Source: Rhizopus arrhizus (lineage: Eukaryota; Mucoromycota; Mucoromycetes; Mucorales; Rhizopodaceae). From it: 64,000 nucleotides of DNA. Shown here one piece after another: positions 1 through 64,000 of the stretch; the first letter of the stretch is position 1; each line of letters opens with the position of its first letter. Position numbers and translations under genes: made by a program. The DNA lies in assembly GCA_024220505.1 (NCBI GenBank), contig JAKZZE010000019.1:1-64000 (forward strand), written 5' to 3'. The notes beneath the pieces were generated by a model. The model was not told the origin of the DNA and searched no databases. It was given only the letters and a program-made list of their open reading frames with translations.

Positions 1-2728
1 GTAAAAATCAGTTTATACCATTTATAGAGCAAATGGGGTGCACCTAGTGTTCGTTATACTCCGAAACGTAACCGGCCAACACTGAATTTCATATTTTTGC
101 TATAGCCGTGACTCTAACTTTAGTTACCGTCAAGAAAAGTGCTCCAACCACAACTCCAAAATTAAGCGGGCAACCACAGGATTTTGGGGTTTAACCATGC
201 AAATAATCAGAGATCCAACCTTAACTTTAGTCATAGGCCAAATTATAGCTATAAGCATAGCCATAGGCACAAAATAGTGGGCTATGTGTAAAAATGGCTT
301 TATCCCATTTATAGAGCAAATAGGGTGCACTTAGTGTTGGTTATCACTCCGCTTAACTTTAGCCATAAGCCCAATTTTGCTATAAGCCTAGCCATAGGCA
401 CCAAAATAGTGGGCTATGTGTAAAAATCAGTTTATACCATTTATAGAGCAAATGGGTGTGCACCTAGTGTTCGTTATTACTCCGAACGTAACCGGCCAAC
501 ACTGAATTTCATATTTTTGCTATAGCCGTGACTCTAACTTTAGTTACCGTCAAGAAAAGTGCTCCAACCACAACTCCAAAATTAAGCGGGCAACCACAGG
601 ATTTGGGGTTTAACCATGCAAATAATCAGAGATCCAACCTTAACTTTAGTCATAGGCCAAATATAGCTCTAAGCATAGCCATAGGCACAAAATAGTGGGC
701 TATGTGTAAAAAGGCTTTATCCCATTTATAGAGCAAATAGGGTGCACTTAGTGTTGGTTAATCACTCCGCTTAACTTTAGCCATAAGCCACATTTTAGCT
801 ATAAGCCTAGCCATAGGCACCAAAAGTAGGGGCTATGTGTAAAAATCAGTTTATACCATTTATAGAGCAAATGGGGTGCACCTAGTGTTCGTTATTACTC
901 CGAAAACGTAACCGGCCAACACTGAATTTCATATTTTTGCTATAGGCCGTGACTCTAACTTTAGTTTACCGTCAAGAAAAGTGCTCCAACCACAACTCCA
1001 AAATTAAGCGGGCAACCACAGGATTTGGGGTTTAACCATGCAAATAATCAGAGATCCAACCTTAACTTTAGTCATAGGCCAAAATTATAGCTATAAGCAT
1101 AGCCATAGGCACAAAAATAGTGGGCTATGTGTAAAAATTGCTTTATCCCATTTATAGAGCAAATAGGGTGCACTTAGTGTTGGTTATCACTCCGCTTAAC
1201 TTTAGCCATAAGCCAAATTTTAGCTATAAGCCTAGCCATAGGCACTAAAATAGTGGATTATGTGTAAAAATCACTTTATCTCGTTTATATACCCAATGGG
1301 GTGCACCTAGTGTTCGTTATTACTCCGAAACGTAACCGGCCAACACTGAATTTCATATTTTTGCTATAGCCGTGATTCTAACTTTAGTTATCGTCATGAA
1401 AAGTGCTCCAACCACAACTCTGAAATTAAGCGGGCAACCACAGGATTTTAGGGTACAACCTTGAAAATAATCAGAGATTTCAGCTTAACTTTAGCGATAG
1501 GCCAAATTTTAGCTATAAGCCTATCCATAGGCGTAAACATAGTGAGCTATGTGTAAAAATGGCTTTATCGCATTTATAGAGCAAATGGGGTGCATTTAGT
1601 GTTGATTATCACTCCGCTTAACTTTAGCCATAAGCCAAATCTTAGCTATAAGCCTATCCATAGGCCTAAATATAGTGAGCTAGGTGTAGAAATCGCTTTA
1701 TCTCGTTTATATACCCAATGGGGTGCGCCTAGTGATGGTTCTCACTCCGAAAAATTACCGGACAACACTGGATTTTAGTTTTTCGCTATAGCCGTGATTC
1801 TAACTTTAGTTATCGTCATGAAAAGTGCTCCAACCACAACTCTGAAATTAAGCGGGCAACCACAGGATTTTGGGGTACAACCTTGAAAATAATCAGAGAT
1901 TTCAGCTTAACTTTAGCGATAGGCCAAATTTTAGCTATAAGCCTATCCATAGGCGTAAACATAGTGGGCTATGTGTAAAAATTGCTTTATCCCATTTATA
2001 GAGCAAATAGGGTGCACTTAGTGTTGGTTATCACTCCGCTTAACTTTAGCCATAAGCCAAATTTTAGCTATAAGCCTAGCCATAGGCACGAAAATAGTCG
2101 GCTATGTGTAAAAATCACTTTATCTCGTCTATATACCCAATGGGGTGCGCCTAGTGATGGTTCTCACTCCGAAAAATTACCGGACAACACTGGATTTTAG
2201 TTTTTCGCTATAGCCGTGATTCTAACTTTAGTTATCGTCATGAAAAGTGCTCCAACCACAACTCGGAAATTAAGCGGGCAACCACAGGATTTTGGGGTTT
2301 AACCATGCAAATAATCAGAGATCCAACCTTAACTTTAGTCATAGGCCAAATTATAGCTATAAGCATAGCCATAGGCACAAAAATAGTGGGCTATGTGTAA
2401 AAATTGCTTTATCCCATTTATAGAGCAAATAGGGTGCACTTAGTGTTGGTTATCACTCCGCTTAACTTTAGCCATAAGCCAAATTTTAGCTATAAGCTTA
2501 GCCATAGGCACTAAAATAGTGGATTATGTGTAAAAATCACTTTATCTCGTTTATATACCCAATGGGGTGCACCTAGTGTTCGTTATTACTCCGAAACGTA
2601 ACCGGCCAACACTGAATTTCATATTTTTGCTATAGCCGTGATTCTAACTTTAGTTATCGTCATGAAAAGTGCTCCAACCACAACTCGGAAATTAAGCGGG
2701 CAACCACAGGATTTTGGGGTTTAACCAC
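1..2728. repeat. Satellite block 1 (about 133-bp monomers, about 419-bp higher-order unit)
   Basis: Monomers alternate between two types. One runs GCAAATGGGGTGCAC, then CTCCGCTTAAC, then AGCCATAAGCC. The other carries CTCCGAAA, ACACTGAATTTC and AAATTAAGCGGGCAACC. The phrase AAAATCAGTTTATACC recurs near 7, 426 and 845, giving a higher-order period of about 419 bp. The block stops at GGGGTTTAACCA, the same right edge seen at other satellite blocks. Many copies in the first 1.3 kb differ by single bases in homopolymers, which may be sequencing error. The short open frames in each monomer are a by-product of the repeat. Confidence 0.93.
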
Positions 2729-3079
2729 AACCACAGTAATCACAGAATTGTCTGTAATAAAAATCGCTTTATCTCGTTTATATACCCAATGGGGTGCGCC
2801 TAGTGTTGGTTCTCACTCCGAAAAGTAACCGGACAACACTGGATTTTACTTTTTCGATATAGCCGTGACTCTAACTTTAGTTACCGTCATAAAAAGTGCC
2901 TAAACCACAACTATGAAATTAAGCTGGCAACCATAGGATTTTGGATTTTAACCGTAAACACAATTTTCTTTTTTTGCGTTTTTGTGGTCCATTGGTTCTG
3001 TTTCTGCGTTGAAAACCACAACCACAATTTTATAAGCGTTTTGTGCTGGTATCCATAACTCTTTTGGGGTTTAACCACC
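2729..3079. repeat. Satellite fragment plus CAACCACAA-rich spacer
   Basis: After the satellite edge there is a short CAACCACAG spacer. A partial satellite monomer follows at about 2762-2950, and then a stretch rich in AACCACAACC and T-runs. The last part resembles the spacers at 19600-19800 and 29585-29720, so it is a second, looser repeat class that accompanies satellite edges. No gene is seen. Confidence 0.7.
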
Positions 3080-4257
3080 GTCTGTGTCGTTATCTGTTGC
3101 TTCATCAAGTAGCCCTGTTATTATTGTTGATTCTGATGATGAAGTAGAAAAAACACATTTATAAACTGAACAAAATTCAAACTTGGATGAAGCATTTATT
3201 TCTATCAATAACGACGATATTGAAGAATGACTGGAAAAAGAAGATTTTGAAGTTGATGAAGAGTTACATCACAGTACCATTTTGCCACATAATTGGAGCA
3301 GAGAGCAAAATGTTCCCATTATGTCCACAAAATGGTGCTGAAGGAAGTATTATGTACTTGGAACAAGCGAGAAGTAATCCATGTTGGAGATGTAATGACA
3401 TAACTATAAACCAGGAAACCGGCGAAAAATATTGCAATGGACGTCAAATAGCTGTACGAAACGCTTCCTTTTTTCCTCATCGAAACTTACCAAACTATGA
3501 CACTCTATCCATTCTTTACTTTTGGCGTTTGAAAATACGCCGCATAGCAATTTCTACCATGGTTGGATGCTCTCCTAATACAGTACGCAAAACGTTAAGA
3601 TTGGTACCAAGTCTTACAAGAAGATTTGCAGCAAAATGATTGTAAAATTGGAGACTATGATGCGGATCGAAATCCAATCGTGATAGAAATTGATGAATCA
3701 AAGTTTGGAAAAAGAAAGTGTCATCGTGGACACCATGTGGAGGGTGTTTGGATGCTTGGTGGTGTGGAAAAGACACCTGAACGAAAGTACTTCCTTGTTG
3801 TGGTGAATAACAGAAACACGGAAACGATAAATACAATTATCCAAAATTATGTTGCAGATGCATCCATAGTACATACAGACTGTTGGCGAGCATATGAAAG
3901 TATGGTAAACCTTGGAATGAACTTAATACATCGAACTGTCAGCCATAGTATAACATTTCGTGATGGCGATGTTCATACCAATACAATTGAGGGTAAGAAC
4001 AAGGTTACTATATACAAAGGTTTATAGCTCAAAATCATTCTAAAATTTCTTTAGGAACTTGGAATGGAATAAAAATGAATGCAACTCCTGCCCTCAGAAC
4101 AAAGAAAATGATACCTTGGTTGCTTATTGAATTTATTTGGCGAAGAAAGCACCATAACAATACCTTTAACGGTATAATAAATTGCCTTAAGAATGTTAGC
4201 TTTGATCGAGTTCAACATAATCCAGCCTGGTTTGCAGAACTTGCTGCAGAAAAATAA
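3080..4257 (+). pseudogene. Degenerate Merlin-type (ISXO2-like DDE) transposase
   Basis: The pieces match the intact transposase at 10335-11661. A Cys-bearing N-terminal part (WRCND) is followed by the core IEIDESKFGKRK at about 3690, then VHTDCWRAYESM at about 3870 and HTNTIEG at about 3985. An intron at 3993-4054 leads to the C-terminal exon with WNGIKM and EFIWRRKHH, ending at 4257. The D, D and E of the catalytic triad are all visible. The copy is broken: an acidic N-terminal reading frame from about 3080 has stops near 3162 and 3228, and a frame change lies near 3590-3600 between the N-terminal part and the core. No terminal inverted repeats were found around it. Merlin elements are cut-and-paste DNA transposons related to IS1016/IS1595. 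This one is a relic. Confidence 0.82.
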
Positions 4258-4260
4258 CAT

Positions 4261-5073
4261 TAATAATACGAAATAAAAATAAAAACGTTTGTTGAAACGT
4301 TGTTATTAATATCATTTGCAGCAAGTACTATAGATACTTTATGTAAAAAAATAGCCAAAGTGTTAAGATAATCAATTAAACAAAAGATATTGTGATAACA
4401 TTCGTTTTTGTGTGTCCACAATATTAAATACATTCATTTTAAAGAGATTAGATGCTGAACCAATAGTCTTAACAAGCTTGATTCCAAAAAAATAATACAG
4501 TATTCAGCACAATTTCGCATTTAAACTGTAATGACCAGATTCTGTTGTGTAAATCAAGCTTATTACAGAAGAGTAATAAAAATATCAAAACAAAAAAGGG
4601 AATACAATCAAGTATGTGCTTCAAAGGACTTGTTCCTGAGAAGAAAACATGCATTCGATTCAAAAAAATTATTTTACAGAAAAAAAGTGAAGAAAATTGT
4701 ATGTTTTCATACCAGAAAAAAAAAAGAAAAGATGGCTGTTTATACATAATTTGTTTTGTAGGGCTTTTGTCTTCCGAGTTGCTTTTGATTGTTTTTGGGT
4801 TAATGTCTTCAATTCGCTTTGTTAAGTTGAATCGAGTTGGTTAATACAAAATAAAAAGGTTTTCTTTAAAGTAATTAGCAACTTAAAATTAAACTATGTT
4901 TGCGTCCTCATCATTTTTTGATTATCAATGGCATCGTCACAATATGAATATAAAATAAAACGATACATAAAAGCATTAATTTTTGAAAAGAAGAACCACA
5001 GCCATAAAATTGCATTTGCAACTTCCTAAAAAAGCATGGTCGACAAATTTTAAACAAGTGACCCCTTGGTTTG
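4261..5073. other. AT-rich intergenic stretch, no gene seen
   Basis: Only short overlapping open frames occur on both strands (for example 4469-4844). They show poly-Lys/poly-Phe composition from A/T runs and no recognisable motif. I see no repeat shared with the rest of the window. The stretch ends at the LTR start at 5074. Confidence 0.5.
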
Positions 5074-5405
5074 TGTCGTATTTACATTATTAAATACTTA
5101 TTATTCGTATGAGATTACTCAGATCTTATATAAGAAATAACAAGTACTGAAGACATAATATTACTTATTACATATTCCTTAAAGCTCATATACAATGTTT
5201 ATATTGTTCAAGCTCAATACTAAAATTGACCTTGAACTCACTTTGGTCCCTGAATAATTTCATTTCCTATATAAAGGCGTAGTTTGATTAAATGGGTTCT
5301 GTCTCTCGTCTTGAAATCTAATAACAAGGTTACATAGAGACTCATTCACTAGTTTTCAAGTACTATTTCCTTTCTTTTTTCTCACTTTTATCTGCAAATA
5401 TCTCA
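5074..5405 (+). repeat. 5' LTR of a truncated LTR retroelement
   Basis: The 332-bp segment begins TGTCGTATTTAC and ends AAATATCTCA, so it has TG...CA termini. The same sequence occurs as solo copies at 20966-21273 and 30863-31170, where flanking 5-bp duplications fix the ends. A TATA-like box (CTATATAAAGG, about 5269-5279) lies in a stretch of roughly 25 bp that the two solo copies lack. The LTR is followed after nine bases by the ATG of the gag-like ORF, leaving almost no leader. Confidence 0.8.
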
Positions 5406-5414
5406 TTTTTTTGA

Positions 5415-7544
5415 ATGAATTCTTCTATTAATCAATCCCCTGCCAAAAACGTTGAAAAGGATTCAGCTGATGAAGTAGCTAAGTCCTTGGATAGAATGGA
5501 TCTTGAAACCCTCGAAAGTAGAGCGTCAAACTCATCCATCCATCCTCGTGATGATGCATCCATTGAAACTGATGCTGAGATGGATGAAGTTACTGACTCT
5601 TCTCCTGCTGTTCCTTCTTCGGACCCTTCCAATTATATGGAGAGGTTGATGGCTCAAAAATCCTTGTTCTTTGATTTAATTGAAAAATTAAATAATAATA
5701 AAGCGAGTTTTATTTTAGAAAATAAGCTAACTTCACTTGAAGAAAACGAAAAGCAATTGAGCTATGCTGTATCAGCTTTAAATGATGTTAATGCTCTTAT
5801 TACTTCCCAGTTAGAATTGCGTAATCATGAGTTGAAGGGCAATGAATCTAGAAATTCATCATCCAATGATAGACTTATCCCAAGCCGTGAAATCCCAAAA
5901 TTCAACGTCAACCCTACCGCTAGTGCTCTGTATCAGCTCACTCTTCGCGAAGGTGATAAAAACGTCAGACCAAGTAATGAACCATCTTTGGATATGTTTA
6001 TTAGAGATTTCCAAAGAAAATTCTTGGATTATGATGTATCTGTAGAGGATCATTGGTTGCACTACCTGGAAGTTTCTTTTGAAAAGTCTGACAGTGATAC
6101 CGACCATGACTGGTTCGAAAGATTCATCAAAAGACGTTGTATGGATAAGAAAACCGCTTTGAATTGGGATCAGGCAAAAGAAGTCTTGAAACAACGCTTC
6201 GATCTTGCTTCACAAACTACACCAAAGATGTGGTTTAAAAATCTTATCAACTTCAGGCAAGAACGTTACGAAACTTTGACCCAAGCAATGGATCGATATC
6301 GTCTTTTCCCTGTTGGTGCAAAGGTTAACATGCATGATAACACTTTCTGGATTGGACATTTCATTTCGAGGGTTCACACTGTCAAGTTTCAGGAAATGGT
6401 CCAAGCTACTGTCAAAAAAAATCTTCCCTCGCTTGTCTCTACTAGCTCCAATATCACTGGAGAAAGTATTTATTCAACACGCAACTTGCCTATTCCTCTG
6501 CCTAAGGAATGGAATGTTCTGGAGTCAATTCTAATTAAAGAAATGGCTAACTTGGAATCTGCTTTGTTGAACATCCTTAAGGATAAGAAAAAGGAAGACA
6601 ATACCAAAAACCTCGTTGAACAGGACGATAACACCAATACTAAAAAAAGAAAAATGGTACATCAAAGTGAACATAAGAACCAAAAAGTTTCAAAAACATC
6701 TGCTGAATTTCAGCAAGAAATTGCGGATTTAAAGAAACAAGGTATATGCACATTTTGCAAAACTGCCAAGTACTCTCCTGGTCATTATTCATCTTGTTCT
6801 GTAAGACTTGAACATATCAAAAGAAAACATGGCAAACAAATTGTAAGTAATTCTTCTAAAGGGAATGACAAAACTGTTAGCAATTTAGAGTTGTCCAACT
6901 CGATCACTAGCATTAGTCAGATAAATAAATCTCCTAAAAACAGAGTTACTGATTTATCTTTATCTCCTAGTAAAAATGAATCTACCTCGCACTCGTATGA
7001 ACAATGTGAATCATCTGATGACGAATTTGAATTTCTTTATAAGCATTATGACAGAAATATAATCTGTCCAAATAAAAATATAAATACTAGTTTTGATGAA
7101 GAGTATAACAAAAATGTCTTTGCCATTCGTAACAATAAAGTTGGAGAAGATGATAGTTTATTCGAATCGGATAATGTGGCTTATTCCCCCGTTACTCCAA
7201 TCACGCTTAATAATGTGAACGCTTATGGTATCATAGATACTGGTGCACGTGTCTCTGTCATAAATAAAAAATTTGCAATAGACAATAATATTAAATTTCA
7301 TTCAGTTCCTGGTAACCTAATTTTAGCAAATGGCGACCAAATTCCCAGAATGAGATCTACTGACTATGTGAATGTCGAATACGACAACATTGACCACATT
7401 ATTAAATATAAGTTTGATCTTATTGACGATCATGCTTCCTCTCACAATTGTAAAATTCTTATTGGAACAGATTTGCTTCCTAAACTTTCCATTCATTTCA
7501 CAACTCTGAAATTAAGCGGGCAACCACAGGATTTTGGGGTTTAA
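5415..7544 (+). CDS. Truncated gag-protease polyprotein of an LTR retroelement
   Basis: The 709-codon ORF starts nine bases after the LTR. Residues 1-75 are acidic and Ser-rich. A helical segment follows at about 75-135, then a capsid-like central region at about 180-400 and a Lys-rich stretch at about 395-430. A Cys/His knuckle variant occupies residues 445-461 (C445, C448, H457, C461). A Ser/Asn-rich linker leads to a retropepsin-like aspartic protease with DTGA at residues 608-611 and the ILIGTDLL segment near the end. Native sequence stops at about 7500, where the frame runs into satellite DNA, so the last 14 or so residues (from TTLKLSG) are satellite-encoded. Reverse transcriptase, RNase H and integrase are missing. 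Gag and protease would form and mature the particle, but this copy cannot transpose alone. Order and motifs fit a Ty3/gypsy-like element, though the family is not certain. Confidence 0.82.
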   Translation: MNSSINQSPAKNVEKDSADEVAKSLDRMDLETLESRASNSSIHPRDDASIETDAEMDEVTDSSPAVPSSDPSNYMERLMAQKSLFFDLIEKLNNNKASFILENKLTSLEENEKQLSYAVSALNDVNALITSQLELRNHELKGNESRNSSSNDRLIPSREIPKFNVNPTASALYQLTLREGDKNVRPSNEPSLDMFIRDFQRKFLDYDVSVEDHWLHYLEVSFEKSDSDTDHDWFERFIKRRCMDKKTALNWDQAKEVLKQRFDLASQTTPKMWFKNLINFRQERYETLTQAMDRYRLFPVGAKVNMHDNTFWIGHFISRVHTVKFQEMVQATVKKNLPSLVSTSSNITGESIYSTRNLPIPLPKEWNVLESILIKEMANLESALLNILKDKKKEDNTKNLVEQDDNTNTKKRKMVHQSEHKNQKVSKTSAEFQQEIADLKKQGICTFCKTAKYSPGHYSSCSVRLEHIKRKHGKQIVSNSSKGNDKTVSNLELSNSITSISQINKSPKNRVTDLSLSPSKNESTSHSYEQCESSDDEFEFLYKHYDRNIICPNKNINTSFDEEYNKNVFAIRNNKVGEDDSLFESDNVAYSPVTPITLNNVNAYGIIDTGARVSVINKKFAIDNNIKFHSVPGNLILANGDQIPRMRSTDYVNVEYDNIDHIIKYKFDLIDDHASSHNCKILIGTDLLPKLSIHFTTLKLSGQPQDFGV

Positions 7545-9683
7545 CCATTAGCAAATAATCAGAGATCCAAGCCTTAACTTTAGTCATAGGCCAAATTTTA
7601 GCTATAAGCCTATCCATAGGCATAAACATAGTGAGCTATGTGTAAAAATGGCTTTGTATGATTTGTAGACCAAATGGGGTGTGTCTAGTGTTGATTATCA
7701 CTCCGCTTAACTTTAACTATAAGCCCAATTTTAGTCATAAGCCTAGCCATAGGCACAAAAATAGTGAGCTATATGCAAAAACCACTTTATCTCGTTTATA
7801 TACCCAATGGGGTGCGCCTAGTGTTGGTTATCACTCCGAAAAGTAACCGGACAACACTGGATTTTACTTTTTCGCTATAGCCGTGACTCTAACTTTAGTT
7901 ATCGTCGTGAAAAGTGCCCTAACCACAACTCTGAAATTAAGCGGGCAACCACAGGATTTTAGGGTATAACCTTAGAAATAATCAGAGATCCAAGCTTAAC
8001 TTTAGTCATAGGCCAAATTTTAGCTATACGCCTATCCATAGGCATAAACATAGTGAGCTATGTGTGAAAATCACTTTGTGTGATTTATAGAGCAAATGGG
8101 GTGCACTTAGTGTTGGTTATCACTCCGCTTAACTTTAGCCATAAGCCAAATTTTAGCTATAAGCCTAGCGATAGGCACCAAAATAGTGGGCTATGTGTAA
8201 AAATCACTTTATCTCGTTTATATACCCAATGGGGTGCGCCTAGTGTTCGTTATTACTCCGAAACGTAACCGGCCAACACTGAATTTCATATTTTGCTATA
8301 GCCGTGATTCTAACTTTAGTTATCGTCATGAAAAGTGCTCCAACCACAACTCTGAAATTAAGCGGGCAACCACAGGATTTTGGGGTTTAACCATAGCGAT
8401 AGAAATAATCAGAGATCCAAGCTTAACTTTAGTCATAGGCCAAATTTTAGCTATAAGCATAGCCATAGGCACAAAAATAGTGAGCTATGTGTAAAAATAG
8501 CTTTGTGTGATTTATAGAGCAAATGGGGTGCACTTAGTGTTGGTTATCACTCCGCTTAACTTTAGTCATAAGCCAAATTTTAGCTATAAGCCTAGCGATA
8601 GGCACAAAAATAGTGGGCTATGTGTAAAAATCTCTTTGTATGATTTGCATACCAAATGGGGTGTGTCTAGTGCTGGTTATCACTCCGCTTAACTTTAGCC
8701 ATAAGCCAAATTTTAACTATAAGCCTATCCATAAGCGTAAACATAGTGAGCTATGTGTAAAAATCGCCCTATCTCGTTTATATGCCCAATGGGGTGCGGC
8801 TAGTGTTTCTACCACAATTCTGAAATTAAGCGGGCAACCACAGGATTTTGGGGTTTAACCATAGCGATAGAAATAATCAGAGATCCAAGCTTAACTTAGT
8901 CATAGGCCAAATTTTAGCTATAAGCATAGCCATAGGCACAAAAATAGTGAGCTATGTGTAAAAATAGCTTTGTGTGATTTATAGAGCAAATGGGGTGCAC
9001 TTAGTGTTGGTTATCACTCCGCTTAACTTTAGTCATAAGCCAAATTTTAGCTATAAGCCTAGCGATAGGCACAAAAATAGTGGGCTATGTGTAAACTAAT
9101 CTGCAATAAGGGGCAACCAAGGATTTTGGGGTTTTCCCCATAGCGATAGAAAATAATCAGAGATCCAAGCTTAACTTTAGTCATAGGCCAAATTTTAGCT
9201 ATAAGCCCTATCCATAGCATAAACATCGTGAGCTATGTGTAAAATGGCTTTGTGTGATTTATAGAGCAAATGGGGTGCACTTAGTATTGGTTATCACTCC
9301 GCTTAACTTTTAGCCATAAGCCAAATTTTAGCTATAAGCCTAGCCATAGGCACAAAAATAGTGGACTATGTGTAAAATCTCTTTGTCTGATTTGCATACC
9401 AAATGGGGTGTGTCTAGTGTTGGTTATTACTCCGCTTAACTTTAGCCATAAGCCAAATTTTAACTATAAGCCTATCCATAGGCGTAAACATAGAAGGCTA
9501 TGTGTAAAAATCGCTCTATCTCGTTTATATGCCCAATGGGGTGCGGCTAGTGTTTCTACCACAACTCTGAAATTAAGCGGGCAACCACAGGATTTTGGGG
9601 TTTAACCATAGCGATAGAAATAATCAGAGATCCAAGCTTAACTTTAGTCATAGGCCAAATTTTAGCTATAAGCCTAGGATCTG
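7500..9683. repeat. Satellite block 2
   Basis: The block enters mid-monomer directly after the broken protease domain, at CAACTCTGAAATTAAGCGG. It continues in about 133-bp monomers, grouped as 427-468-bp units, up to the left end of the Merlin element. Between about 9080 and 9380 there are extra homopolymer indels and a short jump (CTAATCTGCAATAAGG), suggesting a local rearrangement or base-calling noise. Confidence 0.92.
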
Positions 9684-11881
9684 TGAAAGATTTACCGTCC
9701 ACATACTATATATACATATATAAACTCCGCACGCGGAGTTTAATATGCTTAATATGGTTATTGAGGTCACAGAACACGATTCTGTTATTTTCAAGCGGAG
9801 TTTATTATACCAAAAATGGTGAACTGCGAGATTCTCGAAGTTCCGTTGTTTTTTTCCTCCATCCTATTACTCCAAGCAAGAGTGCGGGCAAGTACAAGAT
9901 CATTAAAAAAATCCGGGTCGAGATACGACTTCTGAAGGTCGAGAAAATCCGCGTCAAAAATCAGAAATTTGATGACAGAAGGACTTGCAAAACGAAAATC
10001 GGCAAATCAGCATTCTTGGTCAAATAGCTACGTCGATAGCTTTCAAATGTGGAGGTCGTTGGTTCGATTCCCTGTAGATGCTCATACATTGTCATCTACT
10101 TTTTGCTTAACTTTTACTCTAAGTTACTTAGCATTTTTTTTTTCAAAACCTCAAGAGTTTCGGGAAAACTTTTGTCATCTCACTACGGTAAAACGAACTT
10201 CCGTTGCGGAGATGCTTCCTATCTATCGGCTGATCTCGGAATGATAACAAAGCTTGTAAAAAAGTATAAAAAGAGATACGTTTGTCTTTTTTTTGTTCTT
10301 TCCTTCATCTTTTTATCCATTTCATCAAAATCTAATGTATTCCAACGCTGCTAACAACATGCCAACTCTTGCTTATATTGCCGAAAGAACTATGACGGCT
10401 GACTGTACTATGAAGTAAGTTTGTTTTTAAATGGGAGGGAACGTAACTAAAGGCAACTGGTATAAGGTATTTAAAGGAAAATGGTGCTTTTTTTTCTACA
10501 CGCAAGTGTAAAGAAGGCTCTGAAATGCGCTTGAACCAGTCCAGCCGAGATGGATTCTTTTGGCGATGTGGCTCAAGGAACTGTGCGTGCGGTCGTAGCC
10601 GTATTTCTTACTTGGACGGCTCCTTTTTCCAAGGTCGCAAGTCCATTATTCATCAAACACTCTTAGTAGTGTACCTTTTTCTGTTACAAGTTCCAAACGG
10701 AACAATATCTACTATGACTGGTCTTAGTCTGCCGACTGTCCGCAACATTATTACGGACATATACCAAGTAATGGAGGCAGATCTTCGAATTGAAGATGTT
10801 CAAGTCGGTACGTGATGCTTTGTTTACATCAGAGTATGTGATTAACAAGTCATACTTAGGTGGAGTTAACAGTGATGGGCAGCCAATTGTCGTTGAAATA
10901 GACGAAAGCAAGTTTGGGAAGCGAAAGTACAATAAGGGGAAGAGGGTCGATGGTGTTTGGGTTGTTGGAGGTGTAGAGCGTACGCCCGAGCGTAAGGTGT
11001 TCTTGTTGACGGTGCCTAACCGCAATCAAAATACCTTGAAGTTGATAATCGATACATTCGTAAAGGATGGTAATGATTAGAATATGTATATGCTAGATGA
11101 TCAGTGCACCTAATCATTGATGACAGGCTCGCATGTTATGGTAGATTGCTGGAAAGGCTATAAAGGCATTGACAGTGATCCAAGCCGAAACTTAATAGTG
11201 GAAACGGTCAATCACTCAAAGACGTTCCGTGATCCGAAGACAGGTGCTTGTACTAATACTATAGAAGGTACGTACTTGTGTAGATCATAGAATTCTTAGA
11301 CGATGCTAACAACCTGCTACTAGGCACCTGGAATGGTATCAAACGAGGAGTGACTAGTCGTCATCGTACAGCATCGATGATGCCATGGAAGTTAGTAGAG
11401 TTTATATGGCGTAGAAAACATGCCGGTGATCACTGGAAGGCAATACTTGCTTGCTTTTCGCAAGTGTCGTTCACTAGAGCAGGCATTGCCAACCAAGGTC
11501 CCCTGGTATCTTTGCTGACTACCGTCTTAGAGGATAGCACTAGTGATCAAGGGGAAACGGAACCAATTATTTTCATCTCAGATGAGGATTCCGAAAACGA
11601 ATATGATGAAGATTATGCTCCTACATCTTGTACCACCATGAAAAAGCTCCGCACTGCTTAAAATAAACAAATAAAACTTTCATAGATAACCATACAAATC
11701 AGGGCTATATAGCGTCTATCTTCTAGCTTCATTAATGTCCGACTATTGCCTTTTTTGGATATAAATGTTACACCATCGGAGAGTAAATGGTCCGGGCTTT
11801 CGAATGATGTATAGCTTATGTCTATATACTTGATTTTAGCTCCGCTACAGGCTTGCAAAAATGTGGACGGTAAATCTTTCA
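9684..11881 (+). mobile_element. Merlin-type DNA transposon with 21-bp inverted repeats
   Basis: Positions 9684-9704 (TGAAAGATTTACC...) are the exact reverse complement of 11861-11881, giving perfect 21-bp terminal or near-terminal inverted repeats. The insert splits a satellite monomer: the left flank ends in CTATAAGCCTA before GGATCTG, and the right flank continues AGCCTAAGCCTATCC. A 7-bp AAGCCTA is present on both sides, so the true element may extend a few bases beyond the perfect repeats (about 9678-11889). Merlin elements are known for 8-9-bp target duplications. The single gene inside is intact by inspection, so the element could be active. Confidence 0.85.
10335..11661 (+). CDS. Merlin-type transposase, five exons, apparently intact
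   Basis: The exons read as 10335-10414, 10467-10807, 10860-11069, 11127-11267 and 11324-11661. Together they give 1110 nt, or 369 residues plus stop, with all junctions in frame and GT-AG introns of 52-57 nt. The N-terminal part has Cys/His-type zinc-binding residues (FFWRCG and NCACGRS) and a helix-turn-helix-like stretch near TMTGLSLPTVRN. The ISXO2/Merlin DDE core has IDESKFGKRK (D155), VMVDCWKGY (D217) and CTNTIEG (E257), followed by WKLVEFIWRRKH. The tail is acidic. It would bind the inverted repeats and catalyse cut-and-paste transposition in the nucleus. An alternative in-frame start is the ATG at 10359. The frame agreement of five exons and the matching relic at 3080-4257 make the model fairly secure. 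Confidence 0.85.
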
Positions 11882-11884
11882 TTT

Positions 11885-13764
11885 AGCCTAAGCCTATCCA
11901 TAGGCATAAACATAGTGAGCTATGTGTAAAAATGGCTTTGTGTGATTTATAGAGCAAATGGGGTGCACTTAGTATTGGTTATCACTCCGCTTAACTTTAG
12001 CCATAAGCCAAATTTTAGCTATAAGCCTAGCCATAGGCACAAAAATAGTGGACTATGTGTAAAAATCTCTTTGTATGATTTGCATACCAAATGGGGTGTG
12101 TCTAGTGTTGGTTATTACTCCGCTTAACTTTAGCCATAAGCCAAATTTTAACTATAAGCCTATCCATAGGCGTAAACATAGAAGGCTATGTGTAAAAATC
12201 GCTCTATCTCGTTTATATGCCCAATGGGGTGCGGCTAGTGTTTCTACCACAACTCTGAAATTAAGCGGGCAACCACAGGATTTTGGGGTTTAACCATAGC
12301 GATAGAAATAATCAGAGATCCAAGCTTAACTTTAGTCATAGGCCAAATTTTAGCTATAAGCCTATCCATAGGCATAAACATAGTGAGCTATGTGTAAAAA
12401 TGGCTTTGTGTGATTTATAGAGCAAATGGGGTGCACTTAGTATTGGTTATCACTCCGCTTAACTTTAGCCATAAGCCAAATTTTAGCTATAAGCCTAGCC
12501 ATAGGCACAAAAATAGTGGACTATGTGTAAAAATCTCTTTGTATGATTTGCATACCAAATGGGGTGTGTCTAGTGTTGGTTATTACTCCGCTTAACTTTA
12601 GCCATAAGCCAAATTTTAACTATAAGCCTATCCATAGGCGTAAACATAGAAGGCTATGTGTAAAAATCGCTCTATCTCGTTTATATGCCCAATGGGGTGC
12701 GGCTAGTGTTTCTACCACAACTCTGAAATTAAGCGGGCAACCACAGGATTTTGGGGTTTAACCATAGCGATAGAAATAATCAGAGATCCAAGCTTAACTT
12801 TAGTCATAGGCCAAATTTTAGCTATAAGCCTATCCATAGGCATAAACATAGTGAGCTATGTGTAAAAATGGCTTTGTGTGATTTATAGAGCAAATGGGGT
12901 GCACTTAGTATTGGTTATCACTCCGCTTAACTTTAGCCATAAGCCAAATTTTAGCTATAAGCCTAGCCATAGGCACAAAAATAGTGGACTATGTGTAAAA
13001 ATCTCTTTGTATGATTTGCATACCAAATGGGGTGTGTCTAGTGTTGGTTATTACTCCGCTTAACTTTAGCCATAAGCCAAATTTTAACTATAAGCCTATC
13101 CATAGGCGTAAACATAGAAGGCTATGTGTAAAAATCGCTCTATCTCGTTTATATGCCCAATGGGGTGCGGCTAGTGTTTCTACCACAACTCTGAAATTAA
13201 GCGGGCAACCACAGGATTTTGGGGTTTAACCATAGCGATAGAAATAATCAGAGATCCAAGCTTAACTTTAGTCATAGGCCAAATTTTAGCTATAAGCCTA
13301 TCCATAGGCATAAACATAGTGAGCTATGTGTAAAAATGGCTTTGTGTGATTTATAGAGCAAATGGGGTGCACTTAGTATTGGTTATCACTCCGCTTAACT
13401 TTAGCCATAAGCCAAATTTTAGCTATAAGCCTAGCCATAGGCACAAAAATAGTGGACTATGTGTAAAAATCTCTTTGTATGATTTGCATACCAAATGGGG
13501 TGTGTCTAGTGTTGGTTATTACTCCGCTTAACTTTAGCCATAAGCCAAATTTTAACTATAAGCCTATCCATAGGCGTAAACATAGAAGGCTATGTGTAAA
13601 AATCGCTCTATCTCGTTTATATGCCCAATGGGGTGCGGCTAGTGTTTCTACTACAACTCTGAAATTAAGCGGGCAACCACAGGATTTTGGGGTTTAACCT
13701 TAGAAATAATCAGAGATCCAAGCTTAACTTTAGTCATAGGCCAAATTTTAGCTATAAGCCTATC
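11885..13764. repeat. Four near-identical 468-bp satellite units
   Basis: The phrase CCTATCCATAGGCATAAAC begins units at 11893, 12361, 12829 and 13297, exactly 468 bp apart. The last unit is about 6 bp shorter. Each unit holds three about 133-bp monomers plus the GGGCAACCACAGG segment. By eye the copies are essentially identical, indicating very recent amplification or an assembly-level duplication. A related, more divergent unit lies at about 9208-9680, left of the Merlin insertion. Confidence 0.93.
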
Positions 13765-15272
13765 CACTACGGCGCAAAGAATCCTGCTTGAAGGATACGA
13801 ATACTCGTTGCAGCATTTTTTTACAGCGCTTCTGGTGTATTTTTGAGTTTATTTTTTGGTTGTTCTCCGCATTTTTTCTTAAAATGCTCTATTCATTTTT
13901 ATTGCTCCACTTTTTTTTTTTTTTTTGCAGGTAAATATTGAAATGGGCTGGATCTACTTGGCAAAATCACTTTTTAAACTATATAAAACCTGAGTTTTGC
14001 TGTTAAAAGACGTAACGAACCGATATTACACAACTTGCATTTTTCTGCATTATGATTGTAATGGTCGTAAAAAGATTCCTTTTCATTAGTTTTTTTAAGC
14101 AATTACAAAGAAAGTAGATTGCGTACAATTTTTTATTTTTTAAAAAAAAAAAAATGTTCTGCGACTCTCTTTTTTGTTTCTATCTTGAACTATATTTTGT
14201 GGTTATTTTTATAATTGATAATTTGCAACAACAAAAAAAGAGACAACTTATAGCTCCATTACTGCCAAAAATGTAAAAAAAAAGAACAAAGCTTACGTTT
14301 TTTATGCCTCTGTCAATTGTCGTATCTTAAACCACTTCCACATCTTGTGCTCTAGCTGATATGTTTTTAATGGAAACTTAAAATGTGAAAAAGAAGACAT
14401 GTAAGCATTATGGCAAAGAGTCAGTAATGCACCTGTGCCTTTAGTTCTATTTATTTTAGCAAATTTAAACAAGATATGCTTTGATTGCTGTAACTTTTCT
14501 TTGTATCCAATTGTAGTACTGCTTCATTATACTTTTACTAGTCGAGTTACATTACAAACTTTTTATGTTAATTGAACTGAGAGTAATTTGTCATAGTTGT
14601 GAATCTTTATTTTTTTGTATTAAATATGGGGAAATAAACTGAAGAATATAAATGCGTAATAGATATAAAAAAGAGTTGTATAAACTATTATCAAATTCAG
14701 ACCATATACAATAAAGTAATTTGTTTAAATTACTTCTTCATTGGGTAAAAATATTGATTTGAGTAGGTTGTCCTTTGTTATTATACTTTTTCTCTGTTAT
14801 AGTCAGTTTAATTGAAGCCAAAGGAATTCAATCTGTTTGACTACTAATAATTGTTGTAATCATGAATTAAAATAAACCGAATTTCAAAAATAATTGTAAT
14901 AAAAAAAAAAAAACGAGTTTGCAAATGCTCTAGGATGACGTCGTTATAACTTACAAGCGTTTCAAAAAGTACAAGAAACTTCCGATTGTACTTCTTTTCT
15001 TTCTTCATGTAATCCTGCTACGAAATTCTTACGGCTCGTAATTATTTTTACTATTCTAAACACTTGCTAACAATTAAACTGTTATTATTTATCTTGTACC
15101 TTAATCTAGTTTTTACAATTATTTAACAAGAATTAGCTTTTTTTTAAGGTAAATAGTGATCGTTTGTTGATATACATTGCATCTAATGTATGTTTATAGT
15201 ATATGAGCTACATTCCGTTTAGTCCTATGCTTTATGAAATATTTAGTAGAAAAAAAGTCTTTATTTGGTAGG

Positions 15273-15305
<33 letters not shown>

Positions 15306-17686
15306 GTTCAGTACTCATAATGAAAAAAATCTTATTTTGATTAGCATATTGGATATAAGGCTATAAATCCCTTTAACAACAACGTAACACTGTAGAGATA
15401 ATGGAAGGTGTCAAATAACATATCATTTTGCAGTGCAACTTGTTAACAGATACAAAACCTGAAGCTTTGTTTAAAAACTCTTAAAACGATTTTTTTTATT
15501 ACAGCTATAAAACGTATAAAAATAGTTTCTTGTAAAAGGTTTTAAGCATAGAAACATATGCATAGAATTTATTTGGATTATAGTCGAAAAGTGATTTACG
15601 TGAATACAGCAATACATAAGAGAAGATTAGATATATATTTTGGATGGAGTTTTGATGGTAATTAAAAAAAAGAACATGGAAAAAGAAGTTATTAAATCAT
15701 AGACATAGGCATAAAAGCATAAAAAAATAAAAAAAAAGAAGGCTACATAAATGAAATGAAGAAAAAGGTATTAAAGATCGGAAAGCATACCATTATGTCT
15801 ACCACCCGTTCTGGCACTCGTCCTACTTCTCGTCGTCAAAATAAAAAGAGAAGAATATAATTGTTTCTTTTTCTTTTTATTGTTTTATCTTTTGTTAAAT
15901 AAATTCTACTATTGTTTGTTAAATGTCGTTTAGAATTGTCTTGTCATGACTAGATCTCCATGATGGTAATGTTGGTACTTTTTTATATAGCTTAGTTATT
16001 ATTCTCCAATGCCATTGGTCCTATGACGTTAATTATATGAAATAAACTTGCATGGATTTTAAAGCATTATTTTATTTTTTTATTTTTTTATGGCTCTTTT
16101 CTTTTTTTTTTTTTTTTTTTTTTCGTATATTCATTATTACTCTACTTTGTTAACAGTTTTTGATACTTTTAGTTATTGCTGATATGCACCATGTTTTGAA
16201 AACAAAATAGCTAAAACTAAATCAGCTCAAACAGTCAACGCATTACAAATGAAAAAAAAAAAAAAAAAAAAAAAAAAACAATTATTATGTTGCATGGGTA
16301 TGAAGTTGTTGGATGTTGTATTCCTTTTAACCATTTCTTTTTATCTTTGCTTATAGTAAGCTCTAGTATTCTTTTACTTCAAATATTGCGAGAGCTTTAG
16401 TCAAACAAGATGTTTTTAACGAATGGTTCACTAATTAAAGAAAACTTAGTTATGCCTACATTACAACATGCAACAACCCTTGCTCTTCTTCATATCTTTA
16501 TTTGTATTTCTTTCCGCTCCTTACCTTGACACTTTACTGACTCTATCTGTAGTGTGCAACCTAGCTGTATAATCAATACTCTATCATGCTGTAGACCAGT
16601 TTGTCGCAACTATTCATCCTCTGCTTTTGTATACTATGCTTGGTGTGTTGTTTCATATTGTGTATGCTGTTGATATTAGGTAAAATTATACTCTATGCTG
16701 CTTCAGATAGATTGAACCTTAACCAACATCATATTGTATAGATAGTATGTTTGAACAAGACAAAAGGTATAATTTGTTTGCTTGTTACTTTTTTCTTAAC
16801 TGATGTTTTTATTTATTAGATTTTAATACTTTGTTTTATTTTGCAATGTGGATTTTGTATGAAGCAACTGTAATGATATTAACGATAACAGCAATGATGA
16901 TAGAGTATTATGAAACCCAATAAAGCATAGGCGCACGGACTTGAGGAAAAGTAACAATGGTTGTATAAGACAATTATCCATCATGTGATAAAAAAAAAAA
17001 AGGAAAACAATTTTGGTAAATAGAAATAAAATTGCATATGTTTAAATATTAATTACTCTGTTGAATGTAGATTGCAATGTAGATTGTTGAAAGTAATTAA
17101 ATCTGCTAAATGGGTTGCATTGAATATTGTCGAGGACAGGTAAGTAATGACGTACGATTATATTGGATCTGTTCATTCTGTATTCCTTTTTTTTTATTAT
17201 TCCTTTTCTTTTATTATTCTTTTTCTTTTATTATTTTTTTTTTTTTTTTGCTATTACTTTTTTTTTGTTATTACTTTTTTTTTTTATTCAAATGAATAAT
17301 ATAATAAAATAAATAAAGCATCGTATTATTAAATCATTTAAATTTGTCCATTTATACTGCCCTATACAATAATAAACCTACCCATTTTACTGGACATAAT
17401 TGATTAAACATAGCCATACTCTGCTTATATACAGAACAGCTAATGTCTGCCTCATCCAATTAAATTGTTATACTTTAGACCAATTTTACTCCATTTTACT
17501 CCAATTTTGCCTCATCCAATTAAATTGTTATGTGAAAGCGTATGAGAGTTCATGTAGCATCATGTTTTACTCCAATGTTATTCCAATTTTATTCTAAATT
17601 ATGCTAAATTCGACATTTTTAGCATCTTTATTTTATTAATCCGCGCCTACAATGAGTGTTATGCGGAGATTTTTTGCGCCGTAGTG
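13765..17686. mobile_element. CACTA-like element without transposase gene, TSD ATC
   Basis: The insert begins CACTACGGCGCAAA (13765-13778) and ends with the exact reverse complement (17673-17686). The three bases before it and the three after it are both ATC. Removing the insert and one ATC restores the satellite text CCTATCCATAGGC. A CACTA start with a 3-bp duplication is the classic EnSpm/CACTA signature. The 3.9-kb interior is AT-rich with long A and T tracts (for example 15272-15300 and 16099-16122) and carries no transposase reading frame. The only coding-like remnant is a 21-codon ORF at 15795. It is probably a non-autonomous derivative, and its termini differ from those of the CACTGC family at 36-54 kb. 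Confidence 0.85.
15795..15860 (+). pseudogene. 21-residue remnant resembling the start of a CACTA accessory gene
   Basis: The tiny ORF reads MSTTRSGTRPTSRR and then a Lys/Arg-rich end, with GC-richer codons than its surroundings. It resembles the basic start of the accessory protein at 48487 (MSRRVATPINVP, then KRAR). I read it as the leftover first exon of such a gene in a deleted CACTA element. The similarity is short, so this is tentative. Confidence 0.35.
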
Positions 17687-19590
17687 ATCCATAGGCACAA
17701 AAATAGTGGGCTATGTGTAAAAATGGCTTTATCCCATTTATAGAGCAAATGGGGTGCACTTAGTGTTGGTTATTACTCCGCTTAACTTTAACTATAAGCC
17801 AAATTTTAGTCATAAGCCTAGCCATAGGCACAAAAATAGTGAGCTATATGCAAAAATCACTTTATCTCGTTTATATACGCAATGGGGTGCGCCTAGTGTT
17901 GGTTATCACTCCGAAAAATAACCGGACAACACTGGATTTTAGTTTTTCGCTATAGCCGTGACTCTAACTTTAGTTATCGTCATGAAAAGTGCCCTAACCA
18001 CAACTCTGAAATTAAGCGGGCAACCACAGGATTTTAGGGTACAACCTTAGAAATAATCAGAGATCCAAGCTTAACTTTAGTCATAGGCCAAATTTTAGCT
18101 ATACGCCTATCCATAGGCATAAACATAGTGGGCTATGTGTAAAAATCGCTTTGTGTGATTTATAGAGCAAATAGGGTGCACATAGTGTTGCTTATCACTC
18201 CGCTTAACATTAGCCATAAGCCAAATTTTAGTTATAGGCCTAGCCATAGGCACGAAAATAGTGAGCTACCTGTAAAAATCGCTTTATCTCGTTTATATGC
18301 CCAATGGGGTGCGCCTAGTGATGGTTATCACTCCGAAAAGTAACCGGACAACACTGGATTTTACTTTTACGCTATAGCCGTGACTCTAACTTTAGTTATC
18401 GTCGTGAAAAGTGCCCTAACCACAACTCTGAAATTAAGCGGGCAACCACAGGATTTTAGGGTTTAACCATAGCGATAGAAATAATCAGAGATCCAAGCTT
18501 AACTTTAGTCATAGGCCAAATTTTAGCTATTAGCCTATCCATAGGCGTAAACATAGTGATCTATGTGTGAAAATGGCTTTGTGTGACTTATAGAGCAAAT
18601 GGGGTGTGTCTAGTGCTGGTTATCACTCCGCTTAACTTTAGTCAGAGGCCAAATCTTAGCTATAAGCCTATCCATAGGCATAAAAAGAGTGGGCTATGTG
18701 TTAAAATCACTTTATCCCATTTATAGAGCAAATGGGGTGCACCTAGTGTTCGTTATTACTCCGAAAAATAACCGGACAACACTGGATTTTACTTTTTCGC
18801 TATAGCCGTGACTCTAACTTTAGTTATCGTCATGAAAAGTGCTCTAACCACAACTCTGAAATTAAGCGGGCAACCACAGGATTTTGGGGTTTAACCATAG
18901 TCACAACCATAACCACAACCACAACCGTGTTTTTTTTCTTCTTTTTCTTCTTCCCAGCCATAACCACCAAAAAAAAAAACGCTTTATCTCGTTTCTATGC
19001 CCAATGGGGTGCGCCTAGTGTTGGTTATCACTCCGAAATGTAACCGGCCAGCACTGAATTTCATATTTTTGCTATAGCCGTGACTCTAACTTTAGTTATC
19101 GTCATGAAAAGTGTTCCAACCACAACTCGGAAATTCAGTGGGCAACCACAGGATTTTGGGGTTTAACCATGCAAATAATCAGAGATCCAAGCTTAACTTT
19201 AGTTGTAGGCCAAATTTTAGCTATAAGCCTATCCATAGGCACAGACATAGTGGGCTATGTGTGAAAATCACTTTGTGTGATTTATAGAGCAAATGGGGTG
19301 CACTTAGTGTTGGTTATCACTCCGCTTAACTTTAGCCATAGGCCAAATTTTAGCTATAAGCCTAGGTATAGGCACCAAAATAGTGGGCTATGTGTAAAAA
19401 TCACTTTATACCATTTATAGAGCAAATGGGGTGCACCTAGTGTTCGTTATTACTCCGAAAAGTAACCGGCCAACACTGAATTTCATATTTTGGCCATAGC
19501 CGTGACTCTAACTTTAGTTATCGTCATGAAAAGTGCTCCAACCACAACTCTGAAATTAAGCGGGCAACCACAGGATTTTGGGGTTTAACC
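17687..19590. repeat. Satellite block 3 (left part of duplicated unit A)
   Basis: Satellite monomers resume immediately after the CACTA-like element. The block is almost base-for-base identical to 27684-29586 (constant offset of about 9997 bp). It includes a T/C-rich spacer with AACCATAACCACAACC at about 18897-18975 and ends at GGGGTTTAACCA. Confidence 0.92.
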
Positions 19591-19980
19591 ATGACCACAA
19601 TTTATTTTTTTTTTTTTTTTTTTCTCCTCTTTCTTTCACTCTGTTTTACAACCAAAACCACAATGACGTCGTAGTTTTGTGTTCTTTCTATCTCTTGACC
19701 GCCGTCGCCATAACCACAATTTGGTGCGTTTTGTGTTTGTGTTGGTAACCAAAGCTTTTTGCGCTTCAACCACAATCGTGCTGTTCGTGTATTAGCGTAT
19801 CCATTACCTTAATCTATTGTTATAGTCACAGTTACAATTACTCTGTGTGGTAAAGATAGCTGATTACAAGTAAAAATCAGTCTCAAAAAGTACTCAAACT
19901 GATTCTCGATCTCTGTTATTATGTTTTCTTAAATAATTGTAACCATCATACAATACTCCTTTTGGTTCTTCCATGTCTTT
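19591..19980. other. Spacer with AACCACAA repeats, no gene seen
   Basis: A T-run is followed by scattered ACCACAA motifs. The stretch is similar to 29585-29945 but clearly more diverged than the satellite on its left. Confidence 0.5.
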
Positions 19981-20535
19981 TTGGCTTTTGTTCTCCTTTG
20001 GCTTCCCTCGGTTTCGGGTACCGAAATTAGTGTATTCCAACACACTAATGAAAATGTTCCCATCTTCTCTTGGCCTGGACTTTTTCTTGCCACTATAATT
20101 GACTATCTTCGGGTACCGGCAGTCTTGTCTCCTTTGTGCACTTTTGGCCCACTTGTCGCCGGTACCATTAAATTGGTTAAAAACCAATTGAAAGCTGATT
20201 TCCTAGCTGCTGCCTCCCTTTCGGCCCGACTGGAAACACTCCGTCTACACCTCCAACGAGGTACTTTCTCTGTCGGTGTCCGAAAGGCTTACAAGTCTCG
20301 ATCGCGTCGGGTTCAGTTACTGACCTCCATCATACGGTCGAAAGAATCCGAATACGGGTCCTTATTGGCTCGTTGTACCACTTCGTTTGCTTGGGCCACT
20401 TTTGGCCAACAAATTATTGATAAATACTTGCCACTGGATTCCACTCGAAGCGAAAAACATTGTCTAGTGTGCCTTGTTCTCTTTTTGTTGAAACTTTATT
20501 GCCTCTTTTTTAGTTTTCTTGGTTATCATTGTTAA
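19981..20535 (+). CDS. Unidentified ORF, copy A
   Basis: The open frame spans about 184 codons without an in-frame ATG near its 5' end (it opens with TTG; a TAA lies upstream), so the true start may be in an unseen exon or lost. Hydrophobic N-terminal and C-terminal stretches (WLPSVSG; LVLFLLKLYCLFF) flank a basic middle (RKAYKSRSRRVQLL) and a conserved segment, LLARCTTSFAWATFGQQ. Copy B at 29946-30407 keeps the same frame across a 93-bp in-frame deletion. Differences between copies are a mix of synonymous and non-synonymous changes. I do not recognise the family. It may be a degenerate TE-linked gene. Confidence 0.35.
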   Translation: MAFVLLWLPSVSGTEISVFQHTNENVPIFSWPGLFLATIIDYLRVPAVLSPLCTFGPLVAGTIKLVKNQLKADFLAAASLSARLETLRLHLQRGTFSVGVRKAYKSRSRRVQLLTSIIRSKESEYGSLLARCTTSFAWATFGQQIIDKYLPLDSTRSEKHCLVCLVLFLLKLYCLFFSFLGYHC

Positions 20536-20965
20536 TTTTTTAATAAATCCACAATTATAACCGTGACTGCATTGTCATACGTTAGGCGAGGAACCACAAC
20601 CTTGATTATACTGTTGCATTATGTCTTTTGGCCGCAGCCACTATCACCGTCAAAATCCCGTTTCTTGTGCACGCTCGTGTGAAGATAATTTAATTCTTTC
20701 GCATCTACCACTTCGAAACTCTTGTGGTCTTATTATCAGGCCACTATATTCAAGAAGACGGTCTAATTATTATCATTATGTTTTACATTAAATCTTATAA
20801 TAGAAGATAATCTTGTTATACTTAATATCCCCAACTTACATAAAAAAATTATTTTACATTTCAAAAATAAAAAAAGTGAGTTTTATTACACCAATTAGAG
20901 ATATCTCTAAAATGCACTATATCAATGTTATTAACAATAATTCGTATCTCTGCGGAACAACGTAT
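20536..20965. other. AT-rich spacer before solo LTR A
   Basis: No gene is seen. The stretch is similar throughout to 30408-30862 of the second unit. Confidence 0.5.
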
Positions 20966-21273
20966 TGTCGTATTTACCTCATTAAATACTTATTGTTCAT
21001 ATGAGGTTACTCAGACCTTACATAATAAAAAGCATGTGCTGAATACATAATATTATTTAGTACATATTCCCTAAAACTTTATACAATGCTTATATTGTTT
21101 AAGCTTAATGCAATGATTGACCTTGAGCTCACTTCGGTCTCTAAATAGTTTGATTAAATGGGCTCACTCTCCCGTCCTAAAATCTGATAAAGAGGTTACA
21201 TAGAGACTCGTTCTCTAGTTTTCAAGTACTATTTTCCTTTCTATTTCTCACTTTATCATCTGCAAATATCTCA
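20966..21273 (+). repeat. Solo LTR, unit A
   Basis: The 308-bp segment starts TGTCGTATTTACC and ends AAATATCTCA, matching the LTR at 5074-5405 but lacking the roughly 25-bp stretch with the TATA-like box. The flanks CGTAT (20961-20965) and TGCAT (21274-21278) are a decayed 5-bp duplication. The other unit keeps TGTAT on both sides. Confidence 0.82.
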
Positions 21274-21278
21274 TGCAT

Positions 21279-22084
21279 GATGGTCTATCTCCGGGGATGT
21301 TTTTTTTTTTGAAACGAAGTCGAATAAATCAACGACAAAAAAACCCATAGAAAAATACTCTGGCCTGAATGACGAGTCTATCGCCTTATGACAGTGGATT
21401 TATAGTTCCAATGAGGTTTACTGAGGAATAATAAGCATATAAATGAAAATATTAAAGAATAATCATATTCATCTAGTTATATCATGATGTTGGATAAAAA
21501 CAGCTTAGAATGTTGTCTAGTTATAGAAAGATATAACGTCGCATAGATGGATAAAATACAAAAAGTTTTCCCTGAACCAACTTTAAAATATATGCAAACG
21601 AATTAGATTTTTTTTCGTCTTTTAGTATTCGATTATTCATAAAGTATGTGATATTTAGGTTTTATAATATAAAAAAGTACTAAGTCAATCAACAAATATA
21701 AAAATAAGTGAGACTCGAAGTAGATTGTCCTTTATTCAAGTTAAAAAACATGAGGGTATTGATACTTTTCTATCCACGGCTAAATAATAGTATTCACAGT
21801 ATATGATTATTGATTATTAATCGACATTAGACGATGCGTTAATTATATGATTGGTATTGTTTAACATCGTTGTATCAAGAGGTAATTATTAATCCTGATC
21901 CAGGAACTTGTTAAAATATTCTGGAGTGGATCGGGATATAATTTTATTTGACGTGGCATAATACAATGTCCGATATTCCTAATTTGGATGATCATTGTTC
22001 GTAGTAATCTACAGTATTACTTTATTACATGTGTAAATACCACAAAGTATTTTCAATGAAAAATGACATTTAAGTTATAATTCT
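21279..22084. other. AT-rich spacer, no gene seen
   Basis: No motif is recognised. Its first part is shared with 31176-31545 of unit B, and about 300 bp (roughly 21650-22050) are absent from B. It begins TGATGGTCTATCTCCGGGG in both units, just after the solo LTR. Confidence 0.5.
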
Positions 22085-22990
22085 TTAATTCTTACGATCT
22101 TCTATTATTATCATAGGATGTTTATGTTTTTTGTTTTTTCTGGTCAATTCCTCCATAACTGTATCTTCTTCTTCAAAAACAATATAATTAACTTCTAAAT
22201 CTTTAAGGTTTATATGCAATAGCTTATTTTGTAACTCATTCATATCATTTTAATTTTTATTCATCTTTATGTCATCATTAAATGCTATATGCAATTTACT
22301 TTTTGTTATTCGAAATTCAAAATTATCACAATGCCGTAACTTATAAAGATGTTATTCTTTAATTTTATAATCCTGCACTCATTGCCATATATTTTTTGGT
22401 AAGCATGATATTTTATTTTTGATACTTGGATGGCTGCTCTATTATTGTTAAAACTTTCAAACTTATTACCTAGTACACTAAATTCATTTTCAATGATAGA
22501 TCTGAAACTCCCAAAAACTTTCTTATAACGTAGTTCATTTATTGTTAATTTACTATCTTTTTCTTTTCCTGCAGAATACATAAAATGCATAGCTTTAAAT
22601 TCATATCCTAAATTTAATGCATTTTCTTTAAATTGATTTATAAAGCGTGGATATGCACCATCCATAGCCAAACAATCACCAATATGTAATTTATTATGTA
22701 AATTTGTTCTTAAAAACATTAAGCCGTCATTAGATTCACCACATTTTTCTGGTTCAGAAATAAAGATAAGCATTTTATTCATATCTGCAACAGTTTGTGT
22801 TCTTATACCTGGCTTCCTAAAGTTATATGAATGTAGCTTTATTCTTTCTGTATCGGGATTATAATATCTAGTTTTGGAATCATGCCTATCCAATTATTAA
22901 TGTGACATTTTTCAATCCTATGGGGCTTTATAATTTTGCAGCCAATAACATTATTTTTATATTTGAAAACAAATTTAATACATCCGTATT
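22085..22990 (-). pseudogene. DDE transposase (DDE_Tnp_4/Harbinger-like), left gene, unit A
   Basis: Reading leftward, there is a relic of LFSNIKIMLLAAKL followed by KNVTLII. After a frame lesion the frame is open from 22893 to 22306: DRHDSKTRYYNPD (first D), DCLAMDGAYPRF (second D) and FGSFRSIIENEFSVLGNKF (E). A C-terminal tail follows to about 22085, reached only through an in-frame stop near 22257. The D/D/E layout and the RSxIExxF segment fit the DDE superfamily endonucleases (PF13359-type) seen in early-diverging fungi. The family call is inference. It is head-to-head with the related gene at 24394. A frameshift in the catalytic IDGHD region and the stop make it non-functional. Confidence 0.7.
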
Positions 22991-24393
22991 AACAATTTTA
23001 TTACTTTTTTATAATTGTTTATCCAAAATCTCATATATAAATCGTAAAATGTAGCATAACACATAAATTGTGACATTTAAATACCATTTGTTTATAATTC
23101 ATATTTTAGTTTCTGAATTGAATTGTACTTTAATAATATTATTATCTTCAACTGTCATTTCTGTTTTTACATATAAAATTCAATTTTTATAAACAAACTT
23201 ATTTCTTTAATTTATAATGCATTGTCGTATTCAGACAAACTTTAAACATGATTCATATTCAAATTATAAAAAATTAGAGTAGTGAATGCTTTTACAAAGA
23301 TTTATTATAGTCTTTTCTTTATTAATCAGTCATGACTAATTCCACTCCTTTAACTCAGCAGGAGTTGTTTTCATATAGCTCCTGATGCAGTGAGACATAG
23401 ATGAAAAATAGATCTACTTAACAAATAATTATAAATAGTTTACTTGCATAACCTGGAATAAATCGTAAGAATTCAATTTTATTCACACTAAATCCACGTC
23501 TATAATTAATTAAAGTATATTGAAAGGGACTTAATTGAGTTGTCATGAAAAGGATGCCAAAGGTAGATACAAAAATATTAAATAAGGACAGATCTTTTAA
23601 AGCTTCGTTAAATTTTTTAGTCTTTTATTTTTGCCGTCTGACGCGCAGGTCAATAGTATATAGTCTTCATATTCTCACCAGAATCTTTACAAATGAATTT
23701 AAATAAGAATAGATCCTGATAATCATCACTGCTCTGAGCAGCCAAGCTTCACTTTCATCCTAACAGTTAATTATTAAAATTAATTTATAAAATCTTTCTT
23801 ATACATGTCAAATTATATCGGTCGTATCTATTTTTTTGTCATCTAATCACTGGTCTCGCTTAACTAATACAAATAGCGTTGAAACCTTTATTCTTCATTA
23901 TCCTCTTCTTATATTCAGAAGACGTCGTAGTTTCCAAATCTTGCCTTCAAAAGTAAAATGCCAATCCTGTAACAATTAACTGCAATAGAGTTTCCCAAAA
24001 ATTGGCCAACTGTAGCAGAACATACACATTTTAAAGCATAAGTACGCACCGTACAATAATACTAATCGACCCACAAATTTCTTTTTCTTTTTATAACGTC
24101 GAGAGCTTCACAACATAAATTCAGCAAAAACAAAAGGAAATTTAACGGTTGCTCCAAAAAACGTAGTAACCAGACAGGATGCTGATTATTGCAGACTGTT
24201 TACTAGTAATTTACAATGATAAAAATAAAAAACTGTTATATTTTCTGTAAAACTTTTTGTTAAATATTAAATAATACTACTCTAAAATTGTAAAAGATCC
24301 TGTTGAATGTTTATTGCTATATAATAAATACAAATAGTAATAAAACATATAAACATTTATTTATGTTATATTATTATCAAAAATGAACTTTAT
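22991..24393. other. AT-rich region between the two divergent transposase genes
   Basis: The 1.4 kb between the two 5' ends would hold both promoters. No open frame or repeat stands out. It is conserved with about 32430-33900 of unit B at visibly lower identity than the satellite. Confidence 0.5.
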
Positions 24394-25657
24394 ATGTATA
24401 AAAATATGATGAATGAAGATAATAAAGATTATCAAAATCTATTGAAATATGAGATAAATAAATAGGTACATACAAAATGGGGTTTTTTAAACGAAAATTG
24501 GAATATTCTAGTAAATAAATATAACCATCGTACTGAATTACAAGAAGTTAAAAATAATAATATTAAAGTTGTTAAAGATGTTTTATTAAGTCAATTAGGA
24601 TATATACCTGCTTCCTATCTATTAAATTTTATCTATGGTGTTTCTGAATATCCTGGCCATACAAAGAAATAGATAAAGGATTATTAATTTTGTATCATAT
24701 GGTAAGTGGCACATCCGGTAGAGATATGCATAAGTTTATGACCTTTACAACGTAGTATTCACTTTATAAAACATTTTGGCATTCAAATTTTGAAAGGTTA
24801 AGTAAAAAAGTTGATACTTATTTAAGCAAAATGTTTTCTAATATAAGAATTAGAATATTATCTTCATTAGTAAATAACCCAGCATCTTTTAAAAATGTAA
24901 CATTATATATTGATGGACACGGTGGAAAAATAAAATATTATAATCCTGATACTAAAACAATGGATATGAAGTCTTATAAATTCGATCGTCCTGGATTAAG
25001 GACACAAATTAGTACAGATACTAATCAAATGATATTATATGTATCTAAAAGTGAAAAATGTGGTAAAGGTAGTGATGGCACAATGTTTTTGGATATGAAA
25101 TTATATAATAAAATTCATATAGAAGATTGTATTGCTATGGATGGAAGTTATAACTTATACATAAATAAATTTAAAGAATATAGTTTACATGCTGGAAAAG
25201 AATTTTCTGATAAAAAGTTTGTATATTCTATGAGAAAAGAAAATAATAAAAATTTATATGCTTCTGAATTACAGTATAATAAAAGATTTGGCAGTTTTAG
25301 ATCTGAAATTGAAGACCAAGTTTCAGGTTTAGCATATAAATTTAATAGATTCAATAATAATACATCTGCAATGCAAATTACAGACATAAATTATTATAAT
25401 CTACAACTCAAAGTAGCATGTTTATAAAAGAATATGAGAAAAGTTATAGATAAGTATAATATTGAAGTTCAACCACATCATAGATTATGGTATGCAGATG
25501 GATTTGGATTTCCTAGAATTTTAATAAAACGGTAATATTACAAAAAGAAGTTTTAAACTTAAATATAAATGAAGACGATATAGAAATGGAGGAAGTTCAA
25601 ATAAAACGTAAAAATTCCCAAACACTTGTGGTAGCTATTGAAAATACTATCAAATAA
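24394..25657 (+). pseudogene. DDE transposase (DDE_Tnp_4/Harbinger-like), right gene, unit A
   Basis: An N-terminal helical region (LLKYEINK ... WGFLNENWN ... SGRDMHKFMTFTT) precedes MFSNIRIRILSSLVNNP. The DDE core has YIDGHGGKIKYYNPD, DCIAMDGSYNLYI and FGSFRSEIEDQVSGLAYKF, and the tail ends with EMEEVQIKRK before the stop at 25657. Lesions are a TAG near 24464, a 1-nt loss near 24655, a TAG after TFTT near 24752 and a frame change near 25527. The last two are shared with unit B and so predate the duplication. It is a paralogue of the left gene (similar core and similar acidic/basic C-terminal tail), transcribed in the opposite direction. Confidence 0.72.
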
Positions 25658-25754
25658 ATGTAAAATTTGTAAACAATTTATAAAAGCTATAGCCTATCCT
25701 ATATATTTATAGAGGTTAAACACCTCTTTTTTGTTTTTAGTGTAATCGTCTATG

Positions 25755-26336
25755 TAAAATTATCTATATTTGCTTTTTTATTGTTAAACATACTTTTATG
25801 GTCATCTTCTTTTGCATTTTTACATTTACATTTTGTCAAAGGTCGCTCACAATTTGTGCAAAAGATTTCTAAGTAGAATTTACAAATATTGTCTCCTAGT
25901 TTTCCTTTGAAATTAGATGTACATCTTTTATTCGTATAATAAATTTTACATTTTTGTATTTCTTTTTTCTTATTATAATCTTTTGGTGTGAATTCTTTAA
26001 TTTTTGTAATATCTAAACTCTTAAATATATTGATTTTTCTTTCTATTTTTTCTATATTGTTATTATTTATTACTTCTTTCTCATCTTCTTTTTTATATAT
26101 TGATTCATTGTCTTTTTTGAACTTTCAATTATTTTATCGTGACTTTTTATTCAGATACTTTTATTATCTATATTTACATTATCAATTTTGTCATGAGTTT
26201 TACATAACCTATTTTTGTATAACTTACCATAACATTTACAACAATTATTTTCACCCTTTTTAAACTCATAATTACATACAAAACCTAAACATTTCTCTGC
26301 ATATTCAACAGGTATCATGATGTATTTTCTGACCAT
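25755..26336 (-). pseudogene. Cys-rich putative zinc-binding protein, unit A
   Basis: The start reads MVRKYIMIPVEYAEKCLGF, then CNYEFKKGENNCCKC ... LCKTH, a C-C-C-H arrangement likely to bind zinc. After stops and frame changes a second Cys cluster matches the better-preserved copy at 35264-35850. The gene is Lys/Asn-rich and very AT-rich. It converges on the right transposase gene with about 100 bp between 3' ends, in both units, so it may be a second gene of that transposon. Function unknown. Confidence 0.5.
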
Positions 26337-26339
26337 ATT

Positions 26340-26778
26340 ATCATATACTGACTATATCACTATCTGAAAATACATTGTTATTCACCTTAATATTTTCAAT
26401 AAAATGCTTTTATTCTATAAAAAATATCATTTTCATTTGATACACGAATAGTTCCCATTAGTAAGGCGCTACGAGCTGATGAATGACACCATCATCTCCG
26501 TGGTCAATTCCAAAACTTAGCAATACCCTCAAAGCTGTAACCTATTATAATCGACGCATTCTATAAACATTTTTGCCACTTTGATAATGCTATTGACTGC
26601 AAAAATCAATCAAAGCTTTCAACCAGACAGTCGACTGCACAAATACCAAACCGACTTCATATAAACATATTCATATATATTTCAAAAAAGTACTCAATTA
26701 CTGTCTGAAAATAATAGCTTCTGCCGACAGCCACAAAGACATGTAATAAGACCACAACCACGACTGCAGTGCAAACCT
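26340..26778. other. AT-rich spacer at the end of unit A
   Basis: No gene is seen. It corresponds to 35850-36264. The satellite begins again at 26779. Confidence 0.5.
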
Positions 26779-29590
26779 TAGAAATAATCAGAGATCCAAG
26801 CTTAACTTTAGTCATAGGCCAAATTTTAGCTATAAGCCTATCCATAGGCACAAAAATAGTGGGCTATGTGTAAAAATGGCTTTATCCCATTTATAGAGCA
26901 AATGGGGTGCACTTAGTGTTGGTTATTACTCCGCTTAACTTTAACTATAAGCCAAATTTTAGTCATAAGCCTAGCCATAGGCACAAAAATAGTGAGCTAT
27001 ATGCAAAAATCACTTTATCTCGTTTATATACGCAATGGGGTGCGCCTAGTGTTGGTTATCACTCCGAAAAATAACCGGACAACACTGGATTTTAGTTTTT
27101 CGCTATAGCCGTGACTCTAACTTTAGTTATCGTCATGAAAAGTGCCCTAACCACAACTCTGAAATTAAGCGGGCAACCACAGGATTTTAGGGTACAACCT
27201 TAGAAATAATCAGAGATCCAAGCTTAACTTTAGTCATAGGCCAAATTTTAGCTATACGCCTATCCATAGGCATAAACATAGTGGGCTATGTGTAAAAATC
27301 GCTTTGTGTGATTTATAGAGCAAATAGGGTGCACATAGTGTTGCTTATCACTCCGCTTAACATTAGCCATAAGCCAAATTTTAGTTATAGGCCTAGCCAT
27401 AGGCACGAAAATAGTGAGCTACCTGTAAAAATCGCTTTATCTCGTTTATATGCCCAATGGGGTGCGCCTAGTGATGGTTATCACTCCGAAAAGTAACCGG
27501 ACAACACTGGATTTTACTTTTACGCTATAGCCGTGACTCTAACTTTAGTTATCGTCGTGAAAAGTGCCCTAACCACAACTCTGAAATTAAGCGGGCAACC
27601 ACAGGATTTTAGGGTTTAACCTTAGAAATAATCAGAGATCCAAGCTTAACTTTAGTCATAGGCCAAATTTTAGCTATAAGCCTATCCATAGGCACAAAAA
27701 TAGTGGGCTATGTGTAAAAATGGCTTTATCCCATTTATAGAGCAAATGGGGTGCACTTAGTGTTGGTTATTACTCCGCTTAACTTTAACTATAAGCCAAA
27801 TTTTAGTCATAAGCCTAGCCATAGGCACAAAAATAGTGAGCTATATGCAAAAATCACTTTATCTCGTTTATATACGCAATGGGGTGCGCCTAGTGTTGGT
27901 TATCACTCCGAAAAATAACCGGACAACACTGGATTTTAGTTTTTCGCTATAGCCGTGACTCTAACTTTAGTTATCGTCATGAAAAGTGCCCTAACCACAA
28001 CTCTGAAATTAAGCGGGCAACCACAGGATTTTAGGGTACAACCTTAGAAATAATCAGAGATCCAAGCTTAACTTTAGTCATAGGCCAAATTTTAGCTATA
28101 CGCCTATCCATAGGCATAAACATAGTGGGCTATGTGTAAAAATCGCTTTGTGTGATTTATAGAGCAAATAGGGTGCACATAGTGTTGCTTATCACTCCGC
28201 TTAACATTAGCCATAAGCCAAATTTTAGTTATAGGCCTAGCCATAGGCACGAAAATAGTGAGCTACCTGTAAAAATCGCTTTATCTCGTTTATATGCCCA
28301 ATGGGGTGCGCCTAGTGATGGTTATCACTCCGAAAAGTAACCGGACAACACTGGATTTTACTTTTACGCTATAGCCGTGACTCTAACTTTAGTTATCGTC
28401 GTGAAAAGTGCCCTAACCACAACTCTGAAATTAAGCGGGCAACCACAGGATTTTAGGGTTTAACCATAGCGATAGAAATAATCAGAGATCCAAGCTTAAC
28501 TTTAGTCATAGGCCAAATTTTAGCTATTAGCCTATCCATAGGCGTAAACATAGTGATCTATGTGTGAAAATGGCTTTGTGTGACTTATAGAGCAAATGGG
28601 GTGTGTCTAGTGCTGGTTATCACTCCGCTTAACTTTAGTCAGAGGCCAAATCTTAGCTATAAGCCTATCCATAGGCATAAAAAGAGTGGGCTATGTGTTA
28701 AAATCACTTTATCCCATTTATAGAGCAAATGGGGTGCACCTAGTGTTCGTTATTACTCCGAAAAATAACCGGACAACACTGGATTTTACTTTTTCGCTAT
28801 AGCCGTGACTCTAACTTTAGTTATCGTCATGAAAAGTGCTCTAACCACAACTCTGAAATTAAGCGGGCAACCACAGGATTTTGGGGTTTAACCATAGTCA
28901 CAACCATAACCACAACCACAACCGTGTTTTTTTTCTTCTTTTTCTTCTTCCCAGCCATAACCACCAAAAAAAAAACGCTTTATCTCGTTTCTATGCCCAA
29001 TGGGGTGCGCCTAGTGTTGGTTATCACTCCGAAATGTAACCGGCCAGCACTGAATTTCATATTTTTGCTATAGCCGTGACTCTAACTTTAGTTATCGTCA
29101 TGAAAAGTGTTCCAACCACAACTCGGAAATTCAGTGGGCAACCACAGGATTTTGGGGTTTAACCATGCAAATAATCAGAGATCCAAGCTTAACTTTAGTT
29201 GTAGGCCAAATTTTAGCTATAAGCCTATCCATAGGCACAGACATAGTGGGCTATGTGTGAAAATCACTTTGTGTGATTTATAGAGCAAATGGGGTGCACT
29301 TAGTGTTGGTTATCACTCCGCTTAACTTTAGCCATAGGCCAAATTTTAGCTATAAGCCTAGGTATAGGCACCAAAATAGTGGGCTATGTGTAAAAATCAC
29401 TTTATACCATTTATAGAGCAAATGGGGTGCACCTAGTGTTCGTTATTACTCCGAAAAGTAACCGGCCAACACTGAATTTCATATTTTGGCCATAGCCGTG
29501 ACTCTAACTTTAGTTATCGTCATGAAAAGTGCTCCAACCACAACTCTGAAATTAAGCGGGCAACCACAGGATTTTGGGGTTTAACCACAA
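26779..29590. repeat. Satellite block 4, with an 844-bp tandem duplication
   Basis: Monomers run uninterrupted. The segment around 27308 recurs at 28152 (844 bp apart) essentially unchanged, giving two large tandem units before the block continues identically to 18470-19590. It ends at GGGGTTTAACCA. Identity to block 3 is near complete, although the DNA to the right is clearly diverged. Confidence 0.92.
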
Positions 29591-29945
29591 CCACAATGAC
29601 GTCGTAGTTTTGTGTGGCTTTTATCTCTTGGCTGCCATGGCCATAACCAAAACTTGGTGTGCTTTGTGTTTGTGTTGGTAACAAAAGCTCTTTGCGCTTC
29701 AACCACAATCGTGTTGTTTTTGTGTTAGCCTATCCATTACTTTAATCTATTGTTACATTCACGGTTACAATTACTCTGTGTGGTAGAGATTGCTGACTAC
29801 AATTAAAATCATTTTACTTTAAACTTAGCCTAAAGTAAACTTCAGTCTCAAAACGTACTCAAACTGATTCCCGATCTCTGTTATTATGTTCTCTTAAATA
29901 ATTGTAACCATCATACAACACTCCTTTTGGTTCTTCCATGTCTTT

Positions 29946-30407
29946 TTGGATCTTGTCCTCCTTTGGCTTCCCTCGGTTTCGGGTACCGAAATTAGTGTAT
30001 TCCAACACACTAACGAAATTATTCCCATCTTCTCTTGGCCTGGACTTTTTCTCGCCACTGTAACTGACTATCTTTGGGTACCGGCAGCCTTGTCTGCTTG
30101 GTGCACTTTTGGCTCACTTATCGCCGGTACCATTCCTGTCGGTGTCCGAAAGGCTTACAAGTCTCGATCGCGTCGGATTCATTTATTGACTTCCATCATC
30201 AAGTCTGAAAAATCCGAATACGAGTCCCTATTGGCTCGTTGTACCACTTCGTTTGCTTGGGCCACTTTCGGCCAACAAGTTATTGATCAATACTTGTCAC
30301 TGGATTCCACTCGAAGCGAAAGACATTGTCTAGTATGCTTTGCTCTCTTTTTGTTGAAACTTTATTGCCTTTTTTTGGTTTTCTTGGTTATCATTTTAAT
30401 TTTTTAA
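29946..30407 (+). CDS. Unidentified ORF, copy B (93-bp internal deletion)
   Basis: This is the counterpart of the ORF at 19981-20535 in the second 10-kb unit. The frame is kept although 93 bp (31 codons, containing KNQLKADFLAAASLS in copy A) are missing between AGTI and PVGVRKAYKSRSRR. The LLARCTTSFAWATFGQQ segment and the hydrophobic C-terminus are present. No ATG is found in frame near the 5' end. I cannot name the family, and the protein-coding status is doubtful. Confidence 0.33.
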   Translation: MDLVLLWLPSVSGTEISVFQHTNEIIPIFSWPGLFLATVTDYLWVPAALSAWCTFGSLIAGTIPVGVRKAYKSRSRRIHLLTSIIKSEKSEYESLLARCTTSFAWATFGQQVIDQYLSLDSTRSERHCLVCFALFLLKLYCLFLVFLVIILIF

Positions 30408-30862
30408 CACATCCACAACTATCACCGTAATTGCATTGCCATGCGTTAGGCGACGAACCACAACCTTGATTATGTTGTTGTGCGATTGGCCGCGGCCATA
30501 AGAACAACTGTTGTATTATGTCTTTTGGCCGTAATCACTATCACAGTCAAAATCTCGTTTCTTGTGCACCTTCGTGTGAAGATAATTTAATTCTTTCGCA
30601 TCTATCACTTCGAAACTCCTGTGGCCTTATTATCAGGCCACTATTCTCACGTAGGTCGTTAGCTTATAATCATTATGATTTACATTAAATGTTATAATGG
30701 AAAATAAGGTACTATACTTAATATCCCAAACTTACGCAAAATAAATTATTTTACATTTAAAAAATAGAAAAAGTGAATTTTATTACACCAATTAGAGATA
30801 TCCCTAAAATACATTATATGAATATCATTAGTAGTAATTCGTATCTCTGCGGAACAATGTAT

Positions 30863-31170
30863 TGTCGTATTTACCTCATTAAATACTTATTGTTCATATG
30901 AGATTACTCAGATCTTACATAATAAAACACATGTGCTGAATACATAAGATTATTTAGTACATATTCCCTAAAACTCTATACAATGCTTATATTGTTTAAG
31001 CTTAATGCAAAGATTGACCTTGAGCTCACTTCGTTCTCTAAATAGTTTGATTAAATGGGCTCTCCCTCTCGTCTTAAAATCTGATAAAGAGGTTACATAG
31101 AGACTCATTTACTAGTTTTCAAGTACTATTTTCCTTTCTATTTCTCACTTTATTATCTGCAAATATCTCA
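30863..31170 (+). repeat. Solo LTR with perfect 5-bp duplication, unit B
   Basis: The 308-bp segment begins TGTCGTATTTACC and ends AAATATCTCA. It is flanked on both sides by TGTAT (30858-30862 and 31171-31175). This is the same LTR family as 5074-5405, left after recombination between two LTRs of one insertion. Confidence 0.88.
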
Positions 31171-31584
31171 TGTATGATGGTCTATCTCCGGGGATGTTTT
31201 TTTTTGAAACGAAGTCGAATAAATCAATGGCAAAAAAACCCATAAAAAAATACTCTGGCCTGAATGACGAGTCTATCACCTTATGACAGTGGATTTATAA
31301 TTGCAATGAGGTTTACTGAGGAATAAGAAGCACATACATGAAAATATTAAAGAATAATCATATTCATCTAGTTATATCATGATTGTTGGATAAAAACAGC
31401 TTAGAATGTTGTCCAGTTATAGAAAGATATAACGTCGCATAGATGAATAAAATACAAAAAAATTTTCCTGAACCAACTTCAAAATATGTGAACGAATTAG
31501 TTTTTTTTTTTGTCTTTTAGTATTTGGTTATTTATAAAGTATTTTCAATGAAAAATGACATTTAATTTATAATTCTTTAATTCT

Positions 31585-32430
31585 TATGATTTTCTATTAT
31601 TATAACATGATGCTTATGTTTTTATTTTTTTTTGGTCAGTTCCTTCATAACTGTATCTTCTTCTTCAAAAACAATATCATCTTCTAAATCTTTAACGTTT
31701 ATGTGCAATAACTTATTTTGTAACTCATTCATATCATTTTAATTTTTATTCATCTTTATGGCATCATTAAATGCTATATGCAATTTACTTTCAGTGGGAA
31801 ATTCAAAATTATCACAATACCGTAACCTATGATGAGGTACTTCTTTAATTTTATAATCCTGCACTCATTGCCATATATTTTTTAGTAAGCATGATGTTTT
31901 ATTTTTGATACTCGGATGGCTGCTCTATTATTGTTAAAACTTTCAAACTTATTGTCTAGTATACTAAATTCATTTTCAATGGTAGATCTGAAACTATTAA
32001 AAGCTTTCTTATAATATAGTTCGTTTATTGTTAATTTACTATCTTTTTCTTTTCCTGCAGAATACAAAAAACGCATTTGCTTTAAATTGATTTATGAAAA
32101 GTGGATACGCATCATCCATAGCTAAACAATCACCAATATGTAGCTATTATGTAAATTCGTTCTTAAAAACATTAAGCCGTCATTAAATTCACCACATTTT
32201 TCTGGTTCAAAAATAAAGATAATCATTTTATTCATATCCACAACAATTTTTGTTCTTATACCCGGCTTCTACAATTTATATGAATGTAACTTTATTCTTT
32301 CTGTATCAGGATTTAATACTTAATTTTGAAATCATGCCCATCAATTATTAATGTTACATTTTTAAATCCTATGAGATTATACAACTTTGCAGCCAATAAT
32401 CTTGTTTTTATATTTGAAAACAAATTTAAT
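31585..32430 (-). pseudogene. DDE transposase, left gene, unit B
   Basis: This is the counterpart of 22085-22990. The readable parts are the core end (MRFLYSAGKEKDSKLTINE, then FRSTIENEFSILDNKFE) and the tail (FEEEDTVMKELTKK). Several indels separate the D motifs from the E motif, including a loss around 32085 that removes part of the second catalytic block. It is more decayed than the unit A copy. Confidence 0.6.
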
Positions 32431-33893
32431 ACATCAGTACTAACAATTCTATTAATTTTTTATAATTATTTATCTAAAATCTCATATATAAATCGTAAAA
32501 TGTAGCATAGCACATAAGTTGTGGCATTTAAATACTATTTGTTAATAATTCATATTTTAATTTCTATATTGAATTGCTCTATGCTTATATTATTGTCTTC
32601 AACTGTCATTTTTATTTTTACATATAAAATTCAATTTCTATGAACAAACTTATTTCTGTAATTTATAATGTATTGTCGTATTCAGACAAACTTTAAACAT
32701 GATTCATATTCAAATTATAAAAAATCAGAGTAGTGAATGCTCTTACAAAGATTTATTATAGTCTTTTCTTTATTATTCAGTCATAACTAATTCCACTCCT
32801 TCAACTCAATACAAGTTGTTTTAATATAGCTCCTGATGCAATGAGACATAGATGAAAAATAGATCTACTTAACAAATAATGTGAACAGTTTACTTGCATA
32901 ACCTGGAACAAATCGGTAGATTAAAATTTATTCATACTAAATCCACATCTATAATCAATTAAAGTATATTGAAAGGGACTTAATTGAGTCGTCATGAAAA
33001 GGATGCAACAAGTAGATACAATAATATTAAACAAGGACAGATCTTTCAAAGCTTCGTTAAATTTTTTAGTCTTTTATTTTTGCGGTCTGACATACAGGTC
33101 AATAGTATATAGTCTTCATATTCTCAACAAAATTTTTACAAATGAGTTTAAATAAGAATAGATCCTGATAATTATCACTGCCCTGAACAGCCAAGCTTCA
33201 CTTTCATCCTCACAGTTGACTATTAACATTAATTTATAAAATCTTTCTTGTACATGTCAAATCATATCGGTCATAACTGTCTTTTGTCATCTAATCTCCG
33301 GTCACGCTTAACTAATGTAAATAGCCTTGAAACATTTCTTTAATGAACAAATCGACATTAGAGCTAGTTTTCGTTCTCTCTGATTCTTCATTATCTTCTT
33401 CTTATATTTAAAGCGCGTTGTAGTTTCCAAATCTTGCCTTCAAAAGTAAAATGACAATCCTTTAACAATTAACAACAATAGCGTTTCCCAAAAAATGACC
33501 AACTGTAGCAGAACATACACACTTTAAAGCATAAGTACGCACCGTAGAATAATACTAATGGACCCACAAATTTCTTTTTCTTTTTATAACGTCGAGAGTT
33601 TCACAACATAAATTCAACAAAAACAAAAGGAAATTTAACGGTTGCTCCAAAAAACGTAGTAACCAGACAGGATGCTGATTATTGCAGACTGTTTACTAGT
33701 AATTTACAACAATAAAAATAAAAAACTATTATATTTTCTGAAAAACTTTTTGTTAAATATTGAATAATACTATAAAATTGTAAAACGACCTGTTGAATAT
33801 TTATTGCTATGTAATAGATACAAATAGTAATAAAACATATAAGCATTTATTTATATTATAATACATACTTATATTATATTATTATCAAAAATG
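32431..33893. other. AT-rich region between divergent transposase genes, unit B
   Basis: No open frame or repeat is seen. It is alignable to 22991-24393 with scattered substitutions and indels. Confidence 0.45.
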
Positions 33894-33903
33894 AATTTTA
33901 TAT

Positions 33904-35171
33904 GTGTATAAGAATATGATGGATGAAGATGACAAAGATTATCAAAATCTATTGAAATATGAGATAAATAAATCAGTACATATAAAATGGGGTTTTTTAA
34001 ACGAAAATTGGAATACTCTAGTAAATAAAAATAATCATCGTACTGAGTTACAAGAAATTAAAAATAATATCATTAAAGTTGTTAAAGATGTTGTATTAAA
34101 TCAATTAGGATATATACTTGCTTCCTATTTCTTAAATTTTATCTATGGTGTTTCTGAATATCCTGATCCATACAAAGAAATAGATAAAGGACTATTAATT
34201 TTGTATCATATGGTAAGTGGCAAATCCGGTAGAGATATGCATAAGTTTATGTCTTTTACAACGTAGTATTCACTTTATAAAAAAAAACCTTTGGCATTCA
34301 AATTTTAAAAGGTTAAGTAAAAACGTTGATACTGATTTAAGCAAAATGTTTTCTAATATAAGAATTAGAGTATTATCTTCATTAGTAAATAACCCAACAT
34401 CTTTTAAAAATGTAACATTATATATTGATGAACACGATGGAAAAATAAAATATTATAATCCTGTTACTAAAACAATGGATATGAAGTCTTATAAATTCGA
34501 TCGTCCTGGATTAAGGACACAAACTATTACAGATAGTAATCAAATGATATTATATGTATCTAAAAGTTAAAAATGTGGTAAAGGTAGTAGTGGCACAATG
34601 GTTTTGGATATAAAATTACATAATAAAATTCATATAGGAGATTGTATTGTTATGGATGGAGGTTATAGCTTATACATAAGTAAATTTAAAGAAGATAGTT
34701 TACATGCTGGAAAAGAATTTTCTGATAACAAGTTTGTATATCCTATAAGGAAAGAAAATAAGAAAAGTTTATATGCTTCTGACTTACAATATAATAAAAG
34801 ATTTGGCAGTTTAGATCTGAAATTGAAGACCAATTTCCAGGTTTAGCATATAAATTTAATAGATTCAATGATAATACATCTGCAATGCAAAGTACAGACA
34901 TAAAGTATTATAATCTACAACTCAAAGTAGCATGTTTATTAAAGAATATGTGGAAAATTATAGATAAGTATAATATTGAAGTTCAACCACATCATAGATT
35001 ATGGTATGCAGATGGATTTGGATTTCCTAAAACTTTAATAAAACGGTAATATTACAAAAAGAAGTTTTAAAATTAAATATAAATGAAGAAGATATAGAAG
35101 TGGAGGAAGTTCAAATAAAACGTAAAAAGTCCAAAATACCTGTGGTAATTATTGAAAATATTATCAAATAA
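33904..35171 (+). pseudogene. DDE transposase (DDE_Tnp_4/Harbinger-like), right gene, unit B
   Basis: The first 120 codons are open (MMDEDDKDYQNLLKYEINKS ... SGKSGRDMHKFMSFTT) and end at the same TAG as in unit A. The core reads MFSNIRIRVLSSLVNNP, YIDEHDGKIKYYNP, DCIVMDGGYSLYI and FGS, and is broken by a TAA near 34567 and a 1-nt loss near 34810. Here the IDGHD glycine is glutamate. The C-terminal tail ends at 35171. Compared with unit A, the early TAG is absent, so the two copies have partly independent lesions. Confidence 0.7.
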
Positions 35172-35263
35172 ATGTAAAATTTGTAAACAATTTATAAAAG
35201 CTACAGCCTATCTTATATATTTATAGAGGTAAAACACCTCTTTTTTGTTTTTAGTGTAATCGT

Positions 35264-35850
35264 CTATGTAAAATTATCTATATTTGCTTTTTTATTGTTA
35301 AACGTACTTTTATGATCATCTTCTTTTGCATTTTTATATTTACATTTTGTTAAAGGTCGCTCACAATTTATGCAAAAGTTTTCTAAATAAAATTTACAAA
35401 CCTTTTCTCCTAATTTTCCTTTTAAATTAGATGTACATCTTTTATTCTTATAATAAAATTTACATTTCTGTTTTTCTTTTTTCTTATTATAATCTTTTAG
35501 TATAAATTCTTTAATTTTTGTAATATCTAAACTCTTAAATATATTGATTTTTCTTTCTATTTTTTCTATATTGTTATTGTTTATTACTACTTTCTCATCT
35601 TCATTTTTATATATTGATTCATTGCCTTTTTTCAACCTTCAATTATTTTATCGTGACTTTTTATTAAGATACTTTTATTATCTATATTTTTATTATCAAT
35701 TTTGTAATGGGTTTTACATAAATTATCTTTGTATAACTTATCATAACATTTACAACCATTATTTTCACCCTTTTTAAACTCATAATTACATACAAAACCT
35801 AAAAATTTCTCTGCATATTCAATAGGTATCATGATGTCTTTTCTGACCAT
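35264..35850 (-). pseudogene. Cys-rich putative zinc-binding protein, unit B (one frameshift)
   Basis: Two open frames cover about 195 residues and are joined by one frame change near 35635. The first, from 35850, is MVRKDIMIPIEYAEKFLGF with CNYEFKKGENNGCKC ... LCKTH. The second, to 35264, has INIFKSLDITKIKEFILK and then a second Cys cluster, CKFYYKNKRC ... CKFYLENFCINC ... CK. The paired Cys modules suggest zinc-binding nucleic-acid interaction, but I do not recognise the family. It sits convergent to the right transposase, as in unit A. Confidence 0.5.
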
Positions 35851-36264
35851 ATTTCTTAGTAGTTATTTTATTACTATATGAAAATCCATTTTTTCACTTT
35901 AGTATTTTCAATAAAATGCTTTTATTCTATAAGAAATACCATTTTCATTTGATACAAGAACAGTTTCTATTAGTAAGGAGCTACGAGCTGACGAATGACG
36001 TCATCATCTCAGTGGTCAATACCAATACTTAGCAATACCCTCGAAGCTGTAACCTATTATATTCGACGCATTCTATAAACATTTTTGCCACTCTGATAAT
36101 GCTATTGACTGCAAAAATCAATCAAAGCATTCAACCAAACGGACAACTGCACAAATACAAAACGGACTTGATAGAAACCTATTCATACATATTTTCAAGA
36201 ATATACTCAATTATCATGTAAAAATAACAGATTTGGCGGAGAGCCACAAAGACAGCTAATAAAT
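35851..36264. other. AT-rich spacer at the end of unit B
   Basis: No gene is seen. It matches 26340-26778. Confidence 0.45.
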
Positions 36265-36717
36265 TCACAACCACAGGATTTTAGGGTACAACCATGCAGA
36301 TAATCAGAGATCCAAGCTTAACTTTAGTCATAGGCCAAATTTTAGCGATAAGCCTATCCATAGGCATAGACATAGTGGGCTATGTGTGAAAATCACTTTG
36401 TGTGATTTATAGAGCAAATGGGGTGCACTTAGTGTTGGTTATCACTCCGCTTAACTTTAGTCATAGGCCAAATTTTAGCTATAAGCCTAGCCATAGGCAC
36501 AAAAATAGTGAGCTATGTGTAAAAATCGCTTTATCTCGTTTCTATGCCCAATGGGGTGCGCCTAGTGTTGGTTATCACTCCGAAAAGTCACCGGCCAGCA
36601 CTGAATTTCATATTTTTGCTATAGCCGTGACTCTAACTTTAGTTATCGTCAAGAAAAGTGCCCTAACCACAACTCTGAAATTAAGCGGGCAACCACAGGA
36701 TTTTGGGGTTTAACCAC
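36265..36717. repeat. Satellite block 5
   Basis: About 450 bp of satellite monomers end at GGGGTTTAACCA, directly joined to coding sequence of a CACTA accessory gene (CAGCAGCCTCC...). The junction marks where the left part of CACTA copy 1 was lost. Confidence 0.9.
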
Positions 36718-36850
36718 AGCAGCCTCCTCGGCAGCAACCTTCTGAGGTCAAAGAGAATAGGGCCTTGACCAGTATAATTTGAATTTAAAAGCTAAATTAA
36801 CATGTGCAAAATAATAACTAAATTTTTGTTTTACCCTTTTTGAAATATAG

Positions 36851-37616
36851 GCTTTCATATTGAAGTACTACAGAGAGCATCTGGTCCCTCGGGGTATCAC
36901 CTTTGACCTGAAGGAGGTCTTGCGCTACAAGCAAAACGCAAAGGTCAGAGATTTGCTTGTAGCAGCTGCCAAGAAGGAGCCATTTTCTGCTGGCATTACT
37001 GTTTCTGACATGCGCAGCATGGTCAGAAACAAATTCAACTACATGGTGAGAGAAAGTAAGGGGCTGACGGCTACGTCAGAAGAATCAACGCGTCGTAGTC
37101 GTGTGCATGCAGTAAGTAATTAATATTGAAAAATTGAAATATATAGTGTTTGAAGTACTTACATTACTTCTTTACATTAGAAGCTCGCCATGAGGCGAAA
37201 TGCTTACAATGCAGCCCCAGAGGAATTTGAAGCTCGTTTTCCTTTTGGAAAAAAGCTTCTGATAGCCGATTGGACCTCAGAGGAAGAAGATGGCCCTGAG
37301 GATGAACATGGTCCTGTGTTTGTGGTAAAAAGACCACTCTTTCGAAGTAAAGCAGTAAGTAGTATTTTTGTTATAGTATTTATTTTCTAATATACCTTTA
37401 ATTAATCTACAGGTGGACGAATTCCATGCTTCTCTTCAAAAAGCATGGAGAGATTCCTTGTCGAAAAAAGGCACCATCAATAGAACAAGAAGGGTGGTGG
37501 ACTACTTCGACAAGGAGTTTCCCACAAACCTTGACCATGAGGATTATCCCTCTTGGGCCTTTTCTTCTCCTGGCCTTGGCTTTTCCTCTTCTGCTGCTGC
37601 TAATCCTATGCAGTAA
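36851..37616 (+). CDS. CACTA accessory protein, copy 1 (5'-truncated)
   Basis: Exons 36851-37111, 37181-37354 and 37413-37616 have the same phases as copy 2, and the first two have the same lengths (261 and 174 nt). Read through, they give ILKYYREHLVPRGITFDL ... DMRSMVRNKFNYMV ... RRNAYNAAPEEFEARFPFG ... FPTNLDHEDYPSWAFS. Upstream, 36718-36770 is a Gln-rich piece that looks like the end of the missing first exon, cut off by satellite. The protein has no identified domain. Its partner is the convergent tnp2 gene, whose stop lies about 190 bp away. Without the N-terminal basic/polyQ part it is probably non-functional. Confidence 0.7.
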
Positions 37617-37803
37617 GCGTTTACTTTCTCTTTTCTCTTTCCCCCTCCTTTTTTTTTTTTTTTTTTGCTGCCTCTTTTGTTGTCTGTACAAATAGAATAA
37701 AAATTTCAAAAAAAAATAACAATAATAGTTATTGAATGATTCTTTAGTAAAATAAATAATAATAATAATAATAAAAGAATGTTTGAATAATTTAGCATAG
37801 TTG

Positions 37804-40628
37804 TTACATATAAATTCTTCTTGGCAGAGCGAGAGTAAGAAGATGGTTATCAACATATGGACATATAGCAACAGGGTTGAAAATCCTGTAAATTGGAAGT
37901 ATATTGTTGCTTGTAACTGGATCAAATTGATTCTTCCACACTTGGATGCCAGTACCATCAAAGGTGGGGAAATGTTGGGTCGCATGGCTGTACCAATTGA
38001 CGAATGCAAAATAATGAGTGGTATTGTTGAAGGAATGTGAAAAAAAATATGATATTTGGCCAATTCGTAGTTGGTTATTTACAATGGCTTGAATGTATGA
38101 TGATGATGAATGATTGTCTGATTGTTGGTAACGTTGTCCAAGCAAGTTAATTTTCTTAAATGATTGTACCATTGTACTAATTGTATTCATAATAGGTGTT
38201 TCATAGGTATCCATATAATAATTTTGTAGGGCTTCATAGTGTTGAGGGCATAATATTTGTTGTTTGTTGTTAATTTTTGAAGGAAGGGATTTTGGTGGCA
38301 GAGGCTCACTACCAGTAATTGTCAGGTTAAATAGACTTGGTCCGTCTATGAACTGAGCGTAATCAAATGGCGTTAGACCACTCTCGTCATTCGTAACTTC
38401 GCCTATTTCCCTTATAAAGTTGAGTAGTAGGAGCATGTCTTCGTTGTTGGTATTAATGAGTGTTGGTAATGAATGTATAAGATCTTGTGTATGGATTGTT
38501 TGTGTAAGCATAGTGACATAAGTGGTTTCGAAGCCTGTCTTGTAATTGATATTTATCTTTTTGACATCACCATTCAAGCGTTCAAAACCATAGAGCCAAA
38601 AGGCATAAGAGGGACCAAAGTCCAAAAAGCATTCTTTCAAATGCATGTGCATATGCATATTTGGTGTTATACTTGTTTTTCCATAAAGTTGAGCACAAGT
38701 CTTGCCAAAGGTCTTGAATAATGAATGTGCTGTGGGTATTTCTTCAATTGTGATCAAAGGACCAGTCACCAATCTTACTGCTTCTACATATCGCATCCAA
38801 TTGATGAAATGTTCACCGATTAGTCTTTGTTTTAACAGAAAAGGCGAAAGCACAACACACCACGTTCTCCATTCATCGGATTTCATATTGCTAAAAGTAC
38901 TTTCAATCTTGCCTTTTTTTTTTTTGTTTTTTTTTTATACAAAAAATTAGTGTTCAGAATTATCACATAATTAATTCTTTTATATTTGTTGCATACCTTT
39001 GGAGATTCTGCAGTACTGTGATGGAATAGCAATTGAAGCTGATTCATCAGCCATGGCTTTGAAATCAGCCGTAGAAAGAAGCCCGTGATCTACCCAAACT
39101 TCAACCATTCGTTTTGGCGTACCTAGAAATAAACTGTGCATAGGATCAACTGTTGTTAATCTTACAACATCAAAATATTCTAGTCGGTGAAGTTCACTCC
39201 ATTTACTTCCTGTGTCCGTCTGCAGGGTTCTTTGTTGTGTAATGTGAGTGGCATTCAGCCAAGCATATGCTTCTTGGCGCTGCTGGGTATTGTTTCGCAG
39301 AATCCAATGCTCATCGTCAAAGTCTGAAAAATCTGGCTTCGTTGAATTTGCACCAGTACTGATTCGCGAAAACACAGTGGAACACTTGTTGCAGGCTTTG
39401 TGCGCGGATTGACCCATGAATCCAGCTACCTTACGAGCTGCTGGTATATCACAGTTAACGGACATCAAAGCAACACGTACCATCTCACCGTTTCTGTTCT
39501 GGTACGTTGGCATCATCATACCTCCGTACAAGGTATTCAGCTCTGCAATCATTGGTCGCAAGAAATTTTGGAGCTGGTCATCCGTGGGCTCGCCAGGCCC
39601 AGGAATCATACCAACCAGGATGATGTTGGAAACCTTCATCCTGGAACCCCTTGGAAGGTTGTTGATAGTGAGATATACACCACCGCAAGAGTAATGCATA
39701 CCATCACTAGGTTGAAACCAATCAACGTTCAATGACACCATTAATGATCGTCTTTTATTCACAAATGGCTCCCCAGCTGAGTCGACCATCTCATTCCAGA
39801 CTCTACCATCATAAATGTCATACAACACACCTTCCTCCACATATCGACCTCTCCACTGTTCAATTTCTGTTTCAAAGTTCGGACGGACAAAGAACTTCTT
39901 CAACGTTTCGACAATTGAGTTGTACGGGAACTCAAGGACGGGCTTCAGGCTGCTGCCAACAAAAAGTGAATTACCACATGGGCGCTCTTGTCTGTGGGGG
40001 TTGTTTGCAAACCTGACAAAAGGGCATAGTCGGGTATGCAAACTTCCCGTGTCATAAACACTTCTACAAAGAGAACAGACAAGGAAACGGGAGACACCAC
40101 TACTGGCAGAGGAATAATTGACCATGGCACGAGCAGTGGAGATCTTTGTAGGAATCTCCATGCCATGGCCAAGGGCACGAACAAAGAAAGAAAGAAAGGC
40201 CAACAGTTCTTCACCGGCTTCAACAGAAAGGTGCTTTGCTTGAAAAAGCACAAGGTAAAGGACCAGGAGATACTCCAGTTGTTGGTCGTTGGTCATTTCT
40301 TCTTCCATGTCGATATCCATGTCAGCATCAAGGTCGAATTCTAAATTTGTTTAATAAAAAAAAGGGTGTGTTTATAAATATACCTTCAAACGTGCTTTTT
40401 TCGGTAGAACTGGTGGGTTGCTCGAAGATATTTTCTAATCTTCTTTGTCTCAAAACTATTTTAATTGCACTTTAGTCTTTCTGCATTTCTTTAAAAAAAA
40501 GTACCTTCTCCAACTTTGTCAATACGCTTATGAGTATTAGCGGTTTTCTTGGCAATCATTTTGAATCCTTCAGGACATTTGCTGCATTTGGTGCATTGGC
40601 ATTTAACTTTGTTGTTAGTGGCGTTCAT
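37804..40628 (-). CDS. Tnp2-type CACTA transposase, copy 1, four exons, intact by inspection
   Basis: The exons, 5' to 3' on the minus strand, are 40628-40505, 40455-40384, 40340-38997 and 38912-37804. This totals 2649 nt, or 882 residues, with every junction in frame. The N-terminus has a CxC...C...C cluster (VKCQCTKCSKCPEGF) and THKRID. Next come a Cys/His region (CSLC ... C), the NVDWFQP motif (first catalytic Asp, probable), LVGMIPGPGEPTDD, MSVNCDIPAARK (second Asp, probable), HKACNKC, DPMHSLFLGTPKRM, and in the last exon GFERLNG (Glu, probable). DxMHxLFLGT and IPGPxEP are characteristic of the tnp2/Plavaka-like transposases of the CACTA superfamily. It would cut and join element ends. 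The match to copy 2 in all exon boundaries strongly supports the model. Confidence 0.87.
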
Positions 40629-40639
40629 TTCAAAAAAAA

Positions 40640-41413
40640 AAAATATTCAGGATTTAGTAGAGGAATAAGATAGAAAAAAATGCGTGATAAAAAAAAACTA
40701 AAGCAAATATACTAAATTTGGATGTCGGTTCCTAAACAGTAACAGTTTTACATGTACTAAAGAAATGTTTTTTTTTTTTTCCCTTGTTTTGTTTCAGAGA
40801 ACATATTTAACATTGAGGATACAAAAGATATAAAAGAAAACTCAACAATGGTTAAAATGTAAGTTTGTAACAACAAAAATAACAACCAAGTCTAATGTCG
40901 GTTTCTTTTTTTTTTTTTTTTACATTAGGAATTCCTAATGGGTCACATTCGGATGACGAACATGAACCTCATGAGCAAAGTTGTTCTTTCCAACACGATA
41001 AAACTATAAGAATATCAAACTTATATTGTTGCTTGTTGTTGAAAAGTTTTTTTGATAAAGGAAGTTGGCAATGTTAACATCTCTAATGGCTAATGGCTAA
41101 TGGCAAATTACACCCATGTGCAAACATAAAGTAAGTAATGAACTAATATAAGCTTAAAAACATATATTCTATTATGTTATCTGTCATAAAAAATAATAAA
41201 GCACTTTATTTACTTGAAAAACAAAAAACTGTGCATGTATCTATTAATTATCATTGCCTTGTAACAAGATGTTAACAAAGCTTCTTTTTTTTTTATTCTT
41301 TTTAGAATATACACGTATTCTTTTGTTATAATGTAAAAGCATTTGTATTTTTATAAAACATGTTTACTGTTAGGTTATTGTTTTCATTTGAATAAGTAAC
41401 ATTTTATTGCTAT

Positions 41414-41456
<43 letters not shown>

Positions 41457-41925
41457 ATTCTTCAGCTTCTTTTTTTTTTTCCCAAACGCAACTATTTTGT
41501 TAAGTTCTGTTACACGCTTCAAATGAACTAAGCTAAAGATCACAGACTGCCTTCCTAATATGTATTCTTTTGATCAAAATAATCACAATGTGTTTTTGTT
41601 TTCCGCATTTTGCCCTCAAAAATAAAAAAAAAGAAAATATCGGTCTTTCAACGATAGAGGAGAACAGGCTTTCCAAAAAGAGACTATTTGAAAAAAAAAA
41701 GACACTTTTTTAAAACATGAATAACTCTATGAATACTTACACCACAAAAAAAATAATAAAATTATTAAATTTCTTTATTTTTTTCGCACCTAAATCTTTT
41801 TTCGAAATTCAAAAAGGTGCAATACAGAGCATTTTAATTTTTTTCGTTTAATCAAAGTTATTTAAATCGTTGAAATTTTGATGTTAGAAATGACTGCCAA
41901 TGACTGATAACGCTGAAAATCACCA
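40640..41925. other. CACTA copy 1 right arm
   Basis: This T-tract-rich arm is shared with copies X and 2. It contains ACATTAGGAATTCCTAATGG at about 40923. The open frame after it (PNGSHSDDEHEPHEQSC, ending about 41077) looks like a small exon preceded by a polyT-ACATTAG acceptor. No complete gene could be built from it. Confidence 0.5.
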
Positions 41926-41951
41926 ATTATTTGCAGTGCACTGCAAATAAT
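41926..41951. repeat. 26-bp perfect palindrome made of two abutting CACTA termini
   Basis: ATTATTTGCAGTG (right end of copy 1, 41926-41938) is followed directly by its reverse complement CACTGCAAATAAT (left end of copy X, 41939-41951). The outer bases do not extend the symmetry. The arrangement arises because copy X inserted exactly at the end of copy 1. Confidence 0.9.
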
Positions 41952-42282
41952 AGTGTAAATTGGGTAACAAATCGTTTACCAATCTTGCGAAATAATTTAC
42001 AATCGTGTACAATCAGGTAAGAGATTTATCCACGCACAGCCTCCTGTCTCTGCCACAAATCGTGTAAGTTATTGTTCGCCCTTTGGTTATGTGATGGTGC
42101 AAGATTTGTGGCCAACACAGGAGACTGTTGGGAGACTTTTTCGTTAACTGATCTTGCAAGGTGGACCTTTCATCAGTTACGTTGTGGCTCTTGTTTATTA
42201 TCAATTTGACATCTAATGGTGCTTGGCAACCAATCACGCTTTGTAAAACACTACTTTAGTTGTCTTTTTGCTCTTTTATAAA

Positions 42283-42385
42283 CCACTCATATTGCTTTAT
42301 ATACTTCTTTATGAACCACTTATATTGCTTTATATACTTCTTTATCGACCATTCATACTGCAATAAATATTGCTTTATATACACA
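42283..42385. repeat. Subterminal minisatellite, about 33-bp unit x 3
   Basis: CCACTCATATTGC, CCACTTATATTGC and CCATTCATACTGC head successive about 33-bp units containing TTTATATACTTCTTTAT. The matching array in copy 2 has one extra unit (45485-45620). Subterminal repeats of this kind are typical transposase-binding regions in CACTA elements. Confidence 0.75.
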
Positions 42386-42717
42386 AAAAAATAGGGATTT
42401 TGTTTATAAAAAATAGCTTTATTTTTATTTGAATAAAATAATAATAACAAAATATGATATTTCTTTGCTCGTAGCGTTTTAACTGTGTACTTGACTTACC
42501 TAATGTCACCAGAATAGCAGCATCTAATCTAAAAATACATCAATTAATCTCGTGGAACTCAAAAAGTTCTCAAAAGAAAAAAAAAAAGCAAGCTCAAGGA
42601 TTCTAGGATTCAAAGACACAAGGACCAGGGCACTTAAAGCAAAAGATGGAAGTACATCAGTACTTAAGAACCAAAGTAAAAACCAGGAAGGAAACAGAAA
42701 GAGGCCAAAGCAGAGCA

Positions 42718-42975
42718 GCATTTATCTATAATAATTATTAGCCATCGTATATATATCGTAAAAGCAATAGTACCTTTCTTTAGATAGACAAGAGGAAGAA
42801 AACTTGCTAAGCTTTTACCAATAAGTAAAAAAAAGGAAGCAGCAGGCATCTATAATAATTATTAGCTATTGAGTATATGTAGCAAAAGTAATAGTACCTT
42901 GCTTTGGATGGACCATAAAAAAAAAAGAAAAAAAAAAGATACCAGTCAAGCTTATACCAACAAATAAAAGAAGAA
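42718..42975. repeat. Subterminal direct repeats, about 115-bp unit x 2
   Basis: Each unit contains CATCTATAATAATTATTAG, AGTAATAGTACCTT and an AAGCTT(A)TACCAA segment followed by an A-rich stretch. Copy 2 carries about three units at 45970-46320. On the minus strand the repeated AAAGGTACTA could also be read as splice donors, so a series of mini-exons is an alternative. Confidence 0.65.
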
Positions 42976-44592
42976 GCAACTACAATTCTGGGAAAGAGAC
43001 TTTATAAAGACTATTTAAACCATAAAAAAAGCAATCGATACATCTTTACTAAAGTACAAGTACCATTAGAATAGGAATAGAATACATATGTAATATTAAG
43101 AACTTACCTTTTATAAAAAAGAGAAGAAAAAAAAAGAAAAAAAAGAGAAGTGCTTTTTTGTAGCTTTATTTTACCAATGTTACACTTATTCACTGTCTAT
43201 CTATATTAGAAAACAAAAACAATTGCTTTTCATGTAGTTTACATTTAATGGTATCCCAAAAGATAACTTATACATTGCTTGAACAAGTTTTATTACTGGA
43301 ATGCAATATGTTTAGGAGGAAGGTTATTATTTTATTTTATTTTATTTTTTTTACTTGAAATAAAAAAAAAAGTCGGTATCTTAACAAATTATAGCAGAAA
43401 AACAACTTCTTTTTTTTTTCTCCCTAGTTTTGTTTCATGGAATACACTAGATGCCAAAGGCATAAAACAAAAAAAAAGGAAAGCTCAAGCACTGGTCAAA
43501 TGTAAGCTTATAAAAAAGTAATAACAACCAAGTCTAATGTCGGTTTCTTTTTTTTTTTTTTTACATTAGGAATTCCTAATGGGACACATTCGGATGACGA
43601 ACATGAGCCACATGAGCAAAGTTGTTCGTTTTAACACGATAAAACTATAAGAATATCAAACTTATATTACTGCTTGTTGTTAAAAAGCCCTTTTTGATAA
43701 AGAAAGTTGACAATGTTAACATCTCTAATGGCTGATGGCTAATGGCTAATTGCAAATTACACCCATCTGCAAATACAAAGTAAGTAATGAACTAATATAA
43801 GCTTAAAAACATATATTCTTTTGTATTATTTGTCATAAAAAATAATAAAGTAATCTCTTTACTTGAAACCAAAAAATTGTGCTTGTATTTGTTAATTATA
43901 ACTGCCTTGCAACAAAATGTGAGCAGAGCTTCTTTACTTTTTATTCTTTTGAGAATATACACGTATTCTTTTGTTATAATGTAAAAGCATTTGTATTTTT
44001 ATAAAACATATTTGTTCTTAGATTATTGTTTTCATTTGAATAAGGAATCTTTTATTGCTATGCTCTTTTTTTTTTCACTAGGTCTTTTTTTAACTTTGTC
44101 TTTTTTTTTTACTTTTAATCTTTCAGCTTCTTTTTTTTTTTTTTTTACTAAACGCAACTATTTTGTTACGCCCTGTTACACATTGCTAATGAGCTACGCT
44201 AAAGATCACAGATTGCCTTCCTAATATGTATTCTTCTGTACAAAATAATCGCACGGTGCTTTTGATTTCCGCATTTTGCCCTCAAAAATAAAAAAAAGAA
44301 AATATCGGTCTTTAAACAATGGAGAGAAATACGCTTTCCAAAAAAAGATCGTTTGTAAAAAAAAAACATTTCTTTAAAAATGTGAATAACTCCATGAATA
44401 TTTACCCTACAAATAAAATAATAACATCGTTAAATTTCTTTATTTTTTTCGCATCTAAATCTTTTTCAAAATTCGAAAATGATCAATGCAGCAAGATTTA
44501 ATTTTTTTCACGAAAAAAAGTAGCAATTTGTTACCCAAACGAAGAGCAATCTTGCGCAATCCGGTACCTAATTGGAACGATTATTTGCAGTG

Positions 44593-44643
44593 GTGAACCT
44601 CCCGAATGATAGGCAGACGTTCTAACCATTTGCACTATCTCCA
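44593..44643 (-). pseudogene. tRNA-like 5' fragment (Asp-like) cut by CACTA insertion
   Basis: Read on the minus strand from 44643: GGAGATAGTGCAAATGG, then TTAGAAC (D-arm and A-box-like) and CTGCCTATCATTCGGG (anticodon-arm-like, anticodon position ATC). The text then runs GGAGGTTC and stops at the GTG duplication next to copy X. The D-arm and anticodon-arm pattern resembles tRNA-Asp with several mismatches. The 3' half is not present nearby. Confidence 0.6.
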
Positions 44644-44650
44644 CATACCT

Positions 44651-45116
44651 GGGGATGTAGCTCAGGTTAAAGATTTTATATTTTTATTGGATAATATGCA
44701 GGCGACAAATATGTCATTATTGCTATCCACAGTGATAAACTGGAAAGCATACAAACTATTATGGGGGAGGAGGGAAAGGAAGAAAGAAGGAACGGATTAT
44801 TATTGGGGGGAGCTGGAACCAGAGACGAAGACTTGAGGCAGAACAGAACGCGCTTCATTAAGCCCGGGCTGGGCATCCCGGCACCGCGGACCAACAACGC
44901 TCGACAAACAAACAACGCAGACCAACCGACCAGAACAGCAGTGGCGTTAAAACCAGTATTATCATCAAGAGCGCACACCAAAGTCCCCCGAAAGGGAAGG
45001 AAAGTAGACAGGTGCTCAGCTGCTACGCAACGCAACACACAGGCGGAGAAACAAAAGTGCTTGATGCACTCGGCAAACAGAACATGTAGAGGGGCAGGGA
45101 AGGGATAGATCCGAAG
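44651..45116. repeat. GC-rich 466-bp repeat with a tRNA-Ala-like head, unit 1
   Basis: The segment begins GGGGATGTAGCTCAGG, identical to the first 15 bases expected of tRNA-Ala, then leaves the tRNA pattern. It is much more GC-rich than its surroundings and ends GGGATAGATCCGAAG. It is nearly identical to 54199-54663. Open frames exist on both strands (44761-45108 plus; 45038-44676 minus) but neither has a recognisable domain or intact equivalents in both copies. Confidence 0.8.
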
Positions 45117-45138
45117 ATCCTATCAGGGGTCGAACTTG
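45117..45138 (-). pseudogene. tRNA-like T-arm fragment left of CACTA copy 2
   Basis: On the minus strand it reads CAAGTTCGACCCCTGATAGG. AGTTCGACCCC is a good B-box. Joined across copy 2 (one TTG removed) to 54141-54191 it gives a continuous tRNA-like sequence with A-box and B-box. The acceptor stem does not pair convincingly, so the target was a pseudo-tRNA or a tRNA-derived repeat. Confidence 0.6.
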
Positions 45139-45484
45139 CACTGCAAATAATCGTGCAAACTCTGCACATTGTTAATTTTTAGCAATATGCTTTTCTGTTT
45201 AACGATGCCAAAAGCTGTGATTGAATGGGTATTTATGCCGACGTCAATATCGGCACCCTTTAAGGACCTAAATGTCTGTCAATATATTCTGCGTCTCTGT
45301 ATGGTGCCGATATTAACGAAAATGATGATCCATAGCTATAAGTAGATTTATACAGACCCAATTGTCGTTCTGCGAAGGCGTCTCTCTTGTTAGCTGCTTT
45401 ACATAGTCTATTCTACGTTATAAATAATTTGGCAACCAATGATACTTTTTAAATCATTACTTTATTTGTCTTTTTACTCTTTAT

Positions 45485-45620
45485 AAACCACTCATATTGC
45501 CTTATATACTTCTTTATGAACCACTCATATTGCCTTATATATTTCTTTATAAACCACTTATATTGCTTTATATACTTCTTTATCGACCATTCATATTGCA
45601 ATAAATTTTGCTTTATATAT
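45485..45620. repeat. Subterminal minisatellite, about 33-bp unit x 4
   Basis: These are the same units as at 42283-42385 with one extra copy. They start CCACTCATATTGCC (twice), CCACTTATATTGC and CCATTCATATTGC. Confidence 0.75.
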
Positions 45621-45969
45621 ACAAAAAAATAGGGATTTTGTTTATAAAAAATAGCTTTTTTTTATTTGAATAAAATAATAATAACAATACATAGTATTTC
45701 TTTGCTTGTAGCATTTTAGCAGTGTGCTTGACTTACCTAATGTCACCAGAATAGCAGCATCTAATCTAAAAATACATCAACTAGTCTCGTGGAACTCAAA
45801 AAGTTCTCAAAAGAAAAAAAAAAAAAAAAAGCCAAGCTCAAGGATTCAAAGACACAAGGACTCAAAGGCACAAGGACCTGGGTAATTAAAGCAAAAGAAG
45901 GAAATACATCAGTACTTAAGAACCAAAGTAAAAGCCAGGAAAGAAACAGAAAGAGGCCAAAGCAGAGCA

Positions 45970-46320
45970 ACATTCATCTACAATAGATGTTAAATATCGT
46001 GTATATATAATAAAAGCAATAGTACCTTTCTTTAGATAGACCATGGGAAAAAAACTAGCTAAGCGTATACTCACAAGTAAAAAAAGCAGCAGACATCTAT
46101 AATAATTATTAGCTATGAAGGATATGTAATAAAAGTAATAGTACCTTTCTTTAGATGGGCTAAGAGAAAAACCTTGCTAAGCTTTACCAACAAGTAAAAA
46201 AAAAGGAAGCAGAACGCATCTATAATAAATATTAGTTATGGAGTATATAGTAAAAGTAATAGTACCTTGCTTTAGACGAACCACGAGATAAAAGAAGAAA
46301 AAAAGACACCAGCCAAGCTT
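45970..46320. repeat. Subterminal direct repeats, about 115-bp unit x 3
   Basis: CATCTACAATAGATG, CATCTATAATAATTATTAG and CATCTATAATAAATATTAG head three units, each with AATAGTACCTT and a GAAAAAA-rich end. The last unit is interrupted by the Tc1 element at 46324 and resumes at 47975. Confidence 0.65.
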
Positions 46321-46323
46321 ATA

Positions 46324-47972
46324 CACTAGGTGAAAAAATAGGGACAACCTACCCTAAAATAATTTTTAACTTTTTTTTTTTCTCCTCCACTCCGTACGAC
46401 ATCCAAGCCATGCCTATAGAGCGTAGCCTTAGGTAGTGAGTATTACGTTTCCCACATATAAAACTGATCAGGATAACATATGGCGGAAGAAAAGAGGAAA
46501 TAGTCGCAATAATTTTATAATCGTTATATTATAAAATGAGTAGTATTTATTTAATAACGAGTAAATCTCCCTTTTGATTTGATTACTGCTGCTATGCGAT
46601 CAGGCATGCTGTCAATGTAACTTCTACAAACATCTTTATCTAGCTTGTTCCATTCAAAGTCAACTCGTTCCCATTGCCCGTCGATGTTTCTGGCCTTTCG
46701 TTCATAAAGGCTTAACCTAAGTTTCAGCAAGTGCCACATATGCTCTATAGGATTCAGATCCGGACATTTAGGTGGCCAATCGTTAATGTACTGGACCTTG
46801 TTTTGTTGGAGCCATGACATTGTTGATTTGGACTTGTGCTTTGGGTCGTTATCTTGTTGAAGGTAAATGGTGCGCTTGTTCATACCATAGTACTTCAGCG
46901 TTTTCATGTAAGTTGTTCCAAGAATATGCTGGTACACCAAGGAGTCCATGGTACCATCGTATACCTGGCACGCATATCCTGATCACTCACTAGTTATACA
47001 TCCCCACATTACCAATTTGCCGCCACCATGCTTCATTGAAAGATCTATGTGGTGTGGACGAAGGACATCACCAGGCTGGGTCCAATAGTATCTGCAGCCA
47101 TCAGATCCCCAAATGTTGATCTTCGTTTCATCGGAGAACACTACTTGATGCCACAGTTGTATAGACCAGTTTTGATACTTCTTTGCCCATGCTAACCTCT
47201 GCTTGCGGTGGTTATTAGGTAAAAGAGGCTGCTTCTTTTTACGCCTAGAATAAAAATCCATTGATACAAGGACGTTTATTACTGAACGGTAAGTCATAGA
47301 ATACCCAAGTTGTATGAGCATCCGATGTACGTCCTTGGCTGTCTTTAGGGCTCCTTTAATCAGTAATACCATGATATATTCCTTCGTAGCAGATGACACA
47401 AGTGTATGTCTACCACGTGTTGCGGGTACCATTGGCCCAAATAACTTGTTTCTATATCTCCTAACTGTCTTGGGATGGATACCAAATTTACCAACAATAT
47501 CCTTTGGGCTTCTATTGCTCATAAGTGCAGACTTGATGCTGTCTTGCGTGTCTTGAGGTAAAGCGCGAAGCATAAGTAAGAGAAATTTCGCAGGAAGTAA
47601 GAAGAATATAACGAAAAAAAAAGAATATATGAATGAAAGAAAACAGCATTCATTTTATATTATTAATTATAGGAACGTGCATAGCTAATATTAGAATCGG
47701 TTTGCATTTTAATTGTAGCTGATATTCCAGGTCAAACTAGAAGAGTACGAAATATGGTCTAAAACTGAGCTGTGGAGTATCTAAAATTCGGCCAATTATA
47801 TATGCATTACTCCCTCATTTTCCATAGTTGGCTCATCATATTTTGATGAAATACTTCATACATTAACCTCGGTTTAACATATTGCTAGCGTCATGAGGCG
47901 ACCTTCTCTTAATGCTATATGCTGCATGAAATGAAATTTTCGAAAAGGTTGTCCCTATTTTTTCACCTAGTG
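46324..47972 (-). mobile_element. Tc1/mariner element inserted in CACTA copy 2
   Basis: The inverted repeats, including the TA target duplication, are 46322-46350 (TACACTAGGTG...) and 47946-47974 (...CACCTAGTGTA), 29 bp and perfect. Flanks AAGCTTA and CCAACAAGTAAAAG join across one TA to give the uninterrupted text seen in copy X at about 42950 (CAAGCTTATACCAACAAA), an empty paralogous site. The single gene is on the minus strand. Confidence 0.93.
46551..47573 (-). pseudogene. Tc1/mariner transposase with one in-frame TGA
   Basis: The 341-codon frame starts MLRALPQDTQDSIKSAL. A paired-type helix-turn-helix (DIVGKFGIHPKTVRRYR, then a second HTH around 75-105) leads to the DDE core: VVFSDETKINIWG (D148), LQQDNDPKHKS (D241) and CPDLNPIEHMW (E277). 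The spacing between the second D and the E is 35 residues by my count, one more than in Tc1 itself. A single TGA at codon 197, after WGCITSE, interrupts the frame. GGA at that codon would be a one-base difference. Apart from that codon the length and motifs are those of a full Tc1-family transposase (about 340 residues). It may be recently inactivated, or a base-call error. Confidence 0.9.
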
Positions 47973-48486
47973 TACCAACAAGTAAAAGAAGAAGCAACTA
48001 TAATCCTGGGAAAAAGACTTTATAAAGACAATTTAAACTATAAAGAAAGCAGCCAACACAACTTTACTAAAGTACAAGTACCATTAGAGCAATAATAGAG
48101 TATATATAATATTAAGAACTTACCTTTCAGAAAAGATTTTTTTTTAAAAAAAAAAGGAAAAAAAAAAGGGAAAAAAAAGTACTTTTTTATAGCTTCATTT
48201 TACAAGTGTTACAATTATTCAGTATTAGTAAATTCTAATAACCATGAAAGCTCGTTTCAACTGCATTTTTTAACACAGTTCAGCTATTAAAATATTCAAA
48301 AAGCTTGTTTATATATTGTTAGACTTATTCTTTATTTAAATTTAACATCTTCAACCCTAATAGTGTTTTTTTTTTTCTTTTTTTTTAAAAAAAAAAAAAA
48401 AAAAAGAGTACAAAATAAACTGAAGAATATAAAAACAATGTAGCACATTCTTCTTTTTTCTTCTTCTTTATACTTTATTTTAAAAA
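47973..48486. other. Remainder of CACTA copy 2 left arm and upstream region of the accessory gene
   Basis: The subterminal unit resumes, followed by A/T tracts (for example 48389-48405) and a pyrimidine-rich run (TTCTTCTTCTTTATAC) just before the ATG at 48487. No other gene is seen. Confidence 0.55.
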
Positions 48487-49763
48487 ATGTCTAGACGCGT
48501 CGCTACACCCATCAACGTTCCCAGCAATGCCCCAAAAAGGGCAAGAGTTTCTTCAAATATCGCTGGATCATCATCCACTGTTGTTCCTTCTTCCTCTTCT
48601 CTTTTCCCTGCTCCTGCTCCTGTTCCCGCTCCTGCTCCTGTTCCCGCTTCTGCTCCTGTTCCCGTTTCTGCTCCTGTGGCCGCTCCTGTTGCAACATTTG
48701 GTAGCCATACTGGTGCAGAGGCTATTGGAGCAGCCTCTAGTTTCACACCAGAGATGATGGCTGCCCAAATGCAGTTTTTTGCTCAAATGTGGCAACAGCA
48801 ACAGCAGCAGCAGCAGCAGCAACATTCAGTTCAACAGCCACAGCAAGGGCAGCAGTATGTTTCTGTGGCTGAGATCAACAAGATCAAAAAGCAGTGTAGT
48901 GTAAGCTAAAAATTAAAGTATCAATTAGTAAATTCAATTTAGTAACTTTATTTCTTAATTTTTTCACTTACATTATAGGATCACATAGCTGATCACTACC
49001 GTGAATACTTGGTTGGCCGTGGCATCAAGTTTGATACGCTCAAGTCCATCACCGACAAGGCCAACAGAAAAGTAAAAAATCTGTTGCGCGATGAAGTCAG
49101 GAAGCACCAACGCTTCAATTGCCTGACTGATTCGCAGATATTCACCATGATTAGAAGTAAGTTCTATTACATGGTGGATAAGGCAAATGGGAAAGCTGTG
49201 GCGACACCAACGTCAGCCTGCCGCAGCCGCGTAAATGCAGTAAGTACTTGATATTCAAAAAATCATAATATAAAATGCCTATAATACTTATATCAATACT
49301 TTATGATAGAAACTCCTTAACAGGAGGATTGCTTACAACGCCAACGCAGCAGCATACCACGCCCGGTTCCCATTTGCCGAAAAGATCTTGACGGTTGCTT
49401 GGACCTCTGATGAGGAGGATGGCCCAGAAGATGAAGATGGCCGTACATTTATTGTCAAGCGGCCATCATTCAGAAGTGAAAGAGTAAGTATAACATATCA
49501 ATAAACCTCTTTTTCTAATATACCTTAATTGCCTACAGGTAGTGGAATTCCACAAAGAGCTGCAGAAAGGGCACAAAGACTTGTTAAAGAAAAAGGGGGC
49601 TCCACCAGCTATTAGAAGAAGAATAGAAAATGTTGAGGTGGAGTTCCCTTATAAGCTCGACCATGAGTATTACCCTTCCTGGGCTTTTTCTTCCCCTGCT
49701 CTTGGCTTTCCAACTTCTGTTTCTGGTTCTTCCTCCTTTGCCGCCGTCAACCCAATGCCATAG
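48487..49763 (+). CDS. CACTA accessory protein, copy 2, four exons, full-length
   Basis: Exons 48487-48900, 48979-49239, 49310-49483 and 49539-49763 (414, 261, 174 and 225 nt, all phase 0) give 357 residues. The N-terminus is basic (RRVATP ... PKRAR). A Pro/Ala/Val tract (PAPAPVPAPAPVPA) spans about residues 39-75 and a poly-Gln run about 100-115. A folded-looking region follows: DHIADHYREYLVGRGIKF, FTMIRSKFYYMVDK, RFPFAEKILTVAWTSDEEDG and PYKLDHEYYPSWAFS. I do not recognise a family. By position it is the second gene of the element, like the DNA-binding helper of plant CACTA elements, but that role is only inferred. Its 3' end lies about 190 bp from the end of the convergent tnp2 gene. Conservation of exon structure in copy 1 supports that it is real. 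Confidence 0.8.
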
Positions 49764-49953
49764 GCATCCACTTTTTTTTTTTCCTTTCCTTTTTGTTCCT
49801 TGTTTTGTTGTCGTTTTTCAAATTGAATAAACATTTGTTAAAAAAAAAAAAGCTAGTCTATTGAATGATTCTTTAGTAAAATATGTAATAAAATAAAAAT
49901 AATAATAATAATATCGATAGATAAATGAATGATTTAATGGTTTTGCATATTTG

Positions 49954-52822
49954 TTACATATAAATTTTTCTTGGAAGAGAGAGAGTGAGGATGTGGTTAT
50001 CGATGTATGATTTGACAGCAACAGGGTTATAAATTCGATGAATTGGAAGTATGCTAAGTCTTGACACTGGTTCATATTGATTCTTCCACACTTGGATGCC
50101 AGTACCATCGAAGGTGGGGAAATGCTGGGTCGCATGGCTGTACCAATTGACAAATGCAAAGTAATGAGTCATATTGTTAAATGAATGTGTGAAAAGATAT
50201 GATATTTGACCAATGCGCAGTTGATTGTCGACAATGGCCTGAATGAATGATGAAGGTGATGATGAAAAGGAATTGTTAATTGCTGGCTGATAAAGTTGTC
50301 CAAGCAAAGTGATATTTTTAAATGAATGTATAGTAGTATCGATGTATGTATTAGTTGCATAGGTGTAGATATAATAGGCTTTTAAAGCTTCATAATGTTC
50401 ATGGCATATAAGGTGTGTTTTTTTGTTGTATTTTAAAGGATAGGAGGTTGGTGGCAGAGGCTCACTACCAGTAATCGTCGAATTGAATAAACTAGGCCCG
50501 TCTATGAAACGAGAGTAGTCAAATGGCGTTAAACCACTCTCATCACTCGTAACCTCGCCTATCTTTTCTATAGATTTCACTAATAGGAGCATGTCATTGT
50601 TGGTTGTGTTAATGAATGAATGTAATGAGTGTATGAGGTCTTGTGTATGAACATTTTGGATAAACATAATTGCATAGGTTGTTTCGAAGCCTGTCTTAAA
50701 ATTAATGTTTATATTTTTTATGTTACCATTAAGGCGTTCGAAACCATAAAGCCAAAAGGCATAAGAAGGACCAAAGTCCAAAAAGCATTCCTTGAGATGC
50801 ATATGCATGTGCATGTTTGGTGTTGCCATAGAGTTTCCATATAGTCGAACACAAGTCTTGCCAAAATTTTTAAAGAGTGAATGGGCTATGTCTATGTCTT
50901 CATTTGTAACAAGGGGCCCAGTGATCAATTTCACCGCTTCAACGTACAGCATCCAATTGTCAAAGTGCTCTCTTGCCAGTTTCTGTTTCAAGAGAAATGG
51001 CGACAGCACAACGCACCACGTTCTCCACTCGTCTGATTTCATGTTACTGAAACAACTTTCAATCTTGGCTTTTTTTTTTTAAAAAAAAAATAATTGTTAG
51101 CTTGAACATGAATTAAAGTTTTTTATATTTGTTACATACATCTAGATATCTTGCAGTATTGAGAAGGAATGATAACTGAGCTAGATTCATCAGCCATTGC
51201 CTTGAAATCATTTACAGTGAGCAAACCACGGCCTTCCCAAACTTCAATCATTCTTTTTGGTGTACCAAGAAACAAGTTGTGCATTGGATCCACAGCTGTC
51301 AATCTCACCACATCAAAATAACAAAGTCTATGGAGCTCACTCCATTTACTCCCCGTGCTCGTCTGTAAGGCTCTTTGCTGAGTGATGTGAGTTGCATTCA
51401 GCCAGTCAAATGCTTCTTGTCTTTGTTGAATACTGTCCCTCATTATCCAGTGTTCATCATCAAAGTTGGAAAAATCAGGCTTGGATGAATTCACACCAGT
51501 ACTGATTCTAGGAAAGACAGTTGAGCATTTGTTACAAGCCTTATGAGCTGACTGCCCCATAAACCCGGCTACTTTACGCGCTGCAGGTATGTCGCAATTG
51601 ACTGACATTAAAGCAACACGAACAAGCATACCATTTGGGCATTGATAGGTGGGTATAACCACACCATCGTACAGGACAATCAACTCATCCACCATTGGCC
51701 GCAAGAAGTTTTGAATTTGGTCATCCGTGGGCTCGCCAGGACCAGGAATCATACCAACAAGAATAACGTTGGAAGTCTTCATCCTTGAACTTCTTGGGAG
51801 ATTGTTGATAGTGAGGTACACACCACCACAAGAATAGTGCATACCGTCACTAGGCTGAAACCAGTCCACATTCAACGACACCATCAACGACCTTTCTTTG
51901 TTGACAAATGGCTGAGCATTTGAGTCGGCAAGCTGACTCCAAACTCTACCATCATAGATGTCGTAAAGAACATCCTCTTCCACCGATCTACTTCTCCACT
52001 GCTCAATTTGGAACTCGAAGGCAGGACGAGCAAAAAACTTCTTCAACGTTTCCAAAATTGAGTTGTAAGGGTACTCAAGAGCAGGCTTGACGGTGCTTCC
52101 AACAAAAAGAGGATTACCACATGGTTGTTCTTGGCGGTGAGGGTTGTTTGCAAACCTGACATAAGAGCATTGTCGGGCATGCAAACTTCCCGTGGTGTAA
52201 ACGCTTCTGCAAAGGGAACAGACAAGAAAACGAGAAACACCACTGCTGGCAGACGAGTAGTTGACCATGACACGAGCCGTGGAGATCTTTGTTGGTATCT
52301 CCATGTCATGGCCAAGAGCACGAACAAAGAAAGAGAGAAAGGCCAACAATTCTTCACCAGCTTGTACAGAGAGGTACTTTGCTTGAAAAAGAACCACGTA
52401 GAGCACCAAAAGATGCTTGAGCTGTTCTTCGTGGCTCAATTCCTCCTCTCCATCAACATTCATGTGGTCTAACAAATTGTAAAATACAGTTCAATAAATA
52501 AATCCTTTCTAATGTAAAATGCTTTGTCGACTGAAAATATACCTTCAAAGGTGGTATGCTCACTTTCGTTTTCAAGGACGGCTGTTGGTTGTTGCATGAC
52601 TTCGGCTACTTGTCTTCTGGACTCTATTTTTTTTTTTTTTTTTTTTTTACATTAACACGAGTGCGTTTATACGAAAAAATAAAAACTATAACCTCTTCCT
52701 CTGAATCTGTCCAGACGCTTATGAGTAAGAACAGTTCTCTTTGCAAGTCTTCTAAATCCACCGGGATGCATGCTGCATTCGGTACAAGTGCAAGCGATTT
52801 TAATGTTGTTGATGTTGTTCAT
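49954..52822 (-). CDS. Tnp2-type CACTA transposase, copy 2, four exons, intact by inspection
   Basis: The exons, 5' to 3', are 52822-52693, 52623-52543, 52468-51140 and 51068-49954, summing to 2655 nt or 884 residues with all joins in frame. The N-terminal Cys cluster is IACTCTECSMHPGGF, then THKRLDRF. A second Cys region begins CSLCRSVY (C154, C157). Probable catalytic residues are D272 (LNVDWFQP), D366 (VNCDIPAARK) and E624 (YGFERLNG), with IPGPGEPTDD and DPMHNLFLGTPKRM between them. These are the hallmark motifs of tnp2/Plavaka-like CACTA transposases. The last exon also carries HMHMHLKECFLDFGPSYAF. The protein would act in the nucleus on the CACTGCAAATAAT termini. It is a diverged paralogue of the copy 1 gene, with both frames kept open. 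Confidence 0.88.
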
Positions 52823-52859
52823 TTTGAAGAATTTAGTATTTTGTAAAGAAATAAAGAAG

Positions 52860-54125
52860 GAAAAAAAAAAATGCGCCTGATAAAAAACGAGTAGTAAATT
52901 TGCAAAAACAGTAGGTGCTTAAACAATGAAATAAGGCAGTAAAACAACTTCTTTTTTTTTTCCCTTGTTTTGTTTCATGGAATACTCTAGATGCCAAAGG
53001 CACAAAACAAAAAAAAGGAAAGCTCAAGCACTGGTCAAATGTAAGCTTATAAAAAAGTAATAACAACCAAGTCTAATGTCGGTTTCTTTTTTTTTTTTTT
53101 TTACATTAGGAATTCCTAATGGGACACATTCGGATGACGAACATGAGCCACATGAGCAAAGTTGTTCGTTTTAACACGATAAAACTATAAGAATATCAAA
53201 CTTATATTGTTGCTTGTTGTTGAAAAGCCCTTTTTGATAAAGGAAGTTGGCAATGTTAACATCTCTAATGGCTAATGGCTAATGGCAAATTACACCCATG
53301 TGCAAACATAAAGTAAGTAATGAACTAATATAAGCTTAAAAACATATATTCTATTATGTTATCTGTCATAAAAAATAATAAAGCACTTTATTTACTTGAA
53401 AAACAAAAAACTGTGCATGTATCTATTAATTATCATTGCCTTGTAACAAGATGTTAACAAAGCTTCTTTTTTTTTTATTCTTTTTAGAATATACACGTAT
53501 TCTTTTGTTATAATGTAAAAGCATTTGTATTTTTATAAAACATGTTTACTGTTAGGTTATTGTTTTCATTTGAATAAGTAACATTTTATTGCTATGCTCT
53601 TTTTTTTTTTTTTTTTTTTTTTTTTCACTAGGTCTTTTTTTTTAACTTTGTCTTTTTTTTTTTACTTTTAATTTTTCAGCTTCTTTTTTTTTCCCAAACG
53701 CAACTATTTTGTTACATTCTGTTACACGTTTCTAATGAGCTAAGCTAAAAAGCACAGACTGCCTTCCTAATATGTATTCTTCTGATCAAAATAATCACAA
53801 TGTGTTTTTGTTTTCCGCATTTTGCCCTCAAAAATAAAAAAAAGAAGATATCGGTCTTTCAACGATAGAGGAGAACAAGCTTTCCAAAAAAAGATCATCT
53901 GTAAAAAAAAAGACATTTTTTTAAAACGTGAATAACTTTATGAATATTTACCTTACAATGAAAAAAATAACATTACTTAATTTCTTTATTTTTTTCGCAT
54001 CTAAATCATTTTTCATATTTCGAAAATGACCAATACAGCAAGATATATTGTTTTTTTAAAAAAAAACTTTAAAATCTGTGGACCTATGACTGTCACCGAT
54101 ATCAGAATTCTACGTCAAAGGCGCA
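52860..54125. other. CACTA copy 2 right arm
   Basis: This arm is shared with 40640-41925 and 43320-44580. It has T-runs, the ATTAGGAATTCCTAAT palindrome at about 53105 and a possible small exon after it. No complete gene is seen. Confidence 0.5.
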
Positions 54126-54140
54126 ACATTATTTGCAGTG

Positions 54141-54191
54141 TTGCGACCACACCAATAATAGTCAGACGTTCTACCGACTGAGCTACATCCA
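54141..54191 (-). pseudogene. tRNA-like 5' fragment (Asn-like) right of CACTA copy 2
   Basis: On the minus strand from 54191 it reads GGATGTAGCTCAGTCGG, then TAGAACGTCTGACTATTATT (A-box and anticodon-arm-like, anticodon position ATT), GGTGTGGTCG and CAA at the TTG duplication. It is 51 nt, the same length as the fragment at 44593-44643, and aligns with it (shared GTCAGACGTTCTA-type core). Its missing T-arm is at 45117-45138. Confidence 0.65.
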
Positions 54192-54198
54192 CATCCCC

Positions 54199-54663
54199 GG
54201 GGATGTAGCTCAGGTTAAAGATTTTATATTTTATTGGATAATTGCAGGCGACAAATATGTCATTATTGCTATCCACAGTGATAAACTGGAAAGCATACAA
54301 ACTATTATGGGGGAGGAGGGAAAGGAAGAAAGAAGGAACGGATTATTATTGGGGGGAGCTGGAACCAGAGACGAAGACTTGAGGCAGGAACAGAACGCGC
54401 TTCATTAAGCCCGGGCTGGGCATCCCGGCACCGCGGACCAACAACGCTCGACAAGCAACCGACGCAGACCAACCGACCAGAACAGCAGTGGCGTTAAAAC
54501 CAGTATTATCGTCAAGAGCGCACACCAAAGTCCCCCGAAAGGGAAGGAAAGTAGACAGATGCTCAGCTGCTACACAACGCAACACACAGGCGGAGAAACA
54601 AAAGTGCTTGATGCACTCGGCAAACAGAACATGTAGAGGGGCAGGGAAGGGATAGATCCGAAG
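54199..54663. repeat. GC-rich 465-bp repeat with a tRNA-Ala-like head, unit 2
   Basis: Near-identical to 44651-45116. It starts GGGGATGTAGCTCAGG and ends GATAGATCCGAAG, immediately followed by the intact tRNA-Ala, whose first 15 bases repeat the head of the unit. Confidence 0.8.
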
Positions 54664-54736
54664 GGGGATGTAGCTCAAATGGTAGAGCGCTCGCTTAGCA
54701 TGCGAGAGGCACTGGGATCGACGCCCAGCTTCTCCA
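54664..54736 (+). tRNA. tRNA-Ala (anticodon AGC)
   Basis: The sequence begins GGGGATGTAGCTC, with the A-box in TAGCTCAAATGG. The anticodon arm has stem CTCGC, loop TTAGCAT and stem GCGAG, so the anticodon is AGC, read as alanine. The T-arm has stem CTGGG, loop ATCGACG and stem CCCAG. The acceptor pairs GGGGATG with CTTCTCC, with one mismatch and one G-U, followed by discriminator A. There is no intron. A run of eight T (54741-54748) follows as the RNA polymerase III terminator. It is the only clear host-type gene in the window. Confidence 0.92.
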
Positions 54737-54740
54737 ACAC

Positions 54741-54748
54741 TTTTTTTT
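54741..54748 (+). terminator. Pol III T-tract terminator of tRNA-Ala
   Basis: Eight consecutive T begin five bases after the tRNA 3' end. Confidence 0.8.
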
Positions 54749-54770
54749 GTATTTTCCCTGTTGTTGTAAC

Positions 54771-54810
54771 ACTGTGACGAAAATAGAAATTTTTTCAATC
54801 AAACTGTACC
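54771..54810 (+). pseudogene. 40-bp fragment of a retroelement integrase-ORF tail
   Basis: The segment is the exact reverse complement of 59499-59538, inside the C-terminal end of the integrase ORF (residues reading CDENRNFFNQTVP). It lies 35 bp after the tRNA-Ala gene and opens a plus-oriented LTR-derived stretch, so it is probably the end of another, truncated copy of that retroelement. Confidence 0.6.
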
Positions 54811-57800
54811 ACTGTAACACAAGAACCAACTTTTTGAACGAACAAAAGGAACGATCTTTTGGTACGATCTTTTCAAACGATCCAAAAGTTAATATTGCCA
54901 ATCAAATCTGACCAAACAATGACTCACCAAACAGTATAAATACTGAGGATTTATTCCTCAAGATATAAAAACTTCACTTCGATCTTTGCACTTTAAAACT
55001 TTTACTTACAAAATCTACAACTTCATTTACTTTGTTTTTCTTTGAATAAATTTATCAATTATCCTTTTAAAAAGCTCTTTTGATATTCTATTATAATTAC
55101 AAAGTCAAGTCCCTTGAAGCTAACTATCTTCATTGTATCCCTTTTTATTTTATTTTTACTTTAAACAAACCTTTTTACGAATCAAAACAAGATTGATCTA
55201 CTTTACAAGATCTGGTGGTCACTATATCAAGCGAATCAAGCCAAATCTAACTCACAAAAAGTCAACTCTTATATCAATTATAACTCAAATCTCTGCTTAT
55301 TTAAACCTTAACCCAATAAACCCAAACAATATTACACTGTAAAGATACAGACTTTGATTTTTGACCCGAAGGTACATAAAAATTAATGCAAGGTTGAAAA
55401 TTGAAAGGTGCATTAAAATCAAGGCATGCTTTAAATTTAAAGCATATTAAAAATTCATAAAAACTATAAAAACAGTTATTTTATTTACTTCTGACATACT
55501 TTACTACTTTTATTCTTAAATAAAGATCATTAAAAGCAAATCTCTTTTATTATTATTATTTTACTAAATATCAAGAATAAGTCAAGTCCCTTGAAGCCAA
55601 ATATCTTCATTGTAACTCTATTATTATCTTTACATCAAGACTGATCTACTTTAAAACAAGATCTGGTGGTCACTCCTATCAAGAAAATACCCAAATATAA
55701 CTTTACTTTATATTCAAAATCACTCTAAGCTCTCAATAAATACACAAGGCCTAAATAGAAAACAAGCTATTACAGTACCACGCCAGTTAGTAAATGAACT
55801 TCTGCGTAACAATCTATTTGAAAACGGAGTATCAACTCTTTTGCTTGAAAACCAAAAACATATTGTAACTTGTTAGTACTTGGGATTTGGATTGTGTTAA
55901 TGTGTTGAAGATTTGTTTAGTTTGAAGTTTGAGGCCTTGAATGACTTGAGTTTGATTACTTGAGTGAACGTTTAATAGTTCTTTTGATATAGTAATTTGG
56001 TTTTAAGTAGTGACCACCAGATCTTTATAGATCAATAAGGTTAAGAGTAAGATTGTTTAATAGAAGATAAAAATAAAAGGGATCTTTCTTGATTCGTGAT
56101 AATTCAGGTATCAGATCAGAAAGAATAAGTAAAAATAAAAAGAAAAGCAAAGGTAATTGTGACCCAATAAGAAAAGATTGCTTTTTAAGCCCAAGAAGAT
56201 ATGATTTATTGGATGTGAATTGGATTCAAATTGGATGTCTGTTATTTTGTTCACAATATTCATCTTATTTATATAAAAAATATGGGGTGGCTTATTGTTT
56301 ATGTTGAACGACATCAATGTCGCTGGACATCAAAATTTGTTCTTGTGATCATCATTGTTCTGAACTGTAAATTACAGTTCATGTTCTTCATCCAAACTGT
56401 ATCGGGGACTAAACCATTGTTCGTGTTACATTATTTACAGTAATAGTTATATTTTGTGAGTCATGATGGAATTTCATTATTGTCTACTTCATTAGTCATG
56501 TTCAGTGACTCGTACAAAAGTCTTGATAAGGAACGAATTGTAACATTGCCAAAATTAGAAAATAAAAGACATTGTAATTTTTCTTGTGATAGGTATTGTT
56601 TCGTTTAAATGGCCTTAAGAGTTTAGAAGTAATTTGACTTTTCTTTGAAGTATAAAAGAATTTGAGATCAAAAGCTTGTTTTTATGTTGGTAAATTTGGT
56701 TTGCTTGTAGTAAGTGACCACCAGATCTTGTATTGTAGATCAAACAGTAAAAAGTAATAAAAGTTTTCTTGATAAGAGAATATAAAAATTGATACGATGA
56801 AGATAATTTGACTTCAAAGGACTTGACTTGATGTATATGTAAGGGATCAGAAAGATTTTAAATGTAGATCCTTAAAGATATTCTTTTTATTTATGTTAAA
56901 GTAATGTTATTTTTGTAACCTTGTGGGTTTATTGAGTGCTTTATATAGAAGTTTTTCTTGAAATTTCAAAGTAAGGTACTGTAGTGACCACCAGATCTTT
57001 TATGTAAGATCAAATATAAGTAAATAAAATGTAAAGATAAAAATAAAGGGATCAGGAACTTTTTATGAGAAGGTTGCCTGTTTATTGAATAAAATATATA
57101 ATAAAATATATGAGTAGAACTGTCCTGTCCTTTTTCTTTGACTAAATGGTTGGGATATTTATATGCTGTAATTTTTTTTATTTTTTTTTTTTGACTTTTT
57201 TCATTTTTTTGACTTTTTTCATTTTCTTGACTTTTTTCTTTTTTTGACTTTTTTCTTTTTTTGACTTTTTTCGTTTTTTATGACTTTTTTCATTTTTTAG
57301 CATCTTTGTTACAGTAAAATATGTCAAAAGTAAGTAAATCTTTCAAAAGTGAAAGGATAAAGGGATATTTATAGGGTTGTGATTTTTTTGTGATTTTCTA
57401 TTTTTGAACTTTTTTTGTTTATCTTCAGGGACTGATGTCCCTCCTAGTGTAACTTGTTAGTACTTGGGATTTGGATTGTGTTAAAGTGTTGTAGATTTGT
57501 TTAATTTGAAGTTTGAAGCCTTGAATGACTTGAGTTTGTTTAACTTGATTGAACGTTTAACAATTCTTTTGATATAGTAATTTGGTTTTAAGTAGTGACC
57601 ACCAGATCTTTATAGATCAATAAGGTTAAGAGTAAGATTGTTTAATAAAAGATAAAAATAAAAGGGATCTTTCTTGATTCGTGATAATTCAGGTATCAGA
57701 TCAGAAAGAATAAGTAAAAATAAAAAGAAAAGAAAAGGTATTTGTGACCCAATAAGAAACAATTGCTTTTAAGCGCAAGAAGATTTTGTTTATTGAATGT

Positions 57801-59460
57801 CTGTTATTTGGTTAAAAATATTCATCTTATTTATATTGTAAATTTTTCTTTTTTATTATGTATATAGCGTGTTTGCGGGTTTACTTTTGTAAGTAAATAA
57901 GTATTGTCGGTAGTGACCACCAGATCTTGTTAAGTAGATCAAACTTGTTAAAATAGGCTAAACTCTTGAGGTTTAGGAATAGGTTTACAATGAAGTTGAT
58001 TTAGCTTCAAGGGACTTCAGTATTTTGAATAGAACACAGACCAAAGGGTTTCTTTTGAACGCTTGATGGTTTTATTGGTTTATAAAATAAAGAAAAGATA
58101 AAAAGAATATAATATTCTGTAATAAAGAAAAGTAAAGTGAAGTGAAGTGAAGTAAAAATAGGGATAAGATATGAGGGTATTTATATGTTTTTGGATTTTA
58201 TGATTTTGTGTTGTTTTTGGTTTTCAAGCAAAAGAGTTGATACTCCGTTTTCAAATAGACTGTTACGCAGAAGTTCATTTTCTAACTGGCGTGGTACAAA
58301 AAAAATATTTACTGTTTGTCTTCTTTCAATATAAAAAAAGGCGTGGCTTATTGTTGGTTACAATCTATGTCGAACGACATCAATGTCGCTGGACATCAAA
58401 ATTTGTTCTTGTGATCATCATTGTTCTCCGGATCCAAAACTTTGTAAAAGTTCGCGTTCACAGAGTTTGAGTAATTGAGATAGATAAAATATAAGCGCGT
58501 TTGCTTGGAATAAAGGTAGTTCTTGACTAAGTAGAATTGATTTCGGTTCTTGTAAGAGTGACCACCAGATCTTGTTAAGCAGATCAGACTTGCGTTTGAT
58601 AGAGTAAAAATTAAAAGTAAAAGAATAAAATAAAAAGGGATTACAATGAAGATATATTGGCTTCAAGGGACTTGTTCGTGCTCGATATGAATAATTCAGA
58701 GGTTTTTATAAAAAGGGAACTTGATATTTATTTGATAAAAATATATGAGGGAAGTTAAGTAAGTCAAAAGTAAAGTTGAAAAAGGGGAGTATTTTATATC
58801 TTTTCATGTTTTTGGTTTTTCTCACGTTTTCTATTTTTTTTGTTAACATTTGCTGTTGTAAAAGTAAATCAATAAAAGCTAATTTCTGGCTAAACCTCTT
58901 TTGGAAGTAGTGTAAGGATAACTGGACGTTGATGGCAACAAAGCTACAACTTCATCATTTGTGCTACACTAGTGTGAGATTGTTAGGCTTTCGGGTTTAA
59001 GTAGGTTTGGTATAAGTTATTGAGACAAAGTTTTGGTAATCGAATAAAGTATTGGATAAATTAATATCCAAAAAAGAGTAGATAATTTGAGTTGTAAGTT
59101 CGCTTGAGTAGAGTGACCACCAGATCTTGTTAAGTAGATCAGTCTGAATTGAATAAAAGTAAAATAAAAAGATGAAAGATAAAAGATAAAATAAAAAAGA
59201 GATTACAATGAAGTATATGATTCAAGGGATTATTGATTCTTCCTATTTATAAAATAAAAGAAGTATTTTGTTTCAAAGGAGATTTATTTGGATAAGGTAA
59301 GATAATAATAATAATAATAATTCTTGATAAATTGTTGATATTTATATGTTTTTGGTTTTCTTGATTTTGTGATGTTTTTAGATTTTTGTGTTTTCCTTTG
59401 AATTGTGAATTTAGTTGAGTTATTCAATTTCATTGAGTTTATCAAAAATATTGAGGACAT
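54811..59460. repeat. Nest of LTR fragments sharing a GACCACCAGATCTT module
   Basis: The 14-mer occurs nine times. Two are on the minus strand (55207 and 55658) and seven on the plus strand (56012, 56716, 56986, 57597, 57915, 58560 and 59115). It is often followed about 100 bp later by GGCTTCAAGGGACTTG or variants. A segment of about 380 bp beginning GTAACTTGTTAGTACTTGGG repeats at about 55865 and 57450. A block of about 57 bp (GAACGACATCAATGTCGC...) repeats at about 56304 and 58368. A stretch of about 75 bp at 55774-55852 recurs inverted at about 58219-58295. A GACTTTTTTC minisatellite lies at about 57190-57300. The pattern fits repeated insertion and recombination of LTRs of one family, presumably that of the minus-strand element to the right. 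No gene is seen. Confidence 0.75.
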
Positions 59461-59464
59461 GAAC

Positions 59465-61879
59465 TTAGTTCAGGTCCGAACTTTCTTCGTCAAGTGGTAC
59501 AGTTTGATTGAAAAAATTTCTATTTTCGTCACAGATGCCCCCAGTGGACATAAGTTCGTCCTCGAACTCTTCATATTCTTGATCGATTATAGCCCATGTA
59601 TCTCCATTCCTAGCAGCTCTCAATAAGGATGGATAGAGAAAGTCATTGGGTATTTCAGCTTTTAAGTTGGCATGCTTTGAAGATAAATAAGCCTCCACAC
59701 TACCTGGAGTAGGTCTTGGCTGCGTAAACTTCAAGTGGCTCCAATAGTTAACATCTTCAGCAAAACGCAAGGTAAGCTGTTGTTTCATAAGCGTCATCTG
59801 TTTCTGATGCTGTACAATTTCTTGATATTTGTAAAAAGTTCTAGCCATTTGTTTTCTTGCTAATTCTATGCCTGTGGTTCTGATTGCCCATTCCCAGTCT
59901 TCAAATAAAGAGGGAGTCAAATATTCATCTTGTGCGTCAGAATAGGTGGCTTGGGGTTCTGGTATTTTGTCTGATGGTGGTAGTATAGCTGGTACCATTA
60001 CCGGCGTGTTGTCAGTAGGGCTTGGTATATCCAAGATAGAGATTATTTCTGCTTTGTCTTTTATTTCTTTGGCAATCAGTACTGCACCTTCTTCTCTTGG
60101 TAAAAATTGACCTCGCTCACCATATCCAATGGATCCTGGTCCACCGAACTCCTCCTCGCATTCCAGCAACCAGTTTCCAACGGCCTTTTCCAAAGCTTCG
60201 TATCCTTCAAGCTGGCAAAATTTGACAAAGTAGGTATTTACCATCGTATTTACGTAATCTTGAATTGTTTCAAAGTCTTGTCGGTTGGGCACATATGGTC
60301 GCATCCAGGTTTCCTTCATTCCTTGGGTTATATAACCGGGGCCACTAACTTGATTGTTCATTTGAGTAATTTGAGCACTTTGCATATTGTTTTGAGTTTT
60401 CGTTTTAATTCGAATGGTTTTTCTTTGGTTGTAATATTGTCCCGTATATATACTATTTTCAAACTGTGTACGCGTTCTTCTTTTGGTAGGATATCTGATG
60501 AATGTTGTTAAACCTTGTGCTTGTGAAGAATCTAAAAGGAAAAGCTCTCTAGTTTCATCATCCAGAGTTCCTGAACCAATCCTATGATGTTCAGTTTTCC
60601 ATAAGGTGTTGGGTATCGAATAAGGTTTCAAACGGTTTCCGTGTACCCTCCTGATCTTTGTATCTGATACATCAATGCTCTTGATATGATAAGTTCCTTT
60701 TCCTAACAGGTGATGTATGATAAATGGTCCTTGCCATCTGTCTTGTAGTTTTCCTGACCAAGAAGTAGTCAAAAAATCCTTGTAGACTAATACTGTGTCT
60801 CCAAGATTGAATGATGGCTTCAGTTCTTTGCGTTGATCAAGTATTTTCTTTTCTATTGCCTTCTTTTGTGCTGCTTGTGTTGTTTTTATTGCTTTTGTGG
60901 CTTGCTCTCTAATTCTGCTAAGGTTGTGTAACTGATGTGCCGTTCGGTGAAATAAAGTTGCGTCAAACTGAGGCGATTTCCTGTTATAGATCTGGTGTTC
61001 CATGTCGAATGGGGTTTTAGGTTCATAGCCATACATCAAACTAAAGGGGCTGTGTTTGGTAGTTGCTTGTTTCATTGATCTATAAGCGAATAATGCAGCT
61101 GGTAGATACTGGTCCCAATCTTTCTTCTCGTCGTCTGATCTGCGTTGTAAGATTTGTCCTAACGTTCGATTAAATCTTTCGATAAGACCATTGCTTTGAG
61201 GGTTGTAGGGAGTTGTCGTTTTGTGTATAATAGAATAATTTTTGCAAACTTGGCGTATTAAATCGCTCAAAAAGGGCTTTCCATTATCGGTAACAATTAT
61301 CGTAGGGCAACCGTGTCGACATATGATTTCCTCGTATAGAAACAATGCTATCTCAGATGATGTTTGGAATCGCATTGGCCTAGCTTCCACATACTTAGTC
61401 AAGTAATCTATCCCAGCAATTATATAGCGGTATCCTGCTCTGGAAGTTTGTACATGCTTAACATCCAATGCTATTCTGTCAAAAGGTTTGGTTGATACTG
61501 GCACAGGATAGAGTTCTTCGTTTAATGATTTGGGTCCGTGTACTTGACATCTTGGACAATTTTTAACATATTGTTGAATTGTGTGGGCCATCTTATCCCA
61601 GTAATATCTGGTGGCTATCTTGTGTAAGGTATTGTTATAAGCAAGATGACCTCCCAAGGGGTGTTGATGATAGGTATGAATGATATTTTCTGCCTCTTCA
61701 GTGTTTAAAACTTTACGGATGATACCGTTTGATGTGTTGTATCGATATAGAGTATCTTTATATATTGTATAGTTGATTGACTCTCTTTCAAGATGTTTTA
61801 TCATTTTTGTTGGAATATTGTCAGGAGTCTTCAGTGTGAGCAAATATTGTTTCATCATTTGTATTTTTTCTTCTTCCAT
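59465..61879 (-). CDS. Ty3/gypsy-type integrase ORF with a long C-terminal extension
   Basis: The ORF has 804 residues and its own ATG. A linker covers residues 1-70. The HHCC zinc domain uses H73, H78, C108 and C111 (HPLGGHLAYNN ... NCPRCQ). The catalytic core has D139 (RIALDVKHVQ), D198 (IIVTDNGKPF) and E234 (YNPQSNGLIERFNR), giving DD35E. A GPY/F-like module (DRWQGPFIIHHLLGKGTYHI) lies at about 390-430. The last 370 or so residues are an extension with no motif known to me, acidic and Gln-rich with no obvious membrane segment (PYVPNRQDFETIQDYVN; DWEWAIRTTGIELARKQ). Integrase inserts element DNA into the host genome. It lies downstream of the RT ORF but is not in the same frame, with 208 bp between them. 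Seen: motifs and separate ORFs. Inferred: family and function. Confidence 0.88.
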   Translation of the reverse strand: MEEEKIQMMKQYLLTLKTPDNIPTKMIKHLERESINYTIYKDTLYRYNTSNGIIRKVLNTEEAENIIHTYHQHPLGGHLAYNNTLHKIATRYYWDKMAHTIQQYVKNCPRCQVHGPKSLNEELYPVPVSTKPFDRIALDVKHVQTSRAGYRYIIAGIDYLTKYVEARPMRFQTSSEIALFLYEEIICRHGCPTIIVTDNGKPFLSDLIRQVCKNYSIIHKTTTPYNPQSNGLIERFNRTLGQILQRRSDDEKKDWDQYLPAALFAYRSMKQATTKHSPFSLMYGYEPKTPFDMEHQIYNRKSPQFDATLFHRTAHQLHNLSRIREQATKAIKTTQAAQKKAIEKKILDQRKELKPSFNLGDTVLVYKDFLTTSWSGKLQDRWQGPFIIHHLLGKGTYHIKSIDVSDTKIRRVHGNRLKPYSIPNTLWKTEHHRIGSGTLDDETRELFLLDSSQAQGLTTFIRYPTKRRTRTQFENSIYTGQYYNQRKTIRIKTKTQNNMQSAQITQMNNQVSGPGYITQGMKETWMRPYVPNRQDFETIQDYVNTMVNTYFVKFCQLEGYEALEKAVGNWLLECEEEFGGPGSIGYGERGQFLPREEGAVLIAKEIKDKAEIISILDIPSPTDNTPVMVPAILPPSDKIPEPQATYSDAQDEYLTPSLFEDWEWAIRTTGIELARKQMARTFYKYQEIVQHQKQMTLMKQQLTLRFAEDVNYWSHLKFTQPRPTPGSVEAYLSSKHANLKAEIPNDFLYPSLLRAARNGDTWAIIDQEYEEFEDELMSTGGICDENRNFFNQTVPLDEESSDLN

Positions 61880-62087
61880 TTTTGTGTAACTTTGTTATTA
61901 TGCTTTGTGGTGATACGATTTTTGTATTGTTCTGTATTAAGGTTTTTGTTTGATTGGTGTGTGTGTGTGTGTGTTTTTTTTTTTTGATTTTTTTTTTTTT
62001 TTGTTTGTTTGTTTCAACTACCCCTCCCTTCCTCCATGTGATTTGATAAAATACATTGGTAGTGTGATTTTGTTGTGTTTTTGCGAA
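61880..62087 (-). other. 208-bp spacer between RT-RNaseH and integrase ORFs
   Basis: On the plus strand the spacer contains a GT microsatellite (about 61957-61973) and T-runs. On the coding strand these are CA- and A-rich leader-like sequence before the integrase ATG. No convincing GT-AG intron restores one continuous pol frame. Confidence 0.55.
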
Positions 62088-64000
62088 TTAATATCCTAAT
62101 CTGGAAAGAAAGTCGGCACTCTCGTTAACTCTTCCAGGTCGATACTTGACTTCATATTCATATTCTGCTAGTATAGTTATCCATCTTGCTATAATTCCAG
62201 TAGGGTTTGTTGTATTTAGAAGTCCTCTTAATGCTGAATGATCTGTTATTATAGTGAATCTTCTTCCAAGCAGATATGGTCTAAAAAGCTTTACAGCCCA
62301 GATTACGGCTAAACATTCAAGTTTTGAAACACCATAATTCACCTCACTTGATTTAAGGCTTCGACTGGCATATATGATTGGATGTTCATGTCCATCGTCG
62401 TCTAATTGTGTGAGAATACAGCCAAGTCCTTGTTTGGATGCGTCTGTTACAAGTACAAAGTCTCGATTGAAATCCGGTCTTGCTAATACTGGTGCTTCTG
62501 TCAAAAGTTTCTTAAGTTTTTCAAATGATTCGGTAGTTTTGTTGGTCCAGGGAACCTTTTTAGATGTCTTGGTTTGATCATGCAATGGTCGTGCTATTGC
62601 GGCAAAGTTTTTGATAAACCTTCGGTAATATGAGGCTAATCCCAGAAATCCTCTGACTTGTGTGAGTGTTGTTGGTCTCTCGTAGTTTTTTATCTTCTCT
62701 ATTTTTCCAGGATCAGTGTGTATTCCTTCTTGAGTGACGATGTATCCAAGAAACTTGAGATGATCTTTGAAAAAAAAGCACTTTTCTGGATTGAGCTTTA
62801 GATTTGCTATTTTGATACAATTGAAGACTTGTTCTAAATGGGTAAGATGTTCATGGTGATTATTGGAATATATGTTTAGATCATCGATATAGGCTACTAA
62901 GCATTTGTTTATCAGTTTTCTAAAGCAGAGATCTATGAGACGTTGGAAGGTCGCAGGAGAGTTGACTAATCCCATTGGCAAAGTATTATAGTGATATACA
63001 CCGTATTTTGTTGTAAAAGCAGTTAATTCTTTGCTACTTTCTTCTACAGGCACTTGGTGAAATCCTGCTCTCATATCTAAGGCTGAGAATACTTTTGCTT
63101 TTCCTAAAGCGTCAAGTAAATCATCGATTCTTGGCAAAGGGTATGAATCTTTCTTGGTAATAGCATTTAACTTGCGATAATCAATCACCATGCGGTATTC
63201 TCCGTTTTTTTTCTTCACTAATATTACTGGTGCTGCCCATGGACTATTTGAAGGCGCTATTACTCCCAGTTTACAATACTTTTCTAATTCCTTTTGTAGA
63301 TAATCTGATTCAATTGGACTAAGTCGATATGGTCGGTGACTAATTGGTTGGGTATTTTCTTCAATAACAATCTTGTGATTTATCAGTTGTGTATGGCCAA
63401 TTGTATCATTATTCCAATCAAATATGTTTTTGAATTTGTGTATGAGCTTCTTCAATCTTTTAGCGATATCGTTTCCAATTTTTCCAATTTCTAACTTAGT
63501 ATAAGTTTCTTGATCTAGAGATTCATTATCTGTAGTGTCGTGTTCAGCTTGATCTTCTTCTAATACGTATAAATCTGTATCTCGATTAAGTTGATAAGCT
63601 TGGACCATTTCTTCGTTTTGTAAATCAAAAGCTTCTAGCCTTCCTACTTCTTCGTACGGTTTAAGATATATATCGTAGTCTGACCGATTATATAAATGTA
63701 CATCTATACTCTTTTTGTTGATGACAATACTTGTACTGATGTCAAAGTATCCCATGACTTGAGTGATATCTTTATTCGTGATTTCAAGGCTGTATGTGTT
63801 ATTCTTGGTTGTTCCGGTTGGTTTCTTGATTTGAAAGCTATTTGAAGTGTGTGCTTTCAACACCATCCCCTCTTTTGGAGCTTGTATGACTATTTCTGTA
63901 TTATCTCTAACTATATCCAGCTCCTGTGTATCATCGTTGTTTAATACTAGTAAAGAATCTGTATCGTTTCTTTCTTCTTCAGATGACTCATCCTCTGTAC
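62088..64000 (-). CDS. pol: Ty3/gypsy-type reverse transcriptase-RNase H, 5' end outside the window
   Basis: The frame is open from the window edge (acidic TEDESSEEERNDTDS) to a stop at 62088, at least 637 codons. Reverse transcriptase motifs run in order: VILVKKKNGEYRMVIDYRKL, SALDMRAGFHQVPV, LPMGLVNSPATFQ, and the catalytic YIDD at about 62882-62893. FLGYIVTQEGI and VRGFLGLASYYRRFIKNF follow. RNase H has LVTDASKQGLG, SKLECLAVIWA and TIITDHSALR, and the ORF ends with ESADFLSRLGY. Together they copy the element RNA into DNA. The gag and protease parts would lie beyond 64000. The motif order RT, RNase H, then integrase on the same strand is that of Ty3/gypsy elements. Confidence 0.93.
   Translation of the reverse strand, partial: TEDESSEEERNDTDSLLVLNNDDTQELDIVRDNTEIVIQAPKEGMVLKAHTSNSFQIKKPTGTTKNNTYSLEITNKDITQVMGYFDISTSIVINKKSIDVHLYNRSDYDIYLKPYEEVGRLEAFDLQNEEMVQAYQLNRDTDLYVLEEDQAEHDTTDNESLDQETYTKLEIGKIGNDIAKRLKKLIHKFKNIFDWNNDTIGHTQLINHKIVIEENTQPISHRPYRLSPIESDYLQKELEKYCKLGVIAPSNSPWAAPVILVKKKNGEYRMVIDYRKLNAITKKDSYPLPRIDDLLDALGKAKVFSALDMRAGFHQVPVEESSKELTAFTTKYGVYHYNTLPMGLVNSPATFQRLIDLCFRKLINKCLVAYIDDLNIYSNNHHEHLTHLEQVFNCIKIANLKLNPEKCFFFKDHLKFLGYIVTQEGIHTDPGKIEKIKNYERPTTLTQVRGFLGLASYYRRFIKNFAAIARPLHDQTKTSKKVPWTNKTTESFEKLKKLLTEAPVLARPDFNRDFVLVTDASKQGLGCILTQLDDDGHEHPIIYASRSLKSSEVNYGVSKLECLAVIWAVKLFRPYLLGRRFTIITDHSALRGLLNTTNPTGIIARWITILAEYEYEVKYRPGRVNESADFLSRLGY

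Follow-up and report, generated by a model that had tools for sequence, protein, structure and literature searches.

Introduction

The closest described parallels to the locus reported here are retroelements that insert at a set distance from genes transcribed by Pol III. According to the accessible sections of PMC5911963, Ty3 takes a fixed position upstream of Pol III genes via TFIIIB, and Ty3, Tj1 and other Ty3/gypsy elements are LTR retroelements that lie within about 1–10 bp of the transcription start, whereas the distance found here is ~57 bp. For social amoebae, the available parts of PMC5911963 and PMC5633606 describe two non-LTR elements, TRE5, which lies 40–54 bp upstream of tRNA genes in one orientation and has a protein that binds TFIIIB, and NLTR-B, which lies 39–64 bp upstream of them. 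A different arrangement is described for the Dada DNA transposons, which are tied to tRNA and snRNA genes (PMC3706591, PMC8869645); in the available text of PMC3706591, the authors contrast this insertion within the gene with that of retrotransposons, which insert at a distance. Near tRNA and rRNA genes, de novo insertions of the DNA transposons Mu and P resemble random loci in the accessible results of PMC7337890. In Rhizopus, the available portion of a study of R. oryzae (PMC2699053) reports that Ty3/gypsy elements co-localise with tRNA genes, and En/Spm-type elements, given there as 0.68% of the assembly, appear in that portion without any link to tRNA.

The literature found in our search, from whose scope preprints and most subscription papers fell out, reports no fixed tRNA distance for CACTA/EnSpm (CMC) elements or for any other cut-and-paste element. 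Relative to that literature, fixed-distance Pol III targeting by a cut-and-paste element would be new, and it is otherwise described for retrotransposons. Here we analyze a family of CACTA elements for which a preliminary description had proposed insertion into tRNA genes at one point of the T-arm. By membership these elements belong with CACTA transposons, and in targeting they appear to resemble TRE5.

Results

CACTA elements in the window

The window is the whole stretch of DNA that was analyzed, 64,000 nucleotides long (C11:1-64000), and the assembly searched comprises 50,257,186 bases in 41 contigs. The CACTA copies of the window and their open reading frames (ORFs) are as follows.

36714..41938, minus strand: copy 1, a left-truncated CACTA copy with a TGGT-type right end at 41938
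38980-40350 and 37804-38934, minus strand: tnp2 ORFs of copy 1, with the Transposase_21 match in 38980-40350
41939..44592, plus strand: copy X, a short CACTA copy of 2654 bp with left end AGTG and right end CGTT
45139..54140, minus strand: copy 2, a CACTA copy of 9002 bp, CACTGC...GCAGTG, with left end CGTG and right end GTTG
46324..47973, minus strand: Mariner/Tc-like insertion within copy 2, with ORFs 46551-46982 (DDE_3) and 46983-47654 (HTH_Tnp_Tc3_2)
49954..51078, minus strand: second transposase ORF of copy 2, without a Pfam match
51132..52490, minus strand: tnp2 ORF of copy 2, Pfam Transposase_21

The Transposase_21 (tnp2) domain is found in ORFs of both copy 1 and copy 2 (Pfam, E 3.2e-16 and 8.8e-18). 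For the copy 2 tnp2 ORF, a Rhizopus delemar protein matches at 95% identity and many further named matches also come from Rhizopus, so the DNA is very likely from a Rhizopus; Mucor, Rhizomucor and Phycomyces are also represented among its relatives. No retroelement protein was found among the scanned larger ORFs of copies 1 and 2, for which Pfam gives only tnp2 and the nested mariner-type transposase. Copy 1 matches L053:183-7511 at 96.7% over about 5.28 kb and lacks the first 2059 bp of the L053 copy. Copy X is flanked by GTG on both sides and abuts the end of copy 1 at 41938 with 0 bp between them. Short copies elsewhere in the genome show 94–98% identity across stretches of 0.9–1.7 kb. Copy 2 has the target-site duplication (TSD) TTG on both sides (45136-45138 and 54141-54143), and its empty site is preserved at locus L005, where an uninterrupted version matches the joined flanks at 98.6% over 219 bp, gap-free, across the joined site. 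An uninterrupted version of the copy 2 stretch itself, without the Mariner/Tc-like insertion, is present at L057.

Genome-wide, the exact terminus CACTGCAAATAAT occurs at 545 ends (270 forward and 275 reverse) while the reversed-pattern control gives 0. The terminus is present at both element ends, and by the letters behind it the elements fall into three main subfamilies, whose paired ends are CGTT/AGTG, GTTG/CGTG and TGGT/TGGA. A perfect 3-bp TSD flanks 16 of 27 paired copies, including both complete copies of the window. Four of the 11 copies without a perfect TSD (C1:1395080, C3:1468172, C3:1779599 and C4:685587) also have no tRNA by eye at 57 bp in either of the flanks examined. No sequence consensus at the cut was seen by eye in the 17 flanks inspected. 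With their Transposase_21 ORF, CACTG termini and 3-bp TSD, the CACTGCAAATAAT elements are CACTA (EnSpm, tnp2) DNA transposons.

Other repetitive sequence was observed in the same window. About 240-36650 is occupied by large arrays of tandem-like repeats, spaced at 133, 289 and 422 bp, an ORF at 22306-22893 has a weak DDE_Tnp_4 match under the curated cut-off, and a long ORF at 59465-61894, in which integrase zinc-binding and rve core domains are found, apparently belongs to an LTR retrotransposon.

tRNA genes recognised beside element ends start ~57 bp away

Outward flanks were read from 79 ends, comprising all those listed on C1, C2 and C3, 8 of the 11 on C4, five in the window, and two each on C9 and C17. 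Ends that adjoin another exact end (26 of the 79) were excluded from tests of external flanks, leaving 53 external flanks, at least eight of which open by eye with a variant or sister-family terminus and were retained. ARAGORN identifies a tRNA in seven of these 53 flanks (Gln, Ser, Asp, Lys, Val, Ser and Val), and all seven are whole, start at flank position 56–59, that is 55–58 bp off, and point away from the element. Since these genes lie whole beyond the element, one point of the T-arm does not stand as an insertion rule. Strict A-box matches are concentrated in the same region, with 15 at flank positions 61–70, and no other 10-bp bin out to 250 contains more than five (52 flanks, one of the overlapping ends C17:313319 and C17:313332 having been dropped). 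Over the window and the examined loci, a non-random sample mostly chosen for ends, ARAGORN reports 10 tRNAs, of which seven have an end 55–58 bp upstream; the three without one are a Ser tRNA at L054, an Ala tRNA at L005 and the Ala tRNA of the window.

The genome-wide patterns give the same distance. A B-box is found 96–126 bp beyond 41 ends, where base composition predicts about 0.04 by chance, and the reversed pattern gives 0, as does a B-box shifted 100 bp outward (196–226 bp) across the genome. On the opposite strand the B-box is matched twice, in both cases by palindromic B-boxes of ends already among the 41. Seven of the 41 ends are located on C1-C3, and ARAGORN reports a tRNA at five of these, while the sequences at C2:719192 and C3:1748138 resemble decayed tRNAs by eye. 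When an A-box was permitted anywhere 50–80 bp out, 31 ends were recovered, and 30 of them place the tRNA start 54–59 bp off (median 57), the single outlier giving 50 bp; at least two of the 31 (C3:1682398 and C35:278541) face, by eye, a tRNA-like repeat head and not a tRNA gene. Together the A-box and B-box support 60 different ends, 12 of which are common to both lists.

The association was also counted from the tRNA side, using 63 tRNAs that were those scored among 2878 candidates and were selected regardless of transposons. At least 16 of the 63 have an exact end 50–59 bp upstream (mean 56.7), most of these ends having come from the A-box and B-box lists, whose ranges allow ~43 to 75 bp; the chance expectation is about 0.003 of 63 tRNAs within a 10-bp range. 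In the unrestricted list of ends, which is complete for C1-C5, four of the 15 tRNAs listed there have an end, at 56–59 bp. The ARAGORN, A-box, B-box and tRNA-side counts strongly support the broader proposal that this CACTA family targets tRNA genes.

The majority of the 545 ends are unmatched to a tRNA by the strict patterns. Distal ends and those internal to stacks cannot match, old or truncated tRNAs are missed, and some insertions may lie elsewhere. A search for 5S rRNA genes as targets gave 0 matches, a weak and uninformative test with a motif unconfirmed in this genome.

Two further observations concern the sequence next to tRNA genes. Several recurrent spacers of ~50 bp, many ending in CA, lie directly upstream of different tRNAs and may be the termini of LTR elements whose targets are tRNA starts. 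Separately, a repeat beginning TGACAGTTGC or TGACAGTTGCTAATATG starts 52–54 bp from the CACTA end at C1:95743, C1:2466620 and C4:685587, where a tRNA is expected, and the TGACAGTTGC repeat may be an element that entered the start of the tRNA later.

A SINE-like repeat at tRNA-Ala accounts for the T-arm appearance

The two insertion points of the window lie within repeated sequence beside a tRNA-Ala gene, and the features on either side of copy 2 are as follows.

44593..44650: spacer of 58 bp from copy X to the first tRNA-Ala 5' copy, containing an Asp-like head piece (minus strand)
44651..44666, plus strand: first partial tRNA-Ala 5' copy, 14–16 nt, GGGGATGTAGCTCAGG, the same letters that open the intact gene at 54664; putatively left behind by insertion of SINE-like repeat 1
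44667..45116, minus strand: body of SINE-like repeat 1, a dispersed repeat, with the head boundary taken from comparison with 54215-54663
45117..45138, minus strand: tRNA-like head of SINE-like repeat 1, B-box side, cut by copy 2
54141..54198, minus strand: spacer of 58 bp from copy 2 to the tRNA-Ala 5' copy, which is the remainder of the Asn-like head of SINE-like repeat 1
54199..54214, plus strand: second partial tRNA-Ala 5' copy
54215..54663, minus strand: SINE-like repeat 2, headless
54664..54736, plus strand: intact tRNA-Ala with AGC anticodon (ARAGORN; Rfam 54.4 bits)

As first described, tRNA-like stretches do adjoin the element ends at 44592, 45138 and 54140, and the insertion points do correspond, with the next GGGGATGTAGCTCAG, which is the tRNA-Ala 5' end, exactly 58 bp off in both cases (44651 and 54199). 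The flanking Asp-like and Asn-like pieces are not recognised as tRNA genes. Within the window ARAGORN and Rfam at its gathering score find only one tRNA, the intact tRNA-Ala, and the flanking pieces are instead heads of the SINE-like repeat. By eye this head has an A-box and a B-box, and the uninterrupted Asn-like piece at L005 and L049 goes unreported by Rfam at E up to 0.5. In the window the repeat measures ~530 bp, with the tRNA-like piece as its head and a body of ~450 bp, and at least 66 pieces genome-wide match the flank 44593-45138, which makes this flank a dispersed repeat in its own right. The concern that the flanks could belong to one repeat was thus justified for the window, but the tRNA association survives genome-wide.

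The intact tRNA-Ala at 54664 opens with the sequence GGGGATGTAGCTCA, which recurs at 44651 and 54199 and represents a long target duplication of the SINE-like repeat. Such an arrangement would be expected had the repeat entered the tRNA-Ala start and duplicated 14 nt there, keeping the gene whole. At L005 the repeat head and an intact tRNA-Ala are present and copy 2 is absent. The SINE head and the tRNA stand head-to-head, which brings the T-arm of the head to the position 57 bp upstream of the tRNA and explains the T-arm appearance. A tRNA-like repeat head is present by eye at the insertion point in about 10 of the 60 supported ends, and the others lie in other sequence. The feature common to the two window sites and most other recognised sites is the distance to the downstream tRNA 5' end.

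The SINE-like repeat also shows tandem re-insertions (window 44651-45138 and 54141-54663; L005:1511-2052), and breaks after ~18 nt, similar to the SINE-like insertion, were observed in other tRNAs (C1:2912796, Asp, and C3:1541637).

Stacking, orientation and a sister family

Many ends are joined back to back, forming 74 junctions that account for 148 of the 545 ends, and the junction of copy 1 with copy X is one of these, with a gap of 0. In the 50 junctions listed the gaps measure 0–8 bp (mean 3.24, SD 1.53), though 0–30 bp was permitted. An element that lands ~57 bp from a tRNA and duplicates 3 bp would leave a gap of 3 bp plus the difference of the two landing distances, which matches the pattern and would follow from the reuse of one spot by later copies.

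The elements are also oriented. A non-facing tail (AGTG, CGTG or TGGA) is present in only three of the 41 B-box ends (binomial p about 1e-8), compared with 36 of the 79 ends of the flank sample. In copies 1 and 2 of the window and at L040, L052, L053 and L056, the transposase has its 5' side at the facing-type end (CGTT, GTTG or TGGT), so it is mostly the transposase-5' end that is turned towards the tRNA gene.

A sister CACTA family with the terminus ATTRKGTGCAGTG has 206 ends (control 1). A B-box lies at the same distance from 11 of them. All 11 are GGG-type ends, with no ATG-type end among them, although both types are represented among the 28 ends listed with letters. In the unrestricted list, sister ends lie 55–57 bp upstream of three of the 63 listed tRNAs. 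At L005 a sister end is located 57 bp from a tRNA-Ala 5' copy across a spacer unlike those of the window. The distance is thus common to the two CACTA families here.

Discussion

What places a CACTA element near a tRNA gene, such that distance, tRNA direction, orientation bias, TSDs, empty site, junction gaps and the distance of the sister family come out as they do? We propose, with a probability of roughly 0.8, that these CACTA elements insert upstream of tRNA genes at a distance of 54–59 bp (median 57), that in most cases they turn the transposase-5' end to the gene, and that this is most likely due to a transposase tethered to TFIIIB. The transposase would dock on this Pol III initiation factor at the tRNA gene, and integration at the upstream edge of TFIIIB would then fall ~57 bp from the tRNA start. 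By analogy with the retroelements that use it, the contact would be TFIIIB, and not a nucleosome edge or some other Pol III factor, and the transposase would be the protein that makes it. It also seems likely, at a somewhat lower level of confidence, that a cut-and-paste lineage comprising two CACTA families docks on the Pol III initiation complex under a rule of distance and orientation, not of sequence, and that reuse of the spot builds stacked, time-ordered archives.

The upstream window of the kind known from Ty3 and TRE5 is seen here in 30 of 31 A-box ends, at 54–59 bp. TRE5 and NLTR-B, as described in the available parts of their sources, are copy-and-paste retroelements, whereas the elements here have a cut-and-paste transposase, a 3-bp TSD and a narrower window. 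The contrast with Dada is of another sort. The accessible descriptions place Dada inside the gene, in family-specific sequences and with a TSD of 6–7 bp, whereas the tnp2 elements here lie outside the gene, beside many kinds of tRNA that are whole and 55–58 bp off, and duplicate 3 bp.

An alternative hypothesis is that chromatin sets the position without contact with TFIIIB, the relevant edge at tRNA genes being that of the nucleosome-free region or that of the -1 nucleosome. This would fit the same distances, and other DNA transposons favor open chromatin in the available results of PMC7337890; however, a spread of ~2 bp together with the orientation bias would seem tighter than open chromatin alone predicts, and we regard this as improbable. 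Less probable still is a preference for sequences in the repeats that sit beside tRNAs, such as LTR ends and SINE heads, in which case the distance would be inherited from those repeats. Many spacers do recur next to different tRNAs, and Ty3-type elements co-localise with tRNA genes in the R. oryzae survey as far as its available portion goes (PMC2699053), but the spacers are of many unrelated types that all measure 54–59 bp, and the stack junctions place new copies by older ends and not at a fixed sequence.

Could the transposase instead recognise the T-arm or B-box sequence of the tRNA and cut there, in the manner of Dada? At both window sites the cut does fall within the T-arm of a tRNA-like piece, and by eye such pieces contain about 10 of the 60 supported ends. 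About 50 of the 60 lie elsewhere, however, the neighboring tRNAs are whole and 55–58 bp off, and the L005 spacer is unrelated, which makes recognition of this sequence very unlikely; the intact tRNAs in the flanks rule out T-arm targeting as a general rule. Finally, although the flank in the window belongs to a dispersed repeat, a composite of element, spacer and tRNA copied around the genome is hardly credible given Gln, Ser, Asp, Lys and Val genes with differing spacers, three subfamilies plus a sister family, and separate TSDs, and this variety of tRNAs and spacers, with the separate TSDs, rules out a single carried-along repeat.

The window can be read as a sequence of hits on one tRNA-Ala gene, probably beginning with copy 1 and followed by copy X at -58, insertion of SINE-like repeat 1 into the tRNA start, insertion of copy 2 at -58 within the head of that repeat, and finally SINE-like repeat 2.

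If the proposal is true, the safe-haven strategy at Pol III genes would be open to DNA transposons and not only to retrotransposons, and a DDE transposase would have a targeting system that is guided by protein rather than by sequence. The stacks at tRNA genes would record the order of insertion, such that the competition of element families for one spot could be read from one genome.
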